DNA of 64,000 nt from Chrysoperla carnea (Eukaryota; Arthropoda; Insecta; Neuroptera; Chrysopidae), in contig NC_058340.1 in assembly GCF_905475395.1 (NCBI RefSeq), positions 68,302,181-68,366,180 on the forward strand, in the 5' to 3' direction. Numbering within the stretch: the first letter of the stretch is position 1; each line of letters opens with the position of its first letter. A model generated the notes under the pieces. The model had not been told where the DNA came from, made no database searches, and saw only the letters and a list, made by a program, of their open reading frames with translations. Below, piece by piece: positions 1 to 64,000 of the stretch. Both the position numbers and the translations under genes were made by a program.

Positions 1-1887
1 TTTTTGCGTTGCATTAAACCAATATCCTCCAACACGTCTTTCATACCTTCTGGTAGAAGATCTTCATCAATTTCTGGAAGTGATTGCAGTTCTTGATGTT
101 TTGTAGGATTAGGCTTAGGTTTTTCCTCATTTTTTATCGATTTTTGATCACGATGATTTTCCCCTACTAATCCAAATTTTGATAAAAATTGTTGCATATC
201 TTGACGAGATGGGGCTGAATCAGGTAATGGTTTAAAATTAACATAACTTTCTTTGGTTACCATTGGTTTTGATGGCTCTGGATCGGAAAAATCATCGGCA
301 AATCTTACAGCCTTATTGCCATTATCATTTGGGTTTGGTATTAAACCGAATGTCATTAGGAGTTCTTTCATTTCAGGATCTAATCCTTCAGCTCCAGCAG
401 ACCAATCTGGTTTCGTTGTAGTTGTGGTACTCGGTGCTGGGAATAATCCAATTGATGCCAGGATATCTTTAACGTTTTCCCGCATTGGTGGTGGAGTTGA
501 AGGTTTTTTCTTCAATCGTGTTTCAACGTACGAACTACTATATTTTCCATTAGGGTTTTTCTTGGTTTCCGATTGACTTAAATCAATATTATCAATAATT
601 TCCTTAAAATTATTTGAAAAACCAAAATCTGGGGCTTCATTTCCATTTGTTTCCGGTACAGCTACATTGGAATCAATTTCATCCTTGAAGTGAACAAAAT
701 CAAAATTATCGTCCACTGGTGATTTTTTAGTCGTAGCTTCTTTAAAGTAAACAAAATCAAATTCAGTAGTTTTTGAAGGTGTTGGCGTTACTTTGAAGAC
801 GCGTTCGGTTGTGGTCGTCGTAACTGGTATTTGAGGATATGGGCGGCGTCGTTTGTGAACTTGAGCCGGAATTTTAATTACTTCATCTTCAACAATACCT
901 AAACACAACAGAAGTTAGAAAAATATTCTGAAAGCGATTTCAGTTTTGAGTCTTACCTGGTTTATATTGGGGATGTTTCTCCTCTTTTCGCTTGCTCTTT
1001 TCATTCAATTTTGGAGCTTCCATAATTTTTAGAGCACTTTCTGGTGCTCGTGTTGTAAATGGCTCTGGTTTCATATCCTCGGGATATCGATGATTTGGAT
1101 ATCGAATTGATCCACGCTGAATATACGGACGTTTTGTCGTAGTAAATTCAATCGGTTCGTTGGTTGTCGTAAAACTGATAATCGGCTTAGGGATGTTTTC
1201 ATACATTTTAGTAATTTTAGTGGGTAAAACAATTTCAGGTAATTTGGTCGTAGTTGTAAATTCAGTTTGACTTTCCATTATTTCCGAAATATTTTGAGTA
1301 ATATGAACTTTCTCCGTTGTAGTTCCCTGAACACCGGTTTCAGAATTCATTTTAATTTGAACATCGCTAATATCTTCTTCGATTAAATCATCGCGAGGAG
1401 ATGAAGTTGTAGTGGTTGTTCGGAAAGTTGGTAATCGTGTTCGAATTGGTCGAAGGGTCGATAAATTTGGATCACTACTATTTGCCACAATATGTACCAC
1501 TGGTGCTTTTGTATACAATTCTTGGATATTGCTATAATTTTGAGGATTATATGGCATTACATACATAATAGCACGCTGATCCCGATTTGCTTCCTCAGTG
1601 GTTTTGTTTTGCTTTAGAAGTTGCTCGTCAGTTTTAGTGATGTTATCGAGTAAGACCATTATTTCTTCACGTGATAATCGTGGTAAATTTGGATCTAGTG
1701 CTAATATTCGTTGTACTTCAGCGATTGTGTTGTTGATGTCGATTTTATGTTCTTGATAAACTTCTATTAATTTTTCTGTAGTAGTCTCAGCATTGTTTTG
1801 GACTGTGGTTGTTTCATTTGACGATACCGAATTTATGGCAAAAATTAGTAGGAGTGCATAGGAAAGTAGATGTTGTTTTTGCCTTCC
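1..1887 (-). CDS. Secreted Thr-rich mucin-like protein, partial (two exons)
   Basis: Two exons are visible on the minus strand: 1887-957 and 898-1, joined by a 58-bp GT-AG intron (956-899, phase 1). The frame stays open to the window edge, so the C-terminus is missing. The start is also missing. The first exon seen begins after a pyrimidine-rich tract and CAG acceptor, and no ATG precedes the hydrophobic stretch LLSYALLLIFAINSVSS, which looks like a signal-peptide core. The ATG therefore lies in an unseen upstream exon. The mature part is rich in Thr runs (TTTTT, FTTTNE, FTTTKRP) and N-x-S/T sites, as in O-glycosylated extracellular proteins. A short helical motif recurs: EEIMVLLDNI, VKDILASIGLFP, MKELLMTFGLIP, MQQFLSKFGLVG and MKDVLEDIGLMQ. 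I do not recognise the family. An extracellular or cuticle-associated role is inference. Confidence 0.75.
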
Positions 1888-4749
1888 CTGGAACAATAAA
1901 AAAATTTTTTATTAACAAACTTTCATTGTATTCTCAAATTGATGCTATATAAAAAATGATGTCTAGTTTCGTCGTGTTTTTTTTTATCTAAACAAAGCGG
2001 TAAGTTTTTGATTCTAAAGTCCTGGGATCGAGTACTGGTTTACATTATTCATTTTTCTAAATGTATTTTTCGAAAACAAGTGTCAAAATTACACATCTGC
2101 GGCTTCATCAAGAAATCAATACTTTCACTTAACAAATTTTCTATTTTGTTTTTTAGTTTTATAAATAAACAAATATTTTTGATTTATGAAAAATTAATAA
2201 TTAATCAATTTATTGAAATCAATGTTTACCGCTTCTTCAAAGAGTCTCAACAACTTTCTGTTTTCATTTATATTAAATCAGAGAAAATATTCTTATTAGA
2301 CAAATATAGATAAAAATTTCTTAAAAAAATACAAACAACAATCGTCATGTCAGTGCAATATTAACAATTATTCTTGTTAACTTTCTGATAGAAATTTATT
2401 GTTTTCATATCGAAAATCAAAATCAAAAAGTGTATATTATCTTTAGGTTTTAAGATTATTTTAAAGGTTGGAAATTAGAGCATACTTAATTTTATTTTTC
2501 TTTTTTGATAAGAGTTGGAGTCGGACGATCTTTATATTTTGACAGTAAGGGGTGTCCTGTTTGGGGGTTTAAGGATTTATTTAGAAGCAGTGCAGATATT
2601 GCTCTAACTTTTCACAGTAAAAGAAGTACTAATTGCGAAAATATTTTCTGAACAAGGTAGGAATTAAATAACTCCTTGATTCAAGAATGAATTCTCGAAA
2701 TCTTGAATTAAATATTGAGACCTATGATTCAAGAAATATTTACTTGTTATATGAACATCAACAGCTATAACTAAAAACTTTTATGTCAACCCAATAGTTT
2801 AATTACTTTATTGAGAAAACAGATCGAATTTTTCTAGAAATGTTATCAGAGCGAAATTCTAGCGAGTAAAGTTATTGTTCTAAAGTTTTAAGATCATATC
2901 CACCATGAGGTCATGTTCTTGTATAAATCTTTCAATTGAAAAGAAAGTAAATTTATTATTACAAAGTTTTTATTTACAATAAATAACAACAATATTTTTT
3001 TAAATAATTTTTTTAATATTCTCGAATGTATTAAATAATTTTCTAAAACGGATATATGGGATTTATTAATAAATATATTGTCGTTGTATATACCTGTACA
3101 TGTATCCACATGATTTAATAAATGCTAGATACTTTCATAAAAATTAACTATTACTTCGTTCATAGTTCAATTATACAAGTACTATTACAATTATATTATT
3201 TATTTATAATTACTAAATAGACTACGGATTTTTATGTTTTAAGGTAAAGTAATTGCAAAATATTGTATACAGTATCCTGTAATGATAACATTTGCATATT
3301 ACAAACATGGATAACTTAAAATTCTCTCAGCTCCGAACAGAAAATGTTAACTTTCTGCCCACTGTGCAAAACAAAGTTACCGCTTTCAGCCTCCGTCGAG
3401 GCGAAAATAGTATACAATGTCTCAGATCTCATGTTTGTCACCTAAATTTTTTTATACTAAATTTTAATGGTAAGGTATACGACCACGGTTTCTTAGTTCT
3501 CTCTCCTATATTGATTTAAAATTAAGGAATATACAATTTCTTTCCGTGACATGTGTGCCTTATTATTTAGTCACGTTTTCGTTCCCATAAATTAATACTC
3601 ATTGGTGATTAAAAAAAAGAATGTTTCCTAAAACAAACAAACGTTAACCACGTATTCAAATTCAATTCTATATTTAATGATGTCTCGTAATTATAAATAT
3701 TGGCATGCGAAATATAAATCCGATCTTTATGCATGAAAAACTTTTTATTTTTTTACAATCTAAAAGTTGAATGTTCTTTTGATTGAATAGTTTTTTTTAA
3801 TAAATTTTTATTAGAGCCAAGGTATTTTATATATTTGTATTTTGTCTTAATTAATTACCGGCAATATAACAAGAAAAAATATTGATTGTTTATATATGTA
3901 TAAGTAAAAGGTTTAATTGCATATATATGAATATTAAAAAAAAATTATTTATAATTTATTTATATATTTTAATCTTACAATTTTCTTGATTAAAGGGTCA
4001 AAAAAACGCAGGTAATCGAGTAAAATTTAAACCTGTCTATTTACATTTTTTCAAAAGTTAAAAAGTATACAAAAATTTGAAAATTTTAATGTCAAATTTT
4101 AAAATATCATTTGAAAACTAATTCCTAATGCAGAAGAGGAACACTTCTGTCACTTTTCTTGAATTTTATTCGAGAGAGGCTTAATTATAAGATCAAAAAT
4201 ATTTAACAAGGATCTTTCGCTATTTAGGTAAAGTCTAAAAATACTTTTAATACATTTGTTTCCCTTTCTTTGAATTCTTCTTCAAATTCATTCTTTAAAT
4301 TCTTATCCAAACTTTTTAAACACACTGTACCTATTTATATAATGAACTAAATTAATATTTGTTAGTATAATTATCAGTAGTACCTTATGTTAAGTATTGA
4401 TACAAAATTATAATATTCATAAATAAAATACCCTTGCCTTGACATACAAAAATTTAAATTTATTTAAATATATTTACTATAGATATATATAATGCACTAA
4501 ATTAAATTTATACTCAATCAAGTGAAAAGATAAATATTGAATTTTATTTATTTCAATAATAGAAATTTCTATTTAAAGCTTTTGTTTACAAGTTTTATTT
4601 AAAATCAAATATTAAACCAAGCTGAAACACATTATCAGTATATCTCAAAATATTTCCTATTATTTCACAAACTGGTAACCTTGTGCGAAATTTTCTGAAA
4701 CCTTACATAATAATGATCGACAAAGTTGTTGCGGCTATCGCAAAGTTGT
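1888..4749. other. Intergenic AT-rich DNA, no gene recognised
   Basis: This 2.9-kb stretch upstream of the Thr-rich gene is very AT-rich. The open frames in it are short, low in complexity and lack splice context or recognisable motifs. It probably contains the promoter and first exon of the 1-1887 gene, but I could not place either. Confidence 0.5.
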
Positions 4750-5080
4750 TGCGGCTAGCACAGGACACTGGCTGGGTGGCAAGCATGCTGAACGCTTAGG
4801 CCTGGCAGTGTATCACGACTACTGCAGGAACTGTCACAGTGATGACGAGGAGGAGACAATGCCTCATCTTCTCTGTCACTGCCCAGCTCTTGTCATGAGG
4901 AGATGGACTTACTTGAGCCAGCCTCTCTTTGACGACCTCTCCGACCTAAAGTCAGTCGACGTCAAAGCCCTCCTACTGTTCTTAAACAGCTCCAAATCGT
5001 TCATGGAGTAGTGGAGTCACAACGGACCCTATGGTCTAAGTGTGTCCCACCCCAGGACAGCCACTCTAACCTAACCTAAT
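4750..5080 (+). mobile_element. 5'-truncated LINE, C-terminal end and 3' UTR
   Basis: The 3' end of a non-LTR retrotransposon. The frame ending at the TAG at 5009-5011 encodes the typical tail of LINE ORF2: a TGHW...H..RLGL segment, then a zinc-knuckle-like C-x2-C...H-x4-C block (YCRNCHSDD, then HLLCHCPAL), then RRWTYLSQPLFDDLSDLK. This arrangement closes ORF2 in Jockey, I and R1-type LINEs. About 70 bp of 3' UTR follow and end in CTAACCTAACCTAA, a CCTAA repeat. The element is truncated just upstream of this block, as is usual for dead LINE copies. A second copy lies on the minus strand at 44198-44506. Clade assignment is uncertain. Confidence 0.85.
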
Positions 5081-7939
5081 ATAATAATGGATATAATTTC
5101 CGATCAAGCGTATAAGATCATAAATTTTATAATACGATTTTAATATTTCAGTTTGATTCCGTTAAAGATTATGAATTGTCGTGTATAGCAGATACTTGAC
5201 ACTTCGCACGATTCATTTCAATTAAGCGGACGTTATCGTAAAATCATCGCTATACTTTATCTATCTCCTTATTACCTACCACACGGAATTGTATATCGGG
5301 AGCTTAGTTTACAAAGGCGATGTCCGCTTAAAAAGAGACTTAACAGAGTATTTGTTATACCTTATACAAGACCAGCGATATTTATTAAAGTAATTATGCA
5401 CGTTGCCTCGTGTATAGCCAACGAACAGGATTTTAATAAATATCCCAAAGATTACTCACCCAATGGTTAAATGAACTCGATTTTTGTATTTTTTGGGTAA
5501 AATTTATCTTGTGTAGGAAGTTTTATGAAATCTTGAAGCAAAAATTGTTTGCGATTTTCTCGATTTATTAAAAGGGACACCCTTATTTTAACCCAAAGCA
5601 ATTTCTTCAATCGATACCTCATATACTTGTCGTCCGATCGCAAAATAGACCATATTTCTAGAAATTTTTGTCTCCGATTTGCTTAAAAATCATTTCTAGA
5701 TTAATTTTGACACAAAAACTACAAAAATTGTGTTCGTTCAACGATTGGTCGATTAGTTTCTGAGATATCAACTAAAATCGTATGGATCATATCCCGAAGC
5801 AAATTTATCATCACTGAACAAGGGGTTAGAATATGGGGAATATAGGGGCTTTGGGGTTAGAATATGGATTTTGGGATTTACGTTACATTGATTTCAAAAA
5901 ACAATCCAATAAGTATCTATATACGTCATAATAATTTGTTCGTGACCTTTCTTCTATTTAAGTTACCAAATTAAAATATAATTAAGTCATTTAAATGTTG
6001 ACCACACATACATACCAAGTGTAAAAACATTAATTACAAACTTTCAATTATTTTGTTTTTAAAAGGAATATTTAGTTAAATTAAAAGTTTTTGGAATTTC
6101 ATTTAAATATATTGTAAATGGTATTTTGAAATCCGGTTATTGTGCATATTACTTGACTTGGCTTAACTTGGCTACACACATAAATAATATTTAAATTTTT
6201 ATTTTTGTAAAAGAAAGTGGTGTAAGATGTTTTAAATTTACTGATCGAAAATTAATGTTTTCACCTCGAAAATTGAAACAAAAACTTGTTTAGTTCTTTT
6301 TCTGTGACCTTCTAGGCAACAACCCATCATCTAGAAGCAGAAAGGGCCGAGTGTTACTATACGCACATGTAGCTATACAATTCAAAAATACTTATTAACA
6401 GCTTTCTTGCCGTGGCACCTCTCAAGACGCATGACTCTTAAATTTCTAACCCGAACCTTGCATGTGCAATTGGCTAAGTTCCCCAAACTGTAAATGATGA
6501 CTCAAATAGTCCAATATCCGTCTTAAATTCATTTTTTGTCAATTTAGCGGATCCACAGCTAGATCGTAGCCCCTTCATGATTTGGAACATCATAGGTTAT
6601 TTTGGTAGGACATATAGGAGACTTTGTGGGAAGCGTAGATTTCGAGAGCGAAATTCCACGTTTGGCTTCAAGTAGAAATGTCTCGCTACACAGATCAACC
6701 TGAGTATCCAGTAACAGGTTACATATTTCTTCGAAGCATGCATAGAAAATCCCCAACTAGAATCTCGAAGCCTCAAACGATCATGGTGCAATCTGCTTTC
6801 AGCGAAAATACTGATAAGTCTGCTATAACTTTTAGTATTATAATTTACAAATATTGGATACTCATAATATAACAGCACCTGCGTCCTATTACTAAATCAC
6901 TCGATAAAATTTTATTCTTAAACAGAAAGTCATTGGTTTGATATTTAAAAATTTCAGCTCTCGTGGTTTGTTAATTCTTTTTTACAAAAAATATAATTTT
7001 TACTAATAACTTTAAAAAGTGCTAATGAATATTTATAATTAATTTCATACGTATTTTTTTTTTGTATACTTGTTGAATCATAAATTCGAAGAAAAAACAA
7101 ATAATAGACCGGATCAATAATTAGGTCACAAAAAGGCTAAGAATCAATGAACCACATATCATGAAAATTCAATCCCTGACTATTACATTGACCAAGTTTC
7201 ATTATGGATTTGAGAGGGAGTTTCTAAAAACATCTATTTTTTTATCAATCAGTTTCAATTTATTAGTTTCTGTCCATGATTTTGAATGGAAATACTGACA
7301 TAACAGAGAATAATTATTAAACTTTTTACTAGTAGACGAAGTCATATAGCAAAATTCGTGATTGCGCAAAAAATTGCAAAATAAAAACTAATTATTAAGA
7401 ATTTTTATAAAAAAAATTAAAAATTTAATTGTACTTCAATTAACTTTTAGAATTACGTAGTACTAAGAAACAAACATCTTTGTTGTTGTGGTCAGAAATT
7501 ATTGTGGAAGGAAATATCCTTCAGCAAAATATTATACAATTATTGTGAAAAAAAAATTTTAAATATCAATTTATGATATTTAATAAAATGTGTATGAAAT
7601 AATAAAATATACAAAGTGCTTAGCTAAGTAGACTACTTATGAAAAACTTTTTTATTATAAGGTTTACGAAAAAAATATATTCTTTATTAAAAGCTCAAGT
7701 TTTCAAAAATATTAACACTCAGCTATTCACTTTTGACATCGAGAATATACAGGATGTCTACAAATTGAGAAATTTCGATACAGTTCAAGAAATCACTCCC
7801 GAGATATGTAGGAGTATATTTAAACAATTTTGTAAAAGAACAATTGTATCGAACATGAAGGTGGATAAGTTGAGATAAAAACGCTGATTTTAAAGTTCAA
7901 ATTTCGGTTAAGTATCTTAAAAAATGTGACTCATCACTT
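5081..7939. other. Intergenic with degraded dispersed repeat
   Basis: No gene is supported. 5460-5850 contains a degraded copy of the repeat family that dominates 10.4-11.5 kb (phrases such as 'aactcgatttttg' and 'gggtaaaatttatctt'). 6550-6880 is less AT-rich and has overlapping open frames on both strands. One minus-strand frame (EEICNLLLDTQVDLCSETF) faintly recalls a LINE endonuclease segment, but too weakly to call. The rest is simple AT-rich DNA. Confidence 0.45.
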
Positions 7940-8218
7940 TAGGTTAGGTTAGCTTATATTGGCTGTCCACGAAGGACACACTTAGGCTATAAAGCCCATT
8001 GTGATACCATATATGTGTTTTACCACCTATCCGCTGATAATTTCATTTATCAGCTCCTAAATTTCAGAGGGTGAGTGCACCTCTTTCATGCATATACCAT
8101 GCACTACAACAACCCATCACAACTATTAATTAGATTAATTTTTTTGCGATGGCGGGAATCGAACCCGCATACCGCGGACGGGATTGGTTACGCCTTACCC
8201 CATCACCCTATGACTGTG
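7940..8218 (-). mobile_element. tRNA-derived SINE with LINE-like 3' tail
   Basis: Read on the minus strand, the head at 8218-8150 contains a Pol III box A-like TGGGGTAAGGCG (8202-8191) and a perfect box B GGTTCGATTCC (8165-8155), correctly spaced for a tRNA-like promoter. A body of about 140 bp follows. The tail reads 'ggtatcacaatgggc...cctaagtgtgtcc...ggacagcca' and ends in CTAACCTAA. This tail matches the 3' UTRs of the LINE copies at 4750-5080 and 44198-44506, as expected of a SINE mobilised by that LINE. I saw no clear target-site duplication. Confidence 0.8.
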
Positions 8219-8770
8219 CAAAATTTCAAATCGATATTCCCATAAATAACGAAAATATGAGGGTGTCTTTATCTTAAATGCAACAAACGATATATTAATA
8301 ATGGTTCTCAATTTTAGTCTACATATTACGGAATGTAATTAAAATAGTACAGAATTGAAGATTCATAATACCTACATAAAATAAATACAATGCACAATTG
8401 AAATGAAAATAAATGAAAAAAAAAGAATATGAATTCTAAAAAAAGAAAATTCTATCTATATTTAAATATCATACGCAGGTATATACCTATATACCTAAAT
8501 ATCATATACAAATATACCTATAATTTAATTTAACCTACTGATTCCAATTGCAATTACCGTTAAATAATAATTATGATTGACTCTGTGTCTAAGTTATGAT
8601 TAATAAATAAATAAATATTAATATGTAAACATATTAAATTCATTCAATTGTCATTAAATAATAATATTATTGTTAACGAGATAAAAAACTCGTTGAAAAA
8701 TCGACATCATCGAGTTGCGTTTTTTAAACAGTTTTTTGCACAAATTGCAGTTTTACTTCTGATTTATGCA
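8219..8770. other. AT-rich spacer
   Basis: AT-rich spacer between the SINE and the next dispersed repeat, with no gene or structured repeat seen. It contains short repeats of 'tatacctat' near 8478-8520. Confidence 0.4.
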
Positions 8771-8990
8771 TTCCAATATTTAAAAAACCCTCGACAAATT
8801 TTTCGGGTACGGAACCCTAAACTCGCACTTGAAACATAGCAAAGAACATTCTAACGAAAGAAAAAAATCTAAATCAGTTCATCCGTTTAGGCGCTACGAT
8901 GCCATAGACAGACAGATAGGCAAAATAGACTCACACACATAGCGGTCAAACCTATAACTCCCCTTTTTTTCGAGAGTTAAAAAGAAGAAA
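8771..8990 (+). repeat. Dispersed repeat of the GGTACGGAACCCTA / CAGA-tail family
   Basis: This copy begins near 'aaaaaaccctcgacaaat' and contains 'tcgggtacggaaccctaaac' and 'tcgcacttgaaacatagc'. It then has a degenerate CAGA tract ('atagacagacagatagg') and 'agcggtcaaacctataact', and ends in 'gagttaaaaa'. The same ordered blocks recur at 24062-24450, 53546-53720 and 53990-54092, so it is a dispersed family. The layout resembles the tails of insect retroposons, but no coding part is visible. Confidence 0.7.
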
Positions 8991-9900
8991 ACTCATTGAA
9001 AAGTCATCAACACTATTTAATTGTTCAAGAGTTGACCCTGTGTACCGAGTATACTCTCCTCGAAAGTTTTTGGATCATTTACAGCTTTTAAAATCTATAA
9101 AAGAGCACGGAATTTTATCAATTCTGAGAGTGAACTCAAGTTCTGAATATCCATTCGAAACCTTTCGCATTTCTCTGTCGAATGTATATATAATTTTTCG
9201 TATTCTCATACGAGTTTTATTAACAGAGTTACGCCAAAGCAAATTGAACACTGTCGAAATTAAACTTGTTTTAAATGTTTAAGTATATATATAAAAACTC
9301 GAAGAACTCGAGTCTAGAGTATGAATATATATTATTTCTCTCATTGTTTTGGAAATTATTACTGCTACCTTTTATAATACTACATTATAACCATTTTTTG
9401 TAGGAAATATCTACATAAAATTTCAACTTCCTAGTTCTTCTTAATATATGAGAAAACATGCGATAGAGAATAGTCAAGAAAATCATATTCATGTTTTTTT
9501 TTTAATATTTATAGATATTTATGTCTTTGAAAGTCTTTTTACGATGAACATATTAAGATAATTTTATAGTCTTTTCATAATAGTGCCTATAGTGCTAAAA
9601 AATGTTTGAGAAATGAATTTTTTCTGCTTGATAAAATCACAAATATCGCCTATAAATTATATTCAAATAAACCTGCATATAAAACAGCCTACTTTTCAAC
9701 AACAACAAAACAATGTATTGTAATTAAAAAACGCTGTAATTAATTAAATATTTATGTCTTGGAAAGTCTTTCAATGGACACAATTAGATAATTGCATATT
9801 ATCAATATCTAGCATTCATGTCACGCAGTAAATATGTATATAATAAAATTAATTTTTATTATTTGCAATATGTTGTTTCAAATTGAACCGCCATCATCAA
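8991..9900. other. Intergenic, no gene recognised
   Basis: AT-rich DNA. Two plus-strand blocks near 9505-9560 and 9750-9790 share 'atttatgtctt(t/g)gaaagtctt'. No gene is supported. Confidence 0.4.
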
Positions 9901-9983
9901 GTCAGGTTGGCCGAGCGGTCTAAGGCGCCAGATTTAAGCTCTGGTTCCCAAACGGGAGCGTGGGTTCGAACCCCACACCTGAC
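9901..9983 (+). tRNA. tRNA-Leu (anticodon TAA)
   Basis: An 83-nt type II tRNA. The acceptor arms GTCAGGT and ACCTGAC pair. The D arm is GCCGAGCGGTCTAAGGC. The anticodon arm CCAGA-TTTAAGC-TCTGG places TAA at positions 34-36, which reads UUA leucine codons. A long variable arm (TCCC-AAAC-GGGA) identifies the Leu/Ser class, and the T arm GTGGG-TTCGAAC-CCCAC is perfect. There is no intron and no encoded CCA. A Pol III terminator (TTTT) follows at about 9988. The gene is identical to those at 17108 and 17671. Confidence 0.98.
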
Positions 9984-10384
9984 AAATCTTTTATTTTTTT
10001 ATTCTGTGAAATTATTTTCATCAGATATTAATTTTAGTCAATATAAAAGATAAGATTGAATTACGAAATTAAATATTTTTTTTATTATTAATTTATTTGA
10101 TTTTTGTTTGACTAAAATTGGCTAAAGGTTTTGGCTTATGTCTACCATAGACTTACAAATTCAAACAATACGTCTAGAGAGATACAACTTAAAAAGGACA
10201 TCTAGTCTAGTCCAAAATTTAATCTTGAAAATAATTCGATTCTTGGTGAGGTTAGAGAAAGAGGGATGATTGATTTCGTTGCTATATCATATAGAAATAT
10301 TTCAGATAGTTTGGTATTGGGAAATTTGAGCCATAACACTTTTTTATGCCTTTATCCCTGTTTTTGTAAACATTTTGATAAAAA
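9984..10384. other. Spacer, no gene seen
   Basis: AT-rich spacer downstream of the tRNA-Leu gene. I see no coding frame or structured repeat. Confidence 0.4.
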
Positions 10385-11480
10385 ATAAATTTTCTGTTTT
10401 TTTAAATAATGTCAAATTTTTTTATTCGAACATTTTATTTATTTTGTGATTCTTCAAATTGGTTGTTCGACTACGATTTCTTTTCTAATCAAATTCGACT
10501 CAATATTTTTAATTTTGGTAAATTTGTTTAATTGGTTTGATAGATTTTTATTTGGGTCCAAATTACCTTATAAACTGAGTTTTATCAAATTCCGAAATAT
10601 AAAATATTTTGCGAATTTTTTCGATTTTTTGTAATTGTTTTTAGGGGTACTCCTTTGAAAAAATCGAAAATTCGAAAAATGTTTTATATTTCGGAATTTG
10701 GTAAAACTCAGTTTATAAGGTAATTTGGACCGAAATAATCCAAAAATCGTACTTATTTAGCGATCGAGCTGATAGTTTCTGAGAAAATCGATATCTCGGA
10801 TCGATTTTTCCTATTATCTCGAAAAATACTCTTCAAAATACTAAATGAATTCGATTTTTGGGGTTAAAATTACCTTATAACGTGAGTTTTACCCAAATCG
10901 AAGGAGAAAATTTTTTTCGATTTTTTGTAATTTTTTTAAGGGGTTTTAAAAAAATCGAAAAATTCGAAAAATGTTTTATATTTCGAAATTTGATGAAAAT
11001 CATTTTATAAGGTAATTTGGACCCAAATAATCCAAAAATCGTACTTATTTAGCGATCGAGCTGATAGTTTCTGAGAAAATCGATATCTCGGATCGATTTT
11101 TGCCGTTATCTCGAAAAATATTCTTCCAAATATTAAATGATGATTTTTGGATTATTTGGGTTCAAATTACCTTATAAACTGAGTTTTATTAAATTCCGAA
11201 AAATAAATTTTTTTTCGAATTTTTCGATTTCTTCAAAGGGGTACCCCTTAAAAAAATTTAAAAAAATCGAAAAAAATTTTCTCCTTCCGATTTGGGTAAA
11301 ATTCATGTTATAAGGTAATTTTAGCCCAAAAAATTCAAAAGTCGAGTTCATTTAGTATTTGGAAGAATGTTTTTCGAGATAACGGCAAAAATCGATTCGA
11401 AATATCGAATTTCTCAGAAACTATTAGCTCGATCGCCAAATGAGTCCGATTTTTGAATTATTTGATTCCAAATTACTTTA
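10385..11480. repeat. Compound inverted/tandem dispersed repeat
   Basis: A block of degenerate 200-300 bp units built from the same phrases in both orientations. 'aatttggac(c)caaataatcc' with 'aaaaatcgtacttatttagc' and 'gatcgagctgatagtttctg' occurs at about 10720-10790 and 11010-11080. The reverse complement of the same phrases occurs at about 10530-10590, 11145-11200 and 11400-11460. Other shared phrases are 'ctcgaaaaatattctt' and 'ataaactgagttttat'. Degraded relatives lie at 5460-5850, 15650-16100 and 48360-48760. No coding capacity was found. Confidence 0.75.
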
Positions 11481-12690
11481 TGATGATCTAAAATGACATC
11501 AGAAAATATACACACGCTTTCTACTAGTAACCACGAGAAAAAAAAAACGGGATTAATCCCACACACATTACTTAAGAAAAAATTAGTACTGTTATACGAA
11601 AAGAATATTAATTATTATTTATATTAATTCTCTAATATGATCTGTCCACAAAAATTTATGCACTTATGAGAAACAAATTATTGTGCAACCAAAATAACTA
11701 ACTGTACATAACAAATTATTTTGATGTGATAATTTCGTAATATTAGCCAATGGTGATTAAAGTATTATGGGTTAATTGGTCACAACAACAAAAAACATGA
11801 TAATCATAAGGTCTAGTCAAAAATGTTAAAATTAATGAAAAAAGAAAAAATTTTTAAATTACTTCTAACTTAAATTATTAAAGCTACCAAATCAGTTAAT
11901 CGCCTTAAAGTGATCTAAGGTACTTACTTATTGCCTAAATCTAAATTGCATTATACACTTGTGGATTTACCCGCAAAAATTATGCATTGGTATAAGAAAT
12001 TATATTCATTTTGGGATTGAATAGCTAACCGCTAATCATGAGAAAAAAGGAATCGCAATTTTAAGAAAATATTTTCTGGTACCTTTTTCTAGAGACAAGA
12101 TAAAAAATAAATAAATCCAAAAATCGAAAACATTCGACTCATATCAAAGAATAATCAATTCGCCCGATTTTTATTAATATAAAACCGTTGAAAATTGAAA
12201 AAGCAGTTTTGGTAAATGATTTATGGTGTCCGCATTTTCCCGCTTTTGAAGTGTTTGAAAACTATATCACTTTTTACTAGAGTGAAGAAAAATTTCCCAG
12301 GTTTCCACTTTGCTAACTTATGGGAAAGTTTGTTTTTCATTTTTCGAACTAGCCACGATTTTGATAGCTCTGTTAATTATACCATACAATATACAATTGG
12401 GTACAGGCGTAAAAGGGGCCACAGGTGGTAAAAGCGTTAAAACATGGCCATTTTCTACTTTTTTTTAAAGGTAGCCTGAAAGTGTTTTTCCAATGAAGAC
12501 GGTATAATTAAAGGCCTATTAAATGGAAAAATCGAGTTTTCGAGTCGAAAATAAAATCAAATCTTACCATTGTTATTACATCAAAAATCAACAATTAGCC
12601 AATCTACGCGTCTATAAATTCACTTATTCAAAAAACGCTTTTATTTTCACTGAACTTAATTCAAAAAATAAAAATTCACACTAAACACAA
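11481..12690. other. Intergenic, no gene recognised
   Basis: No supported gene. TTTATT at 12640-12645 gives AATAAA on the minus strand, about 50 nt past the stop of the small frame at 12693-12851, and could be its polyadenylation signal. Confidence 0.4.
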
Positions 12691-12692
12691 AA

Positions 12693-13476
12693 TTATGCAC
12701 TTGGCACACGTTCTTTGCATCCACGACGGTAATAAATCAATTCGCCACAAACAGTTAAAGGTGAGGTAACTAAAAGAATATCTTCTTCTAGGAGTGAACT
12801 ATAGCAGTCAATGCAACAGTGAATGATTCTTGTAAGAAGATTGTTAGACATATGATTTGAAATATTTTTACTGTCACCTTAGCTTCAACATTATAACTAA
12901 GAAGTAGTAGGGTAATGTCTTGTACCTCGAGTCATTACTCATTTCTTCCTTGGATCGTAATTGTACCATTTAGTTACAAAGAGCATGCGCATCACTCTTC
13001 GTTTTTTTTAAGTCAAATGTCAGAGAATTGATTTGTCTATGCGGTCCCGAACAAAAATTTATTTAGTCAAATATTATTTTAAAAATCAAAACGTACAATT
13101 TTTGCAACCGGTTTCACAAATAGAACTTGTCTCCTAAATGGTACTCCAGTATTATTCATAAGGAACTCATTAATCTAAAAAATCAATTTCTCATTAATGT
13201 AAAAAGTCAAAATATTATAGCTACCTCATTTGATTTGGCCGAATTGATCATCAGGTTTCACTGATATATTTAAATTCTCAAAAATTTCGATTAAATTTAA
13301 AAAATGACTTTTAACATAAATATTTTAAGATAAATTTTTGATCTGAGGTACTACACTCTCCCATAATAAGAAAGACCACCATTCTCAACGTGCTTGAATG
13401 TGGTTTCCTCACTACGTACGTAGTTTAGCCGACGGGCTTCACCTGGCCCACTTTCCATTACAACTTCTTCAGTCAT
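12693..13476 (-). CDS. Unassigned cluster of small coding-like frames
   Basis: Three minus-strand frames stand out from the AT-rich background by richer GC content and varied residue composition. The first is 13476-13351 (ATG start, 41 aa, including EARRLNYVRSEETTFKHVEN and GGLSYYG). The second is around 12960-12880 (includes SRYKTLPYYFLVIMLKL). The third is 12851-12693 (ATG start, 52 aa, Cys-rich, including HCCIDCY and SPLTVCGELIYYRRGCKERV). All read in the same direction and a minus-strand AATAAA follows at 12645-12640. They may be exons of one small gene or its decayed copy, but I could not find splice sites that join them in frame. I do not recognise the product. Confidence 0.3.
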
Positions 13477-13860
13477 ATATGAGTAAGTATATATTGTATA
13501 TATGTATCTATGTTTGATTTACTGATATTATCGATACTTCGATCAAATGTTGATTGTTTTTATTTATTTTATTATTAATTATTGATTTTTCTAAATATCC
13601 GTAGATGAAAATCAAGCACAGCTTAGATAATGCTCTGTATATATCTACCCTTAATCAAAGTAGAGCAAGATCGTCTTTCGTAGCTTTTTTTTTTCCCAAA
13701 AATTAACTTGTATTTCAATAATCAACACTTAAAATGCGAAATTGTTTTTCGTATTTGGCATTTTGGCGCCCCTTGCAACCTAGGACCTGGATTGTCCGCC
13801 CATCCATCGTAATTCTTTTAGTTTGTCTTTTGCTTCATTGGCGTTGAGAAAACAACAGTT
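13477..13860. other. Spacer, no gene seen
   Basis: AT-rich spacer with a 'gtatatattgtatatatgta' low-complexity tract near 13487-13506. No gene is supported. Confidence 0.4.
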
Positions 13861-14540
13861 TTTATACCATGTATATATGAAATATACATAGTATTATAAG
13901 TTTAGTCCCAAGTTTGTAACGCCTAAAAATATTGATGCTACAAAAAAAAAATTGGTATAGGTGTTCAAAAAATCACCTAATTAATCCATTTCCGATTGTC
14001 CGTCCGTCCGTCCGTCCGTCCGTCCGTCCGGCCGTCCGTCTGTGGTCACGATTACTCAAAAACGAAAAGAGATATCAAGCTGAAATTTTTACAGCGTGCT
14101 TAGGACGTAAAAAGTGAGGTTAAGTTCGTAAATGAGCAACATGGGTCAATTGGGTCATGGGTCCGTAGTACCCATCTTGTAAACCGTTAGAGATAGAATA
14201 AAAGTTTAAATGTAAAAAATGTTCCTTACAAAAAAATAAACAATTTTTGTTTGAAACATTTTTTTGTAAACATCACTGTTTACCCACGAGGGCGTTAATT
14301 AGGTACAAATTTTATAGTATGTATTAATATAGGAATATCAAAGTGAATATCTTTTGTTATTTACATGACGTCAAAAAAAACAAACGATTGCGCATCAACA
14401 CTTGCGCATTATATGAGAATATCAGTTAAATATGTCAGATATGTATGTATGTGAAATGTGACAGAGTTATCAACACTGCCTATACATGGTATTTCAACAA
14501 TTAACTCAGTCAATTGTTTGTTTTCACTTGTTTTATATAG
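13861..14540 (+). repeat. Dispersed repeat with internal CCGT microsatellite
   Basis: Marker phrases are 'ttataccatgtatatatg', 'agtttagtcccaagtttgta', a (CCGT)n tract at about 13998-14041, 'gagatatcaagctgaaattt', 'cttgtaaaccgttagagata', 'acccacgagggcgttaatta' and 'atggtatttcaacaattaac'. A related copy on the same strand at 58585-58920 shares the central part. Another on the opposite strand at 63545-63760 shares the distal part. Family affiliation is unknown and no coding part is seen. Confidence 0.75.
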
Positions 14541-16741
14541 GTTATATAGGTACAAAGGCAAAATTTACTTTTACGTTCTGCTTACTGCTGCTTCCCAGTT
14601 GGACATTATAAGCCCATCGAATCATCATCAATCAATTCACTGAATGGCAAATAGGCAATATGCAAGCCGTCGCCAAAGAGAGGGGCAGTTAAACGCAGTT
14701 ATTCCCTGTCCCATCTAATAAGAGTTTTAGTTTTAGGAGCTAGAAACTCTAAGTCTCCACAAGCAATCAGGATATTTCCTTAAATTTGTTTTCCTTATAA
14801 CTCATATTTTGCATGTTTCAGCTTACCCCCCTCCCTCCGGCTCATTGTCTCGATGGCGCTTCAAGCAGACAGAAATATTTTTAAGTTTTTTATTTACCTA
14901 TAAATTTTACGTTTTTTGACATGTAACGTCACAAAGATTTTGGCCCTCCGTGCCCCTTCTTGTCACATTTCGTTAACACCATCCCCTAACCTTAACGTGT
15001 AACGCAATCTATGGATGGCCCTAGTAAACTATCCAAAAATGTAGGAACTAAAGTGATTCCTCCAGAGACACTATCCATAGACCTTGCATCGCATTGCCGC
15101 AAAACTCTCATCGAAACTATTTTGTAGGAATGTAGCTCAAAAATACCGACCTATTTTCCGGGAAAAGGGCGCTGGTCTATTTACCTACTGTTTTTAAAAC
15201 AAAGTGTATAATTAAATGTAAACAAATGGAGGTAAATTATTGTAATTAACAATAAATTATTACATAACGCATAAATTTAGGTGTTTATTCGATGTGAAAA
15301 AAAAATGACAATTACAACAATACGCAATATAGGTACTTATTATTTGTACGCAATACATATATTGTTTAGAGTTAGAAGGTGTAAGTATTAAAAATAGCAA
15401 TTAAGGTTTATGAACTGTTAATAAAAAAATTATTAATTATTCTTATAAAAATAAAAAATGTACGGATTACTGATTAAAAAACTTTCCAATATGAAAAAGA
15501 TTGGAACTATTTTTTATTGAGTGTTTTTTTAGAACATAAAATCAGCATGGATTTTTATGTTTTCTTCATAGTATTTCTGGCTAATATGGTTACTTGCCAT
15601 TCGTTAAATGAGTAAATGGTTTATATTTTTGTTTTCTGGGAATTGAGTACCCCATAAATAATGTAATTTTCTTTAAAAAAATTTGCTAAAAAACAAAAAA
15701 ATATGGATTATTTTGCCATTAGACAAATAGTTTTTAGGATATTAAATGAAATCGATCCGAGAAACCGAACTTCATAGTGAGGTTTTGGATATTTTCTAAA
15801 AAATTATGCCTCCTATCGTCAAATGTACTCGATTTATGAATGTTTTGCTCATAAATACCTTATGTACTGAGTTTTGTCGAAATTGGCAACAAAAATTTTG
15901 TTTCAAAGGAGATTTTAGATACTATCTCAAAAACTATGCATCCAATCGTCAAAATAACTTGATTTTTGTCTTGTTTGGGTAAAAATTTCCCTCTAAAATC
16001 GAGTTTTGCCCAATTCCGGAACAGAAAATATCAAATTCCGGAACAATTAAAAAGTATTGGTCTAATGGTGAAATGAATCCAATGTTCTTAATTTGTAGGT
16101 TCCTGAATTGTTTGCAATTTTTACAAGTTTGCCGATTACCTAAATCACATAAGAACAGATAGATGCAAGCAAAAACCACAAAAATTCATCCTAATTGGTC
16201 TTTTAACGAACAGTTTTTGACGTAAAGTCTAAAATTCTGTATTAAAACATCTTTTTGTTATTTAATTACCAATTATATTAATATTTAACTTAGTATACAC
16301 AGAATACTTTAACAAACCAACTTTATTTCTTGTTTAAATTATTTTGTTTTGTATGTATTATGTATATATGTATTTTTATTTCATGGTGGAATAATTTTGA
16401 AATGAAATGTTTTCATTTAATAAAAAAATTATGTAAAATTTTACTTTTCAAATAAAAATTACAATTTTTATTTTATTATTATTCATATTAGGTATGCGGC
16501 CCACTTATGTACGTACAGGTACAATTATTTATTGGCATTACATTACTTAAAAATAAGTTTAAGTACGTTCGTTCAACTTCTTCTAACTTTACTTCAATTC
16601 CAATTCGCTCTAATTAACAAGTTTGCTTTTATCAAGATTTATTCTAATGTACAATTTATGTAAATAGAAATAGGTATTGAAATCAAAATTTACTCAATAA
16701 ATCCGAAATACAAAAGCCGCACATGTGGAACAATTTAAAGT
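14541..16741. other. Intergenic with degraded repeats
   Basis: No gene is supported. 14820-15020 is a GC-richer degraded repeat ('cttgtcacatttcgttaaca', 'taacgcaatctatggatggc'). 15650-16100 holds degraded units related to the 10.4-11.5 kb repeat ('taccttatgtactgagtttt'). The remainder is AT-rich. Confidence 0.45.
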
Positions 16742-17107
16742 AGTTGGCTTCCCTCCGGTTCTTAATGTTTTTAGGGTGCTGAAATCGAATTTAAACTTTC
16801 ATGCTAAAATATCAGATTGATCATCAAGGAGGAAGTACACCAACTGAAACCTTGATGCAAAATTATAATCTATCTCTCTCCTATGTGGACTCTTATACCT
16901 CTATGATGATCTTATATTTGATCTTCCAAGGTCTTTGGTTAACCTTTTGATCGAAAATTTTAACTTTCTAGATATCCATAAGAATTCAATATTGATAGTC
17001 CATTCATCTTTTCAAACTTCAGTGTTCTGGGTATTAACAGTAAAAAAAACGATACCTTATCCTAAAGTAATTGGATCCAATATTGAAAAATTATGCTTTT
17101 ATAACAA

Positions 17108-17190
17108 GTCAGGTTGGCCGAGCGGTCTAAGGCGCCAGATTTAAGCTCTGGTTCCCAAACGGGAGCGTGGGTTCGAACCCCACACCTGAC
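17108..17190 (+). tRNA. tRNA-Leu (anticodon TAA), copy 2
   Basis: Identical over all 83 nt to the gene at 9901-9983, with the same arms, TAA anticodon and long variable arm. It is preceded by 'ataacaa' and followed by 'aaaatttt', a Pol III terminator. It forms part of a tandem duplication with the copy at 17671. Confidence 0.98.
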
Positions 17191-17670
17191 AAAATTTTAG
17201 AATTCGAAGGATGTGTTTTTTTTTGTTCGTCAGCAATAGGGTATGGAGTTCCACAAAGTAAAGCTCTCTACAATTAACTAAATACAATTAATCAATTTCA
17301 AGAAGTTGGCTTCCCTGCGCTTTTTAAAGTTTTTAGGGTGCTGAAATCGAATTTAAACTTTCATGCTAAAATTTCAGATTGACCTTCAAGGAGGAAGTAC
17401 ACCAACTGAAACCTTGATGCAAAATTATAATCTATCTCTCTCCTTTGTGGACTCTTTATATGATGATCTTATATTTGGTCCTCCAAAGTCTTTGGATTCA
17501 GGTTAACCTTTTGATCGAAAATTGTAACTTTCTAGATATCCATAAGAATTTAATATTGATAGTCCATTCATCTTTTCAAACTTCAATGTTCTGGGTATTG
17601 ACAGTAAAAAAAACGATACCTTATCCTAAAGTAATTGGATCCAATATTGAAAAATTATTTTATTCAACAA

Positions 17671-17753
17671 GTCAGGTTGGCCGAGCGGTCTAAGGCGCCA
17701 GATTTAAGCTCTGGTTCCCAAACGGGAGCGTGGGTTCGAACCCCACACCTGAC
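17671..17753 (+). tRNA. tRNA-Leu (anticodon TAA), copy 3
   Basis: Identical over all 83 nt to the genes at 9901 and 17108. It is preceded by 'ttcaacaa' and followed by 'aaaactttt', a Pol III terminator. It is the second unit of the 563-bp tandem duplication. Confidence 0.98.
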
Positions 17754-17785
17754 AAAACTTTTGAATACGAAGGATGTGTTTTTTT

Positions 17786-18329
17786 TTTGTTCGTCAGTAA
17801 TAGCGGATCGAACTAAATTTTTTTAATCACTTCAGATGAAGTATTTCCCACTTCACGAATAGAAAAGTGAAGTTGATTTTTAAAAATCTTTAATAGTATG
17901 CAAGATACGAACGTTTAGATTTCTTTCGTCATACGTAAGTATCGCCATAGAGACTACATATAAAACTTTGTTTTGCTAAAAGGGAATGGGCAACCTTTGA
18001 ATGCAATCTTTGATAGCTTATAAATTCGTTTTTAATTTCAAGTCTAGCTATACATTTTTATGGGTAATATGGCCAATTAATACCAAATTAATATCATAGA
18101 ATACAAGAACAATTGAGTCCACGATGAAGGTAGTTTGGCAGTAAGGCTTATTTTCTTGAGAATTTGATGAAATTAAAATACAGTGTAATCTATTAGTATT
18201 TAATTTGTCAAAAAGAAAAACAATGAAAATGTGGAACGAGATATTTATTATTAAAAAAATGTTTAATAAAGCAAAGAAAATAAAAATGAAAATTTGATTT
18301 TTAATCAGTTTTTATATTTTCTTCTATAA
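17786..18329. other. Intergenic, no gene recognised
   Basis: AT-rich spacer between the tRNA duplication and the end of the THAP-gene repeat array. Nothing structured was seen. Confidence 0.4.
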
Positions 18330-18957
18330 TTAACAAAGAATTTCATTTACATAAATTTCTTGATATTCTGTTAACACATTTTCTACCAGTTTTTCTTCTT
18401 TAACTGCGTCAGTGAAAATTTCTTCTTTGATTATCAATTCTGTATGCAATTATATTTCAATTTCTTTCTTGGTTTTCAATTCTCTATGCACTTTTTCTTC
18501 AGTTTCTATATTTTCTCCTTAAATTGACAAAGAATGATATAAATAAACATGATATTCTCTCAGTTTTTCTTCTTTGACTGTGTCAGTGACAATTTCTTCT
18601 TTGATTATCAATTCTGTATGCAATTACTTTTCAATTTCTTCCTTGATTTTCAATTCTCTTTTTCTTCAGTTTCTATATTTTCTTCTTTAATTAACAAAGG
18701 ATTATATACATAAATTTCATGATGTTCAGTTGGCAAATTTTCTACCAGTTTTTCTTCTTTAACTGCGTCAGCGACCATTTCTTCTTTGATTATCAATTCT
18801 GTATGAAATTCTTTTTCAATTTCTTCCTTGATATCCAATTCTCTATTCAATTTTTGTTCAATTTTTATATTTTCTTCTTTAATTAACAAAGGATTATATA
18901 CATCAATTTCTTGATTTTCTGTTGACACATTTTCTATCAGTTTTTCTTCTTTAACTG
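18330..18957 (-). repeat. Tandem repeat array inside and beyond the THAP-gene C-terminus
   Basis: On the plus strand the marker 'tttttcttcttt(a/g)actg' recurs at 18941, 18749, 18564 and 18390, giving spacings of 192, 185 and 174 bp. On the coding strand each unit starts with KEEKL(I/V)EN and continues through VYNPLLIKEENI and (F)HTELIIKEE. The first unit and about half of the second are coding. The frame ends in the second unit at 18650, and the remaining units lie downstream as untranslated, decaying copies. Confidence 0.85.
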
Positions 18958-19995
18958 TAACTAATTCGATATGTAATGGTTCTGAAGAGTTAGATACAGA
19001 TGGGTTAGAACACTTTATTGGAGAGGTTTGTTTCGTACGTGATTTGATTCCAGTCTGAGTAGTTGTACTTCGCCGTTTGGTTGTATTGTATACCTGGGCT
19101 GTTTTTTCAATTATTTTTTGTTGTTGATCATCGAGTGGATCTGAAAAATTAATTTTTTTCTGATAGAAATATTAAATTAAATAAACGAATTGCTCAAAGT
19201 GAAGTGAATTAGTTTGTAAAATACAGGAGTACCTAAACTTAAAATCGTTACAATAATTTAAACTGAATCAATCAAAGACACGTCTAATTTTTTTTTTAGA
19301 AAAACGTCTTTGCATGAATACATCAAAATATAGTTAATGAACTCTTTTTTCAACATATTGCTTAGTCCAAAGTGTAAATTCTGAGATTTATTAACGTAAA
19401 TTACCTTCTTCTTGATTTGGAACTTTGTCGGTTTGTTGAAATACAACTGCTCTTATGAATTCGTCACAATCATTTAACAATGAGAATTTTTGCCTTTTTG
19501 CAGCAACTGGTCGACAGATATTAGCAGAACTATTGGATCTTGTAAGTTGGCAGTCAAACTTTGTGGGTAAACAGCCTGGTCTCATCCTTATTCGAGATAC
19601 AGCACCCATTGTAGTATATTCTACATAATTTTCCATGTCATTTTGAAGCTGAAATTTGATTTAAATCAAGCAATTAGTTATTTAGAAGTACAACAACAAC
19701 AACAACAAACAAACAACCAATTTGCCAATTTATTTTGGTCTCTTAACCAAAATTAACATCTTCAACGATTTGATATTTGTATTTATAGTTTATCAGAACT
19801 TACATCAAAGTGATCTTCACAAAAATAACTGGTACTTGTTGTTGACAATGATGTTGGACATCTTCTAGCAAGAGTTAACCACTTTCTCCTTATTTTTGCA
19901 CTTTTTGGAACGTATATGAAAAGTTTTTGTGGCGTATTGATTGAAGTATTTTTACACATAGGCACTACACAGCATTTGTAAAACGACGTATTCAT
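18650..19995 (-). CDS. THAP-domain zinc-finger protein
   Basis: Three exons on the minus strand: 19995-19804, 19648-19405 and 19140-18650 (junction phases 0 and 1), giving 308 residues with an ATG start and TGA stop. Residues 5-95 form a THAP C2CH zinc finger: C9-x4-C14, invariant W39, and C59-x2-H62 (YFCEDHFD). Next come LQNDMENYV and GCLPTKF (89-95), which sits where the family has its AVPTIF-like box. The domain spans the first two exons, with the intron right after HFD. THAP domains bind DNA and are related to P-element transposases. No transposase catalytic region follows, so this is a host regulator or domesticated gene. The C-terminal third is an acidic, Lys/Glu-rich tandem repeat (KEEKL...NPLLIKEEN) ending mid-repeat. 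Target and role are unknown. Confidence 0.88.
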
Positions 19996-21008
19996 TTTTT
20001 TTGGCTTTAATTAAACTTATTCGTAAGAAACTCAGTCAAGATCACATTACTTTGACAGAACGCTAATTGTTTATCATGTTATTGTTTATAATCTCCATGA
20101 TTTACATTACATCTTAATTGACAGGAATGGTAGTCACAGACTTGATTAAATATAGACTGATAAAATAAATGAATCAATCAGTTCCGATAAAATTGTTATT
20201 TTTCACTCAAACTATTTCCATTCATTTGGGAATCGTTTGGGAGGATTTGGGAATATAATTTTAGAATTTAGGAATTATTAGTTTTCCTGTAATTAATGTT
20301 AGCAGGTAGGAAATTAAATCCACTTAATTTTTATGTTATTCGAAAGGAAATCATTTGGGAATTACGATAAACATGGTTACAGAGATTGGGAATGTATAAT
20401 TATTTAATTACACTTATTTTTTAGTTGATTTATAGGTTATGTTAATTAACCGTATACCTGAACCATTAATTGTTATATAGCAGTATGGCGCCAATATTCA
20501 AATATTATTGAAAAATTTTGTTTTTTTAACTTATTTAAATGTTAAGTTTTATTTTGCATTAAAACTGTTCTTATTCAATTGAGAATCGTTTGGGAAGATT
20601 TAGAAATATAACTTTATTATTTAGGACTGATTAGTTTTCATTTAATTAATTAGTTTTTCAAAGTGTAGGTATACTTAGCAGATAAAAAATTAAATTTTCA
20701 CCATTTTTAAGTTATTTGATAATAATTTACCCGGAGACTAATCTAATTTATTTGGGAATAGCCATACACACCAATACTTGTTTCTTGTTGTATATCGCCT
20801 CAGTGAACAGCTGCAGATATCTTATACTGGTTACAAGAGAATTAACTGATTGGACTAATTTTCGAATTCCCCAGTTTTAGTAAAAGGAAAACTATGGAAA
20901 ATGGATAGGTCTTTATGGAAGATCTCAAAACTAGCTTGCTAAATGAGAAATGAAAAAAATAAATAAAAACTATATTAATTTATTTGAACAATTAGTTTTA
21001 TTCGTCAT

Positions 21009-24000
21009 CTAAAAGAAACGTTTATATCTAACATAACGATTCAAGACTAAAAGAGAAGCAACAATTAAAAGACTAATTATCGCAACATGCAGATAGTATT
21101 TCCTGTAAGTAAAGAAAAATTTGTTAATTTTTTATTATGAGTATATCAACAAAAGGACCCCTTACAATTCTTATGCCTTTCGGCAAACTGTCTGAAATCG
21201 TACGCTACGTAGCTCATGAAAACTAAAACAACAGTTTCGATTGCTACAAAGTTCAAGGGCTTTGAGATTTTTAACCAAGAATTCGAGAAAGAATTCGAGT
21301 AAACTAGATAGGTGAACAATTTCCAAATTTTTTTGGCTTAATGAACATGGGATATTTCCTCCTCTTTTCAAGAACTAACATTTCACAAACTTCCAAAAAT
21401 TTTATTCGGAAGACGAAAGTTATTTTCCATACGTTTGATGCGAAGTCCTTTTAAAAAAACATTTCCTATGTAAGTAAATTCTGTCAAACTGGCATAGCTA
21501 TAATAAAGTCATAGGTAAGTACTTCAATTAGCTAAATTTGTAAAGTTTATTTTAACTTTTGTATGGTAATGCAGGAGCTTACAATTACTGATAGCCACGT
21601 CGGCTAAGCAGAGAGAATTGCTATCATTACAATAATGACCGTGATCAGAACATACTATGCAAATACAACGCGTATTTTTTGATAGGCTTTTGTCCACTCA
21701 GAATAAATCGGTTGAATAAAAGTTTCAAATAATAAATCATAAAATGTAGATAACAAAATACAAAGTTAATTTTAATAAAATTTAAGGATCATTAATATTT
21801 TTAGATAATAATTTTCACAAAACTATGCATCCGGTCACGTGACAGCAAACACAACTCAGATGTACTTTCATGGTACTACGTCACATCATATGAAAGACTA
21901 TGTAAGCTTACAAATACAAACACATATAACTTGCAAATTCTTGTAAAGATTCATATACATAAATGAATGCATGTCATGAATTGATATCATACAGGACGCC
22001 ATTTCATCTACACTGGTTTAGGACTAAATTTGAATTGGTTTTTTAAAATGCAAAATACATAATGTAAATAGTTTTTTTTTTTTTTTTAATAATACTTTCT
22101 TGGTGTAAATCAGATGCTAATGTAACATATAAACCATTTTTTTAAATTTAGGACAAAAGCCAAATAACCAATGCTAATAATAATCATGCAATAATTATAT
22201 AGAAGTACATCAAAGTAACATCTTACATTTTTAAATTAAACATTCGTTTGTTAAACGTTTCTTCTGAAAAGTTTTTATCTTTTAACAGATATCGTATTAT
22301 GCCATCTCTTTGCATTTTCAATTGATCCGAAATTATACATCCAGAATAATCTACCTGTAAATTTTACATAAAATTGATGCAATTATATTTTAAATTATCT
22401 GTTTCGATTTTATACTCACCGAGAACTTATCAATATCCTCTGGTTTCAATATTGCATGTAAAGATTTAAAATTATCATTTTTAAATGTCCATTCATTTAA
22501 TGTGAACGGTGCAAGCTTCATATTTGAATAAAATACTCTACGATATAATTTAAATAAACTAAAACAATATATTTACTTTTGAGAAATGAAAAACGGGTTG
22601 ATTTGTTATTTTAAAATGATGTAAATGCTAATAATAATTCTTAGTTTTGAGGGTTGATTTTGTATTCGAGAACAAAACTCGCCTGGAAACTGAATAGTTT
22701 TTAATAATCGACTTAAAAAAAAACTTGAATTTTAATTACTTACTTTAATCTCTGATTACTTATTTTCAATAAAACACTTAAAAATATTGCTGGAATCAAG
22801 TGTAGTGTTACAAAATAAAACCAATACATATATTTATTTGGCGTAGAGACACAAAACGGATACCATAATAGTTGATTCGGTGGATTTTTTAATATTATAC
22901 TCGAACCGATATTAGTAAACAATCTATTACTCAGATTTACAAAATCACTGGTTGATGAGTTAATTACTAAGCTACAAAAATAATATTATAAGTAATGTTT
23001 CGTTTGGTAGGTACTTGTAGAGTACTTGTTTTGTTCCGTTGAATCGAAATTTCGACGTTACCCAGACGGTTAATTTTGGTCCAATTTTTATAATAAGATT
23101 CTTGCAACATTGCAAGGTATAATTTTTTGCTTGAATCTAGCAAATTATTCGTTTTAGTAGAAAAGTTACTAGAAAATTCTATTTTCAAATACCATTGATG
23201 ATTTCATATCCATGGGTGTATAAAAAAAAAGGAGGGAAGAGATTAACATTTATTCTCAGATGAATATTTTGCAAGTTTCAAACAAAAAGTCCAATTTTTT
23301 GGGATTGATAATCTTGGAATTTTAATTTAGCAGCTCAAAAAATATAAAGGTACCTAAAGTTGTGTTGAGCACCTCGACCGATACGCTTACTGTCAGCAGC
23401 TACCTACTTTGGGAAAACATAAGGAACGTTTTATGGTACTTCTCAGTGAATTTATAGTTACAGATATTAAATTTTTACCATTTATTACGATCAGTTTGTT
23501 CTAAAGCCTTATACCATGCTGATGTTATCATTCCTTTTATTGCAATGTCAACAGGCATCCAATCTACCTTCGTATCATCATTTGCATAAACTGCATGAAT
23601 TACGCCAGTCATAATTCCTGTAATTAGACCCATTGGTCCATTGTAGTTATCAATCCATCCCGGCATTGGTTCTTTTTCCGAACCAACCACTAAGGCAAAA
23701 TATAATTATTTTATTCAAAAAAAAGTCTTTCAGTTATAAAATAAATTAAAAATTTTTACTGTTATATCAAATTTGAATTAAGTTTAAATGGAAACTTAAA
23801 TAATTTTCTGGTTAGCCTTCTGGGAAATGAGGGTATAATATTCTCGTTTTGAGCGCTTCTCGAATGAGGACTGTTCAATTATTATTGAGAAAATCATTTT
23901 ACCATGTGATAGCTTAAATTAGAACTACGATAAAAGCCTTGAAGTGTATCTGGGTTTCAGTAGGCGTTGGATAAAAGATATATATAGAAACCGTAGTAAT

Positions 24001-24345
24001 TTAAAACAATGATGTTCAAATATATAAAAAAACTATATAATTAACAAGTGAAAATTACAAAATTTAAAAAACCCCCGACAAATCTTTCGGGTACGTTTAA
24101 TTATGTTTTAATTGCTAAACTCGCAATTGAAACATAACAAATAATAGTCTTCATTAAATTACCTTTTTTCTTAAAGCCTTTTCCAAACTGAGCCGATTTT
24201 GGAGATCATCACTAATTTTTTAGTTTTTTCGGGTACGGAACCCTCAACTCGCACTTGAAACATAGCTAAGAACACTCTCCATTAAATTGCCTTTCAAACG
24301 ACAAAAAAATCAAAATCGGTTCATCCGCTTAGGAGCTAAGATGCC

Positions 24346-24396
<51 letters not shown>

Positions 24397-27038
24397 CACA
24401 TAGCGGTCAAACTTATAACACCCCTTTTTTTTAGTTCGGGGGTTAAAAAAGTCCACTCTTTTAATGGTCTAATTATTCCGAAGACCACTATTATTTTCTA
24501 TAAAGATTAAAGCTTGCTTTTGATTGCTTCACGTCATTAGTGGTAGACTTGACGTCATTAAGGTTGTCATTTTGACAACTAAGGCTTTATGCCATTAAGG
24601 TGGATGATAATCAGAATACCAAGTAAATTCGCTCGTTTTTGCTACAATCAGATTGTTTTTTACAACCAAAAACCCATAACATTAAAAAATCTCAAATGAA
24701 ATAATAACATAAAAATTTACCGACTGATGGACGAAAAATAACTGTTGATACATCTTCACAACTTTCGAAAAGAAGTTCTTCAGCAAGATTTTTGGAAAAG
24801 GTATACGTGTTCGGATATTTATTTAAAATTCTAAAATTAAACGAATTAATTAAATTCATATATAATGCTCAATTCGTGACTCCAAGATATCATAATTTTT
24901 GCAGTTGTAAATAGGAATTTTTTTTCGGACATTAAATAGTAAAATGGCGTGCCATACAGCAACAGTCACAAAAATTTTTCTTGAAAATTTATAATCATAT
25001 GTAACTATTGGATTTTTTATGTTTTTTTTTTTTTTTTTTTTTTTTTTTGTTATCTTGAACGTTTCCTATTTTATTTTTTGATATCTTTGTATTGTTTTAA
25101 ATACGAGTTGGTTAGGCTGAGTTTGTCGACTATAGAGTAATTGGTTGGGTTCTGAAGTTCTTAGTGCTTGCGTTCAAAAATGATACTATTACAGAAAACG
25201 GACATATTATCGTAAACTATATACAAAAGTTAAAGTTAGAATTTTACATGCATATATTTAAATAAAAAAGATATGCGATGCGCGCGTGTGTATTCCGCGA
25301 TTTCGCTAGGACTAGAATTAAGTGATATGTTACCATTCTCTCCAATTGCCATTACATTGTTATCTATAGTACTTTGGAGTCGCGAATTTGAGCAAACTTT
25401 ACAAGTAACATACTTTTCTTCAAGAAAATTGAGCACATTTTCATCCATAATTTCAGCTGCTTTAATCATAGTTTTCCAATCCGTTGTCGCCTTATAAACC
25501 TTTTCTTCGATTGTGTCCACGCCTTTATCGACATTACAATAAGTGGTTGATGTATATAGAAAAACCTAACCACAGAAAAAGAACTTTATAATTCGCTATC
25601 AAAGAAGTAGTCAATACGGTGTGTTGCCACAATATTATCTTGTGGCTGCTTACTATGACATGTAAAATTTAGCATTATGTACATATATTATATAATATAG
25701 GTATTACTTGGAACTAAGGATAGCTAAGTTAGTAGAAGCGTGGCTATATAATTGGTTATTTTAGTGATTACTCAGTTCGAATCCAGCAGCAGTGTAATCA
25801 GTCACATGCGGAAAAAAAAACTATGGTTAAAAATATGGCCGCTTTATAATTGTACTGTTTCCTGCTTTAGTCAATATATACTAAAATATACTTTAAAAAA
25901 AATAAAAATTCGTGTAATAATAGCTACGTCCAGACGAAGTTAGCCATACTGAGGCGAAAGATAGTAAATGCACCTGATGCATCTTAAAGAAAAAATTGGA
26001 TAATCTTGGGCGTTTTCCGAAATATACATCAGTATACTGGCCATTAGTAATGACGTCATGAATTGCCATATTGTGCTGGTGATAAAATTGTGACAAATAA
26101 CTATTTAGCCGGCTGTGTAAGCATAGATTAGATTGTGTGAAATAATAATAAAATAATAATTGTAAATTATGTTTCAACAACATATTGCCGTAATAGCCAA
26201 CACTTCCATTCTTATAAATAGACTTCAGTTAAAATTTGGCACTGACTGAAGTGAAGCCAATGTTACTGAAGGTTCAATATAGGTGTTTATTATAATTGTT
26301 TACCTTTAAATTTTGCATTTGTTTAAGTATTTTTAACATTTCTCTAGTTCCTCGTGTATTAATTAAAATAGCATCCTTCAAAGAATCATCAAATCGAACA
26401 GATGCTGCCACATGGAATACAATGTTTATTTCATGAATTATAAATTCTAAATCAGAATCAGATAAACCATATTCTAGTTTGCTGATATCTCCTTTAATTA
26501 CTTTTACTTTTGATAATGATTCCGGATATTCTTCTTTTAATCTGTTAAATAACTAAAAGAAAGGGGAAATGAATACGTATATAAGTGCAAGAAGAAGTGG
26601 AACAAGTCAGGTAAAAACAAATTTTCAGTAAAATGAGTGATTAAACATTCCTCAGGCTTACGCTTTATCACAAATCTGTTATTCCTAATAAGCATCAGTA
26701 TATTTTTCCAACATATCCTTACTATTCATAGGAATATCATGAAAACTTACAGGTATATTAAACATTTTATTTAATCTTTCTTCATCCGTATAATTTTTCT
26801 TCGAACGCAGTAATAAATAAATGCCCTTAATTTTTGGACATGAACGAAGTAATTTTTCAATTAAAACTTTGCCCATAAAGCCAGTACCGCCCGTAACCAG
26901 AATGTTTTGATCAGCATAAAATTCACAAATTGATGGTGCATTATTTGATAACTGTGATAAAGTTACTTTATCCACAAACATTTTCTTCGTTGGCTTAACG
27001 ATATTATCTTCAACAATGTAATTGTTATTATAAAACAT
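21009..27038 (-). CDS. FAR: Fatty acyl-CoA reductase, left palindrome copy
   Basis: Nine exons on the minus strand: 27038-26751, 26552-26304, 25565-25414, 24830-24721, 23689-23479, 22971-22744, 22558-22420, 22354-22227 and 21102-21009. All junctions are GT-AG and in phase, giving 532 residues, the usual length of insect FARs. The N-terminal Rossmann NAD(P)H-binding domain has TGGTGFMG at 49-56. The catalytic YxxxK is Y239-TFS-K243 in NKYPNTYTFSK. The C-terminal FAR_C domain follows (NQLLWYP, LAPFTLNEWTF, IIRYLLKDK). A last short exon encodes a hydrophobic anchor (YYLHVAIISLLIVASLLVL), as in membrane-bound FARs. These enzymes reduce fatty acyl-CoA to fatty alcohol using NADPH, for waxes, cuticle lipids or pheromones. 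The partner gene is at 28631-34706. Intron 4 (1,031 bp) holds a dispersed repeat absent from the partner. Confidence 0.93.
24062..24450 (+). repeat. Dispersed CAGA-tail repeat in reductase intron 4
   Basis: Two partial, nested copies of the family seen at 8771-8990: 'cgacaaatctttcgggtacg' near 24075 and 'tttcgggtacggaaccctca' near 24226. They are followed by 'gcacttgaaacatagctaag', a (GACA)n tract of about 50 bp at 24347-24396 and 'cacatagcggtcaaacttat'. The right-arm gene has only a 121-bp intron at this place, so the insertion probably followed the duplication, although loss there cannot be ruled out. Confidence 0.8.
25022..25048 (+). repeat. Poly-T tract in reductase intron 3
   Basis: A run of about 27 T residues in the left-copy intron 3. 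This intron is 583 bp against 69 bp in the right copy. On the gene strand it is a poly-A, which may be the tail of a retroposed insertion, though I recognise no element body. Confidence 0.6.
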
Positions 27039-27324
27039 TTTGGAACACCCGCAACCACAGTCATATATGTATACACCTGATAACTTATCAGAATCAGTCC
27101 ATGTTCTACAATGTCAATGTTTTTTATATGCCAAACGCAAGCATTCTTATTTGGCTTTGCAAATATTATTATTGTGTTCTTTTTTCATGTCATTGTAGAG
27201 TTGTTAATAATAATGTTCGATTTCCTTCGGAAATTCGCTAAAAACATTTAATAAAAGGTCAATTAAAAAAAAGACGTGGTGATGATTATTTAGAAATGAA
27301 TTTATGTATAATTTTTTTTTTTAA

Positions 27325-27453
27325 TGTAAATTAATTAATAAATTTATTCAATTAAATGACGAAGATCAAGTATTGTGTGATGTGAATATAAAATCAGAAT
27401 TAACAATAGCTGAAAATATTTTCGATGCACTCAATATGAATGCAACATTGTAA
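27325..27453 (+). pseudogene. C-terminal coding remnant near palindrome centre (left copy)
   Basis: An open frame ends with TAA at 27451 and is followed by AATAAA signals at about 27471 and 27490. It encodes 42 residues including KFIQLNDEDQVLCDVN and LTIAENIFDAL. The pattern of an acidic tail followed by a short helix recalls the C-terminal end of pogo/Tigger (jerky-like) transposases, but the match is from memory and weak. No upstream exon or acceptor was found. An identical mirror copy lies at 28216-28344. Confidence 0.35.
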
Positions 27454-27555
27454 TCCAATTTTAAAAAAACGAATAAATTTTATTAAAAAAATAAACTTTT
27501 ATTTTCTATTTATGGGACATACGCGGGATAAGGATTTCGGAGGAAGTAAAACTAA

Positions 27556-28113
27556 GATGAGTAACCGCACCCTAGCAGTTTCGAGAATGCCGTAAAGATG
27601 CCGTAATTATTCGTTATTATTATAATTTGGCAACCAAATTATAACCAAATTATAACGGTAAATATACGGCATTGCGTAAAAGCCGAATAATTACGGTATC
27701 TTTACGGCATTCTATCTATACGGCAGCTATCGTACTCTCCCCAGGATGAGTAACCGCACCCTAGTTTCGAGAATGCCGTAAAGATACCGTAATTATTCGG
27801 CTTTTACGCAATGCCGTATATTTACCGTTATAATTTGGTTATAATTTGGTTGCCAAATTATAATAATAACGAATAATTACGGCATCTTTGCGGCACTCTC
27901 GAAACTAGGGTGCGGTTACTCATCCTGGGGAGAGTACGATAGCTGCCGTATAGATAGAATGCCGTAAAGATACCGTAATTATTCGGCTTTTACGCAATGC
28001 CGTATATTTACCGTTATAATTTGGTTATAATTTGGTTGCCAAATTATAATAATAACGAATAAATACGGCATCTTTACGGCATTCTCGAAACTGCTAGGGT
28101 GCGGTTACTCATC
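27556..28113. mobile_element. Three fold-back (MITE-like) units at the palindrome centre
   Basis: Three units of about 185 bp: left (27556-27740, inverted), middle (27741-27928) and right (27929-28113). Each starts or ends with GGATGAGTAACCGCACCCTA or its complement and repeats ATGCCGTAAAGATACCGTAA. The middle unit is itself an inverted repeat with arms 27741-27799 and 27870-27928 (few mismatches) around a 70-bp non-palindromic spacer. The symmetry point of the whole 15.3-kb palindrome, 27834/27835, falls in that spacer. No transposase is present, and the terminal sequence is unlike families I know. Confidence 0.85.
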
Positions 28114-28215
28114 TTAGTTTTACTTCCTCCGAAATCCTTATCCCGCGTATGTCCCATAAATAGAAAATAAAAGTTTATTTTTTTAATAAAATTTATTCGT
28201 TTTTTTAAAATTGGA

Positions 28216-28344
28216 TTACAATGTTGCATTCATATTGAGTGCATCGAAAATATTTTCAGCTATTGTTAATTCTGATTTTATATTCACATCACACAATACT
28301 TGATCTTCGTCATTTAATTGAATAAATTTATTAATTAATTTACA
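28216..28344 (-). pseudogene. C-terminal coding remnant near palindrome centre (right copy)
   Basis: Mirror image of 27325-27453, with the same 42-residue frame and the same downstream AATAAA. It is a consequence of the palindrome. Confidence 0.35.
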
Positions 28345-28540
28345 TTAAAAAAAAAAATTATACATAAATTCATTTCTAAATAATCATCACCACGTCTTTT
28401 TTTTAATTGACCTTTTATTAAATGTTTTTAGCGAATTTCCGAAGGAAATCGAACATTATTATTAACAACTCTACAATGACATGAAAAAAGAACACAATAA
28501 TAATATTTGCAAAGCCAAATAAGAATGCTTGCGTTTGGCA

Positions 28541-28550
28541 TATAAAAAAC
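28541..28550 (+). promoter_or_regulatory. Candidate TATA box of right reductase
   Basis: TATAAAAAAC lies 90 bp upstream of the reductase ATG at 28631. The same motif is mirrored upstream of the left gene at about 27119-27128. Transcription start is not established, and in AT-rich DNA the motif may be chance. Confidence 0.35.
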
Positions 28551-28630
28551 ATTGACATTGTAGAACATGGACTGATTCTGATAAGTTATCAGGTGTATAC
28601 ATATATGACTGTGGTTGCGGGTGTTCCAAA

Positions 28631-31600
28631 ATGTTTTATAATAACAATTACATTGTTGAAGATAATATCGTTAAGCCAACGAAGAAAATGTTTGTGGATA
28701 AAGTAACTTTATCACAGTTATCAAATAATGCACCATCAATTTGTGAATTTTATGCTGATCAAAACATTCTGGTTACGGGCGGTACTGGCTTTATGGGCAA
28801 AGTTTTAATTGAAAAATTACTTCGTTCATGTCCAAAAATTAAGGGCATTTATTTATTACTGCGTTCGAAGAAAAATTATACGGATGAAGAAAGATTAAAT
28901 AAAATGTTTAATATACCTGTAAGTTTTCATGATATTCCTATGAATAGTAAGGATATGTTGGAAAAATATACTGATGCTTATTAGGAATAACAGATTTGTG
29001 ATAAAGCGTAAGCCTGAGGAATGTTTAATCACTCATTTTACTGAAAATTTGTTTTTACCTGACTTGTTCCACTTCTTCTTGCACTTATATACGTATTCAT
29101 TTCCCCTTTCTTTTAGTTATTTAACAGATTAAAAGAAGAATATCCGGAATCATTATCAAAAGTAAAAGTAATTAAAGGAGATATCAGCAAACTAGAATAT
29201 GGTTTATCTGATTCTGATTTAGAATTTATAATTCATGAAATAAACATTGTATTCCATGTGGCAGCATCTGTTCGATTTGATGATTCTTTGAAGGATGCTA
29301 TTTTAATTAATACACGAGGAACTAGAGAAATGTTAAAAATACTTAAACAAATGCAAAATTTAAAGGTAAACAATTATAATAAACACCTATATTGAACCTT
29401 CAGTAACATTGGCTTCACTTCAGTCAGTGCCAAATTTTAACTGAAGTCTATTTATAAGAATGGAAGTGTTGGCTATTACGGCAATATGTTGTTGAAACAT
29501 AATTTACAATTATTATTTTATTATTATTTCACACAATCTAATCTATGCTTACACAGCCGGCTAAATAGTTATTTGTCACAATTTTATCACCAGCACAATA
29601 TGGCAATTCATGACGTCATTACTAATGGCCAGTATACTGATGTATATTTCGGAAAACGCCCAAGATTATCCAATTTTTTCTTTAAGATGCATCAGGTGCA
29701 TTTACTATCTTTCGCCTCAGTATGGCTAACTTCGTCTGGACGTAGCTATTATTACACGAATTTTTATTTTTTTCAAAGTATACACCGTAAAGCAAATAGT
29801 TGGTGGCGCTGCTATAGGCTATAGCACAAATGTAAGTTTTAAAAGAAAGTAATAAGAGTAAGATAAAGATCTAAGCAAGTTGTTAGAGTGGATAGAGAAG
29901 CTCACAACAATCACTTTCTGCTACACAAGCGCCATTCTGCTCAATTTTAGAACTGTTATTTTCTGTTTTCAGCTAGACACTTTTACTTTGACCCGTATTT
30001 ATAAATGTCCTTTTTACCTCTACCCTCCATAATATGACTGATTACTTTTTTGATCGAGAATTATAAAGTTGTTTTCTGTAATTAGGTTTTCCTGTATACG
30101 TCAACCACTTATTGTAACATCGATAAAGACGTGGATGCAATCGAAGAAAAAGTTTATAAGGAGACAACGGATTGGAAAACTATGATTAGAGCAGCCGAAA
30201 ATATGGATGAAACGGTGCTCAATTTTCTTGAACAGAAGTATGTTACTTCTCAAGTTAACTCAAATTTAGCATTATTTATGAATTTAAATAATTCTTGTAA
30301 TTTTAGAATTTTAAATAAATATCCGAACACGTATACTTTTACCAAAAATCTTGCTGAAAAACTTCTCTTTGAAAGTTGTGATGATATACCAACAGTTATT
30401 TTTCGTCCTACAGTCGGTAAATTTTTAAGTTATTATTTTAATTTTTAACATTTTTATAGACTTTTGACAATTGATTTTATTACTCCAAATGCTTCTGAAG
30501 ATGTTTTTAATAATAAAATAATTATATTTTGCCTAAGTGGTTGGTTCGGATAAAGAACCAATGCCTGGATGGATTGATAACTACAATGGGCCAATGGGTC
30601 TAATTACAGGAGTTCAGACTGGCTTACTTCATATAGTTTTAATAGACGGTAATAAGGAGGTAAATTGGGTGCCTGTTGACATAGCAATAAAAGGAATGAT
30701 AACATCAGCATGGTATAAGGCATTAGAACAAACTGATCGTAATAAATGGTAATATTTTAGAGCATGTATGCTATAGATTGTCATAATAATTGTTGAGTAC
30801 GTTAGCGACTCATTCGAGATGCACGGGATAACTTTATCAATTACAAAACTTCTTATGTTTTGAATAATTTTATGTTCTAAGACTTCTATCTGAGGATAAA
30901 TGTTATAGGAAGTTTAGTATTATAGTATAGTATAAAATTTGTAAATACCTTTATCCCATACAAAATGGTATCGCTTTCTCCTCGGTACACCTCATGTGAA
31001 TGACATCATTGTAAAAGTATTTAAAAATAAAATTTTCCGGTGACTTTTCTTCCCAAGCGAATCTTTTGCCAGATTGAAGCAAAAATAAAAGTATAAAGTC
31101 AATGCCATTTTTCGACTTGATAATCTTGAAATTTCGATTGAACGACAAAAAAACAAAAAACTGCCAAAAAATAACAGTCACTAAATAACTATACATATAC
31201 AGGCCGTTCTGTTATTGACTGCAGATCGTCGACCTACAGAATAAGCTCATAAAGACGAAGGAAAAAGTTATGTACCAATTTTGGATCTGAGGCCTAGTTT
31301 GCGAGATAATTAACAAAATAAATTAATATAATATTAATAAAAAATAAATAACTTTATCGAATCCCAGTTCAATAAAATTTTGAAGGCTGGTATTGTATTA
31401 TTACATAAACTGAGAAATAATAATAATAATAAGAGAAGAAGAATAAGTAGAGTGTGGTAAATAGTACATAGATACAACCATTCCCGCTACTATATTATAT
31501 CATATGCATACAATAAACAAAAACTGATGATGAGATTTAGTCAACTATTTAAACAAATACAAACAATATTATGCATTTTTTTGAGTGTTTTTCATATAGG

Positions 31601-34142
31601 ACCACCTCCTACCTGCCTTCAATATTTTATTGAACTGTGATTCGATAAAGTTATTTACTTTTTATTAATATTATATTAATTTATTTTGTTAATTATTTCG
31701 CAAACTAGGCCTCAGATACAAAATTGGTAAATAAATTTTTCCTTCCTCTTTATGAGCTTATTCTGTAGGCCAACGATCTGCAGTCAATAACAAAACGCCC
31801 TGTATAACGAAACATTACTAATACTATAATTTAATCTTTGTAGCTTAGTAATTAACTCATCAACTAGTGATTTTATAAAATTCAATAATAGCGTAATGAG
31901 TGATCTTGGTGTCAAAATATTAAACAAAAATCCACCGAATCAACTACTATGGTACCCATTTTTTTTTCAAACGACAAATAAATATTTATATTGGTTTTAT
32001 TTTGTAACACTGCACTTGATTCCTGCAATATTTTTAAATGTTTTATTGAAAATAAGTAATCAGAGATTAAAGTAAGTAAAAAGAGTATATTTTAATTAAA
32101 AAATTAAAAATAATTAATAACTTTGCTGCAATCGTAAAAAAAAAGTTTTTTGGCGAAGCCGGTAGGAATGCCACATTCAACAAAAAAAATCATAACAGAT
32201 AGATGATTCACCAAGGACCCTGATCTTGAAAGTTAGTTAAAGGTATACTCTATTTCGTTAAAGTTAAATGATAGAAGAAAACTTTAAATTAGAAAGGTGG
32301 TCATTAGATAATAAACTAACATTTTTTGTTAAAAATATTTTTACCAAATTGTATGTAAAAATTTGACTATACATCAAATGTTTTGGAATTTTTAGCTCAG
32401 TTTGTTCGTGATGTAGGGTTTTTGGGATGCTCTTAAACAACTAGAAATAGAACTCAAAATTTAAAATTCGGAATCAAAATTTAATTGTTTAAGTAGATTA
32501 TAACATTCACCTTCTGTGGAATCTATTAATACAGCGAAAAATCATTCAAACCAACAATATTCGTGTTTTTATTAGAAACACATTTCTAATTTAAAGTTTC
32601 TTTGCTTTACCTGTAACCTGTAACTTCAAAGTCAAAACCCAATCCAAGTGATGCCTTCATCTTGAACAAATGCTGCGCTCACCTTCATCTTGAACAAATT
32701 TTACATGAAATAACATTTTTCTGTAGCTAACTATAGTGTTGGAAGAAAAACGTCATCAGATAGTGGCAGAGGAATTCTGGAACATACTGTAGACAACGTT
32801 AACGCAATTAATAAAAATACGACTGTGACATTCCTATTAAACAAATTCCACATTAAGTTCTGTTCTTGAAAACAAAACAAACTTTCAAAACCGAGAAATA
32901 TTATTAGCATATCATTATTAAATAAACAATTCAAACCGTTTTTTAATTTTCAAAAGTAAACATTATTTTAGTTTATTTAAATTATATCGCCGAGTATTTT
33001 ATTCAAATATGAAGCTTGCACCGTTCACATTAAATGAATGGACATTTAAAAATGATAATTTTAAATCTTTACATGCAATATTGAAACCAGAGGATATTGA
33101 TAAGTTCTCGGTGAGTATAAATTATAAAATCACAACAGATAATTTAAAATATCAATTTTATGTTAAATTTACAGGTAGATTATTCTGGATTAACAGTTTC
33201 TGAACGATTTGAAACGAAAAGAGAAGGCACAATACGGTATCTGTTAAAAGATAAGAACTTTTCAAAAGAAACATTTAATAAACGAATGTTTAATTTTAAA
33301 ATGTAAGATAATACATTATTTTGATGTACTTGTATACAGGGTGTTCTGTTATTAACTGCAGATCGTCAGCCTACAGAATACTACTCATAAAGACGAACAA
33401 AAAAGTTATTTACCAAATTTCGATATGAGCCCTGATTCGGAAATTGTGGCAATTGAAAAAATAGAAAGATTTATGAATTCACAAACCTATCAAATTCAAT
33501 AAATTAGTAGGTGTCACTTTCTGCAGTTAATAACAGAACGCCCTGTGTAAGTCTACCATATGCAATTCTTCCATGACGCATTGACTATGCTCAGAAAATA
33601 CACTTGGAGTGACGGCCGCGGCGTTCACTTTAAAAGGCGAGCTATATGATCGTAGTATTTTATGATCACGGCCATTGTATTGTAATGATTGGTTCCTGCC
33701 AACAATCACTTCTAAGAGTAATTGTTGGTTCCTGTATTACCATAGGAAAATAGAATTACCTTTATAAATTTAGCAAACTAAGCAATACTCGCATGTTAAC
33801 TCGAAAATTAACTATCTAAGTGTATTGAAATTTGACTTACTTATGGTTGTATAATAGCTATGCCAGTTTTCCAGAATTTACTTACATAGGAAATATTTTT
33901 TGTACAATAGTTGAATCATAATGGTCTTGATTTAAGTCACTATGTCATGTAAAGATTGTGAATGAGTATAAAATGTAAAAGGACCCCACATATTTCGTCT
34001 GTCTTATATACTTTTTGAAAAATTGAAAATGTTAGTTCTTGAAGTGTATAGAGCAAAAGTCTCTATGGCCATAAAGTAAAAAAAAAGATACTTTGTCATG
34101 GGGACTGTTGACAGAAGTGAAATTTTAAAACTTTGGAAGAAC

Positions 34143-34173
<31 letters not shown>

Positions 34174-34706
34174 TAATTAACTATAGTATAGATAATTAAA
34201 ATTTCATAATTTGCAAATTGGAATTATTAACGTATGTATAATAAACTATTATAAATAACAATAAAAAGCAACAACACATAGTGTTTTCAAGCGGTGACTC
34301 ATCTTAGAACTAAGTGTACTCAATGTTGCTTAACTTCACTGATTGGGCGAGAATCGTTGTTTTCAATGTGGTATGGTGAAGGTAACGGTGGCGATTTGGT
34401 GACGATGACACGAGTTCCATGATTTTTATTCACATAAAAAGTGCTCAACGTGCCAAAAGATTTTTTCACTTCAAAAATTTGAAACTTGTTTACCTACCTA
34501 TAGTTTACCTATAGTTTTTCTCGATTTCTCGATTCTCCATTGTACGGGGTCCTTTGTTGATACACACATAATAAAAAATTAACAAATTGTTCTTTACTTA
34601 CAGAAAATACTATCTGCATGTTGCTGTAATTATTCTTTTAATTATTGGTTCTCTTTTCGTCTTAAATCGTTATGTTGGAAAATTTATGAATAAACGTTAT
34701 ATTTAG
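28631..34706 (+). CDS. FAR: Fatty acyl-CoA reductase, right palindrome copy
   Basis: Nine exons: 28631-28918, 29117-29365, 30086-30237, 30307-30416, 30538-30748, 31844-32071, 32972-33110, 33175-33302 and 34604-34706. All are in phase with GT-AG borders, giving 535 residues. It has Rossmann motif TGGTGFMG (49-56), catalytic Y239-TFT-K243, the FAR_C domain (NQLLWYPF, LAPFTLNEWTF, IRYLLKDK) and a C-terminal hydrophobic helix (HVAVIILLIIGSLFVLNRYV) encoded by the last exon. If the exon 8 donor is ignored, the frame stops at 33306, which would give a shorter protein without the anchor. Exons 1-2 (residues 1-179) are identical to the left copy. Exons 3-6 differ at many sites, for example GVQTGLLHIV against GIMTGVIHAV. 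Exon 7 is again identical at protein level. Expected reaction: acyl-CoA + 2 NADPH to fatty alcohol at a membrane. Confidence 0.93.
31200..31802. mobile_element. MITE with long terminal inverted repeats in reductase intron 5
   Basis: A 603-bp element flanked by TA on both sides (31198-31199 and 31803-31804). Its ends are CAGGCCGTTCTGTTATTGAC and the complement of CAGGGCGTTTTGTTATTGAC. The inverted repeats extend about 190 bp inward ('cagaataagctcataaag', 'atctgaggcctagtttgcga') with few mismatches. TA target duplication and long TIRs fit a Tc1/mariner-type non-autonomous element. The left-arm intron 5 lacks it: 507 bp against 1,095 bp. Confidence 0.88.
33337..33547. mobile_element. Shorter MITE of the same family in reductase intron 8
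   Basis: A copy of about 211 bp with ends CAGGGTGTTCTGTTATTAAC and 'gttaataacagaacgccctg', preceded by TA (33335-33336) and followed by TGTA. Only the outer 60-70 bp of the left TIR match the 603-bp relative; the middle is different. It is absent from the left-arm intron. Confidence 0.82.
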
Positions 34707-35493
34707 ATAAAGAATTCAATTTTTATGCGAGAAGTGGGCATGGTTCTGGTATAACGTTAAATAATTTTTTGTGGTGGTGTTTTGTGGTAGTTGTTGAGCG
34801 AAGCGGACGAGTAGCTGTTAGTCTTTTGTATAATTAACACAAATTGTTAAAAATATATTATAAATTTAAAAATTGATTTCAATTCCAAAATAATTACTTC
34901 CGGTATAAATTATTTTGCATTTCGACATTTTCCACTTTGATTTCCATGTAAATGTCTCATGTAAATTATTATCAAATAACGTAAAAATGGTGGCTTGAAA
35001 AACTTATTAATTACATGAAAACTAATCAGTCCTAAATAATAAAATTATATTCCTAAATCTTCCCAAACGTTTTCCAATTGAATAAGAATAGTTTTAAGGC
35101 AAAATAAAACTTAACATTTACATAAATTAAAAAATAAATTTTTCAGTAATATTTGAATATTGGCGCCATACTGCTATATAACAATTAATGGTTCAGGTAT
35201 ATGGTTAATTAACATAACTTATAAATCAACTAAAAAATAAGTGTAATTAAATAATTATACATTCCCAAACTCTGAGACCATGTTTATCGTAATTCCCAAA
35301 TGATTTCCCTTCGAATAACATAAAAATTAAGTGGATTTAATTTCCTACCTGCTTAAACTAGACGCTGAAAAAAGAATCATTAATTACAGGAAAACTACCA
35401 ATTCCTAAATTCTAAAATTATATTCCCAAATCCTCCCAAACGATTCCCAAATGAATTGAAATAGTTTGAGTGAAAAATAACAATTTTATCTGC

Positions 35494-36016
35494 TAAGTAT
35501 ACGGAACTGAATAAATCACTCTTGTTTTGGCGAAAGTGTACTAATCTCTATATAACTAGATAGAGGATCTGTATAAAATAAAATAAATAAGTGTTTAATA
35601 TTGAAGCATTCCCAGCGTTCCAGAATAAGTAGCTGAGAACTAAATGAAACCATTGTACGAACACTTGCACTGTTTCATTTTTTTTACTTATATTCACTCA
35701 TTTGGAGGAATATCCCGTCTCAAAAACCTAACCCGTCTAATGAATGGCTGGCTTGTAGATTGATAGTTCGGTGATAAAGACTTTTATTTCCTCTACACTT
35801 GGTTAAAATATCCGACATTTTCAAGATAATCAGTTTATAGTTGTTGGCAAATAAAACCAAAAATTTTTGTCTAGCGAATACCAAATAAACCCATATCCAC
35901 GATGTCATATAAAAATTTTGAATTTAATGTGGGGATAAAAACCATTACTGGAAAATAGGAGTGCTGGAAAGGGGTAAAATTAAAATTTTTGACTAACCAA
36001 GTAGATGGTTCATTTG
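35494..36016. other. Intergenic, no gene recognised
   Basis: Unique-looking AT-rich DNA beyond the right palindrome arm. The last 8 bp (36009-36016, TTCATTTG) are the left target-site duplication of the hAT element that follows. Confidence 0.45.
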
Positions 36017-36655
36017 CAGTGGTGGCCCCCGCTTGGACAGGGGCCCCAAAAAATGGAAAATTTTGAAAACACAATCGAAAATTTGAAAAAAAAAAAACAC
36101 ATGAAAAAAAAAAAACACATAAAAAAAAGAAAAAATCCATGTCAACAATATCGATCATTCATTGTCCCCAAACGATTTGAAATTAGTTTAAATCTGTATT
36201 TCCCGCGTATAGTTGGCGCTTCGGTCGCTCGTATTTGTGTCTTCGTCTGAACAGCGTTTCCAAATGTTGAATGCCTCATCAGGCTATTCCTTACAATACC
36301 GATAGCTAATAGTACAGGGGAGAGATCGTTCAGCGCATTAAAACGCGTCAAAAATTATTTACGCTCATCGATGTGTCAAGAAAAAGTTAGTGATTTAGTC
36401 TTACTGTTTATCGAAAAAGACAAGCTTGAAAAACTTGACTTTGATGATGTCATTCATCAATTTGCGACTGAGAAAAGTAGAAAAAAGTTGTAATTTAGAT
36501 AATAAATTATAAGTTAACTGTAAAATATATTGATTATGCAAAATTAACTAGTTATTCATTATTTTGAAATATCGGGGGGGGGGGAGGTATTTTACAATGA
36601 GGGCCCCAAAAACCTGAGGTTGCTTGGGGCCCCATCAGAGGTAAATCCGGCACTG
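36017..36655 (+). mobile_element. Truncated hAT transposon with perfect 8-bp target duplication
   Basis: The element starts with CAGTGGTGGCCCCCGCTTGG and ends with the complement of CAGTGCCGGATTTACCTCTG. Both terminal regions carry GGGGCCCCAA. It is flanked on both sides by TTCATTTG (36009-36016 and 36656-36663), an exact 8-bp duplication typical of hAT elements. At 639 bp it is too short to be autonomous. It keeps the end of a transposase reading frame (36251-36493), a short A-rich tract with two ACACAT phrases (about 36090-36130) and an 11-G run near 36574. Confidence 0.93.
36251..36493 (+). pseudogene. hAT transposase C-terminal dimerisation-domain fragment
   Basis: An 80-residue open frame ends with TAA at 36491. 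It contains FPNVECLIRLFLTIPIANST, GERSFSALKRVKNYLRSSM and EKLDFDDVIHQFA, a clear hAT C-terminal dimerisation domain of the kind seen in insect hAT transposases with the ERSFSALKRVKN..RSSM signature. An in-frame TGA lies just upstream at 36248-36250, and the N-terminal zinc finger and catalytic core are missing, so it cannot encode a working transposase. Confidence 0.9.
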
Positions 36656-36663
36656 TTCATTTG

Positions 36664-39245
36664 GTACTCGATAATACCTATAGTTTGGAGGTCAAACACT
36701 AAAATTATATTAATTTTTTTGATAGTCAAGTTTTGATGTAACAATTTAAAAAGAAAAAAAAAACTAAAACTATTCATGTCTGTGATTTTACTTAAAGTTT
36801 ATGGATTTAACCTCCTCTATTATTTATACAGTAAATTTGTTACATAAGTCCCTCATGACCATGCTTGTTTGTAAGTCGCTCATGACCATGCTGTTTATGC
36901 GACTATTAAATAAATTAAAATAAAAAAATTAGTTATATTGCAAAACATTTTAGTACTATTACAATAATTCTGTTTTCATTTTAGTACTATTTATTAAATT
37001 ACCAAATTGTGATATATGGCATTTTTATAAAAGTACGTTTCACTGTTTTATTTACCATACTTACTGCATAAGACGAATATCATTTCCTAGACAAATTTAT
37101 AAAATGCATTCAACATTGAGATGTTAAATAATATCAATAAAAAACAATAATAAATTTTTATATGAAAAACTTTCTAATTATTCGGTATGGTACTCATCAT
37201 CTACGTTATTTATTTATTATGTAATCTACAAACAACAATATTGACAATTCAATTAATGGTATAAGATCTGCGAATTAAAACAGTTATTTAACGCTTAATC
37301 TGGGTTTGATTCACGTCGAAAACGAATTCCATTGCGTATACAAACGCATATTAGTTCGATAGCGATAAGCACATACGTAAAAATATTAGATAGATACCCA
37401 GGATTCGCATACGTTTTTAGATTGAAAATCGAAAATAGAAAATCGATGTAGGAAAATAGTATTTCGGAGCAATTCTGAACAAATCTTGAAAAATAATCAT
37501 CCAACCGCCAAAGGAGCTCGAATGACAAGCTTTTGAGATATTGATTGAAGAAATAGTCCCGGGATATATCCAATCAAGCAAGTTTTTATAACATATCGCA
37601 GAAACAACAAGTTTAAAAGGCAAAAGGATACGATTTTAGTATTCTCTAGGTCAAAATTACTTAAGAATATGCAAATTTCCACACCATTTTCCAACACATT
37701 CCATTCCAGTTACGAGCTAAGAAACTGTATTATTGTTAGGGACTGCAAATAGACAACATTATTGGTCTTTCGGAGGAGATAATTGCCTGAATTATCCCTT
37801 TCTGGATTTTCACTTGAACTGAGAACAAAAATGGACAGTACAATATAGAGCATGAAACTGCAATTTGAAAATAATTTAGGTATGTAATGAAATAAATCAT
37901 ATTTAAAGAATAACAAAATCTTTTATTTTTATAAATTAATATAATAAGAGATTGGCAGTAAAACAAATTTATTAGGTAACATAAACTCATCTTACAAAAG
38001 AAAATATTTTTAAAAAAAAATCTTACTTTTTATTAGAATGAATGAGAATAAAAGAATAGATGAAGTGAAAGTATTATTTAATAGAAAATGTTTATTAACA
38101 TGAATTAGTATGAACTAAATCTTACAAATAATTATATAAAATTTTTGCTATCTTTATAGATTTCTTTTAAGGTAGTAAGTATAGCAGTATGAAAACGGGA
38201 AAATTTAATCAAATCAGCAATCATTTTTTAATTGTTTTCTTACAATAGGGCTTTTCATTTACAAAATGATTATTTTTTGTTTCGGACTGCCAAAAAGCGC
38301 GGCTTGACCCGTGCCAAAAAGCGCTGCTTGAAAAAGATAAAATAGATTTAACTTTCTTAGGTTGAAAAGTTTTTTGACAACTGTTCGAAACAAAAGCAAA
38401 TCGATGAAAAGGTCAATTAATGATACAAAAAAAGACAGAATTAATTAAACAAACAGTAACTATTGAAGCAGCTGATTTGCGTCAATACGATCATGCGCAT
38501 TGAATAGCATGCTCTGGTATTGTGTTTCTCTGTCAGCTGTTTGAATATTGTATTGTTGTTTCCTTCTTCGTTGTGCCTATCTAACAAAATGTATGATCTA
38601 AGGGATAATCTGTATGGTCTGAAATAAATTTAGGTGTTTAATATTCCATTTACTCATTTGGAGGCGGTAGTTTATACTTCTTATTTTGCAGTTTATAGTT
38701 TGTTCTTTTGTTTGTAATAAACCCAAAAAATACTGGGCCGTTTAAAAAAATTATATTTTACCTTTAGAAAGCTACCTATATTATCAGCGAATAAAATGGG
38801 TCGTATTTTATTTTCAAAAAAACTTAGAATTTCGCACTAAAAATTTAAACTTTTGAAGTTGTGAACAAAATTGGGAATACGTAAGATCAAGGAAAGTGTT
38901 TGGGAAACTGCTAGTATGGAGATGTAATTTAAAAAAAAAAAACACACACATTATTTTTATAAAAAAATCATTGTTTTATTTTTTATTAAAAAAAAATTTA
39001 CTAAAAATTACTGGAAAAAAACAAATTTTGTCATTTATAAATAAAATAATATTATGTAAAATAATATAATATATTCGTACAATTCGGGTATTTCGAGGAA
39101 GCATTTTCTACAATACATTTATGTTTTTATAAGTCAGATTCAAAAAAAGGCAAGCTAAATGGCGATAGATATATATAATCTGAACTATTATTCCATTTTC
39201 AATGTTATTTTTAAATAACCGCCATTTTGGTGTTTTGTATTTGTA
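36664..39245. other. Intergenic, no gene recognised
   Basis: No gene is supported. Short direct repeats were noted: 'aagtc(c/g)ctcatgaccatgct' at about 36846 and 36872, and 'gccaaaaagcgc(g/t)gcttga' at about 38289 and 38313. Otherwise AT-rich sequence. Confidence 0.45.
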
Positions 39246-39253
39246 CTAGAATG

Positions 39254-39520
39254 CATATATGTAATATACTCCTATATGGGCAGTTGGTACGGGAAAGAAT
39301 GTCCAAACATTACGGTGCCGACAATATTTGTTTTCTCTCTCGTTCGAGACATTTTATCTATACTGCGCATGCTTGAGAATTCTCTAAAATATGTATTACA
39401 TGCGCAGAGCTGACAAATGCGATCGGAAGAGTGAGAGAACGATACACTATCTGTTTCACTTAGTCCGAACGCCTTCCACTTATAGGAACTGACCATATAT
39501 GTTTACGTATTACATATATG
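39254..39520. mobile_element. 267-bp MITE with 8-bp target duplication
   Basis: Terminal inverted repeats CATATATGTAATA (39254-39266) and TATTACATATATG (39508-39520) are perfect over 13 bp. They continue with ATATGG-CAGTT in both arms. The element is flanked by exact direct repeats CTAGAATG (39246-39253 and 39521-39528). Internally it has an ACTGCGCATG / CATGCGCAG inverted repeat (about 39362 and 39399). The 8-bp duplication fits hAT-type mobilisation, but the terminal sequence is not a standard hAT end. It has no coding capacity. Confidence 0.9.
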
Positions 39521-39528
39521 CTAGAATG

Positions 39529-42500
39529 TCATGTATTGTGGACTAGTGACATATGAATCATTTAGGTTAACAAAAATGACGAATATCCATTGATATAGGG
39601 TGCTCCATTTAATCTTAATTACCGAAACTTTTGATAAAATTCCGACACATTTCCACACTTAATTCTTGAATGGCATCAGTTTCTGGTCATCCTATGATTT
39701 GAGGGTCATTAGCGTAGATTTTGCCTTCAAATACCACCAAAGAAAAAAATCAACAGAAGTTAAATTACAAGGCCTAGGCGATCAATTAATGCTTTATGAG
39801 AGATTATTCGATTGCCAAATCGTTCAAATAAACTAAATGGCAGTCCATTCAAAAGTAAGATCGAAAATGGAACAATTTTATTATGTGGGCGTCAAAATTA
39901 TTAGGTCAGGACAGGTTCTGTAATCTTTTTCGAAAAATTCGATAATAAATTTATTTGTAGTTTTAGTATAAGATACCTATTTACAAAATTTAAAAACATC
40001 CCCCATGTGATATTTGTGAGCAGATGTTTCCATTTTCACGAAAAGATTTTAATGAGCTTCTAACTTAGAATTTCTTCATTATTTGCTTAAGTTGGAGCTA
40101 GCAAAAACTTTGGCAGTTTAAGGTAGATTTTGCGACCAATGAAAAAAGAATCGTAATCATATGGCTACCATTTTCTAGGAATTTTAAGCACTTTCTAATG
40201 TTTTTCAGAGATTTAAAAAAATGTGAATCTTTCTTTTTAAATTAAGAGCTGTCTTTTTAAATTTCATGAGCTGTCTGCTTTTATTTTTACTGTAGCGGTA
40301 TTTGTAAATAAGTATCTAATTTGGATTGGAATTTTTCGAAACAGACTACATATTTATAGATTTTTCAGGCGAAGATTTTTTATGATTCAGCGAATTAATT
40401 ATTTTCCATGTTCAAAATCTCCAAAACAAAAAAAAAAATATTTATATTCGATTACAAAATTAAAAAAATTTATAAACCCACTTGAATTTTAATATGAGAG
40501 CCACAACCGAACATGGGAAACTCCGCTCGATAACACATAACCTCAATTTACATTTAATTTTATACTTGCTCTGATGCCAAAAGGGATTTGAAAGAGTAAA
40601 AAAGATCGTTTTCAGTGATTATTTATATTTTCCCCGACTATATTCAATCAAATTCTACTTTTAATGTTTTAAGAGATCTTTTAGTTGATAGTCTAATGAT
40701 TTCTATTGATTTGAACTAGCAGGAAAACCTTCTTAGGCACAGCAAAATGTATTAATAAAAAATAAGGCTTCAGTGTTATCAAAAAAGACTCGAAAATGCT
40801 CAGCTGATGAATTTGTTTCAAAAAATTAAAAATAAATTACCTGAATTTACTAGTTACTAAGGCACGAGGTATATTTTTTAAGTACAAAAATTATTCGGGA
40901 AGTTTATAATATATTATGCAATAAATTAGAATTTTTTTGTTCGAAAAATATAAGCGAAAACTATTTGTGACCATATTTATCTTACAAAACTACTGTTATA
41001 AATAATTAGAAACATAGTCGTTATTTTTGTTATCAGTTCTGGTTTTTGTTTTTAGCTTGTTAAAAAAAAATAATAGAATTCGATTGAATATATTTACATT
41101 TGATAGATCTAGGACCAAGCGCAGTATTTGACAGTCATTTCAGAATTATTTTTTACTTTCCATAAGAGCTCTTGTAATGGGTGCGAAAAGTCAAATCGAA
41201 ATTTTCAACATATCTTTACGTTTCACAGTCAGGGCAATTTTTCGTCTTGTTCATTAATTGGTTGATAGTGTATACTGAAAAATGCTTCCACATGAAGATT
41301 TTGTTTTAAAAAGTTGCTAGACACGATTTTGACAAATTTTTAGCCATCCTGAAATTAATGTCAAGTGCTACACCTAGATCTAGACCTAAGAGAAATTTCG
41401 AAGTGTTTTAGTACGAATTTTGTTTAATGTGCAAATTTTGTCTTTTTTTAATTACTTTGTACAAAACTACTTCAGGCACTTTTAATTTAGTTTAAAAAAA
41501 AATTGAGACAATTCGGAAAAGTCTCTTTAGAATCAAAATTCTATCACAAACAGATTCAATATTTAAAAAAAAAACACTGGGATTTTTCTTTTTCGTTTTT
41601 TCCTATACAAAATAAAACATCGATTCGAATTATATTCGAATTTTGTTCTTTTTAAATGGACGGATTCATCCGTTGTTTGTTTTTTTTTTTTACAATTAAT
41701 TGTACAATATTAATTGCGATTAAAATGTACAATTAATTTTTATATAAAATAAATTCGTTCTTATAAATTAATATGTACAAAAAATTAATATAAATATGGC
41801 TATATTAGATTCTATCAGAATATAATTAGCTCGAATTTTTCGGAATAGTGAATTTTAAAGATGGAGGTTTTAATTTTCCACGGCACTATTTGAATTATTA
41901 AAATTATGTGATATAAAGCTTGTTGGAAATTCTGTTTTGGAGCGTATTTTGCCATTCTTAATTTTAATTTTATCGACAAAGGATCGAAGGTTCTTCAGTA
42001 AGTTTCGAAATACAGCGAGTGTGAACTCTTGTATTCCAATATGCAGTGGGAGAGTTGTTCAGAAAGTTTTGTGATATTCTCTTAGTCAGAGGTAACGAAC
42101 TTTTATGTTTTAACGAGCCATTTTTTCTATAAAGAAATGTTTAACGAGGCCATAGGCGGGTCGTCAAATAATTATCACTTCAATCTCTCCCTTGAAACGG
42201 TTTACTATGCCGAGCAATGACATTTGCAGTCGAGTAACTTGTGTCAACGAAATTGATCATTATACTAGGCGTAAACAAACTATTTCAGTTTCTGAAATGT
42301 TATCTGAATAACGATACAAGGAGCAAACAATGTTGGATCGACTTTAGGCGATATTCAATGAAACCTTCGCCTAGTACAAAATAGAATTCGATGTTTGTGT
42401 CTTGATAACTGGCTTTACGAATTGATTGATCAGCATTCCCAAAAATTAAAAATAATAGCATTCTGATAGAAAACTATATAAAAACTTTAATCGTTTCATA

Positions 42501-43688
42501 AAGTTTCATGATCGTAAAGGAGGAGCCTTCTTTGAAGGCGGAAATTCAATTAAATCTTTACGATCATGAAAATATTTATTCGATCTATAAATCTAAATGT
42601 CACTTTACAATAAAAAAAACTGCCAAAAAGTATTTCCATTCTTTCAAGGGATAAGTTGAACAATTTTTGAAAAAATAATACCTTATCGCCCATAAAGGAA
42701 CACAATTTGAATCATTTTTTTGTTTCTAAATTTACGGGATTAATCACAATTTCGTTATACACAGCATTTAATCTCCAAATATATTGAATAGGGGTAGTCC
42801 AAAAAACGGAGGATATTGAATTTTCCCCCAACTAAATTAGTGACTTGAACTTTTGTAACGAAATACAGGGCCGTCTTAAGCATATTAAGTGCCGTTTTTT
42901 TCTTCGTAAATCAACGTGGCGTCATTCCCCTATTGTAAATGTAGCTTTCTGAGGTCAAGATCTTCGGGTCTAAGCCCAAATTCACCTTTGGTACTACTTC
43001 TTCCAATATATTAAAAGATTACATCCTGTAATTCTTAAATAATCTTACAAACTATTCGTATAAGTGGATGTCAGTCTATTTAAATTAGTAAATTTTCAAA
43101 ATATTTTTTTATGGCAAGAAAAATATATAAAATTCTATGGGGGGGGGGGGATACACTTATAAAAAATATTGTCATATATTGTTACGAATTTTCTAGAATT
43201 CGTAAACTACTATTTTTACATTTTATTAGTGTTTTTTTGTTAAAGAAAATTGGTTGTTATTTACTTATAGTAGAATTCGAGGAAAATTACCCCCTCCTTG
43301 GATGATTCAACAATAGACTATTTTTTCAATCGATCTTTCGTGTATGATTTACCATGAATACTTAAGCTAAAAGTTTATTCCCGGTAATTCCTTGTTTATG
43401 GATGCCCATAAAATACATACTTAAATAGGACGATGAGGAATACAGCCTAACATGACACTGGGCGTTTTTCCTAGTAAATGTGACCTTATATTGCAATAAG
43501 TTGGCGAACTGCACTGTGAGGAAAGGTCTAAAAATGGTTGACCCTAGTGTGACGTATTTTATAGACAATCCGTAAACGTAAATCACCTAGAATCAAAAAC
43601 TTTCTACCTAAAGTAAATACAACCTTTAAAACGATCTACATTCATCCAATTTTCTCACAATCAATTATCACAATCACAAAAGTTCCAT
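39529..43688. other. Intergenic, no gene recognised
   Basis: About 4.2 kb of AT-rich DNA downstream of ihog with no supported gene. It contains a perfect 16-bp inverted repeat at 42504-42571 (listed separately) and a run of about 11 G near 43140. 42880-43000 is GC-richer, but its frames are interrupted. Confidence 0.45.
42504..42571. repeat. Perfect 16-bp inverted repeat
   Basis: TTTCATGATCGTAAAG (42504-42519) is repeated as its exact complement CTTTACGATCATGAAA (42556-42571) around a 36-bp loop. The loop contains a smaller hairpin (CCTTCTTTGAAGG). It could fold as an RNA or DNA hairpin, or be the relic of a small fold-back element. Confidence 0.75.
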
Positions 43689-43694
43689 TTTATT
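43689..43694 (-). terminator. Polyadenylation signal of ihog
   Basis: AATAAA on the minus strand (TTTATT on plus) lies about 45 nt downstream of the ihog stop codon, a suitable distance for 3' end formation. Confidence 0.6.
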
Positions 43695-43738
43695 GTTCGT
43701 AAAATAAATATTAAATTAAAAAAAAAGTTTTTCGTCTT

Positions 43739-46700
43739 TCACACATAATTTTCACCAGCTCTCGGGGTTGATGAATTCACTACACTAATCGGTGATTTAA
43801 TTTCATTATTCTTCCCCTTTTTATTCTTCTTACCACTGACATTATTCAAATAATTGGCCGTTGAATGATGGTAATGTGGATCCCCTGGTACAGTTGACGA
43901 TGATCCCGATGGTGTACCCACTGTTGATTCATTGGTGGATGTTATATCGTTACAGTTGTTGTTCTGGGATATGAACGAGGACATCTCCATGACATTTTGA
44001 TTCTATGGAACCACACGGCATCATCATCAGGTAATTACTATAGGTAGATATGTTATTCAGGAGTTAGAAAATAAAATACATTGCTTGTTATGTGTGTTAA
44101 AAGCAGATGTTACCAACCAAACAAACAAAAACAACTTTTTAAACCCTCACATAGAAAAAAACCAACACAAACTTCACAAATTTACTTCCTCGAATACTAG
44201 GTTAGACTAGCTTAGAGTGGTTGTACTGGGATGGATCATACTTAGACCAAAAGGTCCGTTGTGATACCGAACAAGGATTTGCCCATTCCCGCCCACTACT
44301 CCATGAACCATTTAGAGCTGTTTAAGAACAGCAGGAGTGCTTTGGCGTCAACAGGCTTAAGGCCGGATAGATCGTCAAAGAAACGCGGGCTCAAGTGAGT
44401 CCATCTCTTCATGGCAAGAGCTGGACAGTGCTGCAATAATCGTGATACACTGTCAGGCCCAGGTGTTCGTGGTGCCTGCCCAGTGTCCTGTAATAGCCGC
44501 AATAAATTTGTTTATAGAGGCACTTTAAAGCGATATAAGATCTTCGGAAAGCCTACGATTGTACTTAGATCATATTTGTGTGTTCTTCCTTCCATCTAAG
44601 ATTGACCTTTTTAAGATACCCTCAATCTTGAGCAGCTTGTCGTACTACCTTCTAGCATGCTCGTCGTACTACCTTTGAGGTTTTGTAAACCAAGCTAAAG
44701 GAATTTAGGGCTAGATGCCCGACTGTTTTGGTAATTCACGGCGTATCAGGGCCTATTGGCTAGTTCAACAATGTTGTAAAATTTCGAATATATTGTAAAC
44801 AAAGTAGAAAGATGACACTCCCGTTTTGGATAAAATCAATTTCTAAGGCAAATTTGACTCGAAAGTTACGAAGTTTCGAAATTTTACTGGGAAATATTTC
44901 GTTAATTTTAGACTATATTCGAGAAAGCAAGTTTTGAGAAACACAATTATACCACAAGACAATTTTTTTTTTTTAAATAAGAAAATACTTAGTTGAAAAT
45001 ATAAGACGTACAATTTGAAAAGCAAAGCTGGCACAGACAGTGAGATAGAGATAGGATGATCAGAGGAGGACCCTTCTCACCTTGTCCTCATCTGCTGTTG
45101 CATTCGCCAATGGATTTGGTGTGATTGTTAATTTCGGACCAGGTGGTGGACAACCATTATGCATTGCACGCCGTGATTTTGAATAATCTTTTGATTCAGC
45201 TTGAATATGATGACTTCCATCGTTTGAATTACGCTTATCTTCAATATCCCCTGGAAAAAATAAACTTTAAAATAAGATACATACAAGAAAAATTGAACTC
45301 TCATAGCCTCAATTATAGCAAATTTATACTTTCGTAAGAACATTTCAGGGGAATTATAGAACTTGGTTTCCTTTTTGTAGGAAAACTAGGTTTTACTTAC
45401 CTTGACCAGTAATATTTTGAGCTTTTTTCTGTCGATACCGCTTACAAACAACAAGCGCTAATATTGCTCCGGTTAAAAGTGCAATTCCACCCACAGCTGC
45501 TCCAATAATGACATATAATTGTAATTTACTTGACTTGCTACCTATCGTGGCACCTGTTGTAGTTTCGTCTCGCGTTAACGATGTTTCCGTAACAGGAATT
45601 ACGGTTTGTTGCGTTAATATCACACTAAAATCACTGCCAGCTCCTGCATTGAAACTTTGTAATTTAAATTCGTAAATTTTACCAGGTACTAAATGACTGA
45701 TAATACACGATCGAGCTGATGCATTATCAACGGTTTCTTTGATATAATCGTTTGCAATCGTTAAATCACGATAATTGATGTAGAAGCCTTCTATCGATAC
45801 ATTGCCTTCATTGTGGAGCTAAAAATGATAAAAATATATTAGCGAAAATTTCCACAAAAATTTGTTTCAAGTGACTTACATCCCAATAAATTCGAATTGC
45901 AGTTTCATTAATAGCTTCAGTTCGGGTTAATACTGGCGTTGGTAACGGGTTTCGACCAGTAAACGAGGAACGTTGTAAATGAAATTTCGCTGAATTTGGA
46001 CCTAATTTATTATCGTCATTTGTGTAAACAGCAGCAATTCGAAATTTATAAATTGAATCCGTATACAAATTATCCACTTCGTATGTGTTTACATTTGGAC
46101 CAATATCTGCATTTACCGTATCCCATTTGGAGGATTTTTCTTGTAATTGTGCCATACGCTCAGGATCATTAGAACTCACTTCCCGATATTGAATTTTAAA
46201 TAATCGTATCCCTAATCCATCATTTTGTGGCACATTCCATCGAACCATCACCGATGTATCGGATAATCGTGTAATATTTGGCTTGGATGGTGGAATCATT
46301 TTCATATTTTTCTCTTTTCGTCGATTTTTATTCTTACCTCGATGAATTTTACCGTTTGAATGATTTTTTCGACTATTTGCTGGTGGTCCAGGTGTTTGAC
46401 TCCGCGTATCTGACTCTAGATAAGCATCTCCACCAGTTTTTGGTTTCGGGTACACCGTTAAGAGGGATATACTAAATGCATTACCAGCAATATTCGAGGC
46501 GAAACATTGGATCGTACCAGCATGGCGTTTTTCTACCGGGTTTATGTAAATTTTATTACCAATTGCTTCGATATTGCTATCGTTTAGAACGCTACGACCA
46601 TTATTTACCCACTGAATCGTAGGTTCGGGGATTCCTTTTACTGTGCATTCTAATTCGAGACTATCACCTTCGGTTGAATTCTCAGAATTTGGTCCAGATA

Positions 46701-47811
46701 TAATGACCGGCATTTCATGGACCATTAAGGTAGCGTGGTGCGTCAAGGATGGCATAACACCGTTATCAACTTCACAAGCATACGTTGCTTGATCCTGCCT
46801 AGTTATGTGAGCTAATTTCAGACCAACTGGCGTTACTTCAATACGATTTCGTGGTATTGGAACACCATCAGATCTTCGCCATCGAATTGTCGGTGGTGGC
46901 GTCCCTATTGCCGAACATTCTAAAGTCACATTCTCACCTAGAATATATCAAAATAATTAGAATCTCATAAACAAAGAAATTATTCAATTTCACTTACCCA
47001 AAAGTACCGTATAATTTTTGGGAGGCATTCGTAAAAATTTGGGCGCTTCTTTTAGCTTATGTGGTCCAACATTTAAGTAAATTTTGTAAGGTGCATCCGT
47101 TGTTATTCCAGTAATCCAATTTTCTGCTTGACAAAAATATTCACCAGAGTTTTTTGACGTCACATTCTGTATAACAAGCGCTCCTGAAGGAGTTTGTATA
47201 TCTTTTAATTCGTAACCATCACTTCGAAAATATTGTATGGAAGCTGGAGGATTACTTGGTGGCGGAGGGCAATAAAGCGTAATTGTATTGCCCGCCGTTA
47301 CGTTTATTGTTTGATTTGGAATTTTTGGGAATTTCCCCAATTCGGCAATTGTTAACATGGCTGGTGTTGATGCAATCGCTTGGGCTCCATACCAAGCTAC
47401 ACATTGATAACCGCCCATTTTCGATTTGTTATCAACCTAAAATAAAAAAAAAAAATTGAATACCTCTTTCTCCGAGAACTTTCTCTTTGAAATACTAACC
47501 TTAAACCGCAACGACGTGCTATTTCCACGATTTTCATATCGTTTATGATCGATAACATATGCCACAGACAATGTATGCGGCCATTTTGGTAAATGTAACC
47601 ACTCAAATCGATCGGGTTTTAAACTCATCGTACAATCAAAAGTAACCCGATCTTCCATTGGTACGGCAATGGGTTCGGGATTACTAACGACTTGTAACGA
47701 GACATCTGCGATTACAAAATAATTACATAATATTAGAATTTCAATTATTAAAAATCGCATCCAATTCGATGTTGTAGATTGATAATGGTGCATGGATTCA
47801 TCGGTTCCCAT
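43739..47811 (-). CDS. ihog: Interference hedgehog / brother of ihog (Hedgehog co-receptor)
   Basis: Six exons on the minus strand: 47811-47500, 47436-46998, 46937-45880, 45818-45401, 45250-45081 and 44002-43739. All are in phase with GT-AG borders, giving 886 residues from ATG to TGA. In order: a signal peptide (hydrophobic FLIIEILILCNYFVIA, residues about 20-35), four Ig domains with paired Cys (FDC...YQC; LYC...YFC; LEC...YAC; LEC...IQC), a basic linker (HRGKNKNRRKEKN), two fibronectin III domains (PPSKPNITRLSDTSVMVRW; LPTPVLTRTEAINETAIRIY), one transmembrane helix at about 705-728 (IIGAAVGGIALLTGAILALV) and a cytoplasmic tail with conserved PNPLA and VMEMSSFISQNNNCN. This is the Ihog/Boi architecture (CDO/BOC in vertebrates). 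These proteins bind Hedgehog through FN3-1 and heparan sulfate, and act with Patched at the cell surface. A single ihog/boi gene is assumed; Ihog versus Boi orthology is not resolved. Confidence 0.95.
44198..44506 (-). mobile_element. LINE 3'-end fragment in last ihog intron
   Basis: A second copy of the LINE at 4750-5080, lying in the ihog intron between 44003 and 45080 on the same strand as the gene. It shares 'attgcggcta', CPALAMKRWTHLSPRFFDDL, ALLLFLNSSKWFME and the 3' UTR phrase 'tatcacaacggacc'. About 50 bp covering the zinc-knuckle block are deleted relative to the other copy. It retains 28 bp of 3' UTR ('gcgggaatgggcaaatcctt') that the other copy lost. Its tail 'agcta-gtctaacctag' is more decayed. 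Confidence 0.87.
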
Positions 47812-49387
47812 GATTTTGGTTTGATTCTATTGTGTTGCATTCCTGAAACAAGAGAGAAAACCAAATTTAGAAAAAACGAAAAAACGATGGAAATTTTCGA
47901 AATCGAAGACTAAGTGAGTGATATTTTTATCGTAGGTCTGATTAAATTTTAAACTAAAAACGACTCCGCAACATTAGATTGGAAAATGGCTTTCTGTTAA
48001 ACTTTTTCTAATCCACCCTAAAATGTTCTTGGGATCAATCTGATCAAAAGCTCTCAAGGGCACACGAATTTTTAAAGAGTAATTTTGGAGCTACAGATGA
48101 TCAAAGCTATACATAATTTATATTTTTAGTACTTATATGACTAGGAAAATGGCATTCAGTGAAAATTTTTCAAATCACCCCCGAAATGTTCTTCGGATAG
48201 TTATATAGCTCGTAGCTCGAAAACTACTCGTCAAAAATTTTTGTGGCCATGAAAGCTTTTGATCAGTACGTTCCAAAAAACATTTTAGGATAGGTTAGAA
48301 AAATTTTCACAGAAAGCTACTTCTTATTGCGGGGTCCTTTCTTAAATTCACAGACAAAAAATTGTTCTCGGTTTATTTCAAAATGGAGTTGTATCTTGAA
48401 AACTATGAGCCTGATTAAATTTTTAACTTTTGGGGTCAAATTAGCCTAAGACATATATTTTTGTTGAAATTGAAGACAGAAAATAGATTTTTCCCAAATT
48501 TTTTTTGGTGGTTTCAAACCACCAAGGTGAGGTATCTTTGAAAAAATCGAGAGACACAAAAATTTTTTGTTTCGGAATTCGAGGAAAGGTGATTTATGGT
48601 GTAATTTTAACCCAAACAAGGAAAAAATCGAATTCATTAAAAAAATTCCAAAAACCGAGTTTTTTTTTTCTGCAATTTACTGTAGAAATTTTTTTCGTCT
48701 TGGAACATATTAAGGGGTATCCTCCGAGTGTAAATCCAAATTGGCGGGACGCATAGGCGTGAGCTTCAGCCGCCATGTTGGAAAACACGTTTTGTCAAAT
48801 ATCTCGTGAAAAAATTTTAAAATTGGTTTGAATCAAAATTTTGGCATTGTGGATTCTCCAAGCATTTGAATGCATTAAATACCCTAAATAAAATTTCAAA
48901 ACATAAATAAATAAACAGTTAATTGATAATAATAGACCACTAAAAATTATTTTAAATAATAATTACATGTAAATTTATGCCTATTGAATACAATTTAAAA
49001 CTAATAAATATTCATTAAAAACGAAACATTATTCTATATTTGAATTTTTAATTAAATACAAAGAAACATCCAATATTATTCAAAAAACGGAAAAGGATAT
49101 TGTAACTTATTTAACCCCTCAATATATATTAAATATTATATAAATAATACATCCCTTAATAAATATATGAATTTTAACCCCCTAGAAAAATAAAAACACT
49201 TATTAATTCTACCTAAAGAGTTTCCTGTATATCATATTTGTTATTAAAATGTATTGTCAAACTGTATAAATAATGATTTTTTTAAATAATAGATCATTGA
49301 AATTTTGTAAAATGATTAAAAAATCGACCACACACATGAAAGTCAGTTTTTAAATTGAGCGAAATATTTTAAGAGGGAAATTAAATC
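47812..49387. other. Region upstream of ihog, degraded repeats
   Basis: No gene. 47940-48330 holds loosely repeated and inverted phrases ('ggaaaatggc(t/a)ttc', 'aaatgttctt(g/c)gga' and the reverse 'cattttagga'). 48360-48760 is a degraded relative of the 10.4-11.5 kb repeat. The ihog promoter is presumably here, but no element is clear. Confidence 0.45.
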
Positions 49388-50996
49388 TCCTAGCTCTAAT
49401 AGGTTCCAAGAGTGTAGAGACCTGGTCCCGGAATTAAGCACATAAGTGATAGATAGCGGAAAACTGGTATCGCAGCTGAAAAGAATGACCTAAAATTAGT
49501 GGGTTTCAAAAAAAAATTCCAGTCAAATCGGATCAAATTTGCCTGTGTTATCAAAAAATTGAATTTTTTTAACTTTGTGACGTCATCAGAATCACAAAAT
49601 TTAATTTTGCTCTATCACATCCAAATTTTATCCAATTTTGATAAACCAAGTATGTAATCCTGCTAAATTTGGGTCATAATTTTCAAATTTGTGATTAAAA
49701 TTAACCTAGCACTTATAGGTTTCAAGAATGTGGAGCCCTGGTCCCGGAATTAAGCACATAAGTGATAGCTAGCGAAAAACTGACATCGCAGCTGAAAAGA
49801 ATGACCCAAAATTAATGGGTTTCAAAAAAATTCCAGTAAAATCGGATCAAATTTGCCTGTGTTATCAAAAAATTGAATTTTTTTAACTTTGTGACGTCAT
49901 CAGAATCCAAAAAATTTAATTTTGCTCTATCACATCCCAATTTTATCCAATTTTGATAAACCAAGTATGTAATCCTACAAAATTTGGGTCATAATTTTCA
50001 AATTTGTGATCAAAATTAACCTAGCTCTTATAGGTTTCAAGAATGTGGAGCCCTGGTCCCGGAATTAAGCACATAAGTGATAGCTAGCGAAAAACTGACA
50101 TCGCAGCTGAAAAGAATGACCCAAAATTAATGGGTTTCAAAAAAATTCCAGTAAAATCGGATCAAATTTGCCTGTGTTATCAAAAAATTGAATTTTTTTA
50201 ACTTTGTGACGTCATCAGAATCACAAAATTTAATTTTGCTCTATCACATCCAAATTTTATCCAATTTTGATAAACCAAGTATGTAATCCTGCTAAATTTG
50301 GGTCATAATTTTCAAATTTGTGATCAAAATTAACCTAGCACTTATAGGTTTCAAGAATGTGGAGCCCTGGTCCCGGAATTAAGCACATAAGTGATAGCTA
50401 GCGAAAAGCTGACATCGCAGCTAAAAAGGATGAACCAAAATTAGTGTGTTTAAAAAAAATTCCAGTCAAATCGGATCAAATTTGCCTGTGTTATCAAAAA
50501 ATCGAATTTTTTTAACTTTGTGACGTCATCAGAATCCAAAAAATTTAATTTTGCTCTATCATATCCAAATTTTATCCAATTTTGATAAATCAAGTATGTA
50601 ATCCTACTAAATTTGGGTCATAATTTTCAAATTTGTGATCAAAATAAACCTAGCACTTATAGGTTTCAAGAATGTGGAGTCCTGGTCCCGGAATTAAGCA
50701 CATAAGTGATAGCTATCGAAAAACTGACATCGCAGCTGAAAAGAATGACCCAAAATTAGTGGGTTTCAAAAAAAATTCCAGTAAAATCGGATCAAATTTG
50801 CCTGTGTTATCAAAAAATTGAATTTTTTTAACTTTGTGACGGCATCAGAATCCAAAAAATTTAATTTTGCTCTATCACATCCAAATTTTAACCAATTTTG
50901 ATAAACCAAGTATGTAATCGTACTAAATTTGGGCCACACTTTTCAAATTTGTGAAAATTAACGTAGCTCTAATAGGTTTCGAGAATAAGGAGTCCT
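49388..50996 (+). repeat. Satellite array, five monomers of about 315 bp
   Basis: The marker GTCCCGGAATTAAGCACATA recurs at 49425, 49741, 50056, 50370 and 50685 (spacings 316, 315, 314 and 315). Each unit continues with 'ctgacatcgcagctgaaaag', 'tccagtaaaatcggatcaaa', 'tttgcctgtgttatcaaaaa', 'aactttgtgacgtcatcaga' and 'aaaccaagtatgtaatcct'. Units 1 and 5 differ most, while 2-4 are nearly identical, as in arrays homogenised by unequal exchange. Partial units at both ends ('tagctctaataggtt') mark the borders. Confidence 0.95.
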
Positions 50997-51516
50997 TAAC
51001 ATTAAAAAAAATTATTAGAAAAAACTATATTAGATTTATTCCAAAAAACTATAGATAGGTTAAAAAAAAATGCATAATTCGAAAATAGATAAAATTATAT
51101 GAAGCATAAGTTTGATAATTTAATCTGCGGTTTTCGAGAAACCTTTTTATAACAATAAATTTTATTTTTCTACTACTCAACAAAAATATATTCAAAAAAA
51201 AAAACTTCAAAATAAACATATAATATTATTTTTATTTAGCAGATTTTACTTGCTTATTTTAAAAACAAAATTATATTTATATTTATTAAATAATATGTGT
51301 TTTTTGTAACTAAATACTTTATAATTTTATTAATATATAATATCGTATTCGTTCGCAGTTCGCTGTTGGTCGAAGAGCCAGAGTAGCCCGCAGACATTAC
51401 GGTATTTTAAATCAACCCTATATTTTCGTCAATTATTCTCCTATGCCTATTTATGAATTCAGTCCCGTTAGAAAAATGTAAAACTTCGACCACAATCAAC
51501 GATGTAGTAATTGTAC
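50997..51516. other. Spacer, no gene seen
   Basis: AT-rich spacer after the satellite array. A short GC-richer patch at 51350-51400 has no supported frame. Confidence 0.4.
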
Positions 51517-51648
51517 TAGGGTTGCCACGTCCAAGTTCTGGGAAGTCTGACGATATATATGTTTATATCGGAAGCTGAGAGAAATTACACGCATTCTGGA
51601 GTATCCCGAAATTTGGAGAGGTGGCAACTTGGAGAGGTGGCAACCCTA
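51517..51648. mobile_element. Small MITE-like inverted-repeat element
   Basis: Begins TAGGGTTGCCAC (51517-51528) and ends with its exact complement GTGGCAACCCTA (51637-51648), 132 bp in all. TAGGG(T)TGCCA-type ends occur in hAT MITEs. The flanking octamers AATTGTAC and AGCCGTAC match at only five of eight bases, so the target duplication is weak. An extra 'gagaggtggcaac' just inside the right end makes a short direct repeat. Confidence 0.6.
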
Positions 51649-53545
51649 AGCCGTACTTAATGCAACAAGGTAAGATTATTTTTACTAGCAACATGTATAA
51701 ATTTCAGTATTTTTAAAATATTTTGATCTTGGAGCCGGTGTAGCGTTTAGCCAATATTATTTTGCTCTAGCAGGGTCAAAACTTGAGTTGAAGAGGCCCC
51801 GGGAGAAGGAAGAGTGTGCCCTCATTTTAAAATTACTTGTGATAATAATATACTATAAATGACGGTTAAAAATTACAGTATTATGTATGATTATCCCTGA
51901 GGAAACATTGGGCATTTTCCCTGAGGAAATTGCCCGAGTTGATCCATTGTTGTTCCGACCCTGTGCACTAGTCTACTGTCCACTGGCTCTTAGACCATAA
52001 TGTTTGCTCTCTCAAAAAATAAATAATAACATAATAAAAATATGAGATTTTAATCAAACTGTGAGTATATGTAGGTACATTGCCAGTGAGTGAAGTGTGT
52101 TATGTCTTGTTGAAATTCTTTGTACCTTTGTGCATATACGCTCAGTCTCTCTCTATCTCTATCTCTCTCTCGGCTGCAGTCTTTTGGTTCGTTATTCATT
52201 TGATTCGTTGATTAACTTGTCCAATGTTGACAACTTAACAGATTGTTTAAAATATTAAAAAAAAATTTTTTAAGCATAAAATTATATAGGGTGATTGTGT
52301 TAACTTCCCTCATAACGCGAGCATAATCCACTTAAGGAGACATGCAAGGATTGAATATTACTAGGGATTTCAATAAAACTTTATAAATACATTTTTTGAT
52401 TAACAAAGTTTCCAAAAATCACAAAAAATTCCTAGGTCATCGCGCTTTTTATCATTATGTTATCGTTCAAAGTTGGCTGAAAAAATGAAGAATCATATAG
52501 GTTATCCTTTTCAATTGGATATTTCTATATCAAAAAATCTAGAGAGTGTGATAAAAAACTATCTAAAATATTTAGACAATCTTGTAGTTTATAATAATAC
52601 CATAAAAATATAAGGTTGCTGATGATATAAAAACAAAATTTTAATTAAATTATGAGTTCATCAAAGATCCATCATTTGATGAATACAGACGACTATAGTT
52701 AGAGTATTGATGATTAAAGAGCGATATCTATATTATCAAATTTATATGCCACACTTGCACACAATATATTATATATTTTTGTAGTTGCGTGGTATTGTAA
52801 AGCTTAAAGTAACCCATTACTTGACTACAAAACATGTATTTGTTTTATATGTATGTACCGTGTAATAAACCAAAACTTTTTTACAATACTGTAGGAAAAT
52901 AATCACCTTAATAAACCTTAAATTATGAAGAATTTTTGGGTAAGAAGAAAACGGTTCTTGATTGTCTTGCTAAACAGATAAATTTATAAATATGCAGCTG
53001 TGTATATTGAGTATATAGATGGATACAATGTCTTAGTATTGTACACTGTTGTCACAAATAGTACACAAATATGAGAGCATGATTTTATGGATTTGACTAT
53101 AACGGTTAAACTCCCTTAATTAATACAGGATATAATAATTATGTCTAGAAAAACTTATACAGTTGTAAAAAAAAAAACAGTATTTTTTATTTTGATTTGA
53201 TTGATTAGATTCAAAATGATGATGATTATATTGATTTAAATTAAATAAATGTAAATTTGTATGCATATCACGTTACAATGTCATAATAATAATAACTAAT
53301 TGCGTATTTAGAAGACGTTCGCTTCGATCTATACCTAAGTATTCACTAATACTTTTTAAATTCAATTCAAATAACATCATTTACGATTTGATTTTTAATT
53401 TATTCTTTATATACAAGTGGAAATTATATCTAAGTAATTCACATTTGACTTCCATTAAATAAATACAAATTATTTTTTTACAATTATTTTTTTACCATTT
53501 TAAAAAAAGGAATTTCAGACAAGTGAAGTACAACAATTTACAAAA
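51649..53545. other. Intergenic, no gene recognised
   Basis: No gene supported. A (TC)n-rich tract lies at about 52143-52172. 51770-51980 is GC-richer but has no convincing frame. Confidence 0.45.
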
Positions 53546-54092
53546 TTAAAAAACCCCCCAACAAATACGATTTATTCCTTGTAAACCGATTTTTGGAAAC
53601 TTAGTTATAAAATGTTCTCAATCAAGTCGGTTCGACCGTTTAGGGGCTACGATGCCACTGAGAAACACACAGACGCACACACAGATAAACACTTTAAACT
53701 TATAACACTTCTTCTTAAATCAATATCAAAGTGATGGTCAATGACATCAGATGAGATGAAAAGGATATTTAGAGAGCTATCATTTTTTGGGACAAATTTT
53801 TGGAAATATTTTAATGAAAATTGAAATATTTGAGTGGACTTTGTTCTTTTGAATTATTGTTTTAAATTACCTAATTATTTTACCATTTCACTTTTCGAAA
53901 TGAATTGAGCCAGGTTTATTTGACCATTCATTTCCATAGTAATTATTATTTATATGTTAAAATTATATGTTATAATCGCCAATTTTTTAGTTTTTTCGGG
54001 TACGGAACCCTAAGCTCGCACTTGAAACATTGTCCCTAAAAATTACCTTTCAAATGATACCAAAAATATTAAAATCACACACACAGCGGTCA
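53546..54092 (+). repeat. Two fragments of the CAGA-tail dispersed repeat
   Basis: 53546-53720 has 'aaattaaaaaaccccccaac', 'gttcgaccgtttaggggcta', 'cgatgccactgagaaacaca' and 'ttaaacttataacacttctt'. 53990-54092 has 'ttttttcgggtacggaaccc', 'ctcgcacttgaaacatt' and 'cacacacagcggtcaaaa'. They match the blocks at 8771-8990 and 24062-24450 in order, but with different internal deletions. Confidence 0.7.
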
Positions 54093-57000
54093 AAATACAG
54101 CAAAAATATGGTGGAAGCGCAATTAAGTCACATGATATATCCAATCTCACTAAATACTATACATTTATTTGCGCTCCCACCATATTTGTTAAAACTACCT
54201 TGTTTAAGGATGTGACAAAAAAAAAATGAGTGTGTGAAAATATTTGAAACTTTTGTATCATTTTTTGAAAGTGAATTCTTTTAGAACTTGGGAAAATTAG
54301 ACGAAAATGAAGTGTAAAACTTTTTGATGCATACCATAAGTTTTGGAATATTGATACCAAAAAATGTTAAAATTATATGTCATCATAATCGCCAATTTTT
54401 TTCGCCGTTTTCGTAATTAAACGCTTTTCTGCTCTACCCTAAATAAAAGTTAAAGTTAAACTAAATTGCAATTAAGGATAAAAATCCTGGTAGTATTAAC
54501 TGAATTTTTTTGAATTGTGAATACAAACTTGCAATGTAACAGATTTCTCTCCACAATTAAAATAATTGACAGAAATTGTGAAGCTGTTGCGTAACCATAA
54601 TTTCAAAAATTTAATTTGACATCAAAGTATGTAAACCCTAATGTTTTCATAACACAAATCTGTCATCATGTTCTGGCCTAAATATTTATGGAAGTAATTA
54701 TTAATTATGTCCTTTTAAAACATCTAATTAAAATCAGTAACTCCTTTAAAAACATGATTTAAAAAGCAATTTATAATTAAAATAAATATATTTAAAAAAA
54801 TGTTGAGTTTTGCCTGTGCATAGATTTCATAAATATTTCATGCTAAATAAAGATTATTCCATAAAAATAATATGAAATGAAACGCATAGAATGAAAATCA
54901 ATTTTCATATACCTTAATCGGAAAAGTAACATATTTCAAAATTTAATTACTCGGGATTGAATATTTGGATTGATTGATTAATTAATTATTGATTTATTTG
55001 ATTTCGCTTTTTATTATCGAGATCTTTAACGACTACTATTGAGGTATTTAACGTCTATGACGTTTTGGGTTAGGAACTGTATTTGCCTCTATTATATAAA
55101 ATTTTCTAAATTTTGCTTGTCCATAAAATGTTCTCTTTTCTTTAAAATAGACTTAAAAAATTCAAATAAAAATTGTTTAGATATATTTTTTTTAAAGTGA
55201 TTTTATCAAAAGCTAAATTCTTTGATAAAACGTGCTTAAGTTCTCCTTAAGTTTTAGAAGAGTTTGACTTAAAGTAAGCTATAATAGTTACTCCAAGCAA
55301 ATAAGACATTTGGTTACTTAAATACTGAAATGAGCAGTTTCTTAACGTAAAGTTGCACGTTTTTAATTTAAAAAAAAAGGATTTTCTGGACTCAAATCCA
55401 GATTTCATCCAAAAAGATTTTGCAATTGTTTTACTAAAATACGAATAAAAATGTCTAAAAACGATCAAAGTTGCCCACAATTTTAGCAAAAACATATAAC
55501 CACTAAGCAGTAATAAGGGTTTAAAAATCTGTGTTATATAGGTTTTACTGGCATTTTGCGGTTAAAATAATAATTAAATTACATATTGTTATCATTTTCG
55601 TTTTATTTGAATTTCATTTTTTTGCTAGTAATTTTAGATAAATAAGTCAAAGTCCTGAAAAATCAGTGAAAATCAGTATCCAAGTATAATAATTTGGTAG
55701 ATGCTGTGAGAGTACAGGTCCCGAAAATGGTTAACAAAAACAGATTTTAATGTTGAAAAAACTGGTTTCAAAATTCAAAGAAAATTCACCAATAACCAAT
55801 TTCCAATTTGCTTGGACTATTATCAAGCTGCAGAAGAAGTTATAATAGTTTAGTATATTGAACAGAGAGTTAAGAGTTTTATAATTTTTTTTTTTTTATT
55901 TATATTTTAAACCAGTACAGATTCAGTTCGCATTCAGTTTGTTTTGGTTCTTTGTTTGTTGCTAAGGTGGTATTTAGTTGGTTTTACATTTCATCTTTGT
56001 CCAACTTATATGTATCGTGGTGCTTCGGTTTAGGTATCTAACGTATTCGATAATATATTTTATTATAAATAAATTTATATATTAAAAGAATGCATTTTAA
56101 AATAGCTATATTATGCGCTCAGTTCAACTTAACATGTGCAGGTTGTCTTAGTCTTGGGTGCTATTATGTTTGAAAGTTGTAACTCCTGGTGAAGAAAAGG
56201 GGATTTAATTACGCTGTCCAGAATAGTGTGCCATTTCTATTATGATTGAACAACTTTAAAGCTGAGTTTCGAAACTGAAGGCAAATGCAAATGAAGACTC
56301 TAGTTTCGAAATCTGAAGGCAAATGCAATCTTGTGTTGAGTCTACGCCAAAATGGACTAAGTACATGAAAAGTTGCTCTTGGAAAGTTATCCAAGAAAAT
56401 GGATAAACAAAATAATTATTTTGTTACTAGCCATTTCCCGGAGGCTAAATGATCGGTTGTATCTAGAATCCTAAGTTTCCAGTGATGAGTTTCCAAATTT
56501 TATTTGGGTGAGGTTTTAATTTTATATCCTTCAAACTTTTTGGGATAACCGATTGAGTGCTATCTACAATATACAGATTGTGTTCATTGCGGAACAAATT
56601 CTTTTGTTATTAGGCATTTCTAGGGGGGCGATGTGATCGATTGTATCTAGAAATCGTATGTTTCTAGTGAAATATAAACTTTCTTTTGGTAGAGCTTGAG
56701 TCTTAGAATCATTAAACTTTGATAAAATCTGTTATTTTTTAAAATTAAGTAATCTCTGATGACTGGCCTAAACATCTCATTCGCTGAAAACTTTTTGATC
56801 CTACCACAAAAAAGAATGAATGATCTGTCATTACTTGGTCAACAAAAGGCGCAAAAAGACACTTATTTCTAAGTTACGACCGAAAGAAGGAAATGGAAGC
56901 GTACCATAACTGAAATGCTTGAGGGATATTTTGCCCGTTCTTTACAGTATGTAGTGAAAAGTCACGGGGAAAATGTGTTACATCTTTTTTCTTGCTTTAT

Positions 57001-58584
57001 ACAATCTTTCCTTGAGATGGCAGAAGATAGGAATGCTATAAGATTCATATACTTCCCACTATTAGTCGAATCTATGAGAAAATTTCTAAGAAAGTATTTA
57101 TATAACAAAGTTGTACTGATTATAACTCAAATAAAAATATTTAAAAAAAATAAATAAAAAATAAAATAAAATATAAATACAGAAAAAAAACACAAAGAAA
57201 TTCATACGTATAGAGGCAAGAGCAACAAAACAGCAGAGCAATGGTATGTAATGGCTTGGCTATTGAAAAATACCATTCCATGGGTTGATAGTTTACGATT
57301 CGCGACATTTGTTTTACAATGCCTGTTTATTGAACATAATATTACATTATATACAATACATTATGTATATCTTTACCAAATGGTTCACATTCATTATCCA
57401 CCTCCTTGATTTAATGTACTTGGGAAAACTTAACATATGGGACAAAATAACTTAAGACTTAAGATATGAATATTATCAGACGGGTTCTGGTGGTCGGAGC
57501 CCTAAATATAGGAAAGGATGTTTGTGAAAATATTATAAAACATTGCTGAAAAATATTTGTCGAGTTGATTTAATATACAGGAAATGAAAAGGCATCAATG
57601 ATTGCAAAGATCGAATATATGATGGAGATAAAGATCGTTCCAGCATAAGCTGCAGTACTTGTTCGAAGAATAATCTATGAAGGCTAACAAGAACTTTTTT
57701 TAAATATCTTTACACCCTTTGGGAAGTTAGTCGTGTGGACTACAGGGATCGCACCCACACGACTTCAGTACATCAACTATGTACTGCCAATTTTTAAAGA
57801 TATGGACAGTTTTTGGCTTTTATCTTCACTTTTCCCTCAGTTAGTTAGCAGACAGGCGAACATGTGTTTAATTTCGAAGAGAATGTATGTACATTGAATA
57901 TCCTTAAATATTTTTTACAATTACTTTTATATTTTGCAGTATGGCCTGCTTTTCTGAACCACTTAGTTCGAAATCAATAACCGTGCAACCAAGAACGACG
58001 AAGTCTCTTAAGAGAGTAGCAATAGGTTGATTGTATGCGGGTTAAACGATGTACCATAATCAGTATCGTATCCAAACTTAAATTTATCATCAATCGTGAT
58101 AAATCCAAGTAAATTCCCCATACTTGCTACCCTAAAAAAAGCCCTAAAGTTAATATCCATCCTTCCTCTTAGCTAACTGTATAGAATTTTAACATTTTAG
58201 AATTGTATGTCTATGCCAAAAAAAATTTTCTTGACGGTGTTTTGTAACGACAGAAAATAATAAATAGGCTTTATCAGTTAAACTATTCAAGTTAAATATC
58301 CCCTCATAGTAATAATTGAAGACTACGCGTATGTTGTATAACAATAGAGACCTAAGTTATGTTGCCGTTGTATTCGTAACGCGGCTTACTTTTACTTTTA
58401 CCCTAAACGACAACTTAAAACACGACATTGACAATTTAATCAGAGTAGCCTACTACCTGTGGCTCGTTGTTCGTTGGTTAGCTGGTTTGCAGGAGGCTAC
58501 ACAACATCCAGCAGCTTAGATAGATATAGACGACCACGATGACTTATCTTCGCGGAATGAAGAATCTTTTTATCATCTCACATA
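54093..58584. other. Intergenic, no gene recognised
   Basis: 4.5 kb of mostly AT-rich DNA. Repeated phrases 'tggaagcgcaattaag' / 'tttgcgctcccaccatattt' flank 54112-54187 (a short inverted repeat, ATATGGTGG...CCACCATAT). A hairpin lies at 57729-57764. I find no supported gene. Confidence 0.45.
57729..57764. repeat. Hairpin with tRNA-like box
   Basis: AGTCGTGTGG (57729-57738) pairs exactly with CCACACGACT (57755-57764) around 16 nt. On the minus strand the loop side reads 'gtgggtgcgatccctg', which resembles a degenerate Pol III box B / T arm, so this may be a remnant of a tRNA-derived sequence. Confidence 0.4.
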
Positions 58585-58920
58585 TACATGGTGATTTTTA
58601 TATCCCGTTATATATACGAAATATTATTTCCATTTGTCCGTCAGTCTGTCTACACGATATCTCAAAAACAAAAGGAGATATCGGGTTGAAATTTTTATAG
58701 CATGCTCCCTACATAAAAAGTGAGTTTAAATTTGTAAATGAGTAACATATCTCAATTGAGTCTTGGGTTTGTTGAACCAATTTTGTAAACCGTAAGAGAT
58801 AGAACAAAAGTTTAAATGTAAAAAGTGTTCCTTATGAAAAATAAACAACTTATGGCTGAAAATTTTTTTCGTAAATATCCCATTTATCCCGTGAAGGAGC
58901 TATAGGAAAAATTTTGGTGT
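58585..58920 (+). repeat. Dispersed repeat, copy of the 13861-14540 family
   Basis: Shares with 13861-14540 the ordered phrases 'gagatatcgggttgaaattt', 'aaatgagtaacat', 'ttttgtaaaccgtaagagat', 'aaaagtttaaatgtaaaaag' and 'tgttccttatgaaaaataaa'. The microsatellite is shorter here ('gtccgtcagtctgtct'). Confidence 0.75.
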
Positions 58921-61900
58921 CCATTTTTTTTTATTAAAAAATAAGAATCCCCACAAAAATTGTTATTTTGAAAATTTCTTGGTTAAAAATTTTCTTGGTG
59001 GAAACCTGAAAATACCTGAAATCAAATGCTAGAAGTTGGGATCTAGAGAATAAAATTTTCAAACAAAAATTGATATTTTTGAAGTGAAAAATCAGAAAAT
59101 GATTCAAAAAATAGGTAGTTTCATTTAAAAAAAACAAAGTTGACCATTGGTTTGGGTTTGACCGGAGGGGCGTCCCTGGGAAATAAAACATTTTGTTTTT
59201 TCATCTTGATTATAAGGATACCCCGATTTTACCTTTTTTTGATATTTCAACAATATTTTGTCGCGAAATGATCTGGAAACTTTTAAATCACTCTATACTA
59301 CACAACTCACATGCATACAGAAAATAAAATCGACCAAAAAATCCCTGACAACAACTTAAAGCATACACTGTTTTACAAGCTGTTTTAAATACACAGCTTA
59401 TGGAAGAAAAAGATCTCGTTTTTGGTTTTTGGGTGTGTTTTATTTGGGTGCTATAAAACATTGTGTAGTCACACTAAAAACACTTTAAAAGTTTAAATCT
59501 TTATTGAAGGTTTTTTTTTTGGTTTTGAAACAAAATAATTTCTAAATTGTTGAATGAATTTCTAAAAAAAATATCAATCGCGTAGGGGAGAAATTGATAG
59601 CTCATTGCTAAATTCCAGCAGATAATAGATTTTCTCAAACGTCAGGATTGAAATAATTTTCTTTTTTTAACTTGCATTTAGTAATTTTTCGATTTTATTT
59701 GAATATCTCTCCTGGTCAAAAAGTTGTATCCCAGTTATTTTTCCACAAGATGATCCACATTCGTAGATCCTAGAGAAATTACAAAGATCATCTATTTCAA
59801 ATTTTGACTGAATCATTTTCATCATTTTGCTCTAATGGTAATAAAAATATGGACTTACATAGACAAAATGATTCAACTACGGCCTTAAAAAAAAGGGTTA
59901 TCTACAGTTTGAAGTCTTTTCTATAAAAACTTATCTCTTTTGAACAGTGATATAACGTACAGGAAATCTTAAATCCTTTCTCAGTTTTCGTGTCAAACAA
60001 ACGTAACGGTTTATTTTTGTTTGAATTGTCATGGTTCGATAAATATTGCGATTCATCTCTTCAATTCCATTTTTTTTCCTCTTTATGATACAGCGAAGAA
60101 TTACCGAGCGAATTTTTTTTCATCAAAAGTAATTTAATATAAAATATTTTATTATTATTTATAATAAAGTTGACATTTTTTTCAAGACGAGGTAAAAACG
60201 TTAAGTTCCATAACACGAGAAAGGATTTTTATGCTATTGACTTTATTCGTACAATAATCTCACGTGAATACAATGGATATTGAAGAAGTAAATTGAACAT
60301 TGTTAAAGATTAGAGTTTCTGATCGAGAATTCTAAATTAGTCGTGACGAGAAAAAAACTCAATGTCTCGAGAACTCGAGTAATCAATTCCGTGAGCTTGA
60401 TAACTAAAAAACTAGCATATGATACATAGATAATAGATAATTTCAAAACTCAAATTATAGTTCAACTGAAGTTTCCGACATTGTCGTAACTCGACAATGA
60501 GTTTTACAAGAAGACAATGGATTCTTTTAACATTCTTCAGCCATGAAATCCATTTTTTCTGTGTAAAAATCCAGTCTCTAACTTCGTATATGTACAGTAA
60601 CATAAAATACGGTCACAATATTATAAAACAAGTTGCTAGAGCAAAGCAACTAAATAAATTATTATTATTATTATAAGTTATGATGTCATAAATGATTTAT
60701 TTATTGAAATCATTATTAATTTATAATATTTCTTATATAATATTTTTATTACAATCAAAAACTAACTACGATTCGTTGTTAAGCGAAGCGTCCATCTGGA
60801 TTTATTTGTTTATATTTGTGGACAAAGCAATTGAACAAAATTATTAGCAGAGAATGATTAAAAAATAAATTTCGATTTTTGCCCCAACTTCCTAGATCAA
60901 TTTTTTGTATTATATAAATACGTTTTCAACTATCAAGTAGTCATTATCAGTATGAATTAGCTAATCGTATTGTGTTACTCGGTGCTAATTTGGTGGCGGA
61001 CTGCACATTGATATTTTCGTATACCTACAATTTATACTGTTCTACGTACTAATACTTGTAGCATTCTATAGGTGAAAGAATTTTTAAAATCGGTTAAGTA
61101 GTGAATTCAAAAATGATGGATTATATATATTTTCATACAAACTTTCATCCCCTATTTCACCCTTTTAGGGGATGAATTTCATAAAATCACTTTCTTAAGT
61201 GGCACCTACAGTATAAAATCAGTATCTTCTCGAAATTCCAAACTTCTATCATTAGCGATTCAGGCTGGGCGTCGATATATCAGTCGCGGCATTGCCTATT
61301 CCCCCTCCAGATTATTTCGCCCATCTGAAATGTTTCTGATTTTAAATACAATACAAAAATCATCAAAATCAGAGCTGTCATTGAGGATTTCCTAAGAATG
61401 GCTATTTAATGTATTTCTTTATCCGACTGTTTTTAGAAAAAGCATTTTATAAATAAATAAAATAAAAAAGGGCGTTAATTAAATTATAAAATGTATCACC
61501 GCAACTCGTATCATCATATCAATGTTATTTAATTTCCTCTAACGATTTAATAATAATTTTATTTCTCAATGTGATAAATGAAAGGAAATCATTCATTATT
61601 TTCGCTTGCATTTATTATTAAAGTTGCAAAATAAAAAAAATTAATATTATTTTTTGTTCGTTTTGTAAATATTAAAAATGTATATGTGTATGCATGTATG
61701 TATGTGTGTGGAACTTTGAAGAGATTTCTTGAAGATACACACTCTATCTTGGTTCAAATTTCAAATAAAAACATTTCTTCCGATATGTATTAACAATGTT
61801 GGTGTGGTTATTTTGTATTTACTATTTATATTTGTGGTTAAATAAACACAATTATATTTTGAGATTCCGTTACAAAAAGTATAGATTATTACAAGATAAT

Positions 61901-62152
61901 GTTGCAATATTCGTCAAGTTTTAAGATTATTGTAAAACTAACCAAGGTACTTGAAAAAGGCGTTGAGTTTTTTGCCAGAATATAATTCGTTATGCTACCA
62001 TCGCATCCGTAGGAATAATTGGGGTATCTTCAACCACATTAAGGATGTATGTTTTCAACATTAAAAATTGTTTTGCAATAATATATTAAAACACTTTAGA
62101 GTCGTGCGCCATGAATCATGACGCAATCTGTTATGACAATTCATAGTATACC
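58921..62152. other. Intergenic, degraded repeats
   Basis: No gene supported. 61070-61330 resembles an old retroposon tail ('atcggttaagtagtgaattc', 'tttcatcccctatttcaccc', 'ttttaggggatgaatttcat') with a short CATCCCC/GGGGATG hairpin. A (TATG)n-like tract lies at 61681-61708. Confidence 0.45.
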
Positions 62153-62169
62153 AAAGAGTTTATGCAATT

Positions 62170-62630
62170 AGAGAACGCCAGGGCCAAAAACTTGCGATAT
62201 GATGAATGAGAGAGAAGACTACCAGTGAGTTCCCCTGTAGCCTTGTCTAATGTATTTGTCATTGGCTGCATATTGTTTACATTATTGCTATTAATAAAAA
62301 TCGATTTATGGAATATTATTTAATACATTAAAAGGGCACTTTCATCTACCAATATTTCAATTATTTAGTATAAACTGCGGCCACATATTGGAGAATATGC
62401 AAATATAAAACATATATATTAAATACTTTTTCATTTTTTAGAAAAAAGAATACAAAACTGTATAGAACCTCTTTGTACAAAACAAATATAATAGCAGACA
62501 CAAAATCTCTATGCATCATATGATTTTGGTATATGACTATGACAGGGACACAGGGGAACTCACTGAAAGTCTTCTCTCTCATTCATCATATCGCGTCCAC
62601 TTAAAGGCTAGCAGATACCTCGCGTTCTCT
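62170..62630. repeat. Inverted repeat, 45-bp arms (MITE-like)
   Basis: Arms 62194-62238 and 62550-62594 match at 43 of 45 positions ('gcgatatgatgaatgagaga', 'agtgagttcccctgt'). Farther out a second matching block, AGAGAACGC (62170-62178) against GCGTTCTCT (62622-62630), extends the symmetry with small indels. The 311-bp centre is AT-rich and non-coding. No target duplication was identified. Confidence 0.75.
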
Positions 62631-63544
62631 ATGTATATAAACTTTTTGGATTCAAAACCATTCATGAAAGATGTTATATTACCTTGCAATAATTTGAACT
62701 TCAACATTAAATTTTTAATTAAATAAACGATTAAAAAACGGTTTTCATAGCTTAGATAACATTTTTTGGGCTATAACTAACTTTTAGGACAGAAAAATTT
62801 TTTTTAGAAGTGTCTATTTTCCATTTAGACGAATTCTTGCATTTCTTCGTATTAGCATACACTTAACGACCCCGTTTATGTTCTCTGTCATTCAGTGCCA
62901 TAAAATTCAATTGCAATTGATTGTGAATGAACCGTTGAATGTCGTCAACTATGAAGTATGTTTGCTGCATGTGGAATATGATTAAAAATTCTCTTGTGCT
63001 TCTTGGATATAATAATAAGTTAATAAATAATATTATGAAGAAAAATCAATATTAGTTTTTTGATGTAACATAAAATTTTTTATAAAATAATATTTATCTT
63101 TATAATATTCATTGAAATGACAAATATTTTATTCCAGGGGTGTATTTCATGAGAAAACGATTTGGAGCGTATTTCATGGGGAGACCCGTCCCCATGAAAA
63201 ACACGGCTATAAATTAGATCAAACTCTAGTACAATAAAATTATTTCAACATTATGTATTTTTATCTAGAATTTAAATATAAAACAACTATCGATAAAAAC
63301 GTGTGAACCATTGTATGTGAAATGTTCCCATGATACCATGTCATAATGTACCTTGAATCAACCGCTCCCGGTTGTACTGACGGCGCTTTTTTCAACATGT
63401 TTTCTTTACAATTCACTCTAGGAAATACCCTCATACAATTTGTGCGATTGAAATTTACCCTACACGTTTCAGCGTCCACAGCTTCAATTGGTATTTTTTA
63501 TGACTAGAATGATACTTCCTTTTCTCATTTTCGCTTATCTATGC
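62631..63544. other. Intergenic, no gene recognised
   Basis: No gene supported. 63140-63210 repeats 'gtatttcatg(a/g)g' twice with a short 'atggggagac / gtccccat' inversion. A 72-codon minus-strand frame at 63261-63479 shows no recognisable motif. Confidence 0.4.
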
Positions 63545-63760
63545 TTAGCTAAACCTATTAAAAACAGGAAAACAAAAAATTGACTGAGTTAATTCTTGAA
63601 ATACCATGTACAGACAGTGTTGTTGACGCAATCCTTTGTTTTTTTACGTTTCGTAAGTAAAGATATCCACTCTTAGATAGCCACACACTCATAACTAATA
63701 TTCCCATATAATACATACTATAAAATTTGCACCTAATTTGCACCCTCGTGGGTAAACATA
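63545..63760 (-). repeat. Dispersed repeat, inverted copy of the 13861-14540 family
   Basis: On the minus strand it reads 'tgtttacccacgagggtgca', 'aaattttatagtatgtatta', 'acatggtatttcaagaatta' and 'actcagtcaattttttgttt'. These phrases follow the distal half of the family in order. The middle is shorter and diverged. Confidence 0.75.
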
Positions 63761-64000
63761 CTCCATTTTTCGTCCAATTTAAAACAATTTTATCATGACT
63801 TTTGTACTATAATGAAAGTATACCCCCCTTGATCATAAATGCTTCTACGCCACTGTAGAGAATATACGAAGTACAGGGTATAATGTGAAAATAAAATAAT
63901 CTTTATATTATTCATTTATCGATAATCAATAAATTTGAAAGCGGTAAACTATAATCAATAAAAATTTAAACTGTTTGCTTATCAACAAAATAAAGTTTCC

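Follow-up and report, generated by a model that had tools for sequence, protein, structure and literature searches.

We consider it likely that a 15.3-kb stretch of the Chrysoperla carnea genome is a composite Pack-MULE-like foldback transposon, which carries two full host genes and has a palindromic centre that is still undergoing gene conversion. The stretch lies in the window, that is, the whole 64,000 nucleotides analysed (contig NC_058340.1, positions 68,302,181 to 68,366,180), to which coordinates without a prefix refer. Although a preliminary description had presented it as one 15.3-kb palindrome, it is made of three layers, namely a gene pair, a core inverted repeat and transposon ends. 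The gene structures, the family of terminal inverted repeats (TIRs), the homology of a block on C6 and the conflicting trees were read directly from the sequence. The locus in the window is called C4; its genes B and A are labelled C4L and C4R, and their respective counterparts on C6, a different contig of chromosome scale, C6R and C6L.

Two intact reductase genes stand head to head

28631 to 34706, plus strand: fatty acyl-CoA reductase gene A, 535 aa
Gene A exons: 28631-28918, 29117-29365, 30086-30237, 30307-30416, 30538-30748, 31844-32071, 32972-33110, 33175-33302, 34604-34706
21009 to 27038, minus strand: fatty acyl-CoA reductase gene B, 532 aa
Gene B exons: 27038-26751, 26552-26304, 25565-25414, 24830-24721, 23689-23479, 22971-22744, 22558-22420, 22354-22227, 21102-21009

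Genes A (right) and B (left) are fatty acyl-CoA reductase genes of nine exons each, arranged head to head and transcribed divergently from ATGs at 28631 (plus) and 27038 (minus). The 1,592 bp between the two ATGs agree with the centre of about 1.59 kb given earlier, and the exon search, the open frames of 535 (A) and 532 (B) aa and the Pfam domains bore out the description of two complete, intact divergent reductases. All exon lengths were likewise confirmed, being 288, 249, 152, 110, 211, 228, 139 and 128 nt in both genes, followed by a last exon of 103 nt in A and 94 nt in B. A GT donor was present at all eight introns of either gene; AG acceptors were a requirement of the exon search and thus no independent observation. 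Both proteins matched NAD_binding_4 and then Sterile above the curated cut-offs (residues 48-319 and 393-485), with E-values of 1e-74 and 3e-74 for the former and 2.2e-18 and 1.2e-17 for the latter. By this domain order, A and B are insect-type fatty acyl-CoA reductases, their enzymatic function being predicted. As to the catalytic residues claimed earlier, TGGTGFMG and YTFTK/YTFSK, which correspond to the cofactor motif and the YxxxK active-site motif, are readable in the translations.

Intron lengths differ strongly between A and B (for example, 69 versus 583 and 121 versus 1,031 nt), and exons 3-9 carry 125 nucleotide differences over 353 codons (dS 0.21). Frames were open in all four genes of the C4 and C6 blocks, and dN/dS over exons 3-9 between a C4 gene and its C6 counterpart was 0.27 for A and 0.48 for B; both genes are presumably functional.

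Transposon ends enclose the gene pair

20180 to 20759, minus strand: left TIR, 580 bp; inner edge at the end of C6 collinearity (20760), outer end AGTTCCG
34952 to 35508, plus strand: right TIR, 557 bp; outer end ...CTGCTAAGTATACGGAACT, homology to C6 stopping at 35508
20171 to 20179, unstranded: putative 9-bp target-site duplication, left copy GAATCAATC, matching the right copy at 8 of 9 positions
35509 to 35517, unstranded: putative 9-bp target-site duplication, right copy GAATAAATC, matching the left copy at 8 of 9 positions

Both C4 TIRs face outward, lie less than 350 bp from the last exons and enclose both genes. The left TIR, which has a 12-nt deletion near its outer end, was 90.8% identical to the right TIR and 90.6% identical to that of a complete C6 element. 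The inner edge of the right TIR is where homology to TIR-less C3 genes stops (34951). That both outer ends of the stretch are transposon termini with a nearly matching target-site duplication had been missed in the preliminary description. A match of at least 8 of 9 occurred in 110 of 200,000 random 9-mer pairs drawn from the window.

A search with a 30-base terminal pattern, allowing up to three mismatches, located 141 TIR family ends genome-wide (70 on the plus and 71 on the minus strand), whereas the reversed-pattern control gave 0 matches. For the segment 34995-35495, the genome contains 40 or more near-full copies, and each of C1-C6 carries copies at 93-95% identity. Within the TIR, positions 12-113 and 385-486 form sub-repeats at about 79-83%. 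With its long TIRs, internal sub-repeats and conserved outer ends, the family is a foldback transposon. All four TIR ends beside reductases at C4 and C6 finish in GGAACT, a hexamer found at 9 of the 94 zero-mismatch ends listed, three of these nine being beside reductases (p = 6e-4).

Target-site duplications of 9-11 bp mark the Mutator-like superfamily. In four other complete copies examined, the duplication matched at 9, 9, 9 and 7 of 9 positions, so that three of the four carry 9-bp duplications, and the foldback family is probably Mutator-like. In the relevant passages of two reports, foldback elements have target duplications of 8-10 bp (PMC4079207) and 9-10 bp (PMC8277862). Two traits of Pack-MULEs were also found, since host genes lie as cargo between facing TIRs (20180-20759 and 34952-35508) with an 8/9 duplication, and relatives of these genes occur elsewhere without TIRs, in the C3 array of related reductases, where 170 kb of sequence contained no TIR match. 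The genome contains 14 matches to the MULE transposase domain PF10551, none of them between TIR pairs among the 100 of 141 ends listed. A search of the genome turned up no paralogous empty site in which the two flanks are joined; the left flank has no further match, and a dispersed repeat makes up part of the right one. Of two telomere-type repeats, six units of TTAGG had 133 + 190 matches, and six units of TCAGG had none.

A sister block lies on C6

The interval 20760-34992 is collinear, with interruptions, with C6:14731884-14709326 on the reverse strand. Identity was 95.36%, introns included, over 13,457 columns in nine long blocks out of 20 collinear ones, TIR and element blocks being excluded. 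The C6 and C3 comparison covered inverted matches of at least 300 bits. On the right, C6 homology extends through the TIR and ends with it (35508 = C6:14708421), so the TIR junction on the gene A side is common to both loci. At the block boundary, no homology was found between the C4 and C6 flanks, whose only match is 505 bp at 79%, about 5.8 kb outside the left TIR. Within the C6 sequence compared, the copy does not form a complete unit from TIR to TIR, because the TIR piece beside the gene B counterpart is reversed and no target duplication was found there, the sole exact match of the expected right end being on C3. The C4 right TIR matches the C6 left TIR in two pieces, at 94.6% and 96.7%, which is not more closely than it matches unrelated copies (about 95%). 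Among the C3 relatives, C3a has a stop at aa 14, and in C3g exon 2 is not followed by a GT donor; C3d was left out of the translated set.

The two loci could instead be an ordinary segmental duplication, beside which TIR fragments of an abundant family landed independently. The abundance of the family (141 ends), the complete element inside intron 2 of the C6 right gene, the reversed TIR and the missing duplication at C6 all speak for such bystanders. Against them are the outward orientation of both C4 TIRs within 350 bp of the last exons, the end of C6 homology at the TIR end with unrelated flanks at the boundary, the common junction on the gene A side, and the 8/9 duplication. We consider independent landing unlikely.

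According to the transposon explanation, which we prefer, genes A and B would have been inserted here as one block between TIRs of about 0.56-0.58 kb, presumably moved by a transposase, and the insertion would have left a 9-bp target duplication in which one base has changed since; a sister copy of the block would be the one on C6. That the C4 duplication matches at 8 of 9 positions, not at 9 of 9, is a point against it. After C4 and C6 split, one arm of the core would have converted the other along 1.7 kb or more, most probably with B as donor and A as recipient.

The core arms were probably homogenised after the C4/C6 separation

25887 to 27834, minus strand: core inverted repeat, left arm (gene B promoter, exon 1, intron 1, exon 2, start of intron 2, half of the central element)
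27835 to 29782, plus strand: core inverted repeat, right arm (gene A promoter, exon 1, intron 1, exon 2, start of intron 2)
27556 to 28113, unstranded: central nested foldback-like (MITE-like) repeat with self-complementary and tandem matches, containing the unpaired symmetry axis

The near-perfect inverted repeat is confined to these two core arms of about 1.9 kb each. It includes a mismatch-free run of 1,710 bp (28064-29773 versus 25896-27605) and has a sharp outer edge at 29782, just beyond which 81 of 303 positions match without gaps. The arms differ by one base at 28063/27606 and by several more nearer the axis, beside which 11 of 35 positions match, supporting the earlier figure of about 70 bp for the spacer. 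Partial copies of the central repeat were found on C1, C2, C3, C4 and C6. Outside the core, BLASTN aligned six exon-centred patches (exons 3, 4, 5, 6, 7-8 and 9; 84-91%) and one terminal patch of 0.5 kb, which is a dispersed repeat. In an end-to-end alignment of the arms, identity was 38.8-48.6% in 20 of the 27 blocks from 20717 to 25814; as this alignment misplaces some exons, the BLASTN patches were relied on. A single palindrome with 7.65-kb arms, as first described, was rejected, since the arms align only at the core, the exons and the TIRs. The idea of a long palindrome kept intact is likewise misleading, the locus being an older inverted gene pair with a recently homogenised centre and not a palindrome that has escaped decay.

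The four genes gave conflicting groupings. In exons 3-9, 101 sites supported (C4L C6R | C4R C6L) against 3 and 1 for the other groupings, whereas exon 1-intron 1-exon 2 had 7 sites for (C4L C4R | C6L C6R) against 0 and 0, and the whole core arm grouped the two neighbours at 23:0:0 sites. This conflict between the core and exons 3-9 indicates gene conversion within the locus, by which one core arm would have been copied over the other, along at least 1.7 kb, once C4 and C6 had separated. With 0 differences in 1,710 bp, divergence since homogenisation is at most 0.175% (95%), compared with about 4.6% between C4 and C6. Neighbours closer than counterparts, the trait of concerted evolution, were found in the core arms only; homogenisation over the whole coding region was not seen, exons 3-9 grouping in the opposite way. 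A and B now share identical promoters and N-terminal halves, including the start of the cofactor-binding domain, and differ in the remainder.

The direction was most likely B onto A. The best inner tree was ((C4L,C4R),C6R) with AU 0.99, against AU 0.002 for the version with C6L; SH tests did not reject the alternatives to this direction (0.12-0.13), and genes of the C3 type may have changed C6L itself. In the tree comparison, trees 2 and 6 are one unrooted tree, so that the AU values of these two are meaningless, and for them the log-likelihood gap to the other trees (292 or more) and the site counts were used. The trees were not rooted outside these reductase genes, and C3 is thus not inferred to be the source of the block.

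An assembly artefact at the core, in which the real right arm is different and one arm was copied to both sides, would also give 1,710 bp of perfect identity beside sharply different sequence. We regard this as quite improbable, as the arms differ at 28063/27606 and at several bases nearer the axis, and the C6 pair has the same head-to-head design with non-identical arms (94.9% and 97.3%). The recurrence at C6 makes an artefactual arrangement unlikely; it supports the arrangement and not the identity, so the perfect identity of the core could be artefactual. Purifying selection alone, which is hardly credible, has the 0/249 differences of exon 2 in all six comparisons of the four genes in its favour, and constraint is therefore real in that exon; plain constraint was rejected as the cause of a 100% core because identity within C4 extends to intron 1 (0/198), the upstream region and the beginning of intron 2, all of which nevertheless differ between C4 and C6, and because it gives no reason for neighbours to agree against their counterparts (23:0:0).

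A separate TATA-like box precedes each gene

27122 to 27132, minus strand: TATA-like box of gene B, GGCATATAAAA, 94 bp before the ATG
28537 to 28547, plus strand: TATA-like box of gene A, GGCATATAAAA, the same sequence, 94 bp before the ATG

The genes had been suggested to share regulatory DNA. An identical TATA-like box on either side fits duplicated promoters better, and a single shared promoter is not favoured, as judged from sequence. The box occurred in identical form in 7 of the 14 upstream regions compared (C4R, C4L, C6L, C6R, C3b, C3c and C3d).

Discussion

Each layer has a precedent in the literature (Ssk-FB4, Ising's TE, Hsp70/Amy), and no precedent was found there for the combination. 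Ising's composite TE (TE146) of Drosophila melanogaster carries white and roughest. As proposed for C4, foldback elements there mobilise host genes between them, according to passages of one report; that TE spans hundreds of kilobases and was followed in laboratory stocks (PMC6431247), whereas the C4 unit is 15 kb long and is inferred from sequence. Ssk-FB4, also of D. melanogaster, appears in excerpts of another report as a Pack-MULE of the foldback type, which has long TIRs and target duplications of 9-10 bp and has taken a host gene, nearly whole, to a number of chromosomal sites (PMC8277862). It holds one gene that lacks about 200 bp of its 3' UTR, and it is polymorphic in populations (PMC8277862), whereas the C4 unit, seen in one assembly, has a homogenised core and, within 15.3 kb, two complete head-to-head genes of nine exons each. 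Full-length capture of host genes by Pack-MULEs is described in part of one source as exceptionally rare, and the Pack-MULEs of one study were all at most 7 kb (PMC6431247); given that rarity and ceiling, a 15.3-kb unit with two complete genes of nine exons each would make a strong case.

In the palindromic Hsp70 and Amylase pairs of Drosophila, inverted neighbouring paralogues are likewise closer than counterparts through ectopic gene conversion (PMC3924832). At C4, however, neighbour likeness is found only in the promoter, exons 1-2 and inner intron 2, with exons 3-9 keeping the older grouping. Conversion in Amy reportedly stays within coding sequence, opposite to the C4 tract of promoter plus 5' end, and the passages on both pairs describe no mobile unit (PMC3924832).

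Reductase families are large in many insects, and in the sections consulted transposons are blamed mainly for their proximity; in bumble bees, whose large families are also linked to transposons, the evidence is transposon enrichment near the genes (PMC6361591). At C4, a specific transposon would enclose the gene pair, in a block present twice. Because the core and the outer exons conflict, one can ask directly whether the 5' halves are held alike by conversion as the 3' halves grow apart. A tentative and rather doubtful extension is that the transposon carries a two-gene enzyme cassette, in which the palindromic centre would act as a self-copying device that holds the promoter and cofactor-binding start identical and leaves the remainder free to diverge, while transposition would spread the cassette between chromosomes. 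If this were true, mobile DNA would be a direct driver of how a family of lipid or pheromone enzymes spreads and diversifies.

Results

The window corresponds to C4:68302181-68366180. A splice-constrained search recovered the exon lengths claimed for both reductases in the preliminary description. The frame of gene A (right, + strand) was open over 535 aa and that of gene B (left, - strand) over 532 aa, and a domain search detected both expected Pfam domains in the two proteins. A domain search of the 559-Mb genome gave 145 exon-level matches (126 of 168 candidates scored), so the reductase family is large. A and B differed at 0 of 537 sites in exons 1-2 and at 2 to 39 sites per exon in exons 3-8; over the 353 codons of exons 3-9, 125 nucleotides and 72 amino acids were different (dN 0.109, dS 0.209). 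Intron 5 of gene A carries a 197-bp inverted pair (31196-31392 and 31610-31806, 93%) resembling a small transposon.

BLASTN of the window against itself gave a single long inverted match, the core, at 25887-29782 (98.7% over 3,906 columns), and beyond it six exon-centred inverted patches of 84-91% and one terminal inverted patch of 90.8%. Compared outward from the axis, 28064-29773 was mismatch-free against the opposite arm, and the likeness stopped at 29782. Another foldback-like place, a cluster of self-complementary repeats with inverted matches of 74-84%, lies at 10548-11481. The window also contains a tandem array at 49389-50986 (315-bp unit, 5.1 copies, 94% matches), a 379-aa open frame at 45808-46947 (-) encoding a pair of immunoglobulin domains and a single fibronectin III domain, and a 192-bp tandem repeat at 18561-18957 that overlaps an open frame of 173 aa with many KEE/KEEN motifs.

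The terminal patch proved to be a dispersed repeat, with at least 40 near-full copies (92-95%) across the chromosome-scale contigs C1-C6 and a conserved outer end at which the similarity stops. A 30-base pattern of this terminal inverted repeat (TIR) end matched 70 + and 71 - sites genome-wide, versus 0 for the reversed-pattern control. The junctions of the TIRs with the cargo are as follows.

Junctions of the terminal repeats with the cargo
20759/20760, left TIR/cargo junction: collinearity with C6 stops there
34951/34952, right TIR/cargo junction: homology to five C3 loci stops there

Four complete copies of the family were examined, and their 9-bp target duplications matched at 9, 9, 9 and 7 of 9 positions; that of the unit on C4, the contig of the window, matched at 8 of 9, equalled by 110 of 200,000 random pairs. 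The long TIRs with sub-repeats and the 9-bp duplications fit foldback elements, most of which are assigned to the Mutator superfamily (PMC4079207). No MULE transposase was linked to the family when 14 genome matches were compared with the TIR ends listed (100 of 141). Twelve of these 14 matches crowd at C1:138278958-139763879, in the last 1.7 Mb of C1 (139,979,878 long). Elsewhere, facing ends of the same family lie 15.4 kb apart at C6:15556009-15571429, about the size of the C4 unit, and five same-orientation ends spaced about 250 bp apart at C5:63082205-63083237 look as if the TIR had been tandemly amplified.

Both genes recur in reverse orientation at C6:14708421-14731884, where the mean identity to the C4 block is 95.36% over nine long alignment blocks, and all four reductase frames are open. 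The dN/dS between counterparts was 0.27 for A and 0.48 for B, which suggests constraint on both genes, from few changes (29 and 20 nt). Homology between the two blocks extends to the outer end of the right TIR (35508 = C6:14708421) and no further. With 4.4 kb of left and 1.7 kb of right C6 flank compared, no match occurred at the block boundary; away from it, the left flanks shared one 505-bp match at 79% and one 47-bp match. On the gene-B side, C6 has no outward TIR, and a TIR piece at 14731994-14732304 points reversed; this piece and the other three reductase-adjacent TIR ends carry a GGAACT end, rare among the family ends listed. No target duplication was found for the C6 block. A complete family element is nested in intron 2 of the C6 gene-B counterpart (C6:14718906-14722806); its 1,579-bp arms are 99.94% identical and its 9-bp target duplication is perfect, so it looks like a recent insertion.

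For the conversion analysis, the right C4 gene and left C6 gene (C6L) were taken as counterparts for A, and the left C4 gene and right C6 gene (C6R) for B. In exons 3-9, 101 sites backed the counterpart grouping versus 3 and 1 for the alternatives; from exon 1 through intron 1 to exon 2, sites backed the neighbour grouping 7:0:0, as they did over the whole core arm (23:0:0 in 1,466 gap-free columns). Core-arm changes private to one gene numbered 29 in C6L, 16 in C6R and 0 in each C4 gene. Counterpart pairing in the core was rejected (AU about 1e-9, SH 0.006). Since the best rooted core tree joins the C4 pair to C6R, it points to B having overwritten A; the two other trees with a C4 pair were rejected by AU (0.0165, 0.002) but not by SH (0.13, 0.12). 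C6L may have a history of its own, because it resembles the reductases of the C3 array and has the 107-nt intron 1 of two of them, C3a and C3h. In C6 the core arms are likewise 95-97% alike, whereas A and B differ greatly in their outer parts. Homogenisation of the core therefore probably also took place before the C4 and C6 copies separated, and then again in C4. The 0 differences in 1,710 bp limit divergence since the C4 homogenisation to at most 0.175% (95%), versus about 4.6% between C4 and C6.

At C3:5843123-5844703 and C3:5880032-5881612, an isolated exon 1 stands head to head with a full reductase gene, and both places have centres containing sequence similar to the region upstream of the C4 genes and to a portion of the central foldback-like element (27556-28113). 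The head-to-head start may thus be older than the transposon unit. The two places (C3:5843123-5851440 and C3:5880032-5888690) are near-identical and about 36.9 kb apart; the frames of their full genes start with GTG, the others with ATG.

Discussion

The separate features have precedents: passages of PMC8277862, PMC6431247 and PMC3924832 describe, respectively, a Pack-MULE carrying a nearly complete gene in Drosophila (Ssk-FB4), large units bounded by foldback elements, and inverted gene pairs under conversion. The papers listed by literature searches, mostly outside subscription papers, included no case uniting a Pack-MULE, a foldback-bounded unit and a converting inverted pair, and none in which a unit of this kind holds two paired fatty acyl-CoA reductases. 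As the most likely course we propose that a head-to-head reductase pair became enclosed by foldback-family TIRs and would then have been moved by a transposase provided in trans, after which the inverted centre would have served as a template for arm-to-arm repair.
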